From NCBI RefSeq assembly GCF_910596095.1, contig NC_056540.1, forward strand, positions 13,447,001 to 13,511,000: 64,000 nt of DNA, written 5' to 3'. The position numbers were made by a program, and so were the translations under genes. The DNA is from Thunnus maccoyii. Lineage: Eukaryota; Chordata; Actinopteri; Scombriformes; Scombridae. Shown here in pieces: positions 1 to 64,000 of the stretch (positions are counted from its first letter, which is position 1; each line of letters starts with the position of its first letter). The notes under the pieces are model-generated. The model worked only from the letters and a program-made list of their open reading frames with translations, searched no databases and had not been told where the DNA came from.

Positions 1-303
1 AGTAAACTTTTTGACTACTGTAAATCCCACTGTGTGAGTTAAAATTGGTTTTAACAGTTACCCACAGCGGGACAAACCCTCTTTAACATAAAGCTCAGAC
101 AGTTTGTCAGTGTCACTTCCTATTCTCATAGCTGTGCATCATGTGGCCTCTTGGTCTACTTCCTCTTTTGCTACATATCAATACTGACGACACTATTTAC
201 TTTCCACCACATGCTTAGCGGAGGCACTGTGAAGAGAAACTTCTCTGTGTGTGTATCGCAGCGTTTTCTTTTTGTTTTCGACTTAATGAGGATTTGATCA
301 GCC
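1..303. other. Upstream region of the TNIP-like gene
   Basis: No coding sequence was recognised here. It probably holds the promoter and 5' untranslated region of the gene whose ATG is at 304. No convincing TATA box is visible. The ATG has a favourable context (gccATGG). Confidence 0.4.
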
Positions 304-3300
304 ATGGATGGAGATGTGCTGTCTTTGTCGTCTTTCTCATCATTATCAGCAACAGCAGAAACACAGAAAGATTCTCCACCTAAAAGTGAGAGCAGCCTCC
401 CTCAGAGCCACCAGGAACATAAATCAGCTGAAGAATTATGGTATGTATGATCCACATTTCTACTATATATACAGCTGTGGACACAAAAACAGCTACATCT
501 TAGTGTAATCTATAATATTCTAGTACAACAACTCATCAACTGTCGCCTCAAATACTACCATCAAGTAAAATCAATATCTCTTTGACACAGAATTAACAAA
601 GTTAAACATAATACAGTAAGAAATAAGGTAGTATTGACTGTAGGTATATTGTATTATATGGTACAGAGGTTCCTGTAATTGTGTCCGCCCCATCTTTTCA
701 TCAGCCTTCCTTATATAGACTAATAAGGCCAAAATGACATGGGTACGTTTCATTTCATACAGTTGTCTGATCATTACTGGTAGTCAGGGGAATTCTTGTA
801 ACTCTAATTTGTAATTCGCATGAAACCCACAGTATAGATAAATTCTATGCTTGATTACCTTTTTAGAAATGCTTAGACAGTTTTATTAAAGACAGCAAAT
901 CATTCAAGAGGGGGAGGAGGTATGAAGAGTGACTGCGGAGTTTCCCGTGAGGTCATCAAGATGTCTCACAAAAGAAATTATATCACTTCATTTCAAGCGT
1001 GTAAAAAAGGTCATAAAACAATGTCAAATATATAATTTTAAGCCATAAACTTGAAATAGGTTTTGTAATCAGGGTCACATTTTTTATTTAAGTGACTAAT
1101 CCAGTAATCATAGTTGTTAATGTGGGCAAATTTGGTGAATGCCGTGACCTCACTACCTACACAAGGGATAAGTCTGCTTTAAATAATGTTGAAATTGTGA
1201 AACTCCACACTTCTCTCCTTTGTAAAGGGGATCCAACTGTGGCCATCAACCAGTTACACACAGAGATGTATCTAGAGTGATATTTTGTCAGAGTTGCCAC
1301 AAGCAAGAGAGAGAGAGAGATATTATCTTCCTCTTTATCATATGCCATGGCAGTGAATTACCATATTGCTGGGGGAAGCACTGGCATTTTGGTGTCCTTC
1401 CAAGGCGGCATACGATTGAGAACTTTGTGAAACTGGGTCACACAGTGTATATCGACTGTCAGAAAAGCTAAAAGAGAAAAGTCGGTAGATCACTGAGACA
1501 AGGAGCATGGTGTGGTCCCAACAGGAAGGCTGAATACACAGGCCTGTCTTGCCAAGACAGGGTATTGGACATGAGTATGTTAGCATTTTGTGCTCATACT
1601 GGCCTCTAAAATGAGGCTCCATTTCACTTAATGTTTGTTTCATTTCATCTTCTGCCTTCATCCCAAACTTCCCAAACAGCAGAACTGTTGGTTGTGGTGT
1701 GGATGATTAACTCATTATTGACCATAAACAGCCTTCAGCCTTCACTAAAGCTCTTCTTTGCCTTGTTGAACCCAGAGGGATGACAGATGGTGCAAAGTGT
1801 AGATTTAGATAAATAATTTGACTCTGGGTAAACTTTCCTTTTATGTAATAACAAATTTTGATTATGGTTTCACACAAACAGCAACATATCTCTGGAAAAT
1901 ATCACTGTATTTTGTGAAGAACATAACCTTGCTTAATGTATTGCCTGAAACTGTCACCTTTTCAGGGAATAAGGAAAACACCCTTGTTTCGAGCTTGTTA
2001 ATAATACATTTTTAATGTTATCTAGGGGCTTTGAGAAGTTTTCTTTAAGAAGTAGCTTGACATTTAGGGAAATATGCTTATTTGCTTTCTTGTCAACATT
2101 TAGAAGGTCAATACTGCTCTCATATGTGTAGGACAGAGGTTTCCAAAGTGGGAGGCGGGTCTCCCCAGGGGGGTTTCAAACAGCTTCAGGGGAGGCTCAG
2201 TGAATGGAAGTGAAAGTAAAAATCATATTAGGAGATCACTTAAAGTAGCCTAAATGTGTGTGATTTGGTTAAAGAGATACAGAAGTTTGGGGGAATTTCA
2301 CTGGTTTTCCCACTTTCCCAGAATCAGAAACTAATAAATGTTTTAGGACAGAATTTTTATAAATTTATGTGGTCTGAAATTATGTCAAACAGCAATAGTA
2401 GGCTATCTTGGCTCAATTGTTGAGTGTCTATCGGATCAAATAATATAATCATGATCCCATAGGCATCCAGGAATGGATACCTATAGGATGAGGGGGAGAG
2501 GGGGTGCCTTTTTCCAAGCTTTGTCTGAGGGGAGGCCCACAGTCTCAGACTTTGAAAACCCCTGGTGTGGGATAAATATGAAGCCACAGCTAGAAACCAG
2601 TTAGCTTAGCTTAGCATAAAGACTGGAAACAGGGGGAAACATTTAGCCTAATTCTGTTGCAAGGTAACAAAATCCTCCCACCAGCACCTCTAAAACTCAC
2701 TTTACTTTCAGATATAACTGAAACAGCTTTTTCCTCCTGTTTCCAGTCTTTACGCTAACCTAAGCTAAGCTAACCACCTGATAGTTGTGGCCTTACATTG
2801 AACAGACACCTATAGTAGTAGAATCTACTCATCTAACTTGCTGTAATAAAGTAAATAAATGTATTTCCCAAAATGTTCAAGTATTCTTTTAAACTTGAGA
2901 GGACAAGGAATTTCTAATCCCACATTTCCTTGATCTCACAGGGGTATCATGTGTTATGAAACCTGCTGAACCTGAAAGTACAAAGTCTTTATAGAACAGT
3001 ATCTTGCCAGATATACAATATACAACCTGCAAAAAATTAGCCCCTTATATGTCATTTCAGCATTAAAAAGACAGACATTTTCTACTGCCTTGACCTGGCA
3101 GCACAGCTCTATGAAATTGTGTAACACCATTTTTCACATGGCAGGACAGTGCATGTAAGTGGATGAAAGCATGTGTTTGCGGAGGAGTCTAGCCTTAAGG
3201 GGGATGAGAGGTGATCGCAGATTGTGACTCTTGGTAGTGCTTAGCTCTGTAAGCAGTCCTACAGTACGTTTTGTGTGAAAAAGCCCCAAAAGCTACATGC

Positions 3301-3597
3301 AGAGCTGTGTTGTGTGTTCTTCCATGAGCAGGCTGCCTCCTGGGCTTTAGATCTCCCTTAGCTATTCCTTCTAGACAAGACCTCACAACAGGGCCGGTAT
3401 ATAGAAAGCTAGTTTGACTAATTAATCTTTGCAAATATTTTACTTTTGGTATTATCCAGTGGTTCCAAAGAAATAAACATTTTCCACAGCTCATCACCTC
3501 ATTGTTTCCAGAGGCCATCGATACACAAATACATCTAATAGTAAACAGAGAATTTGATTGGCCAGGAGAGCAGATGCAGAGAAATGCACCACTCTGT

Positions 3598-3664
<67 letters not shown>

Positions 3665-5717
3665 TGTCTTGAGTGCATAATGTGACTGTGCATGCATGTG
3701 TGTGCGTGGGTGTGCATAATAGCTCCGTTTTTATTCTCTGTAAGTGCACTCTATGTGAGTAGGTGTTCAAAAGTACCCTGACATTCTTTTGTGCATACAT
3801 GCATTTGCTTATTAATGGAAATCCTCTGCTAATGTTCTTCATCATGACTTTATTTATGTGTATGTGTGTATGTTCAAACCGTATCCATGTGTTGGTGTGT
3901 GTGTGCAGGACAGAGGATGCGAGTCCTGCAGGTGACAGACTGCTGTCCGCGGAGGAGCAGGTCACTCTGATCACTGAGAGTATGACAGTCACCTCCACTG
4001 ACCAGGAGAAACTACTGCTGCTCAACAAGAACACTGAGCTCCGCAGAGTCAACAAAGAGGTACAACATCAACATTAAACTAGTGCAGACTCTGTGCAGAG
4101 CTACATTTGTATTGCTGATGTTGGCAATTACATTTAGTTCTCTCTGAAAACCAGAGGAGGACTGTGGGCGTTATGTGAAAACTGCTGCTAAGGTGTGAAG
4201 AATCATCATTAAATTACATTTTTTCACAATTGTACAACCCTTGCTCCCAGATTTTAATTTGATGCTGCTTAATGAAAATGAGACAAGGGGAAGTAATTCT
4301 CTCAAGTGATGTAAACTGTAATGTATTTAGAGAGTGAGCATGTACCGAGGAGGGAAGTGTCTCACCTCACTGGCCTGAATTCACTTCCTGAAGCCTACAT
4401 TGTGCCACCAATGACTTTATGATGATGATGATGATATGTTACAGCTGATGAAGCTGAATGAGGACTGGGACCAGGTTTATCGCAGTGCTACAATGGGTTT
4501 ACAGCACAGACTGGAATCTTTGGAGCTGGAGAACTCCGCCATCAAGCAGCTGAACAGCAGACTGCTGCTCAAAGTAGAGCACCAACAGGTAAACACACAA
4601 ATACTAAAAGGAAACACATGGGAGGTACTGTATGTACACACAATGGCACACACACACATAAAGTTCACATTGGCCTAAAAGGTGGGCGTAAAGACAGCTG
4701 TGATGTGGGGACAGATGAGGGGAATTTCCTAAACTGTGGGTTATTGTCTTGCTGGTTTAGATGGTGGTAGATAACACATATATGCTGTTTACTTATTGCA
4801 GAGTGCAAAGGAGTATTATGAGCAGGCACTGATGCAGGAGCTGAAAAAGAACCAAGAGCTGCAAGAATACATCAGGCTGCTGGAGAGCAGATTGCACCAC
4901 TCAGACAGAGACTGCACACCTGCCAAACAGGTATTCTGCCTGCGTGTGGGTCTGTATAACTGTCTGCCACTTTATCATTATCATCTCTTAATATTCTCAG
5001 ATCTATGACTTGAGTATTTTTCATCAATTTGTCTTGTGTCTTTATTAAAGGGAAGCTTCAGTGCAGTGGTACGCAGCCCTGTGTCATGCCCCACCAGTAA
5101 TCCTCCTGAAGATCCAGAGCTGTCACCCTCTGGATACAACCCCTCATCTTCCTTTTTCCCAGCTTCTTCCAGCTCAGAGTCATGGCCAGAGGGAAAAAGC
5201 CAGAGCAGCAATACCCCACTGGGTGCACCAGCAGACTCCCAGCAAGAGGTGCAGGATCTAAAAGAGCAGCTGGAGGCACTGAGATGTCAGGTGGGCTGTT
5301 CTCTTCAGCACAGCATCAAAAATGTTCCCATTTCTTGTGTGATGAGAGCAGAACTGATGTCAACTCACTGTTGCCAGGGAAAGATCTGCTTAATGCTCTA
5401 AAAGAGACAGGCATTAGACGGTAAACTGCACCACCAAGTGGTTGCTCTGCTCTGATAGTTCCTGTTATGCTCTGAGCAAATATTGGGAAATCAGAAGATA
5501 TGGCTTTGGTATCAGCTCACTGCGATATTGATGTCTTGTGTCTGCAGACCCAGATTTATGAAGCTGAATATGAGACAGAGCATAATGACCACAAACACAC
5601 CATGCAAGAGAACCGGAGGCTGAGGAGGAAGAGGGAGGAGATGCGCCAACAGGTGGCACTACTGCAAGAGCAGGTAGTGTTTCAATTGTTTGTACAAATG
5701 CACACACACACACACAC

Positions 5718-5767
<50 letters not shown>

Positions 5768-6369
5768 CACTCTCTTCTGAGCATATGCACATTTATACTT
5801 AAATGCCATAAACATGAATTAATAACCATTTAGTGGTTTTAACTTGACACTAATAAACATTTGTGCACTAGATTACTTTGTCAATGGCATCTGTTGCCCA
5901 GAGACCTTGACGTCATGCTGCATTGGTTAGATATGGAGTGTATAGGCAGCACCATGTCAGTTTAAACATACTGTTGTAACTACATGGTCTCATGGAGCCT
6001 TGTCTAACAAATAAATCCTCCCAGGCCTGGAAGAGATATTTTCACAACCGTGAATTCCTTCAAGATGTGTTACTCACTGGAATCTCATGTGTTTTACTGA
6101 TCCTGTCTGTGGTTCTGACATTGCTACAGCTCAAGGTTTATGAGGATGACTTCCGACGGGAGCGGTCTGACAAACAGATGCTGCAGCGACTGCTGTTGAA
6201 GAAAACGCCTCCAAACAAGGACCCTGTGCTTATTCACCGCTGCAATAACGAGCAGCAGCCACTAGGAGGAGACAAGAGGACACAAAGTGGAGAGAGAGCT
6301 TATCCACAAAGAAAACAGCACCACCCACTCTGCCCCAAGCACCCAAATAGGGACAAAGAGTCACAGTGA
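304..6369 (+). CDS. TNIP/ABIN-family coiled-coil protein, 388 aa
   Basis: Seven coding exons with good GT-AG borders and continuous phase: 304-440, 3909-4059, 4445-4588, 4802-4930, 5051-5290, 5548-5673, 6130-6369. The product is mostly heptad-rich coiled coil, with a Ser/Pro-rich N-terminus and a Ser/Pro-rich linker in exon 5. Exon 6 into exon 7 gives a long helix ending in VYEDDFRRERSDK (residues 312-324). This matches the UBAN ubiquitin-binding core of TNIP1/2/3, including the DF-x-x-ER-x-D residues. TNIP proteins bind linear or K63 polyubiquitin and A20 and restrain NF-kB signalling in the cytosol; that role is family knowledge. Length lies between human TNIP3 and TNIP2, and which TNIP it is cannot be settled here. 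A basic His/Cys-containing tail follows the UBAN. An AATAAA lies at 6697-6702. Confidence 0.8.
2044..2895. repeat. Fold-back MITE with long terminal inverted repeats
   Basis: The left end (about 2044-2125) and the reverse complement of the right end (about 2815-2895) match with mismatches; both contain a block like TTTAGGGAAATATG. Inside, the segment at 2603-2640 (TTAGCTTAGC..., GACTGGAAACAGGGGG) is complementary to 2735-2775. This sequence type is a very common dispersed repeat in percomorph fish. There is no coding capacity. It is split by the element at 2134-2564. Confidence 0.65.
2134..2564. mobile_element. Non-autonomous hAT-type element inserted in the fold-back MITE
   Basis: The ends are short inverted repeats of the hAT type: 5' CAGAGGTTTCCAAAGT and 3' ACTTTGAAAACCCCTG. 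An 8-bp target duplication flanks it: gtgtagga at 2126-2133 and gtgtggga at 2565-2572, a 7/8 match. No transposase frame is present. It interrupts the surrounding fold-back repeat, so it is the younger insertion. Confidence 0.75.
3605..3662. repeat. TG dinucleotide microsatellite
   Basis: An almost pure TG run in intron 1 of the TNIP-like gene, with further TG-rich sequence either side. Confidence 0.95.
5699..5762. repeat. CA dinucleotide microsatellite
   Basis: A CA run with one CG interruption, just downstream of exon 6 of the TNIP-like gene. Confidence 0.95.
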
Positions 6370-6696
6370 GGCTAAGAGGGAGAAAATTAGAATCATTAAT
6401 GTGTCAGAAACTCGCACACAATGATTTGTATTAACTTCCATTTGGAAAATCAGCATAGCATCATTACAGAGGCCCTCCAGGGAGACTCCTGGACTCTAGA
6501 TGCAGTTTTAGCACTCTAATTTTAGTTGTCTGTCACACTCTCTCACAGCACTTTTATCTGATTAATGTTGACAAAAAAAAAGAAAAAAGAAAAAAAAGTA
6601 TGTAGTAATATTTTAGAGAAGTAGCCCAACATTAACAAATCTGGGGTAAAATGCAATGTTTGATCTTTTAGGCTTCTTCTTGTAAAACTTAATGAA

Positions 6697-6702
6697 AATA
6701 AA
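6697..6702 (+). terminator. Polyadenylation signal of the TNIP-like gene
   Basis: AATAAA about 330 bp after the stop codon at 6367-6369, in the same orientation. Confidence 0.55.
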
Positions 6703-7633
6703 GAAATGTTATAGTTAAATTGTAGATTACAGTCTACAGTGTTTTCTCTATATTATCTATACAGAAACTGTCACCAACTTTGGTACCTATGTCTATTTAA
6801 TATATCTAATATGTTTCTTTCTAATAATTATCTTTCTCTAAAGTTAGCTTATTTGTTTACTCTGGCATGGATAGTAAGTCGTTACATTTGAAAAAGCAAT
6901 ACATATTCATAATAATAAATCGTACAGTAAGAACTGATCTCATCTTCCTGGCAGTTTGTTATCTTCTTTAATATCTTTGTGGCAGAAGGAAGCTACCCAT
7001 ATTTATGACCTTATTTATGATATTTGTTTAATTCTTTTTCCGAGAGGATAACTGGGACCATGATATACAAGATAATTGTGAAGACTGTAAAACAATTTCT
7101 TCTCAACTTCCTAGTCTCATTAAAACAGTCAACAACACAATTAAAGGCGTTGGCATCAGACAGTCTGACAAGGAAAATGTATTTCAGTGGTAATTCCCCT
7201 CATCAACTTCTAAGGAGCTGTTTTATCTCCTGGCATATGCTGCATAGTTAATGTTTGCTCTGTCACTGAAGGAAGTTGAAAAGTTTACTGTTGTTTTTTC
7301 CTGGTCAGTTGTCCTCATCTTAACTGAGACTGAAACACATCATCACACAACAGAAGTTATCACCGGGCAAATCAGAGTTTTCCTCTGTGAATAATTTTCA
7401 ATGTCCCTGCAAAAGACTGTAAGATTTCTTAATCTTTCTTTGTACTGAAACAACATAAAGTGTATTCTATAAAACAATCTCTTCACAGTTATCTATTTGT
7501 ATTAAAGTAGTGATTGATTTATCAATTAACCTGATACATATGCAGTATAAATTGAGAATGACGTCATGTGGCAGCAGCTGGGCGACAAAATAAACACAAT
7601 TGGCAGCAGCTTCATGTTTCCAGTAACTCTAGT

Positions 7634-7676
7634 AACAGCATCAACTTCCTTAGTAACTAAGGAAGTTGATGCTGTT
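7634..7676. repeat. Perfect 43-bp palindrome
   Basis: Two 21-nt arms (7634-7654 and 7656-7676) are exact reverse complements around a single A at 7655. It has no Rho-independent-terminator meaning in a fish. It may be the core of a small fold-back element or a local inverted duplication. Confidence 0.9.
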
Positions 7677-7900
7677 GTTTTTTTGACCACACATGGACAA
7701 CAGAGTTTCACCTTTCAGAGAAGGAAACTGATAACTTGTTTTTACACTGCCCAGCATCTCCATCCTTCCCTAATTGTAAATGAAAATAAAGACACATATT
7801 AATTAAGGAGGCTGTTTTGTTCTCTTGACTTTTTATTTGCTTTTAGCGCCATTTGCAGAGAATGGCATAAACATGTCTGCACTGTTATTCTCTCATACAT

Positions 7901-7945
7901 ACAGCACCAGTCAAAGGTTTGGACACACTTTCTCATTCAAGGTGA
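7901..7945. mobile_element. Tc1/mariner-like terminal repeat remnant
   Basis: ACAGCACCAGTCAAAGGTTT followed by GGACACACTTTCTCATTCAA closely resembles the terminal repeat of a common fish Tc1-like MITE family. I found no matching second end, so this is probably a fragment. Confidence 0.45.
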
Positions 7946-8468
7946 GAAGAAATGTAATGTAATGTAGAAATGTAAATAGGAAAAACTGATGTCCATTTAT
8001 TTAAAAAGGAGAACATTAGGATTTTCCCCTCCTGTTATTAATCGTTCTCCCAGCTCTGTTCACACATATGCACTCACACACTCAATACACACAATATGAA
8101 ATGTGTCTTTGTCCTGCGATCAATCATCATTCCTTCATTCTCTTGAGTATCTGACAAGGAACTGAAAAGTTGAGTATAAGGTTGTGATGATTGGGAGAGT
8201 TAGCTTGACAGAATAATGAGTTACTGTGAACTAAAATGAACCATATCAATTTAGAAAGAACGACAGCACCAAAAATAGCTCCAGTGTCTGGAAATCACTG
8301 TTTCCTAGTTAATATATGACGTTATTCCTGAAAATGGAGATGACACAAAGCCCAGCACATAGGTACTGAAATGCAATATGCTCTTCCTTATATTCTCTGT
8401 TAAATGTGTAACACAGATGATCGGTTTTGGGATCAAGTGACTGGAGTTTCCACCAGTTGCTCGGACAG

Positions 8469-8475
8469 TATATAA
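8469..8475 (+). promoter_or_regulatory. TATA box of the dioxygenase gene
   Basis: TATATAA about 65 bp upstream of a good donor at 8538/8539 (AAAAAG|gtatgg). This suggests a short noncoding first exon ending at 8538, spliced to the acceptor at 9200/9201, 38 bp before the ATG. Confidence 0.6.
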
Positions 8476-9238
8476 TGCCTGCCATGTAGGAGCTTGACAG
8501 TATCCAGTCTCAGAGAGCCAGCAAGAGAAGACAAAAAGGTATGGAGCCAATGAAATGCTTACTGTTACACTATTTACAGTTAAGACTGATATAGTTACAT
8601 TGTGGTTTTGCTACTTTTACTTAATAAAAGAGGAATCTTGTGATAATATTATAATATGCACTTTAAAATATACCCTTTAGTTGTAGCACTTGTAGTTGTT
8701 ACTATGTAATATGTTAATACTGTATGCACTTCATACTTTTTCCCTTTAGTATTCAAACTGTTTTTTGTGTCATTCTATCCTGTGTTTTGTTGAGTGTGTG
8801 TGCGTGTGTTCTTTGAATTGAATTGAATGTTTTGCACTTCTTCAGGCAGATATTTAAGAAACCTGATTTAAGAAACCAATTGTTTAACAAAGAGACTCTG
8901 AACACAGACAGTTGACTTGCTTCAGTCAAGTACTGAGGTGTAGTTAGTAGGGTTATATTGGTCGTGAAGGTAAGGAAGAACAAGGTGGCACTCAGTGTGA
9001 CCCACCTAAATGTGGTTGGATGTTTTTTCCCCATCAGGTGAGGTGGGCAGGGCATGCTTTATTTTTATGCCTCCATAAACAAGCTAAAGTTCAAATTGTC
9101 TTGACTAAATGGAAAACACAATCTTGGACATTGAACACTTGCCATATTTAAACTTGATTTTCTCTCTCTGTTCTCGCTACCTTATATATTTTGGGAGCAG
9201 AAATCCGGAGGCTTCGGCACTGAAACAGTCTAATAGAG

Positions 9239-10654
9239 ATGACTACATCCACGGCCAAACTGCAGGAGACCTACAACACGGAGGGCTTCCTCTCAGCACT
9301 GCCTGTGTTGAACGAGACAGAGCTGAGGGAGGCCAGGCGTGCCTTTTCTGAGCTGGAGGAGGAATTTGGTAAGTACCACAGGAAGATGTAGGGGTCTGAG
9401 GATGAGGAGGGAAAAGAAAGGAAAGGACATCAGAAAAAAAGGGGTGAAAATGAGTGAAAGTATGACCAGATATGATAAGGCTTTAGTATTGCATCAGTTG
9501 TCACTTAATGGAAACGTTATGTCCTTGTGTGTATCTCCAGGTAAAAAATACACCCAGTACAGCCTCCATAATGTTCACCTTCAGTATCCATGGGTGATGG
9601 GCTTGACCAAACACCCTCGTCTCTTGCAAGTGGTCACAGCCATCCTGGGCCCAGACGTCATCCTGCTGGATTCCCGCTTTATCTGTAAATACCCAATACT
9701 CGCATCATCCAACACCCAGGAGAATGAGGAGGAGGAAATCAAAGAGAATGGACTACCATACGTGGCCTGGCATCAGGATATGAGGTAGAAATACATTCTT
9801 AGGAAACAATCAAATGTTTGTTTTTTTTATTCAGCGAAGGTGTTTTGTTTTGTTTTGACTAACTGTAATCGTTGTGTTGACAGGTATTGGGGCATTGCTG
9901 GTGGCCCTGTTCTCTCTGTGTGGCTGGCTTTGGATGACTCACAGAAAGAGAACGGTGCCCTTCAGGTTATCCCAGGTACCTCAGCTCCTCTATATTTATG
10001 CTTTTCATGTAGGTTTATGCCTTAAGCCACTGTCCTGGTGAGACTGCAGCTAAATAAATGCATGAAAAGCTCTACTTGACTCCCACCCGAGACGTCAACA
10101 ACTTGCTTTACAACAGTCTTTTTGCTCCTGTAGGTAGCCACTGCTCTGGCATGTTGCCCCATCGCCAGGCCACCCGCCCTGGAAACATGCTGACAGTCAA
10201 CCAGGAGATCCCAGAGGAGCTGGTGCAGACTGAGGAGGCTGTGTTTTGCCCCCTCTTAGCTGGGCAGATGTCTGTAAGTTCTTTTTTTTGCTAAAGATGA
10301 CAGGGTTGTTTGAGCTCAATATAAGGAGAATTAATTATGATTTTGAATCTTTTTTCCATAGATTCATGATGGACTCCTTGTCCACGCCAGTGATACCAAC
10401 ACATCCCAGAGGAGGCGCTGTGGGTTTGTGATCCGGTATGTTCCCACCTGCGCATACTCTATACAGGTGAGACAAGCATGAGTATAAATGACTTCTTATA
10501 TTCTGTGCAGGTTATAACTTCACAGTCTTGAACTTGCACTGTGTATTTATCTTTTTGTTCATTTTAGGATCCGGACCGTCCCAGGAAGTTCCATGCTACA
10601 GTGTTGGTCAGTGGAATGGACCAGTTCAATCACTTCTCAAAGAAAAGCTCATGA
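9239..10654 (+). CDS. Phytanoyl-CoA dioxygenase (PhyH)-family Fe(II)/2-oxoglutarate oxygenase, 265 aa
   Basis: Six coding exons with consistent phase: 9239-9368, 9541-9784, 9884-9975, 10134-10273, 10362-10466, 10568-10654. The fold signature is clear. The iron-binding H-x-D is His121-Gln-Asp123 in AWHQDMRYW. The distal His is His210 in HDGLLVHASD, with Arg220/221 after it as candidate 2-oxoglutarate anchors. A VIPGSH turn is formed across the exon 3/4 junction. PhyH enzymes hydroxylate small molecules or acyl-CoA with O2 and 2-oxoglutarate. The substrate cannot be told, and sequence style (compact, no peroxisomal C-terminal SKL; it ends KKSS) differs from human PHYH. It could be a PHYHD1-like or a bacterial-type PhyH paralogue. 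The start was chosen as the first ATG after the acceptor at 9200. Confidence 0.85.
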
Positions 10655-11048
10655 AAACTTCCTGGATCCTTTCTGATTGCAAGAACAGTAACTTCAACAC
10701 TTTACATGAATATTTAATACTTAGAGCAAATGTCAATTCTCTGATTCTGAATGCTTACATTTATTTAAAAATAACCTGTAGGTTTGTACGGTATAGTTTG
10801 TATTACATTGTATGGAATTTAAATGTCTCAATTGTGATCAAATTATTGGATACATTTTTATTTTGATGTTCATAATGTGAGGACATTGTGCAATATACAT
10901 ACTTTAACTGAAATGGACTTGTAAAATAGAGTTAGGGAGGTAACTGGTTACATTAGTCGCATTAGTTCATACTGTATGTATTCTATTGAATTCCAAATGT
11001 TGTATTCATAATTAACAAAAAATGACTTCATCATGTTTGTGGCTCTTC

Positions 11049-11054
11049 AAATAA
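11049..11054 (+). terminator. Polyadenylation signal of the dioxygenase gene
   Basis: AATAAA about 400 bp after the dioxygenase stop codon. Confidence 0.5.
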
Positions 11055-12185
11055 AGTGTTGACCTGGCAATTCTTGGTAATTCATGTATTAACTATGTGT
11101 TATTTATACGTCAATCATCTTTGTGACCCCTCAAGTAAAGTCAACTCATCTATTTATTTGAACATCATATATTTGGAAAAATTACAAAAGCTAATTAAAT
11201 CACAATTTTGGACCTTATATCGATGACCAATTATTTAGTTGGGCAAAGTATCATACAGTATTACTTTAAAGCTTTAAAGATAGCTCATTCATAATATTTA
11301 CAAATTTGAATTGATAATTCAAAGCCAGCAAAGTAAAATTTTCATATATCATGTCACATTTGTAAGAAAGCAATAACATTTTTAGCAAAGACAGACAGAA
11401 TACATATGCACTGCTGTGACTGGTCAGCATTTTAGCCTGCCCCTTTAACTGCAAACTATGAAGAAGACTCAAACATCATTAATAACTCAGAAATCATGAC
11501 ATATCATATTGAACCGCATTTGAATCACTACATTCATTCATTAATTCTTATGCATTCCTGAAAGTTCATGAGGTATTACATGAATGAATTCATGCTTTTT
11601 TATGCATGAAGTCATGCATGAATTAATTATAATTCATGTACCCTTACCATAAAGTGTTATATCTAACTTGACATCTAATAATACTAGAAGGAATTACACA
11701 AATTACAATAACTAGAAGAAGAAAATGTAACTCTAAAAAATGAGAAATAAACAATGCACAGACATTAGTCTGGCTAGAGCTCACTATTAACATTAAAGAG
11801 CAATATAACATTACTACATTATTTCATTTTAACAAAAAACATTTCTTGTAATAACAACATATCACTTTATCTTGTTATATTGCAGAGGGTTCTTGTTATT
11901 TTTATTAGTTATTATTTTATTAGTATGACTAGTTACTTTTCAGATGAAGATTTGACACAATGGATAATATAACAAGCTTTTAAAATACAACACATTGTTA
12001 AAGATGAAACCAGTGGTTTCCAACCTTTTTGGCTTTTGATGTCTTACAGAAAGCAGTGTGTAGTCAAGGTCACATTCCAGATGTCTATGCGTTGTTAATA
12101 ACAGCTCCACCAAATGCTAGCTGTTAAAAGCAATATTTTTATTCTTTGGACAAGGAACAAAACACGGTACCAGGAGTAAACGTCC

Positions 12186-12506
12186 TTGTCAGTGCCTAGA
12201 ATAAAGAACATAGACACACTGAAACCACCAGAAGGTTTGGAATTTGTCAGAAATGTGGGCTGCAACTGGTGGATGTTCAAGCAACAGTCTGTCTGTAGGC
12301 TACATGGTAGTCATAAGGCTGGATTCGGAAAAATCATGCTGCTGCTGACAGTGGCAGGTCCGCAGATGACTGAAGTGTTCAACACATTTGAGTTTGCTGA
12401 AAGGGATGACAAGGACAAAATTAAAGGCTTTTTATGTAGAATTGTGAAGCAACTTACATGTATTAATCATTTTTTATTGCCAATGAGTGAACGGGTAGTA
12501 ATGTAA
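12186..12506 (+). mobile_element. Gag-like fossil of a Ty3/Gypsy-type LTR retrotransposon
   Basis: A 106-codon stretch begins with LKPPEGLEF and continues with LLTVAGPQMTEVFNTF. These resemble the N-terminal gag region of Gypsy-type elements common in fish genomes. No LTR or pol region was recognised nearby. It is a broken, old fragment. Confidence 0.5.
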
Positions 12507-13504
12507 CAAAAAAATGAGACCCTCTCCAACTTTCTCAGTTGTCTGTATCAGACTGATTTCTATGTGAAGGCCGGATTTCATTGCAGCTAATCACTCTATA
12601 AGGATTGAGGGTGGTGGATTTCCATAGATGTGGTGTAAACTGTTCAGGTGAGAAGAAGCCTGAATCAGGTTAAAGGCTATGTCTCCTCTTTATCTTTACT
12701 TATCTTGTGTACCTTAGATACACATTGATATAGATTTGTATTTTGAGGATTCATTGCATATCTTGAATGTAAGCACACACGTCTTTCTATTTTGATTTTT
12801 ACCCGTTTTTTCTCTAGTTGGTGATTGTTTGTAGATGTGTGGAAATGTTTTTGTTGCAGGCCTTTCTTCATTATGAATGTCCTCTCAAAGGACTCTTTGT
12901 CTGTCAAGGTTATTTCCCTGAGAGATCAGAATGTCACTCAGGTGACTGGTGGATTTTATCCTTAAGAGGGTAATGTGCTGAAACTTTAGAACTAGAAATA
13001 AAAGACTGAATAAGAGAAAAGAGTGTACAGTTTTCCCATTTCCCTTTATTAAATTAACATATTAACAATCATTGGCACAGACATGCAGTATTAAGCACAG
13101 TATTTTATAAATGTTTTTTTTATAAAAATATAATGTTGATGTTTGACATTATTCAATAAAGAAATCATCTATGCTTTTCCCTTTGCAATTTAACAAGATT
13201 GCATTTCACACCTCAGTATTGATTCTAAATAATCATAGCATACAGAGAGAGTACAGAGAGTATATTAGATCAAGATGTACTGTCATATTGATGACTGACT
13301 GAGACAAGCATGTGTAAAAATATTGTCCAGATGTGTAATTGTAGTGTACATGGATCAAGGCAAATATTATACTGTATGTTAGACATGTGATATGTTTGTC
13401 ATCTATGATCTTTCAATACTTTTTATTTTATATTAAGGATTTTTGATTTACATTTTCATTATATGTTTTGTTTTGTTGTTGTTATCCTGTATGTCTGTAA
13501 ATGT

Positions 13505-16500
13505 TCACTGCAGCTGTGAGAGAAGGTGGGTGCAGTCCCCAAGTCTGTCCAGCTCCTCCAAAACTTCAATCAGCCTCTCAACCCTCTCTGACGGAAGCAC
13601 AGCCCCTGCGTTGTTCCTGAACTTCTTCCTCAGACTCTCATTGGTCAGTGGGTTGCGCCAGTGACCGTAGAAGGTGTCACAGCGTCCCCTCAGGATGTCT
13701 CTCCCAACAAGTGTCACCTGGACTTCGGCATACATGTGGTTGAAATTAGCTGGGTTGTCATGGGGATGCTCCACGTGAACATGGCCCAGCAGAGCGAGCA
13801 GGTCAGGGCGCATCATAGCAGCGGGGGTGAAGGACTGCACAGTCACCTCACCATCCAGGAGAGCGCTGCAAGCATTGAACTGAAAAGAGTGACGTGCCTG
13901 GTGCTCAGATTCAGGGAAAGGCCTGTTGATGTATTTTGATTGGGGGACTCTGAGCAGGATCTCCTGAACTTCAGCTGGGGACACAGTGCCATGGTCACCC
14001 CCCACAAGAAGCTTATGGACCGAGGCTGCAGCATCTGCCACCCAGTGCATCCCCAGATGTGCGGGGAAGCGCTTGACACCCATGTCCTGTTCCTCTAGCA
14101 GGAACATATGGCCATTATCATCAGGTGACCCCAAAGGCTGCAGCACGTAGTCTTCATAAAAAGCATTGAAGCCGGCTACCCCTGGGACAGCATCAAGGAC
14201 CAGTGGACTCGCCTCTAGGCCTCGAGAGGCCAGGAGAGCGGCCTCCAGCCCCAAATGTGAGGCATTGCCGATGTGGAGGGGTTTGGACTGAGTGGCAGCA
14301 TTAGCCATTGGGGCTCCAGACAGAGAGGCAGCAATGGCCAAAGCATGACTGCTGCGGGAGTGATCCAAGGACAAGAGGTGAGCACAGGCTGCTGCACTTC
14401 CCATAGTCCCCACCACAGTGGGAGGGTGAAACCTGGTGATGATGAAGACAGATAGTCTTTGGTGAGGGTTGGGTTTACATTTCCATCATTATGGTTATAG
14501 CAGAGCTGCGTACAAACAACTTCTCTTTTACACATGCAGAGACAGCTTATTTCAGGTGTGTTAAAGGAAAAAGAATTTTAGTAATTGAAGTATTTGATAA
14601 ACAAGCAAATAACGTGGTGGGTAATTTGACTTGGTGTAAACACTTGCCAAAAGGAGCCCTCTGTGATATTCTCCTCCACATGGCTAATTGTACGAACACT
14701 ACCCACAGAGCCTCTGCCGTCCTGGAGATGAACATAATAACACGTCTTTCACAGCTCATTGACACCACTAAAAGACTGCATGTTACAATGTGCCAACCTC
14801 CTTGTAACCCCTCCAACAAATCCTCCAAATGAAACGACCAAATACGTCATTTGACCACGCACTCTAGAACGACTCACAGGAGCATTTTCTAATGTGGCGC
14901 CCCTATTATCAGTAATGGCCAGGACAACATGATTTGTCTCTGCTTTCCAAAGTTGTTACAAAACATTCTTAAAAATAATTACATTTTGTGATTTGATAAC
15001 ACTATGGTTACAATCTGGTTAGGTTCAAGCACAAAAACCACTTGGTTATGTTTCAGGAAAGATCATGGTTTGGGTTAAAATGATCACTTTGTTAAGGTTA
15101 GAGATTGTGGTGTATGTTACTAATTCCTTAAAGTTAGGCCACTGTTATTGTTATGGCTACAATAATAACCACAGGGTTATGGTTAGGGGACTGTAGTTAT
15201 GTTTTTTAAGAAACCGTCCCAACTGGTGGTTGGAAATGTGACACTCTTAGAAAAGGCAAACAAGTGGTCTCCTGTGGCAAAGTCCACTGTTGATGCTTCC
15301 ATCCACCCTGCCTCCTCTGAATGAGGATATTTGTAGACACATATACGTCATCTGAACTGCACCATTGCTCTGCGTCATAATTACTACGGCCACTATGGCA
15401 TCTTTCACTCAAACCTAACTATATATCGTTTTTGGGCTACTCACTTTACAACCTACTATAATAAGAAATGTCACATACAGTAAGTATGCTCCAAGATTTT
15501 TTTTTAAGAAATCTGATTTTATTGTTTACCTTTTCTATTAAGTTATTTTTTAATCTATTTATTATTATTACTTTTGCGCTTTGTCCTGTTACAATGTTTA
15601 CTATATCAACAAACTGAAAGTGAAGTCATGACCTTTATGTTATCTTTATTTCATTATGATGCCTATTGTTGTTTTCTGCTATTATATTATTGTCACACAT
15701 ATTGTAAGTGTTGCTTTAAATAAATAAAGTGATGGGAAAAAACAAAACAAAACATTACAAACCACTGTGTCATTCTTCTTGGGAGCTCAGTCTCATAATT
15801 GCCCTTTATGCAAAATATAGAAATAAGCAAACCTGCAAATTGCAAACCCTGCAATGTTGCTAATATACCTTAAAGTACCTGTTTCTGATTTGACTCATGT
15901 TCTGAGGTGCTCACCTCTTGGGGATGTTGTGGGCCTCATTAGAGAATCTCATCAGCCAGCCCTGGATCTCTATGCCGATGTTGAAAGCCAGCAGGAAGTC
16001 AAGGCCACTAGGTTTGCTATTAGCATTCATCATGTCACTGAGCGCTTACACAGCGGGAAGGACGGCTCCTGTGGGATGAGTGGCAGGGTGCCATGTATCA
16101 TCAAAGTCCATGGAGTGAGTCTGTAGCAAAAAGACAACTTTTTAGCAATCTAAGAATGGTATAACTACCATAACACACATAATTATTTTTTAATTTTAAA
16201 AAGTGAGATGATTATCAAGTGATTTTGCATACAACTAGCAAGGGCATGAGGTTGCTGCACTCCATGAAATGAAACTGTAAACATTGCCTTTGCTTAAATA
16301 ATGCACTTTATGTTACAGCTTAACAGGCTTTGGCTACTGAAGGAAAATGTGGGCTGCAGTGGCTTCTTTAGAAACAGGGGCGAAGGAATGTTTGCAGAAA
16401 TTTCTGCAGCAGGGTCATGTGAAGTTAATTCAGGATTCTCATCAGCACCTCTAGTAGCTGGCTGTCCAGACTGTACCATAGTTGAGTGCAAAATAACTGT

Positions 16501-18003
16501 AGTGTGGTTGTGGTACTGGGTTTGGTGCATCTGAAACCGTCCGGTCTACTGGGGACAAAGGTGACACATCTGTTCCACCTGTTTATACTCACCGCCACTC
16601 AGTTGACGAAAGCTGCAAGTGTCAGGGAGAGCCTGGTGCATTATCAGACACTGGGTTACAGAGAGAAAAAAAATGTGTCCAAGTCATATAACTAAATTCA
16701 GTATATTAATAATCAATATTTATTCATCATTTTATCTGTCAACATATGACTACTATTTGTATAAGATCAGGCATTTGCTTTCATATATGCCATTGTTGTA
16801 TCAGAAAAGACCTTTATAAAAAAGTTATTTTCGTCTGTTTTTCTTTCACTCTGACTCACCTGACAGTGCTGCAGAGCCAGTTCAAACACATCAGTAGTGC
16901 TGCCAATCAGACCAACTCCAATGCTGTCTAGCACCATCCTTTTACTACGGTGGAGGACTACAGAGGACAAGTGCTCGGAATTCACTTCACTGATAAACTT
17001 CCCAAAGCTGGCTGTGACTGTGGCATCAGGGGCTGGGTGCTTCAAGACTGCAGGGGGAAAGGACAGCAATGTGTTGCAAAATGCATTGAGGAGAAAGAAG
17101 ACTTGAGGGCAGGAGGAAGTAGAGGAGAAACAGTTTGTATATTTGTCTGAAATGTGATGTGATAGAACTAGTGAATCAACATTTGCTTGGTAGGTATAGA
17201 GTTTGAGAATGTATGTCTCCATTATTCTCACAGTCTGTGTGACAGTGTTTTAATATTCTTTGGATAACAGGATAGAATAGAGTTCAATGTACCATAAGTT
17301 TGACAAAATAAGCAATCGAAGTTGCTACAATGGAGTTGGAAGAAAAAAAATGTTGGTAAGTGAAGATTAAGTAAAGATGAATTACTACCACTACTACTAC
17401 TACTTTACATAACTGTCATTTCAAGGGAATCAATGACCTGTCACCCTCAAGTGCCAAAAGTTAATTTACCTTTCAGTGCAGAGTTATGCAGTCCTCTGAC
17501 AGCTGACATTGGACCAATGATTTTCTGTGGAACACAGGTATAAAGGGTTGAATACACCTAAGCTATGAGCATTACCTCAGATCAGTTATTTGCTGTGGAC
17601 ATGCAGTGATTTTATGGCTTTCTTTGCCAGATACAGATTAAGTTAAATCAGCCTTTTATTGCACATCAGCATCACTATAATAATATTGCTTTGCCGTGTG
17701 CCTCCTTTGAAAGGTCTGTTGCTGGTGAGGTGGTGCTGCACTGTACAACACCTGTTAAGGTGTAATCTGCTCAACTCTTAACAAGAACTTTGTTAAATTC
17801 CTTCCCTAATGTGTACTCACAAAAAAATCCTACACAGTACACACAATTTAATTATATCAGAATTTTGTATTAAATCTTCCACAAGATTGAATTAAGCCAA
17901 ACTTTTTTAATATGACAAAAAAATCTTCCTCACACATCTTTGTTCATCTAACTAAAATAAATAAATAAATATTCTGAGTCTTTACCTGTATCTTGGACAA
18001 CAT
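13505..18003 (-). pseudogene. ACOD1/Irg1-like cis-aconitate decarboxylase pseudogene
   Basis: It has the same six-exon frame as the intact gene at 59965-63387, with identical exon lengths: 18003-17986, 17524-17470, 17047-16860, about 16685-16593, 16120-15915, 14432-13505. Exons 1-3 still encode a presequence (MLSKIQ...) and the start of the enzyme. Exon 4 is badly decayed at its 5' side and has an in-frame TGA (16599-16601). Exon 5 has an in-frame TAA replacing a Leu codon (16048-16046). Exon 6 remains open for over 300 codons with the catalytic-region residues (KRFPAH) present. A full enzyme is therefore not made, although the gene looks deceptively whole at both ends. Exon 6 and part of intron 5 are nearly identical to the intact copy while exons 1-5 are diverged, suggesting recent gene conversion. 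Intron 5 has gained about 1 kb (14.81-15.84 kb). Confidence 0.88.
14810..15840. repeat. Insertion of repetitive DNA in intron 5 of the ACOD1 pseudogene
   Basis: This stretch is absent from the mirrored intron at 61881-62459, which matches directly on both sides of it. It includes a segment (about 15018-15200) rich in GGTTAGG/AAGATCATGGTTTGGG-like sequence, typical of a dispersed fish repeat. No coding capacity was seen. Confidence 0.6.
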
Positions 18004-18090
18004 GGCTTCAATAAGGTATTTTTATCACACTGTTTATCTTCTCTTTATACAGTTCTTTTCTTTTCTAGCTTTCAGGACAGGATGACTATC

Positions 18091-18097
18091 TTATATA
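18091..18097 (-). promoter_or_regulatory. Surviving TATA box of the ACOD1 pseudogene
   Basis: TATATAA on the minus strand about 90 bp upstream of the pseudogene ATG at 18003. This is the same arrangement as the TATA box at 59854-59860 of the intact gene. Confidence 0.5.
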
Positions 18098-18335
18098 GCC
18101 CAGGACTTGCTGTAGAATCAATTGGGGATCCTAATAAAAATGAACATAAACTCATGTCATATGGTTTAATACTATGCTTCTTTGGAAAATATTTTGCAGC
18201 AATAGATCAATGAAGTATTGCATTATATTGTTCTACCTTTTAAAGATATACAGATTTTATTAATTCATAGATATGTTGTCAGTGTCATTACATTTTTTGG
18301 TTTGACATTGTTACATCTTTTACCAGTTGTTTCAG

Positions 18336-19215
18336 CAAAACTACAATTTGACAACATAGAGACTATGACTATATCAGATGGTTTTCCCGCCAGTTTCTAT
18401 GGTGAGCCAGGAGTTTTAGGCATGTTATCCAATGGGATCAGTGCATTCCTCGTACTTCCACAGAACTTCAGTACAGCACACACTGGCATCGCACCACAAG
18501 GGGTGGAGAACATACTTGCAGGTAAAACCTGTAGTAATTGTTCTAGAAAAATTGAATCAATAATATAAAATTGGCTTATACTAATTTACAACACCTTTTA
18601 CAGGTGTTCATCTCATCCTGATTGGTGGTATATGCCAACTGGTGGCGGGCCTGCTTTCCTTCCAAAAATACGATCATCTGAGTGGCACTGCCTTCATTAG
18701 CTATGCTGCTCTTTGGGGCAGTTATGGTGCCCCTCGGATTTACTTTGGTGCAGTAGCTGAAACTCCCACAACAGAAACTAACGTATCAAGCAACATGCTG
18801 CTGAATGACACCACAGAGGCCCCAGTTTGCTATTTATGTCTGTCCAATGAACAGTCAGCTGTTGCTGGTCTCGTCCCCTATATCCTTCTGTCCTTTCTCT
18901 TCGCCTTTTGCTCTGCCACAGTCAACTACATCATGCCTTTCGTTTTTGGGGCAATCACAGCCACTTTAGTTTTTGAAGCAGTGGTTCTGGTGGCAGGTTC
19001 TTGGGCTCTGGTGGTCTCTGGGATTCTCGAGTTGCTCATTCTGATCTTTGCCATCTATGGTTCAGCTGCACTGACTGATTGACCCTTGGGTCTCTGGAGC
19101 ATCTCTGGAGCTATCATCCAGGTCTATGTCAGCCGGCTACAAGTCACAGGAGCAGGCCGATTCGGATCAGTCATGTCATCCATCTATGTGGCAGTATGGG
19201 CTACCTGGACCAAAC
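18336..19215 (+). pseudogene. Truncated transporter-YrdC pseudogene (mirror of copy 3)
   Basis: Exon 2 (18336-18521, ATG 18365) and the start of the large exon (from 18604) match copy 3 (58517-58332 and 58241 onward) at high identity, including the GGICQLVAGLLSF module motif. After IYGSAAL the frame runs into a stop (TGA, 19079-19081). Sequence then resumes at the equivalent of PWVLISGAIIQ, in another frame. About 0.86 kb of the large exon has been lost across a short CTGACTG-like homology. The downstream membrane and YrdC exons are not found before 30.5 kb. It is divergently arranged against the ACOD1 pseudogene, as copy 3 is with ACOD1. Confidence 0.88.
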
Positions 19216-20084
19216 CCACTGCAGTTTGTTGACTTCACTGTGCCTGCGTGACAGAAAACAATGTAAGTACAATTCCTGAAGTACACTATTGCATAAATAC
19301 ACACAGGTAAGACTTAATACTAGTACTTCCATTAATTAAACTGATCATATAATGTAGTATAAAAAATTGGGGTCACACAATCACCACTGCTGAAGATATT
19401 ATTTTTTATTGATGATTACTCTGATCGCCCACCTGGCCAGTTTTTACATTTACTTTACCACAACTGCTCAGGATCAAAAACAGATTTTGGACCTCAACAT
19501 TAATATGTTAAGATTCATTTTACTCTCCAATGAGTTTTAAAGGCTCACAAAGCTGCTGGCATCACTGTGGACTCATGTTTCAAAGCAACTGTTATCCACA
19601 GTTTAATTTTAGTAGAGAGAGTGTCAATGACTTAAAAAAGCAGGCACAATGAAAGAGCCACCAGGACTTCTTCTCTCCCCTCCCCCAAAATGATTCTCTT
19701 GCTTTTCAGTTCTCTTTTGTGGTTTGTGTGTTTTGTCTTTTAATATTTGTGACATTTCTGAATTGGGAGCTCATTTCTCTAATCTCTAATTCTTCTAATG
19801 AATGAATGAATGTCATGTCTCGAATCACAGGATTTGTAAATTAAACCATAAACATAGTTATGTATGAAAAATGATTAATTGTCCTCAAACATCAACTTTA
19901 TTGGTGGACATTAACAAAGGCATATGTCACAATAAGGAAATGCCCAAGTTTGGTTCATCAGTGGAGTAGACTTTCCGTGATGTATGTCAAAGACACTCTC
20001 AAAAATTTTCATTTTCTTTGTTTAAACAATAACATCTTGTGATGAAAAACGAACAATTCTGAGAAACAGAAGCTTTTCTTAGAA

Positions 20085-20250
20085 AATGACTCATGACCAG
20101 GAAATGGATAGAGGGTGTACACTATGCAGGACTCTGACACCAGAGACTGAGGTTTGCTTCCTGAGTCCCACATGTGTTTAGGTTTAGGAAATAAAAGTAC
20201 TTTGATCAAGGTTAGTGAAAAAACGTTTCGTTTAAATGTCAATGAACATG
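20085..20250. repeat. SINE-like dispersed repeat, copy 1
   Basis: Shared with 21060-21225: GACTCTGACACCAGAGAC, then a block resembling a tRNA B box (GGTTTGC-TCCTGAGTCCCAC), then AAAAAACGTTTC and AATGTCAATGAACATG. The two copies lie in direct orientation about 1 kb apart. Confidence 0.5.
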
Positions 20251-20599
20251 TTATGCTTCAAGTCATTGCAGTTTTTTCTGTATTAAAACAAGACCATGAT
20301 TACTTTTTGAGCAAAACATATTTGTTGTTGCAATTAAGTAATATATGAATGTAATTTAGACCAGGTTGAGACAAGGTTGCATAATTACGAGAAAACTATA
20401 AGCAATTAAGAGATTCTGATCTCCTCGTTACCTTATTGGCCCAAATAATAGATGATATTTTCTTCTGGAAATTATGTTTGAAAGAGTGGGGCTCGTCTTA
20501 CATTTAAGGACTAGCAATTTACATGTTGACAACATCTGACCGAATCTGTCAATCTGCCAATCACCACTGTTTCAGATAATGACAAGCTCAAAAAGACAA

Positions 20600-20860
20600 A
20601 GACTATCTGAAAAGTGCTATTTAGCACCTCCAAACATTTTGAAGCCAGACTCTGAACAGAGCGGCTAGTGCTGCAAACCTCAACTCCACTGCCATGTACC
20701 TTTAGGTCCTCTACAATATCAACCTCACCTGAACATAGTTTAGAAAAAGAAATCAACAGTCTTGAAATAGAAATTAGACTCCTGCCTGTAAATTAAGAGA
20801 ATCTCCAGTCGCTCTAATCTCTGCTTTGTGGCCATTATAAAATAGGCTGTTATAAAGTCT
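20600..20860. repeat. Diverged direct repeat, unit 1
   Basis: Alignable by eye with 22240-22485. Shared blocks include CTTTAGG, TATCAACCTCACCT/TATCCACCTCACCT, GAACAGCTTTGA-like sequence and AGAGAATCT. No coding content. Confidence 0.45.
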
Positions 20861-21059
20861 TCACTGACATAATTACCCCTTAGCCCAAATCTACATATTT
20901 ACGATATCAATAGATCACCTCTATTATTAAAATTCCCAATTACAGGAGTTTTCACAGGATACAGTGGTATGTTGAGGCACAGGCAACGTTTTTCGTTTGT
21001 TTGTTTGTTTGTTTTGATGAATGGAGTATTATATTTATATATGGCCCTGAAGTCACAGG

Positions 21060-21225
21060 GAGGAGGTCAGTGTGGATAGAGAGAGTACAGGATGCAAGAC
21101 TCTGACACCAGAGACCAGGGTTTGCATCCTGAGTCCCACATGTTTTTAGGTTTCGGCAACAAAAGTATTTTAAGATTAGTGAAAAAACGTTTCATTTAAA
21201 TGTCAATGAACATGTTTTCACAGGA
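21060..21225. repeat. SINE-like dispersed repeat, copy 2
   Basis: It has the same blocks in the same order as 20085-20250, with point differences and small gaps. The sequence CAGGGTTTGCATCC is close to a tRNA B box. Confidence 0.5.
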
Positions 21226-22239
21226 TACAGTGTTATGTTGAGTGTCAGCATTGGACATAAATAACTTATCAAGAAATCTGAGAAACTGAACTGAATCTAC
21301 TACAATCTCACAGTGTTTTTACAGAGATGTAGAAAATGAAGCTTTTTATAAAATTCCTGTAAAAATATTAAAATAGCTAAACAACAATAGCTAAATAAAC
21401 CACACAGTACCTGAGTGACTGAGATGTAAAGTTTAATGAAGCGCAGTGCATGTTCATTCAGGAAGACGATTAATATTTAAATTTAGTCATCACTCCAGGG
21501 CTGCAGTTATTAGTTATAATTTAACTAATGAACACCTTAGCTGAAGCACATTTAAATTACCATAATTGTTTTGTATCTTTGCTGTCATTGCAGTCTCTTC
21601 CACTTTGCTGCCCCACCCACCACTCTCTCATTGATATACCACCCAGATTACCTCCCATTTAACTTGTAATAAAATTCAGTCAAACTTAAGCTCTTTGTGA
21701 AAAAATGCTGCCCCCTCCCTCATTTGAATGAGGCCAGTCCAGCAGCGCACTGGCAAAAAAAAAAGAAGCAGTAATGCACCAGAAATGTGTACATGGGCAA
21801 CCGGAACGTCTTGCACAACAATGCTGCATTGCAGCAAGAGCTGAACCAGGGTCAAATATTTTATCTGACAACCCTTCATTTTTTTCTGGAGTCCTTGTAC
21901 CTTGTCACTCATGCTGCACCACAGGACTGGCGTCACTCAAATTAATGAGGAGGCTGCATTCTTTCACACAGTCAGTTTAAATATGGCCTGTTAAAACAAT
22001 GCCAGGAGCTGTGTTGGTTTCATTAAATGAGAGGGTTGACTTTCTTCTTGCAGTGCTTTTGTCTGTCTGAACATGACTTAGTAGGTGTTCAGACTGTAAG
22101 CAGCCCTATAGTAAAATGATGCAAGGCGTTGCGTTGCTGACAATGGCTATAGAGAACAAGACACTTACCTTTTCACTTGATTATACAACCCCACAAAGTG
22201 TTTATCATCATCATAGCATATATCCACTGTAATTAACAA

Positions 22240-22485
22240 CTTCAACCACTTTGAGGCCGGGCTCCTCGCAGAACAGTGAGGACTTCAAATCTAAACTAAA
22301 CTACCCTTATCTTTAGGCCTATTACAGTATCCACCTCACCTAAACATACTTAGAGAATGAAATGAACAGCTTTGAGGTAGATGATCTGAGATTAGATTAC
22401 TGATCTTAAATTCAGAGAATCTTTACAGTTGCACCAAGTCCTGCCTTTGTCCAACAGGATGTTATAAAATCTGATGCAATTAAAA
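22240..22485. repeat. Diverged direct repeat, unit 2
   Basis: Second copy of the unit at 20600-20860, about 1.6 kb downstream in the same orientation. It is probably an old dispersed element. Confidence 0.45.
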
Positions 22486-23219
22486 ACCTTAGCCTTGAAT
22501 GTACAATCCCTAGTGCTGTAAGCTATGGCAACAACACCCCTGCCTTTTTGATGTGTCTTCTAGGGACTAATGGCATGAAATAGAATAGAGTCATAATTGT
22601 ATTCCTTTTTAACTAAATGTTTTGGTAATAACATGTCTGTGTATTTATATTCAGTAATAATGCAGTCAATGTCTGTAAATACTCGTGTCTCTCACTGATA
22701 AGTCATTATGTCTACATTTATAAAAGTTAATAAATTATTAATAAAGGGTTTTTACAGTAACCCATCAAGTCTGCAGTTGTAAATGGATTTTGGTCCACAT
22801 GCCCTGCAGGCCTTTTCCACAAGTGGTGGAATATTCCATTTGATGAATTGAGGAGTTGGCTAAAAAGTGTCACACTGGAGGAGGATTTTCCCCAAACTGG
22901 CAGCCCAAATGTTACATTATTATACAGCTGCTCTGCTATCGTTGTACTTTTTTTAAAAGTATGCTTTTGCGTTATATATTCATCTCCTTTTGTTCCTGTT
23001 TTTTGCTGCTGTTTTAAGTAACAGTTCCATTAGACAAAGGAAGCAAATACTTAAGGTGTCACATGACATTAACTTTCGATATTAGTGTGTCCATGGGTAC
23101 CTAATATTTTAATCCAAGGGAATATAATTATCAGGTTACTTCATGTTGCCTAGTAAGTAATTAAGTAAATCATATTTTCTTGCCAGGAAACAGATCCCAC
23201 AGGTAAAAGAACGTATGCC

Positions 23220-23905
23220 TTCAACTGGTGGTTGTGGCATTCTGTGCCCTGCTCGCTGCCACAGAGAGGAGTTCTCCATTCCTCTGTCAAGCTCTGGGAA
23301 TTATCCTGTAGTTCTCATTCTCCACATCTACAAAAGCTGGGGGGAGGTAGGTATCTGATGCCTTCTCCCTGAAGAAATTGTGAACACATTGTGGCTAGTG
23401 TTATATTGGAAAGGAAAACATGCAGTCTATTGGCCAAAATTCCAAATGCATTCTTGACCGTGCACCTTGTCCTGGACAGCCGGTAATTAAATATTCACTG
23501 TCCACGGTCCAGGTTTCGGTAAGGGTATGGCTTTAGTACATCGGTCCAGAGAGGAAATGCTTTATCGCCAACAAATGCATGAGGCATGATTATGTTAGTG
23601 CCTGGCAGGCTCTGGAGGGGGGACATTCATTAGACCTCTGTCCATGGCAGCCCAGAGATCTGAGTGGCCAAATATCACTCTCTGCACTCTTCCCTGAGTA
23701 CCAACATTGGCAATAATAACATCATTTGCACTGACTATGGCTATAAGTGACAAAGAAAATCTGGGTTTGTAGTTGTTTGGTACTTCCAGACTTAGCAGGT
23801 GGTTGAATATGCACTGATGCAATTAGAAAAATTCCAATTTTCTTGAAAGATCCTTGCCACCTCTTTCCACTCCACTGCCTCTGTGGTAGGCTGGGGAAAA
23901 TAAGC
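23220..23905 (-). mobile_element. Harbinger (PIF/Harbinger) transposase remnant, HARBI1-like
   Basis: Minus-strand translation gives PHAFVGDKAFPL followed by RTRCTVKNAFGILANR. These match the DDE-nuclease region of HARBI1-like transposases (usual forms VGDxAFPL and ARRVVENAFGILA). Upstream, VIFGHSDLW continues the same protein. An in-frame stop interrupts it just before IFNYRLSR, and flanking parts are scrambled, so it is inactive. Terminal repeats were not identified. Confidence 0.75.
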
Positions 23906-24199
23906 ACCATAGATAATCAATACATGTAATGTTCTCACACTGTCTTTCTCACACCTTTAACTGTGCAAAACTTATCACATTAAACACTGTAAAATCAAAG
24001 TATACATAAAATAAACACTAAATTAAACATCAAATACTTAGAAAAGGGCTAGGACTATTACAGCTTCATGAACCCAGAAACAGTCATTTGAAATGTTATA
24101 GATAGGGGACAGTGTTCCAGAGAGTGGGAGCAGCTACAATAAATGCACAGGCAACTTCAGTTTTCATTTTGGTCTTAGGAACAACCAACAGAGCGTGGT

Positions 24200-24257
24200 C
24201 AGCAGACTCAGGTATCTTATTGGGAGTATAAAACCAACAAGATACCTGAGTCTGCTG
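24200..24257. repeat. Hairpin with 19-nt perfect arms
   Basis: The arms at 24200-24218 and 24239-24257 are exact reverse complements around a 20-nt loop. A second, tighter palindrome follows at about 24259-24281 (TTTTCATATCA, one base, TGATATGAAAA). Confidence 0.85.
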
Positions 24258-24315
24258 ATTTTCATATCAGTGATATGAAAATGTCTTCATGTGTTTCTGT
24301 GTTCGTGTCGCACAG

Positions 24316-24474
24316 GAGTATAACAAAGGGATGGAGGACATGAGGAAACACATGGAGGCTGAGATGCAGGAAATGGAAAAGTTGAGGATTGCTGCAAAGA
24401 TCATGGTCCTGAAGGAGAGGGAGTCCTGGAGAAGTGACAGAGAGAAGCTTCTGGATGAAAGGAGGTCATGCTGA
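24316..24474 (+). pseudogene. Isolated coiled-coil exon fragment, family unknown
   Basis: After a plausible acceptor (gtgtcgcacag, 24305-24315), an open frame starting EYNKGMEDMRKHMEAEM continues as a charged helix rich in Glu, Lys, Arg and Met, ending in a stop at 24472-24474. No start codon with an upstream exon, and no partner exon, was found nearby. I do not recognise the parent gene. It could be a terminal exon carried in by duplication, or chance. It is not clearly related to the TNIP-like gene. Confidence 0.35.
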
Positions 24475-25454
24475 AGAAGCTCTCTTTTCTGTAAACCAGT
24501 CATTGAAATTCAGTGACTGTGACAGTTATGAATTTCTGTTTTTTAATTCCTCAATGTTTTAAAGTGATTTTTCTCTCTCACACGTTGTCACAAATCAAGC
24601 AAACTAAGCAGCTGCTTGGGGCCTCCAAATGAATTAGGGCCACAAAAGTCCCCTGTAACGTATAAAAGATGGTATGTGACATTATTAGATCATTACTGAT
24701 GCATCAATGTGTAAGTAGCATTTTACTGTTGAGAGGGTCCAGGTGGAGCCAGTCAGTCTACTTTATATATTACTTTGGTTGTGGCTCTCAAGCTGGAGTC
24801 AGGCCCCATCCAAAGGATCACAAGATAAATCAAGCACAAGAGAGAAAAGAAGACAAAACCAAGTTCTGATACACAAATCTGTATCTAAATTTTAAACTTT
24901 TCTATGGTCTTAGCTTTTTGTAAAATATTGAATCATGTGAATAGCTATTGAAATTAAATCATGTGAGAGGTTTAGAGTGGGAACGTCTCTTTGGTGCAAA
25001 TGCTAACAACTCACTGACTACGGTTCAACCTCAGTTTAGTCTCACTGGTGAAGTTTCTGCATGGGTTAAAACCATTGAATTTGTTAAATCCTTATCAACG
25101 TTTGTCAATTGATTTATTGTTTTGAACGGGCACTGTACTAGTCTCATAAAAACAAATTGGACCTAACTCATGAAGGGTCTCATTACTAAGCCCTGGGCCT
25201 TTGATTGTGCCTTTTTAGGGGAAGACCATGCTATATGAAGAAGAATACAATGAAAGTAATAAATAAGCTTATATGAATTTGGTTAACATTGCAATGTATT
25301 ACAGATGTTGATTACAGTTATTTACATCAAATGTCTTACTGTCATATGATCACTGTGTGGACAATCCGGTAATGAAAGCTTAGGAATCGAAACAACTTTC
25401 CTATGGAGAGTACGGAGCCCTTAAAGGGACATGGGGAAAAACATTTTTTTAGAT

Positions 25455-25560
25455 ATGTTTCTCGTGCGCACGAGATAACCTTCTCGTTCGCGCGAGATAC
25501 TTCTTCGTGCACATGAGAAAAACATCTCGTGAGCACGAGATAATCTCCTGTGCGCACGTA
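25455..25560. repeat. Cluster of CTCGTGCGCACGAG-type palindromes
   Basis: There are four to five imperfect copies of a motif built from CTCGTGCGCACGAG and CTCGTGAGCACGAG. They are spaced roughly every 20 bp and sit about 100 bp upstream of the first open frame of the element below. This looks like a subterminal repeat of a mobile element. Confidence 0.7.
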
Positions 25561-25649
25561 ACTTTCACTGGTATGCTCCAGAAACCGAGGGTATAATCAA
25601 CAGTAGGAGTTATGCTTGCTGTGATTAAGCCTCCAAGACAAGCACAAAG

Positions 25650-26990
25650 GATGGCAGCAGAAGTAGATTTATTCTCGTTTCTGAAAATGCGGAATATACC
25701 TGATAGTGTCATCAACCAACTAAAAGATGACAAGGTGAGGATAATTGTTAACTTTCACATAAAGTAAGCAATAGCCTACATTTAATGTTGCTAGCTTTCT
25801 GTAGGCAATATAATTTCGCAAACGTTTGCCTTGCATTTTACAGACCGACATAAGATCATACAGATCATAAGTGTTATGACAGATGAGGATTTAGGCCAGT
25901 ATATCGTAAGATATGGGGACCGACTTGCGCTCAGAGCATTTTGTCGTCAAAGAACTGTGACAAACGAAGAGTCGGGAGGAGTAGAGACAGTGAAGTCCTC
26001 TCTCATGCAGAAATTAAGAGACAGATTAAGAACTCCTGCTAACAGTGACACACAAGGCCCCGGTATTGGCAATAAACATGCAGCCAAAGTCACCCGGCGG
26101 CTTGAAATGGGATGGCTCCACTTTGAGAGCGGAACTTATCACCAGGTCAGAACGAGAAAAGGAGGAGGAACACGGAATCTGTCAGTCCAGAAATCAGTGA
26201 CTATGGGTGAACTGGTGGAGACAGGCAAAGGCTTGTTTTTTCCAAATGGGCATTCATCCAAAGGACCGATGGAAGACTTCGAGTCACGGTGGGCCAGCTG
26301 TACGAACAGACTAAACTACGAATGCTGCGCATCTACACAACCACCAAGGCTAAAGATATTATACTCCTCTCTGATGAATCATCGGACTTCGAGCCAACAC
26401 ATAAGAGGCCAATGAAGGTAATTTATCCTCTGCCACATCTGTGGTATCAATACATAGGCTACTGTAGATATTTAATTTATATTGATTGGTTGTTTATTGC
26501 TATGGTTTTAAAACGGCGTAAATTGTGGGTGAAAATGCTGCACTATAAGTAGAATTAATGACTTCCTTTATGGTTGGTGTGGTTGTATACCACACCTGTC
26601 TCATATGCTGTGTATGATGTATGCTGTAAAAAGATATGCATTTGATACATATTTATTGTTCTCAAAGAGTAGCCAATTTAATAAGTTTCACCTTAGCTTT
26701 CCTACCTGTGCTCTTATTCAATGTGACCTTACATTCACAGATGTCACTTATTTTTGAGGATAAATCTATTGTCTTAACTCTGTGTCAAGTCTGTATAAGC
26801 CCATAATTTGCTGATTTGCTGACTTTTTTTATAGGCTAGGACAATGAAGACACGATCCTTGAGGAACAAGACCAGGAGACGTCATCAAGTGGATCATCCA
26901 GAGAGCTCCTCTTATTTAGATCTAGCTCCCAGTGGCTCAATGCAGAAAAACCATGAAAGGACCATGGACCCAGTCTGTGCTATACAGTAC
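25650..26990 (+). mobile_element. Open frames of an integrase-associated mobile element, plus-strand part
   Basis: Plus-strand coding segments near 25653-25735, 25842-26415 and 26835-26990 encode a basic protein with a central block around RKGGGTRNLSVQKS and GKGLFFPNGHSSKGP. I recognise this as a recurrent, uncharacterised protein type in fish genomes that tends to occur with integrase-like genes. It is adjacent to, and converges with, the minus-strand integrase at 27471-29100. I infer both belong to one element; its class is unassigned. Treated as a fossil. Confidence 0.5.
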
Positions 26991-27470
26991 AGAACTTGTG
27001 TTGTCTGAAGATTTTTTTGTACCAAAATCAGTATTCTTTAAAATTCAAACAAAAATTGATTGAGCAAAAGTTCCTGTAGTGGCATTTGAGTTACATCTGC
27101 ATGACACAGCAGCTATGTTTATATGTTATAAATCACAGGTGAAGTCTATGAGGACACAGAAATGGCCTTTAAGAGACCACAATTTTGTTGCAAGTTGTAA
27201 AACCATCTTAAATTTCAACTGCGAGATGGGAGTCTGCGAACGGTTTTGAGTTTAATGCTACATTATTTTCAAATAAATATTCAGTTCCTCTTTCATGTCC
27301 TGCCTTGTTGTTTCTCTTTGTAGTCAGTGTACATATAGTGACATATCAATCCTTTTTGCCCCTCAATATTGCTGCAAATGTTCTTAATGTCTGTGGCATA
27401 GCACTGTTCCAGTGTAGTCAGTGTGCACATGTTGTACCCCTGAATAATCTGAATAATAATCCATCTCAAA

Positions 27471-29100
27471 TTAGAGAGCGGATGTTATCTCATTCCTCAA
27501 ATGCAGGTACAAATCCAATGCTTGATAAGCATCATCTGGAAGATGCAGCTGTGACTCTGCCATCAGAATGTTGCAGATGTTGTAGATGTCTGTGTCACAT
27601 GGCACTGCTGGTCGAAATGTGCAGTTACTCTGACACAACTGTGCATCAGCTCTGCCCACTGGGGAAATGCAGTCATAAATTGTGTAGAGTTCTGGGAACA
27701 TGTACATGATTCGGGGGCGACCACTGGGCACCCTGTCATTCTTTGATGGTCTGATGACATGTGAATCCCACACATGGATGGTCTCGTCTAAATCATCCTG
27801 GAAAAACAGTATAGAGAGAAAGAAAAGTTGTGGAAAAGAGTGGAAAGGGACCAGCATAAATAACTTAATAAATTAATAAAAACAGTGTTTGCTGCCCACA
27901 ATGCTTGTACTGGGGGAAAAAATCTCTATTATATGATGAGACGTTATTTCATGCGGCTAGTTAAATGAGTGAAGTTGTCACAACTCTTCTTCTGTATGTC
28001 TGTGTCTGTATGGAGACAGCTCTACCCGCTGAGAGAGATTAAACTACAGGACACTGGTGAAGTGAGTTTCAGGGTGAATATTTAACACTGTTGAACCCAC
28101 AATGAATATCTGAAACTAACTTCACCACCGTGTTGTTGTCGAATGAAGACAGAAATCATCAGATCAATTTTATGATTGTTTCACAGCGGTAACGTTCAAC
28201 ATAATACATCTAGAAGTCGAGTGTTAAGTAAAGACAGATTATAGTTATTTGAAGAAACGCGATCAAGGTACACCAAGCAACAAAAATAAAATAGCTTTAG
28301 GCTTTTGCTGAAAATTTTCAGATGTAACTAAAATCTTAATCATGAATTTTACATAAGTAACTGTAAATTAATAGGCCTAAACCTAAACATTTTTCTCCAG
28401 TAATGTAACGGATCACAATTTTGTTTATTTTGTAATTAAATTAGGCCTACCTAACCCCCAACACTGATTATGAATTAATACGCTATTGTAGGACACCGAT
28501 GACAGTGATTAAGAAGACAGATGGACATGATGAGACACGAGTCCTAATACTCCCAACCAGTGTCTGCTCATGGGAGGATGTTAAAATAAAAAACGAACAT
28601 TTGTGGGCCTCAATTTAGGATGAAAATACATATAACAATGCATTGTAGCTTACCTGAATGATACTCATCAAGCAGAACTGAATTAGACCTCGGTCCAAAT
28701 ATGTACCACCGAACAAACCACGGTCCTTCAGGTCAGTGAAAAGAGAGATGTAGAACTCCATTGATTCCCATCTGAGGAAACCCCACCAACTCTCTATGCG
28801 CTGATTTGCTGTGCTTGCCCCTTCGGTGTAGCTGTCAATACCAGAGCCGTCATGAATGTTACGACGGAGAAAATGCTGAAAGTATCTGACTTAAACATTT
28901 TCAGTTCCCCGGTCGCCTCTGACAATCCTTGGACAACCACCGAATTTCTGGACTGCCTCCGTATAGTAGCCTCCAATGATTTTTGGGTCACTGCTGGTCG
29001 TAAATGCATTCCTCCAGATAATTTTCCGGGAAAATACGTCAATACAGCCGTTTATACAGATACCAAATGGTTTCAGTTTGTCATAAGAGTCAAAATGCCA
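27471..29100 (-). mobile_element. Integrase (rve/DDE-fold) fossil of a fish mobile element
   Basis: Minus-strand segments encode an integrase-core protein with the motif neighbourhoods CIDVFSRK, IVRGDRGTEN and RIESWWGFLR, giving the three acidic positions of the D,D,E triad. A C-terminal part starts DDLDETIHVWDSH and contains PSGRPRIMYMFPELY. The type is widespread in ray-finned fish. It looks broken, with at least one break, and intron-interrupted. Its class (Ginger-like or other integrase-bearing element) is not resolved here. Confidence 0.65.
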
Positions 29101-29169
29101 AATATAATTGGGTCTCCCAGTCTCCCCCTACCTCTTCTTGCCCTCTACTCAACTCCTTGCTGAACATTT

Positions 29170-30540
29170 TATAACAAATAAATTAAAAGTATTATCTATT
29201 TAAGTATTAACTATACTATACTACTACTGATAGAGCTATTAGGATCTACATTCTCAGAGGCAACTGGTCTATACTGGAATAATGTTATTTGTGATTTTTG
29301 TGACCTTACCCCACAAATAAATGATCAATAATAAAGTTAAAGAGGTTTCCTTTAAGTTAATTCAGAGATCTTAACAAATGTGTTAAGATTATTGACACTG
29401 CATGTAAAGAACATGTTAAGGAATCCAGTTAAATCATCATTCATAGATTTTGGAACTGTCAATATTGTAAAAGCTTTTGTGATATCCAGACTTTGTCATG
29501 ATTTCCCTCTGAAGTGGGATTTTTTTTTTTTACTGACCACAGCAAAAATGATAAGGACACATTTTCCATGACAATCTCTGTTATAACTATAGCAAAATAT
29601 CATATTCATAAGTGTAAACTTATTTAATTCATGTTCAGTCACATAAAATATGAACATATATACATATACAAACATATAAACATAAAAATTTCATGGCTTT
29701 CATTGTTCACAGTGTAAACAGAAAAACTGTGGAAATATATAGTCAATGTTTCAATGTTTTTATGTAGTTGATTCCTGTTGATATGTTTTGTGTAGCCTTC
29801 CCCCTGGCATTACCTTGTCTCATAGTTTTCTTCTTTATTTGTATAAATACAATGTGCTGGTGCTTACACTATATATTATTGTACACTTAAATGTACTGTT
29901 TAAAAATAAAAAAAATATATAAAAATTTAAAAATATATAAGATTTTTATTTGGTGACATTTGATGTGACTTGATTCAAGCATCAAGTAATATTTGAAAAA
30001 AAGATAAATGATTATTCTATCAAACACTGAAATCTTATTATTTATTACATATTTTATTACTTATTTCTGCTGATATCTTTTAACTATATGATTTAAATTG
30101 TCACAGTATTGATAATTTGCTTAAATTTCACGACAGCAGAAATTTAAGCACATTATCAGGAGAGGTGATTATAGGAGAGGTGTGCTTGTCTTTGAATTAT
30201 TTTCATTTCATTAAATTGTTTAGTTTTTTTTATGTATGTGTGTGTATGTTTTTCTGTATATGTGTAATTGTTGATGAGTATGGAAGTAGTGCAATTTTAT
30301 TATCCTAAAACTATACACAGTAAGTGCACTCATGTTATCTGGTATACAGATATAAAATATAAAGTTTGACTTGACCGTCAACATAAGCAAAACATCTGTA
30401 CATAATATATTACACACCATAATTTACACATATATAGTCATATAACAAATGATGCATGAACATTTGTGTGTTATTAACACTTAACATACAGTTGGCTCTA
30501 AGAACTACACAAAACAACATACTTGATAAAGACATCAGTG
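29170..30540. other. A/T-rich stretch without recognisable features
   Basis: Low-complexity A/T-rich sequence up to the outer edge of the inner inverted arm. I see no gene or clear repeat in it. Confidence 0.5.
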
Positions 30541-30729
30541 TGGCCAAAATAAAACACAGCTTATGGGATTCTTCATGGTTGTTCAGAGGGCATACTCAAA
30601 GAAAGGAATGGCTAATGATGCCAATCAGTGCGTGATTTTTTCATTTGACAACTTTACAACAACCGCACATTAGATTACAATATATTATTTATAATGCAGC
30701 AGGCAGCATTTTGAAGCAGTGCATTGATA

Positions 30730-33700
30730 CTATGACTCATTTCTAAGGACTGGACTTTGATCAGGGGAATTAGTGCGTGGTGTTGAGCTTCCACTTCCTC
30801 TTCCCGACTCTGCTGCATTGTCCTCTCCTGAACCTCTGTCTATTTGTGTATCTGGCAGATTTATATCATATTCAAAAGCAGGATTCGTCTGCCCTTGTCT
30901 GTGCCGCCTCTGAACCTCCTCAAAGATCTGAAGAACCTTCCAAACAAAAACAACGAGTATTAGTGTGAGCGTACAAAAAATTGAGAGGGTTAACCTAAAA
31001 TGCAAAGAACAGGAGGGGATATTTATATCACCTTGGATTTAGGAATGAGACCAACTCTGAAGAAACCAATGTTTCCTGTTTCAATCTTTGTGCAGTCAAC
31101 CACAGTGGATGCAATGTTCTCTGGCGAGGCTCCATCACATAACACCCCGTCCACCTAACCAAGCAAAATGCACATATTGTTCACAAAAAGTTCAATGAAA
31201 GTATGAACAGCAGTGCCTCTTGGATTTAATAAAACTGAATTATTGTGTTTACCTTGTTGCCCAGCTTGGCATAAACTTGGTTGTGGTGAGTTGTGTCTGC
31301 CTCGCCTGTAGGGTTGGCTGAGGTCACAGCAATGGGCCCCACCTTCAACAAAAACAGGTCATTGTATTCACTATGGGGTTTACTGCCGAAGGTGCGCAGT
31401 TATTCATGTCTACAGCCCTTACCAGGTTAATGAGGTGTGTGGCCACAGTGCAGTCTGGGTTCCTGATAGCGATGCTTTGTGGAGTCCCTATGTGTTTGGC
31501 AGCTTCTCCTAAACCAAAGGTGTCCATCCATGGGCCTGTGTGAGACAAGAAACCCATATGACCCTTCATGCACCATCAGGCAACCAGGCACAAACATGCA
31601 AACATCCACAAACACACACCTACCTCTGGGTATGACCATGCTGATGGAGGAGGGCCACGCAGCTTCCATGAAGTCCAGGAGCAGAGGGCTCAGCAGATGT
31701 CGGACCGGCTCCAGCTGCTTGATGGAAGAGATCCACAGGGACATGGGTCGGTCCTGCGCCTGCTTCTTCACCCTGAAGTCAAACACAAAAATTAGAGAAT
31801 AATGAGACGGAACTGATAAACGAATGCAGACCAGGGCACACTCACAAAAAAAAGACACTTACTTGTAAGCTTTGACAACTGCATCTGGCCTGTTGCAAGC
31901 TGCCACCAGCACATAGACAGTGTCTGTAGGCATTCCACATATGCCACCATTTTTCATGATTTCTGCAGAGGAGAAGAGAGGAGAAGAAAAATCAAGTATG
32001 CAAACAACTGTATTTTAATATTCACATCAATTTCTTTTATGCATTCTTACCTGCAATCTGTTGGACAGATGAAGCCTTGCGGGCCGGCACATGAGGACAG
32101 ATATCTGCCCCTCCTCCAACCCCACTCAGCTTCACTAAAGGTTTTCCTAAGGGGATCTGGGGGGTCTGGAAGGTGCTGTTGAAAATGTGAGCCAAAAAAC
32201 AATAAAAACTAACAAGGCCAAAGATGATGGTGACTCCTATGTCATAACCATAAGGCAGTGCACCTACTGCATCCAGCAGGAAGCTAATGAGGATGAGCTG
32301 GAAGGTGAATGCATAGACAAACCAGGCAACATTTAGAAACAGTGCCGCCACTGTCACTAAACAGTTAAACAGCATGAAGCAGATGATCCCGACGGCCACA
32401 TTAAAGCCTCTGGTATCACCGTACAGACCTCCGTATCGTGTCAACCCCCACACTGTCCACATCACCCCGTAGACTATAAAAACTGTGCTCTCAAAGGTTT
32501 TACCCCGAGAGAAAGCAACCGAGCCGCAGAGCAGCTGAAGTGCCCCACCAGCCACCACCACCCAGGGCAGAACCAGCACAGACAGAGGATTTCTGTCACC
32601 AATTGTGGCTGTGACAGCAAAAGCAGCCAGTACACTGCAGGCGTAGCCTAACACTTCTGCGTCTGCATATTTGGAGTAGCCCAGGTGAGGTGCATGGAGC
32701 TCTTTATCATGGGCTCTGAGAGTGAGACCCCGCGTCCTGGTTACTAAAGCCTTGAAATAGCCCTGCCCTGTGGGAATCATTTTAGTGGAGACCATATTGA
32801 ATGCGGTAATTAAAAGCATGATGGCAGAGGCTACAAATATAGCTGCCTGTACTCCCTGAGTGCCTCCTTGGAAGAAGCCTCGAGGCTGGGCTGCAATGGC
32901 GATACAATACGCTGAAAAGAACAACTGGTAGAACCCCTCCAGCAAACTCTTCTGACAACTAAACAGAGCCAGGATGAAGAAAAGCACAGAGAAGACGACA
33001 GGGAAGGGAACCGGGGAGAAAGGCTCCACTTTGTAGAATGATAGGAGAGCACTGTAGCCCTCTGCAAATCTCAGGAGAGCAGTGAAGCCGTAAAAAGTAG
33101 CAGCTAGTGTGTCCATGGCTCGGTAGAAGAGGACACACATGCCAAGCTGGAAGACTCCAGCTGTCCACAGCCAGGGGACGTGACCGACAAAGAGCTGAGG
33201 GACCACACCTAACAGAGGACAGGCTAACACAGAGGCTGAAAGTAAGTTCATCACCAGACCCACTGACACTGCATCACTACACTCCTGCTTCTGCCCTGTT
33301 TTCAGCTCATCTTTTCTCTTCAGGCCAGTTCCTGGAGGTTCCACTTTACCATGAGTGACGATGGACAGCAGACGTCCAAAACCAAAATAAACACCCACCA
33401 GACAGACAAGGAGGTAGTTAGCAGCTGTGGCAGACTGGCCGAAACCTGAAGCTGACAGACCGGCAATTTGGTGGGCACAAGCTAAGCTAATGCAGACAGC
33501 TATGAGACACAGAACTACTTTCTTTACCACAAGTGCCACATTGCCTATGAGGAGCAGGGCTAATGTAAACGCTGCCAGGCCGGGGATCAAAGAGGATCTT
33601 AGCTCTGTGGGCTTTAGCACCCCCTGCCCTGCCAGGATGTACACCAGGCCTGAACCACACCACAGAGCAGAGATAGTCAGACACACAGAGGAAAACAGCT

Positions 33701-34828
33701 GGGCGTGGGACAAACTGCGACGGATACCTGAGAGGTAAACAGTTAACAGGGAGCAAATTAAGTTTTTTCATGCATAAATACAAATCTCTAATTAATAAAT
33801 TTTTAAAATTAGTGATGACTAAACTCAAAACAAACCTGCATAAGCTAAGAGGGCAGCGATGATGAGGAGCAGAATCCCCAGTGCAGTATGGGGGATGAAG
33901 TCTTTTTCAGGAGAGCTGGCATAGTTGTTCACCAAAAGCAGGAGAGAACCTAAAGGTCAGAACAAGTTTTTTTTAGACATCTTGATAAGAATTAAGCAGA
34001 TGATTTTGTTTCCTCCTACAGTAAGCAGAATTAAGTGAAATGTTTCCCAGTTTAGATTTTCTCACGTTTCCATATTTTATGCAGTTAATCATGAACTTAA
34101 TACTAGTTCTGCCACATTTCTAAATTTGTATTTTGTAGTTGGCAAGAGTATGGATTTCCTAATGCTGTGAGTGGACAGCAGAGGTTTTAGTATTATTCAA
34201 CATATTTAACACACAAGGACTACCAACTGACAAGAATAAACTATAACCATCATAACAAAATATTAACTTATTTCTTCTCAAAACATTATTAGTTATGTAA
34301 TTAATGTCATCTGAAAAAAAGAAACAGATTATTATTATTTCAGGAAAGTTACAGTTAATTTGCATGTTGTGTAAAACAAAAATATATACTTTTCTTTGAC
34401 ATAAATCGCAGCTTTTATTCCAAGTACAATCTTTCCACAAAGCCTTCAAAATAACTGACAGAGAGCAAAGTCATTAGGAACAAACTGATTGACAAAGTCA
34501 TAAAAAATTGGAATAATAGAATAAAACACCTGTGAGATATGACAAAAAGTACACCTCTGGATTGAGGTTAAACTTACACAACATGTAACTTTTACCAACT
34601 TAAGATATAACTTTACTTTTATCTTACATTTCCGCATGATATTAGTTTTAGAGAAGGCAACTAAAATGATATTGTGTTTTGTAGCCCTGAGAAGGACTGT
34701 TAGTCACAGCCCAACTGTTGCAGTGGGGAAAAATGAACGAAAAAACAAACTGACGCATGTAAATACAACTTACCGCCAGAGATGCCCAGTATGCCCACGG
34801 ACACATGCAGTGAGCTGAGTTGAGCCAT
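30730..34828 (-). CDS. Transporter-YrdC fusion, copy 1 (three SatP-like modules + YrdC domain), 875 aa
   Basis: Nine coding exons: 34828-34774, 33949-33836, 33727-32051, 31962-31863, 31772-31624, 31535-31423, 31342-31253, 31154-31032, 30936-30730. It has the same architecture as copy 2 (43463-47395), and the large exon differs from it at only two residues (about 366 Ala/Val and 418 Tyr/His). The N-terminal part is polytopic membrane protein in three SatP-like modules. The clearest is module 3: LPWVVVAGGALQLLCGSVAF, then an RGKTFESTVFIVYG block. The YrdC part keeps PTDTVY and TSANP but has Gln where the KxR motif needs Arg. Exon 9 ends early compared with copy 2, because an 8-bp insertion-like difference brings in TAG. 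It is head-to-head with ES1 copy 1. Probably an organic-acid transporter-like protein; substrate unknown. Confidence 0.82.
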
Positions 34829-34865
34829 AGCAGGAGCGACACTCAGCAGATGTGAGGATGCAGTC

Positions 34866-34871
34866 TTTATA
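34866..34871 (-). promoter_or_regulatory. TATA box of transporter-YrdC copy 1
   Basis: TATAAA on the minus strand, about 40 bp upstream of the ATG at 34828-34826 and 10 bp downstream of a full CRE palindrome. Confidence 0.55.
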
Positions 34872-34881
34872 CAGTCGTGAG

Positions 34882-34889
34882 TGACGTCA
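34882..34889. promoter_or_regulatory. CRE palindrome upstream of transporter-YrdC copy 1
   Basis: Perfect TGACGTCA, the CREB/ATF binding palindrome, placed 10 bp upstream of the TATA box. The same CRE-TATA spacing is kept in copy 2 (43402-43409), although the rest of the promoter has diverged. Confidence 0.65.
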
Positions 34890-35621
34890 GCACACGAAAA
34901 CAAACAGAAAAAGCTGCACAGGTCCGCCTTGTGTCGACTACACCCATTGAGTTTCCGTATTGCCTGTAACTCAAAATTAGACAACCGTCATAACTCGCCT
35001 AATTCACCTATATAGACTATTTTGTTGGTTCCCAGCATTATTATGGCCAACCTAAACTATAATTTCGTCCAAATACCAGTACTATCCCTCTTGTTTTAGG
35101 CTGCACCTGCACCTGTAAAAAACTGAATGATCTCGGTAATTTATTTTTCCACACAAATACTTTTTTTCCACACAAATACACAAATACTCCCTACGATGTA
35201 AATAAGATCTACAACCAGAATATACCCTAGTATGCACCTTTTATTTTATCAGTAAATTCAGTCTTACCCTACGTTAATTTATAGCTATTTTAAATTAGTG
35301 ATACATTTATTCACATACCTATATCTTATCGACATGCAAGTTAGACCAATACGTTTGAAAATTGGCTTTAGAAAACTTTTACACTTCTCATCCACATAGC
35401 TTTGAATGTAACCCAATTAAAAATTAACCATGTAGTTGACATGCGTTGTCATCATTACAGCAGTCTTACTGAAAACAAAATTTGCTAGAGAGGAATGACT
35501 CATCATTTTAACTGCAACAATAACCACTTTAATTCAGCCCTGTTCCTGGTTCCTTAAACAAACATGATGTCAGCCTTTTGGACAGCAGGCTGTGGGAGGA
35601 GACAGGAGAGGCAGGCAGGAC

Positions 35622-35627
35622 TATAAA
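35622..35627 (+). promoter_or_regulatory. TATA box of ES1 copy 1
   Basis: TATAAA about 95 bp before a donor at 35719/35720 (GTCCAAG|gtgagt), which closes a noncoding first exon. The mirrored TATA in copy 2 is at 42181-42186. Confidence 0.6.
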
Positions 35628-36153
35628 GTGTCTGCCTCAGGAGTTCAGCCCGTACACTTCTACTGAACAGCAGGATCACACAGTGAAGAGCCAGGCCACC
35701 TACATATATACCTGTCCAAGGTGAGTGAATCTATCCACACTGTCTCTACTTCTGTTTTTTATACTTAACAAACACCTTTTCTTTATATATGAGAAACAGT
35801 TTGTATTTAAGGAATAATCTCTTGGAGTAACTGTGAAGTAGTGCTGCAAACTGCATGAGTGAAATGGTGAAATGCTTAATAAGTATAATATATTTACCTC
35901 CAAGTATTATATTTATTCATACCACCTGGCAGCAGCAGCACTCCTGAGACTCCTCTGCCACCTGACTTTATGATTTTTTTATGTGCAGTGTGAAACTCAG
36001 CGGTTCAAATGCAGCTGATATGAGACAGGAAAAACAAACAGGAGACCGACATTTTATGATGTGAAACTAGGGAAGCGCGATGAAGTCTGTCGTGTAAATA
36101 TCTTTAGTTCTAGGTTATACATATGTGCTTTGTGTGTCTGTTTTACAGGAACC

Positions 36154-37327
36154 ATGGTGAAGCGTGTTGCAGTTATTCTCTCAGGCTGTGGAGTCTATGA
36201 TGGCACAGAGGTCCACGAGGCCTCCGCTGTCCTCGTCCATCTGAGTCGTGCCGGAGCAGAAGTAAGGCCACGTCTGCAGGACAAAAAAACCAAGTGACCA
36301 TGTTACAGTATAGTTGTCTTATGTCATGGCAGACAGGATTTACTCCAGTTCACACTTTGCTCTACTTTTCTTTCCATTTTTCATTAAAAGAACTGTTGTA
36401 ACCCTGACCCACTGAGATACGGTTAACAGCTTTGGAAAGACTGACACATTACAATACTACAGAGCTACAGAGGCTGTTGGCCCATCCATCTGATGTGTAA
36501 TGTTTATTTATTTGTTGTTTATTTCCCTCCTGATGCTCCTCAGGTGAAGATGTTTGCTCCAAATGTAGCTCAGATGCATGTTGTAAACCACTGTGAGGGG
36601 AAACCTACAGAGGAGAAAAGAAACGTCCTGCAAGAAAGTGCCCGTATTGCCCGGGGTGACGTGACTGATCTGGCCAAGTTGGATGTTTCAGCATTTGATG
36701 CTGCCATCATCCCAGGTGAGACTGAGTCAGTTGTACATAGAGTATAATATTTTACATTTAGCACTTTTATATTTCTTTTTTCACCTTCACTTTTGAGATA
36801 TGCTACATGCTACTTGAGTATGTTCTTGTTTAGGGGGTTTTGGTGTGGCCAAGAACCTGAGTGACTGGGCAGTGAAGAATAAGGACTGCACCGTCCAGCC
36901 ACAACTGGAGAAGATCATCAAGGCTTTCCACAAAGCCGGAAAGCCGCTGGGCATGTGCTGCATCTCCCCCGTCCTCGCTGCCAAAGTCCTGCCTGGCTGC
37001 GAGCTCACTTTGGGACAGGACAAAGAGTGTGAAAAGTGCGTGAACACATGATTATTTTTCATCATCAGATGTCAGTGGATACTGAAATGTGCAACCTAAG
37101 GTTCTAACATTCTCTCTCTTGTCCTCTTCAGGTGGCCATATGCCCAGACAGCCGGGGCTGTAAAGACGATGGGCTGCAAACATGTGAATACAGATGTGGA
37201 GCAAGCTCACGTTGATGTCAAAAATAAGCTGGTCACCACCAGTGCCTTCATGTGCAACGCTCCCATTCATAAAGTTTTTGATGGAGTAGGTGCCATGGTG
37301 AGAGAGACACTTGGCTTAAGTCACTAA
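36154..37327 (+). CDS. ES1/GATD3-like DJ-1/PfpI-superfamily protein, copy 1, 225 aa
   Basis: Four coding exons follow a noncoding first exon: 36154-36261, 36544-36715, 36834-37035, 37132-37327. The protein starts [20 protein letters not shown], matching bacterial ElbB and vertebrate ES1/GATD3. It has the nucleophile-elbow region [11 protein letters not shown] (Cys135/Cys136) and [12 protein letters not shown] at 94-105. Length fits ElbB (about 217 aa). It is shorter than mitochondrial GATD3 because there is no targeting presequence, so a cytosolic location is inferred. The molecular role of this family is poorly defined; DJ-1-superfamily members include deglycase, glyoxalase-like and glutaminase-like enzymes. 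It is divergent from transporter-YrdC copy 1. AATAAA at 37467-37472. Confidence 0.9.
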
Positions 37328-37466
37328 AGACTATTTGTATGTATTGACTTTAAACCCAGTTCTCTGTGATTTTCTGTACAAGCATTGTGTTTAATATCAA
37401 GTTACACCACTTATATCAGAGCATTCATCTAATGTTACATATATAATGTGTTGTTTTGAGATTTTC

Positions 37467-37472
37467 AATAAA
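37467..37472 (+). terminator. Polyadenylation signal of ES1 copy 1
   Basis: AATAAA 140 bp after the stop codon. It is mirrored exactly at 40282-40287 in copy 2. Confidence 0.65.
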
Positions 37473-37553
37473 TGTTGCACTGCAAATTACACATTTGCAA
37501 TCATTTATCTTTATTATAATAAAACAATGGTAATCACAAAATATCTACAACTT

Positions 37554-40198
37554 AACTTTCTGTGATTTTCTATACAAGCACTGGGTTTTAGATTAAGCTA
37601 TGTCTGAGCATTTCACTGCTGTCGTCAATTGTAAGGTTTTCAATAAAAAAAAACGAGTTAATATGCAAATTGCAGTACAGCATTTATTTTCTTATTTATT
37701 CTTAGAAAAAATAAAATGGAAATGACACATTTCATAAGAAAATATGCAACACTGTAAAAACGTGTTTGTGTTTGAACCTAACATGGAATAAAGCAGTTTT
37801 TTCCACAGGTTATCTAAATTTTAAGCCCACTGAAGTGTCACTTTATGGCAGTGTTGCTTTTATCCGTCTCGGGTGATCCGATCACAAGTGGACAGCTTTA
37901 CGTACGTCTGTTTACACCTGGCATTAACATGCGTCTCCACATGCGTCCTAGTGACCATTTGAGATCGGATCTGACTTCCCCGCTCTATATGCAAATAAAC
38001 ACGGACATCTCGGACATTTCCGTTTGCAATCGGTCGTTATTAACCGGCGGGAGGACCGGGTGTCCGCTCCGTCCAAAGCTGTGTTCAACTTGTTTGATGA
38101 TAACAGGATAAATAAATATACAATGCAGTGTGTGTGTATAGTGAGAGAGAGAGTTATATGCAGCGATCTTCCCGCAGCTGCTTCTCTCCCTGTGCGCATT
38201 TACGCACAAGACACAGCAGCCTAACTTCATCGGATCGGTCAGGATCTAATGTTAATTAATGTTCTGTGTTCTTCTACACATCCAATAGGTCAAGTTTTTA
38301 CACACACGGTCCAGGTTCATACTGTTTGGCGTAAAGCAGCTGTCCTCCTGATAAATCCTGAGCTCATCATGTCGAGCAGCGCAGAAAAACTAAAAACTGT
38401 AGTTATCAACTTGACAGGACAGAGGGAACTATTCAGCAACGTTTAGCTTCTGAAATATTTTTTTAGACAGACGAGCGAAAAACAAGTTAGTTTCTTATTT
38501 TGGTTTAATTTGTATTCTAATTGTCGATTTGAAGAGGGAACTCGGTTAGGAGAACTGGAAAAACAGAGGTGGATTACGTTTTTAATTCACATAAAAAACA
38601 AAATAATTTGTTTATCCTATTATAAAACAAGCTGAACAGCTTTGGGCGGAGGGTCCTGTGCCTAGTCTGCCGGAAAATAGAGGACGTCTGAGACTGAGAT
38701 TAATGCTTCTGCCTGTGTTTCATCTCTGAAAAGTGAAGACACAGTTTGAGTTAAAAAAAAAAAAAAAAAAAAAAAAAAACTTAGCGGCGACTGGTGTGTG
38801 TCGAGCTCTCAAGTCGGTGTATTAATGACTGAGGCAAAGACTAAGTGCTCCCCCCACAGGCTATTCATCAGAAATAATTTTATCTATCTGAATACTGAAT
38901 CTGCTCTGTTTTAACCATTGAAGACAAAAACTGTAAAATTAACCTTACAATTCAGATACATAACATACAACCCATTCAATACATTGGTTTATATCTTGTA
39001 CATCAGGCAAAAGCAGCATGTTGTTACCACCATAATCCTGGTTCAGTCTTTAAGAGGTTAACACATCTAACTTTGGAACACTGATTATACTACCACTGTG
39101 AAGGGGGACATTTTATTTATATCAAAATTCATCAGTCTCTGAGATGGTAGGTTCACAGTTTTGTGCTTAAATCATGAATACACTCATTTCTACACATATA
39201 ATCCAATTGATCAATTTGTTCTTGTGCTTGTGAATGTGCCCACATTTAGAACCACTCCTAACCAGGTTTACCAACAAACACCCAGTAGCCCACAGATATA
39301 ATAATGGGCAAAATGATTCCTAAATTACAGATAGATCTACACAAACCAACTCTACTGTTAAACATGTAATAATGAATAGATTGTAAACTATTGTTTTTGA
39401 AGATGTGCATCACCATTTTTATTCGGAAAACAAGGTAATCATGTCTCTATAGGCTACCATTGATGCCTCAGTTTTGTTTCTCTAATGCTGCACCACGAAA
39501 CACTTGGCCCCATTTACGAGATCCACATGATTTGTGTTGACATTCAGTGATAATAATGCATCATTATGGTTTGATACTGTTCATTTTAATTGGTTTGTCT
39601 AAGCCATGTATGTTTTCTGTTACAATGAAACTGTTAAAAAGTGCAACAATATACAGTTGTGTATCACCTGTCCCCATCTGTATTTATTTATCTCTGGACA
39701 AGCAAACTCTAAAATTGTCAAATACAACAGTTTGGTTTTCTTGCCACTGAAAGCTGTCCAGTCATACTGTAGATGTTTTCAAAAAAGAATGATATCAGGG
39801 TTTCCAATTTTCATGAATCTGGCGTGAGACACCCACTTTCAGGCTCTGGGTGCAAAGATAGAGTAACTAATGTTTAAGTAATTAATAATGAATGAGTCAT
39901 TACTATTTTTTTGCTGCTCAGCAGCTGCATCAGAGTTAATTATCCCCAACTCATGAAGAAAGTGGTCAGTATGATCTACTCACAGATATTAATGAACTGA
40001 TCAGTACCTAATGATTCATTAATATAGCATCTCCCAGTCTGTTCTCTAGTAACTCATCATTATCTATTGCATAGTCCTCCATTAGGAGTTATTAGGGAAG
40101 TACTTATTAACAATTAATCAATTATCAGGCCATTCTTGATTTGTTCCTCACTCGTTCCTTTGCAAAAGTTTGCACACTGTATTGTAAAGTGTTACCAT
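37554..40198. other. Unique spacer at the centre of the inverted duplication
   Basis: Homology between the arms stops abruptly at 37553 and 40199. The 2.6 kb spacer has no supported gene. It contains a repeat-like block (about 37.8-38.1 kb, with GTTTACACCTGGCATTAAC and CATGCGTCTCCACATGCGTC) typical of a fish DNA transposon, and a 27-base A run. Confidence 0.65.
38753..38779. repeat. Homopolymer A run (27 bases)
   Basis: A pure A tract inside the central spacer. It may be the tail of an inserted retroposed sequence, but no parent was recognised. Confidence 0.95.
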
Positions 40199-40281
40199 TA
40201 AGGTTGTAGATATTTTGTGATTACCATTGTTTTATTATAATAAAGATAAATGATTGCAAATGTGTAATTTGCAGTGCAACT

Positions 40282-40287
40282 TTTATT
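40282..40287 (-). terminator. Polyadenylation signal of ES1 copy 2
   Basis: AATAAA on the minus strand; mirror of 37467-37472. Confidence 0.6.
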
Positions 40288-40426
40288 GAAAATCTCAAAA
40301 CAACACATTATACATATAACATTAGATGAATGCTCTGATATAAGTGGTGTAACTTGATATTAAACCCAATGCTTGTATAGAAAATCACAGAGAACTGGGT
40401 TTAAAGTCAATACATACAAATAGTCT

Positions 40427-41600
40427 TTAGTGACTTAAGCCAAGTGTCTCTCTCACCATGGCACCTACTCCATCAAAAACTTTATGAATGGGAGCATTGC
40501 ACATGAAGGCACTGGTGGTGACCAGCTTATTTTTGACATCAACGTGAGCTTGCTCCACATCTGTATTCACATGTTTGCAGCCCATCGTCTTTACAGCCCC
40601 GGCTGTCTGGGCATATGGCCACCTGAAGAGGACAAGAGAGAGAATGTTAGAACCTTAGGTTGCACATTTCAGTATCCACTGACATCTGATGATGAAAAAT
40701 AATCATGTGTTCACGCACTTTTCACACTCTTTGTCCTGTCCCAAAGTGAGCTCGCAGCCAGGCAGGACTTTGGCAGCGAGGACGGGGGAGATGCAGCACA
40801 TGCCCAGCGGCTTTCCGGCTTTGTGGAAAGCCTTGATGATCTTCTCCAGTTGTGGCTGGACGGTGCAGTCCTTATTCTTCACTGCCCAGTCACTCAGGTT
40901 CTTGGCCACACCAAAACCCCCTAAACAAGAACACATTCAAGTAGCATGTAGCATATCTCAAAAGTGAAGGTGAAAAAAGAAATATAAAAGTGCTAAATGT
41001 AAAATATTATACCCTATGTACAACTGACTCAGTCTCACCTGGGATGATGGCAGCATCAAATGCTGAAACATCCAACTTGGCCAGATCAGTCACGTCACCC
41101 CGGGCAATACGGGCACTTTCTTGCAGGACGTTTCTTTTCTCCTCTGTAGGTTTCCCCTCACAGTGGTTTACAACATGCATCTGAGCTACATTTGGAGCAA
41201 ACATCTTCACCTGAGGAGCATCAGGAGGGAAATAAACAACAAATAAATAAACATTACACATCAGATGGATGGGCCAACAGCCTCTGTAGCTCTGTAGTAT
41301 TGTAATGTGTCAGTCTTTCCAAAGCTGTTAACCGTATCTCAGTGGGTCAGGGTTACAACAGTTCTTTTAATGAAAAATGGAAAGAAAAGTAGAGCAAAGT
41401 GTGAACTGGAGTAAATCCTGTCTGCCATGACATAAGACAACTATACTGTAACATGGTCACTTGGTTTTTTTGTCCTGCAGACGTGGCCTTACTTCTGCTC
41501 CGGCACGACTCAGATGGACGAGGACAGCGGAGGCCTCGTGGACCTCTGTGCCATCATAGACTCCACAGCCTGAGAGAATAACTGCAACACGCTTCACCAT
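40427..41600 (-). CDS. ES1/GATD3-like DJ-1/PfpI-superfamily protein, copy 2, 225 aa
   Basis: Mirror of copy 1 with exons 41600-41493, 41210-41039, 40920-40719 and 40622-40427. I detect only isolated base differences from copy 1 across exons and introns, for example an Asn codon AAC in copy 1 versus AAT here. The encoded proteins appear identical or nearly so, with the same GMCCISP elbow and no presequence. The upstream noncoding exon and first intron start alike and then diverge, so expression may differ from copy 1. It is divergent from transporter-YrdC copy 2, with the TATA box at 42181-42186. Confidence 0.9.
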
Positions 41601-42180
41601 GGTTCCTGTAAAACAGACACACAAAGCACATATGTATAACCTAGAACTAAAGATATTTACACGACAGACTTCATCGCGCTTCCCTAGTTTCACATCATAA
41701 AATGTCGGTCTCCTGTTTGTTTTTCCTGTCTCATATCAGCTGCATTTGAGTTTCACATTACACATGAATAATTCACAAAGCCAGGTGACAGAGGAGTCTC
41801 AGGAGTGTTGCTGCTGCCAGGTAACACTGTTGACTATAGAGAACTAACAGGAAGAGGTTGGAGTTTGCTGAGCAAACCCTGCTGATATGAATAAATGCTG
41901 TACATGAAGATCAATATGTATCAGACACATATAAAGCATTTCCGTCATGCATTTTGCTGTGCTACTTTGCAGTTCATCCTAAGAGTATCGTCTACATTTA
42001 ACATGTTTCTTCCAAACATATAAAGCAATGGTGTTGGTAAATGTTAGATAGGAGAAGTAGAGACAGTGTGGATAGATTCACTCACCTTGGACAGGTATAT
42101 ATGTAGGTGGCCTGGCTCTTCACTATGTGCGATCCTGCTGTTCAGTAGAAGTATACGGGCTGAACTCCTGAGGCAGACAC

Positions 42181-42186
42181 TTTATA
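42181..42186 (-). promoter_or_regulatory. TATA box of ES1 copy 2
   Basis: TATAAA on the minus strand in the same context as the copy 1 box at 35622-35627. Confidence 0.55.
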
Positions 42187-42289
42187 GTCCCGCCTGTCTC
42201 TCCTGTCTCCTCCCACAGCCTGTTGTCCAAAAGGCTGATATCATGCATGTTCAAGGAACCAGGAAAACTGCTGGATTAAAATCATAGAC

Positions 42290-43400
42290 TGTATAGTGAT
42301 GGACATAAAATAATGAGTCATACCTCTCAGATAACTTTGTTTTCAATGAACAATGGGACCGATATGATAACGATGACCCATTTAAACAACATGATTAGTT
42401 TTTTTGCAATCTTTCATTCAAAGTTGAGAATATTAAAATTTTGCAATATGTTTTGAAAATGTTCAAAAGGTACTTTTTTAAATAATATTTTGACAGATAA
42501 AAACATAATTTATGAATAACCTATGACTAAACAAACAAATAAAGAAAGAATACTTGTAAGTAAAATCCCTCATTTAAAATCCTGGTTAAGTAAAAGTATA
42601 GAGGTATTAACAGCTAGATTACTAAAGCAAAAGTAATAATTTTGCAGATTGGGCCCGATTTTCTGCAAAATCAGCACTTTTACTTTAGTACTTTACGGAT
42701 TTATGATGTTGTATGATGAGGATGTAGGATTTTTACTTGTAATTAAGTATTTTTACATTGTGGTATTGATACTTTTACTTAGGTGGAGGATCTGAGTACT
42801 TCGTCCATCACTGCAGGTCACAAAATCTGATGGGTCTCAAAATATGGTGTGACGCCTGCACGGAAGCTAAGCAATGTACTGCTGTGGACGGGACCAGCAG
42901 CAAAGCGTATTTTAGCCACCTAAACACGGCCGACCTAAAAAAAAAAAAGAAAAACATCAAAATTATTTTAAATGTAAGCTATATTTAGAATAATTTCACA
43001 GCTTTGCCTTGCCGTCAGACAGCCCTTTCCTTTGGCACTACATTTTCTCAACCGTAGAACCTTCATATTCCTACGCATGCCGCCCACTGTATTACACCGC
43101 AGAGTTGGAGGCAAAAACATATTCCTGGAAATCACTTCTTATTTAAATTTTACAGGTTTCAACTATAAATTAGATTAGTAGCTTTTGTACGTGCATAATA
43201 ACGCTAAAAACGAATAGTAGACGATTAAAACATTAGTATTTATAATTTTTTTTTAAACTGTCGCAGAAAAAATGTTAAAATATAATAGGTCATGTGTATA
43301 TTTTTATAGTGATTACATTATACCCCTGCTTATAGAGAGGAGTGACTAATATGTGTTTTTCCCAGCGAGGTGAGGCTTTTTCTCAGGTTTCTTCTGCATG
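42290..43400. promoter_or_regulatory. Divergent promoter interval between ES1 copy 2 and transporter-YrdC copy 2
   Basis: This interval replaces the shorter, non-alignable one at about 34.9-35.6 kb in the other arm. A/T-rich filler dominates. Only the elements next to each start (TATA boxes, CRE) correspond between the arms. Confidence 0.5.
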
Positions 43401-43401
43401 C

Positions 43402-43409
43402 TGACGTCA
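43402..43409. promoter_or_regulatory. CRE palindrome upstream of transporter-YrdC copy 2
   Basis: Perfect TGACGTCA 12 bp upstream of a TATTTAA box (43422-43428), with the ATG at 43463. The layout is the same as in copy 1. Confidence 0.65.
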
Positions 43410-43421
43410 CACAGACGGCTG

Positions 43422-43428
43422 TATTTAA
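43422..43428 (+). promoter_or_regulatory. TATA-like box of transporter-YrdC copy 2
   Basis: TATTTAA about 35 bp before the ATG at 43463. Confidence 0.5.
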
Positions 43429-43462
43429 AGCGCATCGTCACATCTGCAGTTTCATTCCTGCC

Positions 43463-46400
43463 ATGGCACAACTACAGTCGCTGCATATGTCCGTGGGCAT
43501 GTTGGGCATCTCTGCCGGTAAGCTGTGATTTAATGTGTCAATTACAAACATTCATAAGCCTACTTTGTGCAGTTATTAAAAGTTATTATTACATATTAGT
43601 ATGAATTTAAAATAAATGTATGCTAAAACAGTAAAGTATCATCCTATTTAGGCTTAAAACTTCAAAAAACGTGTTAGTTTTGAAACCTAAAAAACTGAAA
43701 CCCTCTGGTCTTATTTTTAACTTTTATTCTTTATTTATTATTTACATGTCATGGTAATATATGCTGAAAATAAAGTGACATTAAGTTTTGAGCTGCAGAA
43801 ACTAAAACTTTAAAACTTAAGCAGCCTACACTGATATCAGACACCAACTCCATTATTAAAACAAAACATACTGCTGCAGATATTTAATTATTAGGTTCAT
43901 AATTACCTGCATGGCATTAAGGACATTAAAACAGGGACATTTCTCAGTCACTTTCAAGCAGCCACTTGCTGTTGCCATTCGGTAAAATCATATTTTGATC
44001 AAAATGTTAAGATACTGTTTGTGACATGAGTTTGTTTTGGTCAGTTGCCAGTAGGTGGCTCTCATTAGTGAGTTTTGTTTTGACCTTTAGGTTCCCTCCT
44101 GCTTTTGGTGAACAACTATGCCAACTCTCCTGAAAAAGGCTTCATCCCCTATACGGCACTGGGGATTCTGCTCCTCATCATCGCTGCCCTCTTAGCTTAT
44201 GCAGGTTTGTTTTGAGTTTGGTCATCACTAATTTTAAATATTTGTCAATTTTTATTAATTAGAGATTTGTATTTATGCATGAAAAAACTTAATTTGCTCC
44301 CTGTTAACTGTTTACCTCTCAGGTATCCGTCGCAGTTTGTCCCACGCCCAGCTGTTTTCCTCTGTGTGTCTGACTATCTCTGCTCTGTGGTGTGGTTCAG
44401 GCCTGGTGTACATCCTGGCAGGGCAGGGGGTGCTAAAGCCCACAGAGCTAAGATCCTCTTTGATCCCCGGCCTGGCAGCGTTTACATTAGCCCTGCTCCT
44501 CATAGGCAATGTGGCACTCGTGGTAAAGAAAGTAGTTCTGTGTCTCATAGCTGTCTGCATTAGCTTAGCTTGTGCCCACCAAATTGCCGGTCTGTCAGCT
44601 TCAGGTTTCGGCCAGTCTGCCACAGCTGCTAACTACCTCCTTGTCTGTCTGGTGGGTGTTTACTTTGGTTTTGGACGTCTGCTGTCCATCGTCACTCATG
44701 GTAAAGTGGAACCTCCAGGAACTGGCCTGAAGAGAAAAGATGAGCTGAAAACAGGGCAGAAGCAGGAGTGTAGTGATGCAGTGTCAGTGGGTCTGGTGAT
44801 GAACTTACTGTCGGCCTCTGTGTTAGCCTGTCCTCTGTTAGGTGTGGTCCCTCAGCTCTTTGTCGGTCACGTCCCCTGGCTGTGGACAGCTGGAGTCTTC
44901 CAGCTTGGCATGTGTGTCCTCTTCTACCGAGCCATGGACACACTAGCTGCTACTTTTTACGGCTTCACTGCTCTCCTGAGATTTGCAGAGGGCTACAGTG
45001 CTCTCCTATCATTCTACAAAGTGGAGCCTTTCTCCCCGGTTCCCTTCCCTGTCGTCTTCTCTGTGCTTTTCTTCATCCTGGCTCTGTTTAGTTGTCAGAA
45101 GAGTTTGCTGGAGGGGTTCTACCAGTTGTTCTTTTCAGCGTATTGTATTGCCATTGCAGCCCAGCCTCGAGGCTTCTTCCAAGGAGGCACTCAGGGAGTA
45201 CAGGCAGCTATATTTGTAGCCTCTGCCATCATGCTTTTAATTACCGTATTCAATATGGTCTCCACTAAAATGATTCCCACAGGGCAGGGCTATTTCAAGG
45301 CTTTAGTAACCAGGACGCGGGGTCTCACTCTCAGAGCCCATGATAAAGAGCTCCATGCACCTCACCTGGGCTACTCCAAATATGCGGACGCAGAAGTGTT
45401 AGGCCACGCCTGCAGTGTACTGGCTGCTTTTGCTGTCACAGCCACAATTGGTGACAGAAATCCTCTGTCTGTGCTGGTACTGCCCTGGGTGGTGGTGGCT
45501 GGTGGGGCACTTCAGCTGCTCTGCGGCTCGGTTGCTTTCTCTCGGGGTAAAACCTTTGAGAGCACAGTTTTTATAGTCTACGGGGTGATGTGGACAGTGT
45601 GGGGGTTGACACGATACGGAGGTCTGTACGGTGATACCAGAGGCTTTAATGTGGCCGTCGGGATCATCTGCTTCATGCTGTTTAACTGTTTAGTGACAGT
45701 GGCGGCACTGTTTCTAAATGTTGCCTGGTTTGTCTATGCATTCACCTTCCAACTCATCCTCATTAGCTTCCTGCTGGATGCAGTAGGTGCACTGCCTTAT
45801 GGTTATGACATAGGAGTCACCATCATCTTTGGCCTTGTTAGTTTTTATTGTTTTTTGGCTCACATTTTCAACAGCACCTTCCAGACCCCCCAGATCCCCT
45901 TAGGAAAACCTTTAGTGAAGCTGAGTGGGGTTGGAGGAGGGGCAGATATCTGTCCTCATGTGCCGGCCCGCAAGGCTTCATCTGTCCAACAGATTGCAGG
46001 TAAGAATGCATAAAAGAAATTGATGTGAATATTAAAATACAGTTGTTTGCATACTTGATTTTTCTTCTCCTCTCTTCTCCTCTGCAGAAATCATGAAAAA
46101 TGGTGGCATATGTGGAATGCCTACAGACACCGTCTATGTGCTGGTGGCAGCTTGCAACAGGCCAGATGCAGTTGTCAAAGCTTACAAGTGAGTCTCTTTT
46201 TTTTGTGAGTGTGCCCTGGTCTGCATTCATTCATCAGTTCCGTCTCATTATTCTCTAATTTTTGTGTTTGACTTCAGGGTGAAGAAGCAGGCGCAGGACC
46301 GACCCATGTCCCTGTGGATCTCTTCCATCAAGCAGCTGGAGCCGGTCCGACATCTGCTGAGCCCTCTGCTCCTGGACTTCATGGAGGCTGCGTGGCCCTC

Positions 46401-47395
46401 CTCCATCAGCATGGTCATACCCAGAGGTAGGTGTGTGTTTGTGGATGTTTGCATGTTTGTGCCTGGTTGCCTGATGGTGCATGAAGGGTCATATGGGTTT
46501 CTTGTCTCACACAGGCCCATGGATGGACACCTTTGGTTTAGGAGAAGCTGCCAAACACATAGGGACTCCACAAAGCATCGCTATCAGGAACCCAGACTGC
46601 ACTGTGGCCACACACCTCATTAACCTGGTAAGGGCTGTAGACATGAATAACTGCGCACCTTCGGCAGTAAACCCCATAGTGAATACAATGACCTGTTTTT
46701 GTTGAAGGTGGGGCCCATCGCTGTGACCTCAGCCAACCCTACAGGCGAGGCAGACACAACTCACCACAACCAAGTTTACGCCAAGCTGGGCAACAAGGTA
46801 AACACAATAATTCAGTTTTATTAAATCCAAGAGGCACTGCTGTTCATACTTTCAGTGAACTTTTTGTGAACAATATGTGCATTTTGCTTGGTTAGGTGGA
46901 CGGGGTGTTATGTGATGGAGCCTCGCCAGAGAACATTGCATCCACTGTGGTTGACTGCACAAAGATTGAAACAGGAAACATTGGTTTCTTCAGAGTTGGT
47001 CTCATTCCTAAATCCAAGGTGATATAAATATCCCCTCCTGTTCTTTGCATTTTAGGTTAACCCTCTCAATTTTTTTTACGCTCATACTAATACTCGCTGT
47101 TTTTGTTTGGAAGGTTCTTCAGATCTTTGAGGAGGTTCAGAGGCGGCACAGACAAGGGCAGACGAATCCTGCTTTTATATATGATATAAATCTGCCAGAT
47201 ACACAAAGAGACAGAGGTTCAGAAGAGGACAATGCAGCATCAGAATCAGAGTCAGAAAGAAGAAATGGAAACTCGACACCGTGCACTGATTCCCCTGATC
47301 AAAGTCCAGTTCTTAGAAATGAGTCAATGCATCGCTTCAACATGCTGCCTGCTGCATCAGACATTCACAAAGAGCTGTCAAATGAAACCTCTTAA
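43463..47395 (+). CDS. Transporter-YrdC fusion, copy 2 (three SatP-like modules + YrdC domain), 900 aa
   Basis: Nine exons in phase: 43463-43517, 44091-44204, 44323-45999, 46088-46187, 46278-46426, 46515-46627, 46708-46797, 46896-47018, 47114-47395. Residues 1-570 are many hydrophobic spans in three repeated blocks starting near 1, 207 and 412. The third carries GGALQLLCGSVAFSRGKTF, close to the SatP block GGIAQIFAGLLEYKKGNTFG, and later AFTFQLILISFLLDAVG. Residues about 611-800 form a YrdC/Sua5-like domain: GGICGMPTDTVY, then VKKQAQDRP, then TSANPTGE. The KRSN tetrad of TC-AMP synthases reads K,Q,S,N here. A polar, Ser/Glu-rich tail follows. The YrdC fold normally binds ATP and makes threonylcarbamoyl- or carbamoyl-adenylate. 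Transport substrate and YrdC activity are inferences. Confidence 0.83.
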
Positions 47396-50300
47396 TCTGG
47401 TGTTTTATTGTGGCCAAACGAATGTTCGTTTTTTTTTATCATGTTTGTGTGTTTGTCTGAATGTATTATAATAATGTATATAGTAATATAATGTATTGTA
47501 AACTAATGTAATGTATTATAAACTCACAAATCCTCATGCACTGTTATTTGTAATATGACTACATGACGATAATTTGTGGGTAAAATTTGAAGGTAAAATT
47601 ACAATAAATTATTTCCATAAAATTGTTGCTATGCTATTTTAACATACTAATGGCTATGTGTTTTTGTTTCCTCACCATTTATCAAATATATTCAATGAAA
47701 CATATTCACATTAACATTTACAGATCGCTGCTCAACATTAGTTACTTGATTGCTCTGTAACTCTATATAATCTGCAACATAATCTAAAAACATCATGGAA
47801 TAGAGTAAGTTAATAAGGAACCGCATAAAGCTGTGTCAATGATAATTATAATCAAACTTATAATAATAATCAAATAATAAATAATCATAATTTCGAGCAA
47901 TAAACTTCACAGAACAGATAAATGGAAAATAGAATTTTGGAGTGAAGCACGTCATTTACAAAACACCTTTCTGATACTGATAAGCACTGAGGACAGTAAA
48001 ATAATTGCATGAAAACACATTTTTATGCATATAATTTAATACTTACATAAAAAAAAAACAAATTACATCCAACATTTAATTTCATGCAAACGCAACAGCC
48101 ATCAAGCAGTTTTGCAAAGAAGAGCCTAGTTGAAAAAGAGTGATATTTTAACACATATTAAGACACATAGTACGAACCATAGAAGCTTTCAATTACTATG
48201 ATTGTAAAATGCCAGTTGACCAACTGCTAGTTGCCTCAGATGACCGGAAATCAAATCTCTTATTAACTTTCAAGTACAACAAGCTGTTTCCTCACTGTGA
48301 TACGAGTTGCAGACCTACATCAATAATTTCATTACAGAAAACATGATAAAATGTCCATCATTTGTTACCACTCAGTGTCTGAATATCACCTTTTGCTAGA
48401 CTTTCTAAACTAATAATGCTCATATAATGATGAACAGGACATGAGAAAAACACAAAAACCCCACAATTAATCTCACAGTCAGCTGTTACAGGCCTTATTT
48501 ATGTTCTCTCTTCTTTTCTAATAAAACCCTGTGACGATGCTTATTCAGTTTATACTCAAAGGAATATTTGAACTTCTAACCCTTTCAAATTGTTAAGATT
48601 AATTATTATCAATTAACAATCTGCCCTTCCTCATCTTGGATAAAAAAAATATACATCTTATCTTTATCTCGCAGTCCAATGCTGACACTTCACATACTGC
48701 CCCCTGAAAAAAAATTTATTATGTTGATTAGGATTAAGGTTACTGATTAGGTCAGAGGGCAGGAAAAAAGTGTTACACACTCTGGCTCTCTATATATTTC
48801 CTTTTTATTTAATAAATAAATCAATTTTATGAATAAAAGAGAAATGCATATGGATCCAGAGTGTGCAACACCTTTTTCCTGCTCTCCAGTGATCTGCACC
48901 TCACTACAACCCTTGGTGTACGTTACTTATCCACTATATATTAATTTGGTCAGGTCAATATTATAACACCATGTTTCATAATGGCCACAATGCAGGTGTC
49001 AGTGCATCTGTAGAGATTCCCCTCAATGTCAGATGAGGAATCTAATTTCAGGTAATCCATTTCACGGCTGTTCATTTCATTCTCTGAACAGGAGAGATCG
49101 ATGCTGTAGTGATTCTGAGCATAGATGATTGCTAAACTCTGTAATATTCAGAAACTGACTTTAAAGGTGGACTCTATGATTTTACATATCAACATCCACA
49201 GTATTTACACATCTTGGGGAGCACTACTACATCTGTGAAAAAAAGTTTTATAAGGCTTTTTGTGGCTCCAGAGGAAACTTCCCAATATCTGATATTTTGC
49301 CTCAAATGATGTCACTCACTTCTGCTTTGATTTTGAATCCTTTTTGTTTGTGTATTTGTTTGTTTTTGGTGTTTTTTTGGTCCATCGTGAATCCAACGTT
49401 GTTATAGTGGTGCAATGCTACATCGGTTTACTCTTTAGGTGGTGGGAAAGAAGTTGATCAGTGATGATTCATGTGTAAGGACTGCAACCAGCACCTGGTC
49501 AACTGACATTTTACAACAATTTAGTGAGAATTAAGGTTACATGATCTGTGGAGATGCAGGAAACAGGTGAGTGTCCCATTGCTGTGCGCCATTTTGTGTT
49601 ACTGGATAGGTGATAATCAACATTAATGTGAATAAGGAAGTGTTTGTCAGAAGAAACACAGTAATAAAACCTTTCCTTATCGCCTTTTGCAGAAAGCTAT
49701 TAGTCAGTAAACACTGTAATACATCTGTTTTTCTGCAAATCCTTCCTGCCTCTTAATGTAATTGATGTGACCTGATAAATAAATAAACTATTAACAGAAA
49801 TCAGGCTGAAGAACTTCGGGCTACACAGACCAATGCAGAGTTTTCAGAAACTTGTTATTTCCTCTTTTGCGGAGTAGTTGAGTAAACAGGCTGTCTGGAC
49901 TAAAGACTACAGTGTTTCTTCTGCACACACTGTCAACCACAGTGACTAACAAACAACCTGTGGAGCAGAGTGAAAGGACATCCGCACCCAGGACCTCCGA
50001 CTCACATCTCACAGCAGTGCTTTTGTCAGACTGTGTTTGGGTGTTTCTGTGTAAATGTGTGAGCATTTGAAAAGCATTTATAAATATTTCAGTGTATTTT
50101 GAATGGTCTACCAGTGCTAAGGGATTTCACTGCCACCACAGCATCATTGAGCATCTTGTTTACTGCATTTCTACATCCAAACAGAGAGGAGTCACGAGAG
50201 TGTGTGTGGTCAGATATGCCTGTACTGTACATCCCTTCAAGAAGTGCAGGAAAAATAACACTTAAAATAACTAAAAATGTTGATGATGCTGTTCTTTCTT

Positions 50301-51483
50301 AGTACTATATCTGTCATTTGTGTCATAATGAAACTAGGGCAATGGTTAATATGTCACCATAATAATGATTCATTGTTCCAAAGTTTATTGAACAGTTTTA
50401 AAAGCTCTTTCGTTCTGAGTGTTTCCTGTTAATGAGTTACTCTATAAGCATCAGTTTCCTTATTTCATGACAAGACTAAAAATTTATCCTTAAAAATGGG
50501 GAAATCCCATGGATGTGTTGTTTTGGTTGACTTACTTTCAAAGTGACGTATCAGAAAAATGATCTATTCCAGTAACAAGAAGGAAAACCAAAAAATGTTT
50601 CCTTATATGTTTCCTTATGGGTGGCTCCATTTATGAGATGCTTTCAGGGAGGTACTCCAATTACGACAAGGGTTTTGATTATTTTACAAAGAAGAAAATA
50701 TCACTGATATTTCTTTATCTTTACATTTATCAAGGTGATAAGATAAGTCTGGAAAACAATCTTTCTTACTATGACACATAGGACCTTGTGCCAGAACCAC
50801 TCATACAAACAGATCTTAAGATGCACGTACGAGTGATTTAAGAACATTTGTTGTTAGGTATCAACGAAATTGATGAGTGGTCCAGTGTCGTACATGTGAT
50901 CAATAAATCATATCTGCCTTTCTTCACTGGGTAGAAACACTTGTTTGACTTACAATTATAATGCACTAATCTGAATTAATTTGGAGTTTGAATATGATAC
51001 TGAAATTAATTCATTTTCATCATTTACTAAAAGGTTTTTTAGATTTTATCATTTTTATTGGCATATTTTGCTGCAGCAACTTCTACATTTCAGTAGCTGT
51101 TGCTAAACTTCTCTCATTCTGACAGCTGCCTCTGTGTCTCTGCAGGTCTCTGTCCAGTATCATCTTGTTGTAGATAACAGTGTAACATCATCTGTAGACT
51201 TTAATATTCTCTCCTCTAATATCTCTGTGACTGTCACATGACCACCTCCCATCACAGACCACTTTGCTTTAGAAATATGTTTTTTAGCATCTAATTTCAT
51301 GTCAAATCATTCCCTCTTTTTTTCTGTCACAGTGCAGAGCTGCTCTGATTAAGCGTTAGCTGGATTCATATTTCCTGATTATTTTAGGTATCCTACTGCT
51401 GACACTCCTAAATTTTTAATATATTATGTATTGTCTACTGAGAGGGGGACTTGAAGTTGTGCAGTGTTTTTACTCTTTGGGAA

Positions 51484-51569
51484 TTTTTTTGTGAGTGAAA
51501 CTTGCCCACAAACAGAGAGCCAATGTTGATTATGCTGATGATCACATCTCACGAACACCACATCCACAA
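51484..51569. repeat. Source segment of a duplicated 86-bp patch
   Basis: It is repeated almost exactly at 52666-52751 in the same orientation (offset 1182), with a single visible base difference in GCCCACAAACAG versus GCCCAAAAACAG. Confidence 0.85.
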
Positions 51570-51895
51570 GAACAGGTGACTGTTCATGATTCATCAGGCT
51601 GAAACCAATGATTTACAACAAGTCCAGGAAGTTAAGAGAGTATGTTGAATCTGACTTTGAACACTTGTACAAGCAAACCTCACAGAAAAAAGTCAAAGTG
51701 CACGAAGCCCAATTTTTGGATCAAATTTAGAAATTAAATGACGATTATTTGATGATTTCTGTTATTAAAACAATGATATGGCACAGTATATTGTAGCCTA
51801 CATTTTCTATTAAGTACAGAAAGTAATTAGACATTTTGGCAATATATTGTTTTCTTGATAATTTGGTTCAATGTTTTTTTTTTATTGTTTGCAGT

Positions 51896-51945
51896 GTATA
51901 TATCTATATCTATATCTATATATGTATCTATCTATATATATAATT
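51896..51945. repeat. TATC/TATATC microsatellite
   Basis: An irregular run of TATCTA units followed by a TA stretch. Confidence 0.9.
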
Positions 51946-52408
51946 ATATGTTTATATACAACTGTACATGTTTAACATTGCAAACCCCATTCAGCACACA
52001 TGATCTTTTCAATAACACGTTACATACATCAGTGTATAGATATGCATACCTACATAAAAACATATATCCACACATACATAGGCGCCTGAGCAATGGTACA
52101 AGTGGAGCAAACGCATCCCCATTATTCAATCAGGGGGAGTAAATTTACGGTTTTGCTACCCCACTTTTTGTCTTTTTAAAAATAAACTTATTATCTAACA
52201 GTCCCCGCAATCAAGTGATTATATTTAAGCTGCCTATATCAATGATCATTTTTCTATTTTCAGCAACTGACAAAAACAAGTAATAAAAAAATCGGATGTT
52301 TTCAGACCACCATTTGAATTGGTTCAGTCCAACCCATCACAGCGCAAAAGTATCTGAATTAACATCAGTCAGATGTCCAGCAGTGGAAAGTAACTTGCTT
52401 ACACTTTG

Positions 52409-53007
52409 CAAAATACCCTGATTTCATTTCAGTTTCAGTCTGACTTAAGATGGAATTATTTTATAAGATGACGCATTGCTCCATGTAATGATCTCTCATC
52501 CGGCTATTCTGCACTGTGCTTTTATTGTTTGTCTTTGTTTAACCTTGAAGATGCAACCTACTGACATTTTAGGTTACATAATGTTTTTATGAATAAAATT
52601 TCAAATATAATCATTTCCTGTCCTCATCCACCTAATTATATACTGTTCTTGATGCATTCCTGGTTTTTTTTTGTGAGTGAAACTTGCCCAAAAACAGAGA
52701 GCCAATGTTGATTATGCTGATGATCACATCTCACGAACACCACATCCACAAAATACCCTGATTTCATTTCAGTTTCAGTCTGACTTAAGATGGAATTATT
52801 TTATAAGATGACGCATTGCTCCATGTAATGATCTCTCATCCGGCTATTCTGCACTGTGCTTTTATTGTTTGTCTTTGTTTAACCTTGAAGATGCAACCTA
52901 CTGACATTTTAGGTTACATAATGTTTTTATGAATAAAATTTCAAATATAATCATTTCCTGTCCTCATCCACCTAATTATATACTGTTCTTGATGCATTCC
53001 TGGTTTT
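52409..53007. repeat. Near-perfect direct duplication (259-bp units) joined by the 86-bp patch
   Basis: Unit 1 (52409-52667) and unit 2 (52749-53007) are essentially identical at offset 340. The 80-odd bases between them are a copy of 51484-51569. The junctions sit at a T run and at CCACAAAATA, consistent with template switching during replication. Confidence 0.9.
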
Positions 53008-54488
53008 CATAGCACCCTCAATCTAACTAATCTAGACTAGTGCAGGTGGCTGTTTCTTGACTTAATCCAAGAGGTTAGATGATGTAGAAATGCAGGAAAT
53101 TTGTTTTAAATCACAATTTTTTTTCTGGAGAAGGACCCACAGACCCCCTTCCCAAATTATGTATCTTTCCAAGTTTGCGCCCCCATATTAATACATAACC
53201 AGGCGCCTTTTCACACATATTATACATACTCACATCATATACACATACACAGACATACAGTATACATATAGGACAGCTATGTGATGTCTATTGATTGTTG
53301 AAAGTTATTGTATCTTCATAAGACTGTATGCAAGGAAATTCCAGTGTTGCTCAGCTTTGTTGGCACACCTCTCACCGTGGTAGTCTACACAATTCAACAA
53401 ACAAAAGAGGAGAGGTGATGTATGTGGAGTAATTTAATACACAGCACAATAGCCCTGAAAATGCAATTCTTCTGGAAAAAAAAGCCCCAAAACTGAGCTT
53501 TTTGAAAAGAGCAAATGTATTTACAGAATTTCCACACTTGTATAATCATATCACTTACAACAAAATGTATCCAAAACATCTTAAAAAAAGAGACAAACTG
53601 AGTCGGACCTGTCTTTCTGCAGCACCAAGTGTGAAGCCTGGCTTACAGTAAAATAAACATAAAACATAATACCATAATGAGCATGTTGACATTGGAAATG
53701 AATAAAAAGGGACTAATGTCAGCTTTCAGAATTCATATAACAGAGCTTGCACATAAAGTTAGTGAAAACAGTGCCATTTTGTTGACTTACGCAATTAAAA
53801 AAGAAATACAAATCTGCATGCAATTGTCTTTTATCAATTTATCATGTTATGTCTTGGCACATTTTGAGTAAAACCTTGTATGTACTAGACATTATGGGTT
53901 GTTTTTTTTTGCTATGTGGCACGTGCAGTGCACCATGTCATTAGGTTTCTGTTATCTTGTAATGTCATATCCATACATGCAATTAGTGCAAGTAAGATTT
54001 TATTGGATTGGACCCATCAATTATTGCGTAAATAGAAAGAATGCAGCTGTTTGTGCGTACTATTGCACTTCAGACTATGTACTACACTCTGCCCTTATTT
54101 TCTTATTTGTAACATAGTATAAAAAATAATCTTTTTCATTAATGTTGAACTAGGTGTGCCCCATCAGTCATAAAAAAATATTTCTTCATTCTACTTCAAA
54201 ACACATGGATATCATAATATTAACACTGTGATCTCAACAATCCCAGTTTAGTTCCAGTCTGGGACCTGTGTTGCATGTTGCATTCCCCCAAAACGTATCC
54301 CTTGTTTCCTGTCACCTCTCAATTGTCCACTGTTGAATAAAGGCAGTAATACCCTAAGAAATATATATTTTTTAAAACTAAATATATTGAAACTTAGTGT
54401 ACCAGCTATATCATTATAATATTTTTAATTTAGGACACAAACGTTTCACAACATCAGTCAAATAAATGTATAAGTTTGAGTTTATAAG

Positions 54489-54494
54489 TTTATT
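54489..54494 (-). terminator. Candidate polyadenylation signal of transporter-YrdC copy 3
   Basis: AATAAA on the minus strand about 400 bp after the stop codon at 54901-54899. Confidence 0.4.
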
Positions 54495-54898
54495 TGCACA
54501 AAATTCAACAGTACAAGAATGCACAATGAGCTTAAATACATACAGGGCATATGTCCACACATATGTACATACGTTTTCTGACGCACCCTTAAAATTCAGA
54601 TAAGTGTGCAGTATAATTTAAATGTATAAATACATATTTACAGAATCATTAACCTTTTACAACAGTCATTCTATGAAGATTGTTCGATATTATTTGAAAC
54701 AAACTTAAATATCAAAGTTCTTGCAAAGATTCTTCATGTCAAATAAATTCTATGCTTAGCAGACATCCACTTTCACTCAATCTTATATTGTTCATAAAGT
54801 GTCCTTGAGATGGTGGAAGGAAAATACGGGAGCTGAAGAAGCTAATCTTATAGGGAACCAGGAGTGAAGAGGCTCTCTGAAGGAGAGAAATTGGCTCT

Positions 54899-57800
54899 CT
54901 AACATTCACCCATCATGTTTCTCACTCTGTCAAAGATCTGTCTGACTTTTACTGCAGGGACACAGCCTTCTCTCACAATGGTGATTGTCCCTGTGGAAAG
55001 AGGAAGACAGGTAAGAATTAGAAAGTGTCTGTTAAAGCAAAAACAGAGACAATCTGCTGGAAAAGATTCTGCATTGTACCTTCATCAATCCTCAGGCAGT
55101 TGACTATAGTGGAAGCAACAACTTCATTAGAATCCCCATCGCACAGAACCCCTTGGATCTTCTCTCCTAGTCGGCTGTGACAAAACAGATGGTCAGAATA
55201 TATTGTAATAAACTGATAAAGCACACATTTGTTACTCTGACACACTGAGATGAATCTTCTGTAAAAAGCAGTTTTCAAATCTCATGTCAATACAAAGTGT
55301 GTCAGTTAACAGGAGACATGTATGAGGACTTTGGTACAGTAGAGTTGTCAGAAAAGACTCTTACTTGACGACCATGCTGTGGTGGGTGCTGTCTGGCTCT
55401 CCACTGGGATTGGCTGAGGTAATGGCAAGGGGTCCAGTGATGTCACAAAGGTGGCCAGTCACAGTGTGGTCAGGGACACGGATCATGATGCTGTTGTTGG
55501 TACCAACACGGTCATAAGCTGGTCCCACTCCTACACAAGATGAATTAAAACATTTAAAACATGAGGTGACTGCCATCTTTTTATGCTAAGATAATGAAGT
55601 TAGAAGAAGAACAAAATTGCTGCTGTTTTGGCTAGTTTACCCAGTTTGAACAGCCAGTCTCCTTTGCTCACTATGCAGCTGATGCCTCCAGGATACACGT
55701 TCCTCATAAACTCCCAGAGCAGAGGACTGAAGGGAGGTTTGGCTGCCACCAGCTGCTCCACACTAGAAATGCAAATACAGATGGGCTTCTCCGCTGGTCT
55801 GTCCTACGGGTTATAAACAACAGGTTAATGACTTTCACATCATGCACAAAATGGTGACATTGGATTTAATTCACATGACACTTTTCATTCTTACTTTAAT
55901 GTTGTAGATTTTCTCTATTGCCTGAGGGTTCTTGCAGGATGCAGCCAGGGCATACACAGTGTCTGTGGGAATGCCACATACTCCGCCTTTCTCCAGCAGG
56001 CCAGCGATCTCCAGAAGACCACTGGTGAGTCGAGAGTTAGCCTCAGGACAGTGTAGCTCTGGAGCAGTCTCCTGCTTCATTTTCTCCTAAGACAGGCCAC
56101 AGAGGGAGGGAAAATACAAAAATATTTAGTTTACAGCGGATCACAATAGAATGAAAGAGGAAATACAATAAGAGTCTTTTGATTGGTTACCTTTAAGAAG
56201 GGAGGGCCCATAGGTAACACTCTCTGTGAGAAGATGCAGTTCAACATTGACGCCAGAGCTCCATATATACAAATTATAGAAAGCAGCACAAGCATGGCCA
56301 CTATGAAGAAAAAGTTGTCACAATGTTTTAATTCCAATGTGGATGTTTTTTAAAAATGTGCTTTGAATGAATCTTTGTCTATACTTACCTTCTAGCTGGT
56401 ATGGCAGTCGCTGAAGGGTGGAAAGCAGGAAACAGACTAGTACAACCTCCATGACTGCTGTTAGAAACAGCAAAACCAGGTTCCTATAGGCAGCTGACAT
56501 AAACAATGGAAAGGATTACAAATGGCTAAAAAAAAAAAACCAACATAAAATGATTATTCTGTTAAAAATAATATGATAAACCTTACCAATCACCATGAGG
56601 AAAGCATTAATGACCAGGAGAGCAATGGCTCCTGCTGTAAAACCGTAAGCAGCCTCTGTAGAAAACTGAAGCAGTTTACCTAGAAATTAAAAACTTGTGA
56701 TTAGAATTTTGTGTAAATCTGTCAGAAAGAAATCTGCATTGAACCACATGTTTGTACTCACATACCTGCAAACCTAAACCAGGTCCAGGTGGCCCATACT
56801 ACCACATAGATTGATGAGATTACTGATCCGAATCTGCCTGCTCCTGCGACTTGCAGCCGGCTGACATAGGCCTGGATGATAGCTCCAGAGATGAGGACCC
56901 AAGGGACAGTCAGATGAAGGAAGGAGGGGTTTGTGCTGGAAACAGCAGCCTGAATAGCCGAGAAAGCTGCAACCCCATTTGACAGGTAGAACAGGGCGTC
57001 TGAAGTGTGGTCCATTTGGAGCAACACCTCCTGGTCTCCCTGTTCAGATCTTCCACACGTCAAAGCCTTCTTCAGTTGGTGAGTGGAGACGGGCTGTGGT
57101 CCTACAGGGATGAGAGACTTCTCTGCTATAGTGTTGATGAGACGTGAGAAGGTACCATACAGGGAGGTTGCGCAGAAGAGAGAGCAAGCTACACCAAAGA
57201 AAATGTAGTATCCCTGGAGAGGGATCTGGGGGACTGTGGAGACTGTCAGCAGGACGAAGAGCATGTTGTGGATCAGCTCCAGGACATCGATGTTCAGGCT
57301 TCCACAACAGAGCACCAAGGCTGCCACCACAAAGAACCAGTCTCCCACCATCATTTCCCTCCCTGAGGTCACTTCACTGTCCTTCACAATCAGAGCAGAT
57401 GCCACAAACTCATCCCAAGCCTTGATCAGCCAATATGTGGCATGAAGACCAAACTTTGTAGTGTGGTAGCAATCTTGGCGCAAATGGGCATAGTAGCTGG
57501 AGAACAGCTGGGCGACTGAGACGATTGACACCCATGCAGCACCCAAGCCAAAGGACTTCATGTACCCAAAGCTGTAGAAGGCGAAGATGAAGGGTGCAAC
57601 AGTGTCACTGAAGAAACCCAATGCCATTGGCTCTGCATACTTTGTGTTTTTCTTCTTCTCTTGGCCAGTGCTCTGGGTGCTTGCTGAGTTGGTGGTACCA
57701 AGCAACAGAACATTGAAGAGGGGTGTCCCGAAGCCTTTGAGGGCCAGACGCTGAGTCAGACCTTTGACAAGCAGTGCAGCTGAACCGTAGATGGCGAAGA

Positions 57801-58488
57801 TCAGAATGAGCAACTCGAGAATCCCAGAGACCACCAGAGCCCAAGAACCTGCCATCAGAACCACTGCTTCAAAAACTAAAGTGGCTGTGATTGCCCCAAA
57901 AACAAAAGGCATGATGTAGTTGACTGTGGCAGAGCAAAAGGCGAGGAGAAAGGACAGAAGGATATAGGGGACGAGACCAGCAACAGCTGACTCTTTAATG
58001 GACAGACATAAATAGCAAACTGGGGTCTCTGTGGTGTCATTCAGCAGCATGTTGCTTGATACGTTAGTTTCTGTTGTGGGAGTTTCAGCTACTGCACCAA
58101 AGTAAATCCGAGTGGCACCATAACTGCCCCAAAGAGCAGCATAGCCAATGAAGGCAGTGCCACTCAGATGATCGTATTTTCGGAAGGAAAGCAGGCCAGC
58201 CAACAGTTGGCATATACCACCAATCAGGATGAGATGAACACCTGAATAAAACATAAAATTAAAATTACTAAGACAAGTTTACACTTTTTTATTATATTAT
58301 ATTATTAAAGCAGATTATCTACAAGTTTTACCTGCAAGTATGTTCTCCACCCCTTGCGGTGCGATGCCAGTGTGTGCTGTACTGAAGTTCTGTAGAAGTA
58401 CAAGGAATGCACTGATCCCATTGGATAACATGCCTAAAACTCCCGGCTCGCCATAGAAACTGGCCGGAAAGCCATCTAATGTAGTCAT
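54899..58488 (-). CDS. Transporter-YrdC fusion, copy 3 (three SatP-like modules + YrdC domain), 882 aa
   Basis: Ten coding exons: 58488-58332, 58241-56766, 56679-56587, 56493-56389, 56300-56191, 56086-55895, 55803-55641, 55530-55365, 55174-55080, 54990-54899. A noncoding exon ends at 59522. I chose the ATG at 58488 because the upstream exon has no in-frame ATG and has a stop. Residues 14-645 hold three SatP-like modules starting near 14, 255 and 466. Module 1 has EPGVLGML, GGICQLLAGLLSFRK and SGTAFIGYAALW; compare SatP NPAPLGLMG, GGIAQIFAGLLEYKK, LTAFTSYGSFW. Module 2 has EPMALGFFSDTVAPF; module 3 has PWVLISGAIIQ. The YrdC domain (about 665-850) keeps the full KRSN tetrad: Lys-Asp-Arg in YNIKDRPAEKP, and Ser/Asn in TSANPSGE. 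It is head-to-head with ACOD1, the likely partner for its role. Confidence 0.85.
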
Positions 58489-59757
58489 AGTCTCTATGTT
58501 GTCAAAAAGCACTTTTGCTGAAAAAAAAAATCAACAAAGGATGTAATTTAACAAATGACACAAACAACTTATCTATGAATATATATGCTTGGTACATTTT
58601 CCATTATGGATAAATTGCAATACCAAATACATATATCACCAAAAAGACTAATTCAGAATCATCTTGATTGATTTATTACAGCACATTTACCAAGGTAAAA
58701 AAGTATTATAAGTATCACTATGTTGCAAAAATATGAATGCAAGTTAAGTGGACAGAGACATGTTGTTTGTGGTTGGAAAGAACAATTTGGTTTTCTTAGT
58801 GGCTAGTGAATGATAAATACTCTAATCAGTGCATTTTACAAAAACACCATAGAACAAATCTGAAGCTAAATTAAAAACAAAGTAGATATGATAACACATT
58901 TAGGAATGTAAATGTGAACCACAGATAAAAAAAATTAGACTGCTGGTCCTATGAACTAAATTAGATGTTATTAATGGATATATGGATATATATTCAAGTG
59001 AAAGTCAGAAAAGTTAAAAAGTTGGAAAACTCTCCATCAGGCTCGTTTTTGTCTTATCTCCTGAAACACCCCCATAAACCTGAGAGTCTCTGGCCCTGCC
59101 CACTCATAAGTAGGGTAACTCATTGTTGTAGTGTAACAGCAGCAAGAGACACAGAAGAGTAGCTATATTCAACGTTCCTGCTCTAATGACTATAGTTAAT
59201 ATAAGTTACTATAAGTTAATATATAGTTAATATAGTTACTATAAGTTGGTATCGCATAAGTAAACATTTTATCCATAACTGACATATTGATATATGCACA
59301 AAAGACAAGCGCAGCATACTAAGGTACTGTCAGATACACTTTTTAAAGAGTTGGGATTTTGGTATTCTCTAATAATTTTATTCTGCAATAGAACATCTTT
59401 CCTGTAACTGCAATTATTTAGACAATGTTTAAAAAAACTTGTTATTTTTCACTGTTCATTATGTTGCATTTTGAAGCCTACATACAAAACACAATCAATA
59501 ACACTGGAAATAAGGTCTTACCTGGTGAAGCTCTTCGGAGAAATGAAGTGTGGAGTTGTTCTGGAGTGTGGATGAAAGGTCATAAATAAGACTCTGTGTG
59601 TAGGAGGAGTTCATGAAACTTCCCCCACACTCACCTACAATCTGCAACGTGAGAGATGACATCATTGACTTACTTACAATAATAAAACTTCACTATTTCT
59701 TCCTCCTTTTTTGAGGGTGGGGATGTTTGTTGTGACGACGATGTAAGCCAACTACAT

Positions 59758-59766
59758 GGAAATTCC
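59758..59766. promoter_or_regulatory. kB-like site in the shared promoter
   Basis: GGAAATTCC is made of two inverted GGAA half-sites and lies about 90 bp upstream of the ACOD1 TATA box. Chance occurrence is possible. Confidence 0.35.
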
Positions 59767-59853
59767 TCCTTTGAGGAAACTCATTAGGGTTTTGTTATGG
59801 ATAAGCCTGCCCTTCCTTGTTTCTTCCCAGTCAATATCAATAGCCATTGTAAC

Positions 59854-59860
59854 TATATAA
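59854..59860 (+). promoter_or_regulatory. TATA box of ACOD1
   Basis: TATATAA about 105 bp before the ATG. It is conserved in the mirrored pseudogene (18091-18097). Confidence 0.65.
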
Positions 59861-59964
59861 GGCAGGTACAACTCAAACCCAACATCAGTATCCATCTGCT
59901 GACTGCAATCCTGCTGTATCAAAGAGAGAGAAAAGAGAAAAACAACTTGAGAAAAACTGCAGCC

Positions 59965-62900
59965 ATGATCTCCACACTACAGGTAAAGATTCAGAATACT
60001 TTTGCAGGCATTTTTACTTAGATTAATATGAATCTACATCACTTTGTATGCCTTACTAAGTAATTTTATGGCATATTTATTCAATCTAGTGAAAGATCTA
60101 ATGTTAAATTCTACAATCACACTATAGCATTTTTTTTGTATACATGGTAGTGGAGAACGTAGCTCTTGTTAAATGTTGAGCAGATTACACATACACACCT
60201 GTTACAACACCACCTCACCTGTACAATAGCTCTTTCAACAGAGGCACACAGAATGAGCAATATTCATGACAGTGATGCCAATGTATACTAAAATTTAATT
60301 AGATCCGTGTCTGACAAGGAAAATATCTGAGCGCACCAACAACCTGAAATAGATTTGAGACTCTCTGTACTCTGTGTCCTGCAGAAAACTATTAGACCAA
60401 TGAGCACTGTGAGAGGACTGCATAAATCTGCAGTGGAAGGTAAGCTGTTACATACATAAATTCTACTTATTCAGACAAAGAAACTAATAATTTCTCCTTT
60501 ACTAACTCCCGACTTCTTTCCTTCTCTTTCTCGCTATTTTTGCTAATTTTTCCCAATACAGTCTTTAACTACCCAGCCCATGAGGACACAGTCACAGCCA
60601 GCTTTGGGAGGTTCATCAGTGAAGTAAAGCCTCAGCACTTGTCCCCTGTAGTCCTCCACCGCAGTAAAAGGATGGTGCTGGACAGCGTTGGAGTTGGTCT
60701 GATTGGCAGCACGACAGATGTGTTTGAACTGGCCCTGCAGCACTGCCAGGTGAGCCGAGGGGAGAGAAATCATTAGAAGGAATAACTTTTTATTAAGGTC
60801 TTATCCGATATAAGTAGAGACAGATGAAAGCTAATACCTGACCTTTTACAAACAGTAGTCATAAGTCAGTGCAAAGGTTGTGTGTGGACAGATGTGATAA
60901 AGGGAAAAAAAACACTGGTTATTATTAGAATATATCTAGTCATATAACTTGGGAACAGAGAGGGGATTTTTATGTTTAATGAAATATGACGAAGAAACTT
61001 ATTCAGCTTTCATCAACTGAAGAGTGATGAGCCAGAGTTTAATTTAATTTAAATTTAAAGTAAAGCTCACAGTATATGTCTGTGTGTGTATGATGACACA
61101 ATATCTGACTAAAACATTGCAATAAAAATATCCTTGAAACAATTCATTATGTTAACCTGTCTGCTTCTCTTCCCCTCAGAACATGTACGCCCCTGATGAC
61201 ATCAGCTCTGTGTACGGACGCAAGGGCACCAGGCTCTCCCCGACACTGGCAGCTTTTGTTAATGGAGTGGCAGTGAGTATAAATAGGTGGAACAGATGTG
61301 TCACTATTGTCCCATGTGTGCTAGACAATTTCGGATGCACTAATCCATAAACCCATTACCGCAACCAAACTACAGCTACTGAACATGGAACAGTCTAGAG
61401 AGCCAACCACAGGAGGAATGAATGGGAATTACCCTTCTGCAGAAATTTCCAACATTATGTGTGCAAACACTAGTTGGCCTCCGTTCCCCAAATAAGTCAC
61501 CAGGGTGTCGAGCCCATTTCTGCAGCCAGCCTTTGCCCTCTATGATTCAACCCTGTCATAGCAATTAAAGAGACTCAGATTTTCCTATTAAATACATCGG
61601 CCACAGTGAGGATTAGGGACTTGATAGCTATTGTTCCATTTGATTTTTTTTTAAATGTGTCCTTTTTGCCACAGACTCACTCCATGGACTTTGATGATAC
61701 ATGGCACCCTGCCACTCATCCCTCAGGAGCAGTCCTTCCTGCTGTGTTAGCTCTCAGTGACATGATGCCTGCTAATAGCAAACCTAGTGGCCTGGACTTC
61801 CTGCTGGCTTTCAATGTCGGCATAGAGATCCAGGGCCGGCTGATGAGGTTCTCTAATGAGGCCCACAACATCCCCAAGAGGTGAGCACCTCAGAACATGA
61901 GTCATATCAGAAATAGGTACTTTAAGTTATATTAGCAACATTGTGGGGTTTGTACTGGACTTGGTCTCCGTAAGTGATCATTTCATGGATATAAAGCCTG
62001 TCCTTATTTCTATATTTTGTAAGGAGTATCCACATGAGTCTAAAGCCCATCCATATTTGACTCTGCTGATCTCTGTAGTGTGGTTTACAAGGAGGTCGGT
62101 GCAGTGTAACATGCAGTCTTTTAGTGGTGTCAATGAGCTGTGAAAGACGTGTTATTATGTTCATCTCCGGGACAGCAGAGGCTCTGTGGGTAGTGTTCGT
62201 ACAATTAGCCATGTGGAGGAGAATATCACAGAGGGCTCCTTTTGGCAAGTGTTTACACCAAGTCAAATTACCCACCACGTTATTTGCTTGTTTATCAAAT
62301 ACTTCAATTACTAAAATTCTTTTTCCTTTAACACACCTGAAATAAGCTGTCTCTGCATGTGTAAAAGAGAAGTTGTTTGTACGCAGCTCTGCTATAACCA
62401 TAGTGATGGAAATGTAAACCCAACCCTCACTAAAGACTATCTGTCTTCATCATCACCAGGTTTCACCCTCCCACTGTGGTGGGGACTATGGGAAGTGCAG
62501 CAGCCTGTGCTCACCTCTTGTCCTTGGATCACTCCCGCAGCAGTCATGCTTTGGCCATTGCTGCCTCTCTGTCTGGAGCCCCAATGGCTAATGCTGCCAC
62601 TCAGTCCAAACCCCTCCACATCGGTAATGCCTCACGTTTGGGGCTGGAGGCCGCTCTCCTGGCCTCTCGAGGCCTAGAGGCGAGTCCACTGGTCCTTGAT
62701 GCTGTCCCAGGCGTAGCCGGCTTCAATGCTTTTTATGAAGACTACGTGCCGCAGCCTTTGGGGTCACCTGATGATAATGGCCATATGTTCCTGTTAGAGG
62801 AACAGGACATGGGTTTCAAGCGCTTCCCCGCACATCTGGGGATGCACTGGGTGGCAGATGCTGCAGCCTCGGTCCATAAGCTTCTTGTGGGGGGTGACCA

Positions 62901-63387
62901 TGGCACTGTGTCCCCAGCTGAAGTTCAGGAGATCCTGCTCAGAGTCCCCCAATCAAAATACATCAACAGGCCTTTCCCTGAATCTGAGCACCAGGCACGT
63001 CACTCTTTTCAGTTCAATGCTTGCAGCGCTCTCCTGGATGGCGAGGTGACTGTGCAGTCCTTCACCCCCGCTGCTATGATGCGCCCTGACCTGCTAGCTC
63101 TGCTGGGCCGTGTTCTTGTGGAGCATCCCCACGACAACCCAGCTAATTTCAACCGCATGTATGCCGAAGTCCAGGTGACACTTGTTGGGGGAGACATCCT
63201 GAGGGGACGCTGTGACACCTTCTACGGTCACTGGCGCAACCCACTGACCAATGAGAGTCTGAGGAAGAAGTTCAGGAACAACGCAGGGGCCGTGCTTCCG
63301 TCAGAGAGGGTTGAGAGGCTGATTGAAGTTTTGGAGGAGCTGGACAGACTTGGGGACTGCACCCACCTTCTCTCACAGCTGCAGTGA
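59965..63387 (+). CDS. acod1 (irg1-like): ACOD1/Irg1-like cis-aconitate decarboxylase, 495 aa
   Basis: Six exons: 59965-59982, 60385-60439, 60562-60749, 61180-61272, 61675-61880, 62460-63387. The enzyme decarboxylates cis-aconitate to itaconate, in mitochondria of activated macrophages in other vertebrates. All active-site positions described for mammalian ACOD1 are present: Asp123 and His133 (MDFDDTWHPATH), His189 (RFHPPTVVGT), Lys237 (TQSKPLHIG), Lys307 and His312 (KRFPAH). These correspond to D93, H103, H159, K207, K272 and H277. Length is close to human (481 aa). The extra N-terminus, MISTLQKTIRPMSTVRGLHK, is basic and free of acids, as expected of a mitochondrial presequence. The family is MmgE/PrpD. 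It shares its promoter interval with transporter-YrdC copy 3. AATAAA at 63800-63805. Confidence 0.96.
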
Positions 63388-64000
63388 ACATTTACAGACA
63401 TACAGGATGACAACAACAAAACAAAAAATATTGTACACATTACTGCAAAATACTGATTTATCTGTCAAGCCATGTTAGAACATAATTATCTCACGTATCT
63501 TATACTAAGTTATTTTATTGTATTATTTTATTTAATCAAGACATAAATATGAGTTGTAAAATATGATTTAATAACATATCACATGGGTAGGAAAAGAAGG
63601 TTTTTGTACTGAATAATTTGAAATATCAATTTTATATATACTCTTTGCAAAATACTATACTTTATTCTGTATGTTTGTGCTACACAATGTATTGTTAAAA
63701 TGTTAATTTCAACACTTTAAATGCTTATTGCTTGTAAATGCGACTGTATTTCCTCTTTGACATTTCATTTCACAAATATAGCATTTCTGTTTTTATTGTA
63801 ATAAAGCTGCTAAAAACCAAAAATGAGAAAGTGTCCCCTTTTTTTGACATCTCCTCCTGTAAGTATTTAAACACATTTATAAAGAATGACAGCAACACGT
63901 GCAACAGTAAGCTAAAGGCAACACTATATACTTTGCTGGAGGAAAAGATTATGTGGACAAAAATAGTCACAGGAGGTCACAAAGTAGAACCCATTATTCT
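63388..64000. other. 3' UTR and flank of ACOD1
   Basis: A/T-rich 3' untranslated sequence with AATAAAG at 63800-63806. The first tens of bases after the stop still match the pseudogene flank (about 13430-13504 reversed), and then homology ends, which marks the outer limit of the large inverted duplication. No other gene is seen. Confidence 0.6.

Follow-up and report, generated by a model that had tools for sequence, protein, structure and literature searches.

A vertebrate Ato-type gene with three AceTr domains and a YrdC domain adjoins a probable irg1l-type acod1 paralog in Thunnus maccoyii

Vertebrate Ato proteins were described in June 2026 without a function; in the available parts of that account (iScience, PMC13316224), they are triplicated AceTr proteins fused to Sua5/YrdC that form two clades, are missing from mammals, and carry three Gpr1/Fun34/YaaH domains and a C-terminal Sua5/YciO/YrdC domain in about 900 residues. 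Its main text contains no acod1, irg1, itaconate, synteny or zebrafish, and the linkage, expression and gate-residue points given below are additional to it. Itaconate synthesis is known to cluster with carboxylate transporter genes in fungi, namely in the Aspergillus terreus cadA cluster, cadA belonging like ACOD1 to the PrpD family, and in Ustilago maydis (mtt1, itp1); the transporters there comprise a mitochondrial tricarboxylate carrier and exporters of the MFS type rather than AceTr proteins, and the accessible portions of the two sources make no mention of YrdC (PMC4720413, PMC7419537). In mammalian macrophages, itaconate is carried by MCT1 and MCT4, whose family is unrelated to AceTr and which, in mammalian cells, act across plasma and vacuole membranes (PMC12658120, in the part available); a dedicated channel is thus unnecessary there. 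No published association of acod1 or irg1l with an AceTr-YrdC gene was found in the open-licence literature searched.

We analysed a 64,000-nucleotide stretch of the Thunnus maccoyii genome (the window), in which a gene of the vertebrate Ato type (gene A) and an acod1 gene diverge from start codons 1.48 kb apart, confirming the head-to-head arrangement reported in an earlier note on this DNA. A1 to A3 and B1 to B3 denote the AceTr domains of gene A and of gene B, which is more distantly related. The features of the pair, in window coordinates, are as follows.

54899 to 58488, minus strand: gene A (vertebrate Ato type, three AceTr plus YrdC), coding exons 1 to 10, 882 aa; open frame, GT-AG at 9 of 9 introns, PF01184 and PF01300
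58488-58332, 58241-56766, 56679-56587, 56493-56389 and 56300-56191, minus strand: gene A exons 1 to 5
56086-55895, 55803-55641, 55530-55365, 55174-55080 and 54990-54899, minus strand: gene A exons 6 to 10
57712 to 58488, minus strand: AceTr domain 1, residues 1-229, two exons; PF01184 29.1 bits; SatP 5zug by phmmer, E 0.029
57053 to 57655, minus strand: AceTr domain 2, about residues 248-448; A2+B2 profile against SatP 5zug residues 5-189, E 0.0012
56191 to 57022, minus strand: AceTr domain 3, about residues 459-646, four exons; A1+A3+B3 profile against SatP, E 1.7e-5; A3 against B3 by hhalign, 97.7%
54899 to 56086, minus strand: YrdC/Sua5 domain, residues 647-882, exons 6 to 10; PF01300 129.2 bits; TIGR00057 125.3 bits
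59520 to 59964, no strand: presumed shared divergent promoter, from sequence and motif scans
59965 to 63387, plus strand: acod1 (second, probably irg1l-type paralog), six coding exons, 495 aa; PF03972/PF19305; 7br9 match

The N-terminal 229 residues of gene A matched PF01184 above chance (E 9.5e-7) and above its gathering cut-off of 25 bits, which bears out the AceTr kinship that had been proposed for this part. In the HMM search suggested at the time, A1 and B3 (30.4 bits) exceeded the cut-off, whereas the whole 882-residue chain (20.3 bits) and exon 3 alone (8.9 bits) fell below it; A2, A3 and B2 searched singly yielded no PF01184 match, and the NCBIfam AceTr models matched domain 1 far under their own cut-offs. 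Among solved structures, SatP ranked first for both the A1+A3+B3 profile, whose best single stretch reached E 0.0036, and the A2+B2 profile. Single-sequence hhalign comparisons between domains paired A3 with B3 at the probability listed above and gave at most 13% for 13 of 15 pairs, and the hydropathy of gene A showed 16 peaks against the 18 expected for six transmembrane helices per AceTr domain. A single SatP-like domain, as the earlier note had implied, was rejected, given that both profiles match SatP. Judged from its sequence, gene A is a chain of three AceTr domains followed by YrdC, as in vertebrate Ato, an architecture already published (PMC13316224, in part).

The YrdC fusion also held, as the C-terminal part exceeded the cut-offs of PF01300 (25.1 bits) and of TIGR00057, the L-threonylcarbamoyladenylate synthase equivalog (123.2 bits). 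In this it resembles the Sua5/TsaC/YRDC synthases, matching a solved Sua5-type enzyme at E 3.6e-20, but unlike them it follows some 18 presumed transmembrane helices in a single fused chain. In an alignment with solved Sua5-type enzymes, gene A has KDR and TSAN at KxR and S-A-N, which we take to be the active-site motifs of threonylcarbamoyl-AMP synthases; gene B reads KKQ at the KxR position (by eye, across a splice junction).

SatP of Escherichia coli and Citrobacter koseri (5zug, 5ys3) and fungal Ato1 share the AceTr family with gene A by HMM and profile, whereas they have one six-helix domain per chain, the canonical NPAPLGL signature and no YrdC. In domain 1 of gene A, this signature reads EPGVLGM (3 of 7 identical), and it has diverged further in the other domains. 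SatP has a Phe three residues past the signature, which we assign to the FLY constriction; the corresponding position holds N, D and N in A1 to A3 and N and S in B2 and B3 (by eye; B1 was unreadable); a Tyr four residues before a Trp is retained in A1, A3 and B3 and ambiguous in A2 and B2. Gene A differs from SatP in its three domains and in the polar residues at the Phe position, and it has neither of these canonical features of an AceTr acetate permease. Fungal Atos likewise vary at NPAPLGL, so that the degenerate signature lowers the case for a canonical permease rather than that for AceTr kinship, and the Leu219Ala substitution, which alters this constriction in yeast Ato1, is reported to permit growth on succinate (both from available parts of PMC13316224).

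The window acod1 encodes MmgE/PrpD N and C domains (PF03972/PF19305) and an N-terminal extension of about 30 residues; its exon 1, only 18 bases, was picked by eye. It matched the solved cis-aconitate decarboxylase 7br9 at E 1.2e-161, and in that alignment D93, T97, H103, H159, K207 and H277, which we take to be the six catalytic residues of ACOD1, are all retained. The product probably makes itaconate and is probably mitochondrial. Mammalian ACOD1 presumably lies between CLN5 and KCTD12. The CLN5-adjacent position is held by another copy, on C11 (CLN5 by PF15014, E 1e-84), which also adjoins a BTB_2 gene resembling KCTD12 (H1_KCTD8_12_16 match under cut-off) and whose exon 6 outscores the window copy against ACOD1 structures (best 368 versus 333 bits). 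Because the C11 copy holds that position and scores higher, the window gene was rejected as the CLN5-linked ortholog; it is a second paralog, probably of the irg1l type. The gene earlier labelled ACOD1 belongs to the cis-aconitate decarboxylase family and is not the CLN5-linked copy. No AceTr sequence occurred in the 50 kb read around the C11 copy, and a general "vertebrate" module is therefore unsupported as it was written; the lack of an AceTr partner in those 50 kb also speaks against the view that gene A is an itaconate channel.

Further copies of both genes, and two copies of gene B, lie to the left of the pair in the same window.

13508 to 17527, minus strand: left acod1 copy, decayed (in-frame stops)
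18365 to 19211, plus strand: left gene A remnant, three pieces
30694 to 33965, minus strand: gene B, left copy; 97.8% nucleotide identity to the right copy over 3291 columns
44091 to 47395, plus strand: right copy of gene B, a second Ato-like gene; PF01184 30.4 bits (domain 3); tblastn to gene A including the YrdC exons

In the left acod1, exon 5 is interrupted by an in-frame stop and a further stop falls within a weak match of 15 residues to exon 4, and the left gene A retains pieces matching residues 1-209 and 503-539. The decayed left pair described earlier is thus present and, since it contains both members, the linkage of gene A with acod1 predates the local duplication, as had been claimed. 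Matching patches of the left and right pairs are 66 to 98% identical, and an assembly artefact as the sole origin of the pairs was rejected because the left acod1 and gene A copies are decayed and diverged. The gene B copies lie between the two pairs and differ by 8 synonymous and 2 nonsynonymous changes in their main exon of 559 codons; their near-identity could partly be an assembly matter. In the right copy, the first exon or exons fall outside the model, and the remaining exon ends were set by eye.

Across the 782-Mb genome, where counts are lower bounds, 21 of the 22 gene A matches found lie inside the window, the remaining one being YrdC-only, on C10, and presumably the ordinary YRDC gene; PF01184 gave at least two matches, both in the gene B copies. 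All AceTr-type matches found in this genome cluster in the window, in two diverged genes, beside acod1. Single-protein scans, which find close relatives only, returned none of the gene A main exon in viral contigs and none of the gene B main exon in bacterial or archaeal genome contigs.

The 445 bp at 59520-59964 may act as a promoter common to gene A and acod1. They hold a candidate donor of the gene A 5'UTR at 59520, one GGAAATTCC at 59758 (3 in the window against 0.52 expected), one TATAWAW at 59854 (no excess over shuffles, which predict 0.70), a palindrome of the STAT type at 59534-59542 (0.27 expected) and one GAGGAAS (0.06 expected); GGRNNNYYCC and GGGRNWYYC were absent from this stretch. 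Because many patterns were tried, little weight falls on these matches.

Co-expression, proposed earlier as a check, was found in zebrafish, where the orthologs are assigned by name. The si:ch211-153b23 genes are probably relatives of genes A and B, to which they are tied by gene name only; another publication calls one of them a YrdC-domain gene. In Table 2 of PMC8877790 (18 conditions), their correlation with irg1l is 0.90 (.4), 0.88 (.3) and 0.86 (.5), ranking 2, 4 and 5 of 64 genes; the top correlate is sult5a1 (0.91), and si:ch211-207n23.2 equals.4 (0.90). Since sult5a1 also stands within the Shigella top 50 genes, the pattern reflects an inflammatory programme and not an exclusive pairing. 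In the gene set behind this evidence, 283 of 337 genes are up, the direction for the three genes of interest appearing in a figure only. In the available part of PMC9228135, irg1l,.4 and.5 account for three of the top five upregulated genes at one dose of PFOS, and in another condition (F2, PFOA low) the top five include irg1l but no 153b23 gene; that of PMC11140123 lists irg1l,.3 and.5 as three of five hub genes in one module. Of the 6 publications found to name 153b23, 4 name irg1l as well and 2 do not; one of the latter, PMC11489432, lists 153b23.3 as reduced, not significantly. Co-regulation of the 153b23 genes with irg1l is supported in zebrafish, orthology again by gene name only. A literature search found no paper on the map position of irg1l in this species.

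We tentatively propose, with a probability of roughly 0.35, an inflammation-inducible pair in which an irg1l-type decarboxylase is joined by an Ato carboxylate channel, with YrdC attached, that moves itaconate or related acids. Gene A and acod1 would be induced together from one divergent promoter, and the decarboxylase would yield itaconate, a plausible substrate of gene A. Two gene A chains might assemble into a six-unit ring as in SatP, an arrangement published as a hypothesis. The ring would serve as a channel through which itaconate, or related C4/C5 acids and the acetate present in inflamed cells, would pass a membrane of the cell. The YrdC domain, which probably faces the cytosol and may be coupled to the channel, would make threonylcarbamoyl-AMP for tRNA t6A from bicarbonate. 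In favour of this reading count the AceTr and YrdC matches, the clustering in the genome, the zebrafish co-expression, the polar gate position and the retained ACOD1 residues; against it count the MCT1/MCT4 route in mammals, the C11 copy, the degenerate NPAPLGL, the substrates of SatP and the zebrafish data in which irg1l and the 153b23 genes part company. The itaconate carrier proposed in the earlier note is supported in part only.

It is possible, if doubtful, that gene A instead encodes a carboxylate channel which serves the inflammatory programme by passing acetate, lactate or bicarbonate rather than itaconate, its place beside acod1 reflecting shared induction. Its YrdC half passes the cut-off for threonylcarbamoyladenylate synthase, a reaction that consumes bicarbonate. 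Moreover, SatP substrates are tabulated as acetate, lactate and succinate (PMC7419537), and CaAto1 carries primarily acetate (PMC13316224), both from partial sources; an ordinary acetate permease, however, is disfavoured by the degenerate NPAPLGL and polar gate residue of gene A. We consider it unlikely that gene A is a bystander sharing a bidirectional inflammatory promoter with acod1 and no metabolite: although adjacency and co-induction do not by themselves establish shared chemistry, and the correlation of sult5a1 and 207n23.2 with irg1l matches that of the 153b23 genes, the linkage is older than the local inverted duplication, and the cluster contains two diverged Ato-like genes with no other found in the genome. 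That the AceTr part is transport-dead, an anchor or sensor for YrdC in t6A control during infection, is very improbable, for although AceTr motifs are degenerate in the readable domains and the YrdC half of gene A far outscores the AceTr half, each against its own family, AceTr units are still recognisable in genes A and B, and gene B has an AceTr domain above cut-off with KKQ at its KxR position.

For vertebrate Ato-YrdC proteins, the acod1-paralog neighbour and the zebrafish co-expression furnish a concrete, testable hypothesis. If true, the proposed itaconate-moving pair would be a vertebrate counterpart of the fungal clusters for itaconate synthesis and transport, and the finding tells which of the two fish acod1 copies merits study. 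A broader version, which we hold to be unlikely, is that fish, and perhaps other non-mammalian vertebrates, have a dedicated itaconate channel, a polar-gated ring of tandem AceTr units whose gene stands head to head with that of an irg1l-type decarboxylase and is co-induced with it, that the fused YrdC ties carboxylate/bicarbonate flux to tRNA t6A in infection, and that mammals lost the channel and use monocarboxylate transporters.

The window (C8:13447001-13511000) comes from a genome that, judged by gene content and gene structure, is evidently that of a teleost fish. The right-hand of the two outer pairs in the window is intact and consists of acod1 and a divergent neighbour, gene A, with 1.48 kb between their start codons:
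58488-54899, minus strand: gene A, ten coding exons, 9/9 introns GT-AG, 882 aa
59965-63387, plus strand: acod1 (window copy), six coding exons, 495 aa
59520, minus strand: candidate 5′UTR donor of gene A, predicted from sequence
Use of the candidate donor would bring the transcription units of gene A and acod1 closer together.

The earlier note had described gene A as a SatP-like transporter fused to YrdC. The fusion was borne out, as the C-terminal 236 aa matched PF01300 at 129.2 bits and the YrdC half scored 125.3 bits against the L-threonylcarbamoyladenylate synthase equivalog (cut-off 123.2). The transporter assignment held against PF01184 for the N-terminal 229 aa (29.1 bits, cut-off 25) but not for the whole 882-aa chain (20.3 bits). 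Between these two parts sit two more predicted AceTr units, giving domains A1-A3. Domain 2, searched alone against Pfam, gave no match; combined in a profile with its counterpart from gene B, a second Ato-like gene (domains B1-B3), it ranked the bacterial AceTr protein SatP (5zug) first of 177,635 solved sequences (E 0.0012, residues 5-189 of 190). An A1+A3+B3 profile likewise ranked SatP first among solved sequences (E 1.7e-5; best single stretch, E 0.0036). Among 15 single-sequence domain pairs compared with hhalign, only A3-B3 (97.7%) and A1-B3 (80%) were notable, and two-member profiles were stronger, reaching 93.7% for domain 2 versus domains 1/3. Hydropathy gave 16 peaks for gene A versus 18 expected. 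The KxR and SAN motifs are kept in its YrdC half, and gene B, read by eye, has KKQ where gene A has KDR at the KxR position; gene A is thus the likelier active YrdC enzyme, and the gene B domain may be catalytically impaired. Gene B (44091-47395 and 30694-33965) also has a C-terminal tail that appears acidic and serine-rich by eye.

A second acod1 copy was located on another contig, C11 (C11:23543520-23546104), with an exon 6 55% identical to that of the window copy. The surrounding 50 kb contains CLN5 (PF15014, E 1e-84) together with a BTB_2 gene and an F-box gene, named by eye KCTD12-like and FBXL3-like, the order found around mammalian ACOD1; no gene A or gene B sequence was found there. 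Against ACOD1 structures, exon 6 of the C11 copy scored higher (best 368 bits) than that of the window copy (best 333 bits). These neighbours and the higher score mark the window acod1, as judged from sequence, as a second paralog; the ACOD1 of the earlier note is therefore an acod1 gene, though not the CLN5-linked copy. Both acod1 loci have an ES1/SCRP-27A (GATD3/ElbB-like) exon nearby:
36445-36744, plus strand: ES1/SCRP-27A-like exon in the window
41010-41309, minus strand: ES1/SCRP-27A-like exon in the window
L020 1525-1833: ES1/SCRP-27A-like exon
These exons matched solved family proteins at E 2e-11 and 4e-12, and their presence near both loci suggests that the C11 region and that of the window's contig, C8, are related blocks. 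The window acod1 also carries about 30 extra N-terminal residues ahead of the alignment start, basic-rich and acidic-poor by eye, which resemble a mitochondrial presequence, depending on the start exon chosen.

The window acod1 is presumably the irg1l of zebrafish papers, the name being inferred, and we take the zebrafish si:ch211-153b23 genes (.3,.4 and.5) as gene A/B orthologs from one paper's description of.4 and the shared clone-type name. Of six papers in the open-licence literature searched that name si:ch211-153b23 genes, four also name irg1l and two do not. Across 18 conditions, in a table of differentially expressed genes only (PMC8877790 Table 2),.4,.3 and.5 correlated with irg1l at 0.90, 0.88 and 0.86, ranking 2, 4 and 5 of 64 genes; the other top correlates were sult5a1 (0.91) and 207n23.2 (0.90), the sixth gene reached 0.62, and the first 54 genes had a median of -0.07. 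The co-expression raised in the earlier note is seen in zebrafish, with orthology assigned by gene name. Furthermore, at one PFOS dose irg1l,.4 and.5 are three of the five most strongly upregulated genes, and in another condition the top five include irg1l but no 153b23 gene (PMC9228135); irg1l,.3 and.5 are among the five hub genes given for one module (PMC11140123). PMC11489432 names 153b23.3 alone, without irg1l, and lists it with a non-significant decrease. In one expression study 283 of 337 genes were up, the direction of the three genes of interest being given in a figure.

At the position that we take to be the Phe of the AceTr gate, all five readable domains differ (N, D, N in A1-A3; N, S in B2, B3; by eye and alignment-dependent), and A1, A3 and B3 retain a Tyr four residues ahead of a Trp. 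The AceTr constriction gate is described as lined by F, L and Y, and the Leu219Ala change in the yeast Ato1 gate is reported to allow growth on succinate (PMC13316224); the substrates of SatP are acetate, lactate and succinate (PMC7419537). A more polar gate would suit, short of proof, a dicarboxylate such as itaconate. In the simplest model, to which we give about one chance in three, the decarboxylase and a carboxylate channel would be induced together, with itaconate the leading candidate among its substrates.

By sequence, gene A has the architecture of the vertebrate Ato proteins of a June 2026 paper, which reports AceTr members in Bilateria and two vertebrate Ato clades in all major lineages but mammals, with three domains by AlphaFold and a proposed two-chain, six-domain ring (PMC13316224). 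Genes A and B are taken, without a tree, as members of these two clades. The main text of that paper contains none of acod1, irg1, itaconate, synteny or zebrafish, and no report of an Ato-type gene beside acod1 was found in the open-licence literature searched; gene A is a known kind of protein in a genomic context apparently unreported in that literature. Placing synthase and transporter in one cluster follows a logic like that of fungal itaconate clusters, although the fungal transporters are unrelated (PMC4720413), and in mammals itaconate is carried by MCT1 and MCT4 (PMC12658120). The interest lies chiefly in giving an orphan vertebrate family a function that can be tested.

Gene B is present in two inverted copies, both between the outer acod1/gene A pairs:
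30694-33965, minus strand: gene B left copy, inverted relative to the right copy
44091-47395, plus strand: gene B right copy, 97.8% nt identical to the left copy (aligned stretch 44075-47357)
Gene B has YrdC exons and an AceTr part that resembles that of gene A at about 25%, and its third AceTr domain scored 30.4 bits against PF01184. Over the main exon (559 codons) the copies differ at 8 synonymous and 2 nonsynonymous sites, compatible with constraint or recent conversion. In the left outer pair, acod1 has in-frame stops and gene A is a fragment; the outer pair is therefore older than the duplication, in agreement with the earlier note. A large inverted duplication spans 13461-63431, centred at ~38.5-39 kb, with patches 98% and 66-79% identical, a mixture that could reflect either patchy gene conversion or an age that varies along the duplication.

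Genome-wide (782 Mb), gene A gave at least 22 matches, 21 in the window and one, YrdC-only, on another contig, C10; PF01184 gave at least two, both gene B, and PF01300 at least four, shared equally between C8 and C10, all counts being lower bounds, since PF01184 missed gene A itself and PF01300 missed gene B. Beside the cluster, a coiled-coil exon at 5476-5799 with a weak NEMO CC2-LZ match under the cut-off is perhaps a TNIP-like NF-kB regulator. Exons at 9327-12503 resemble by eye a phytanoyl-CoA dioxygenase-type gene, the pieces tested giving no Pfam match; a gene of this type also appears in the top 50 of a Shigella list (PMC6980646).
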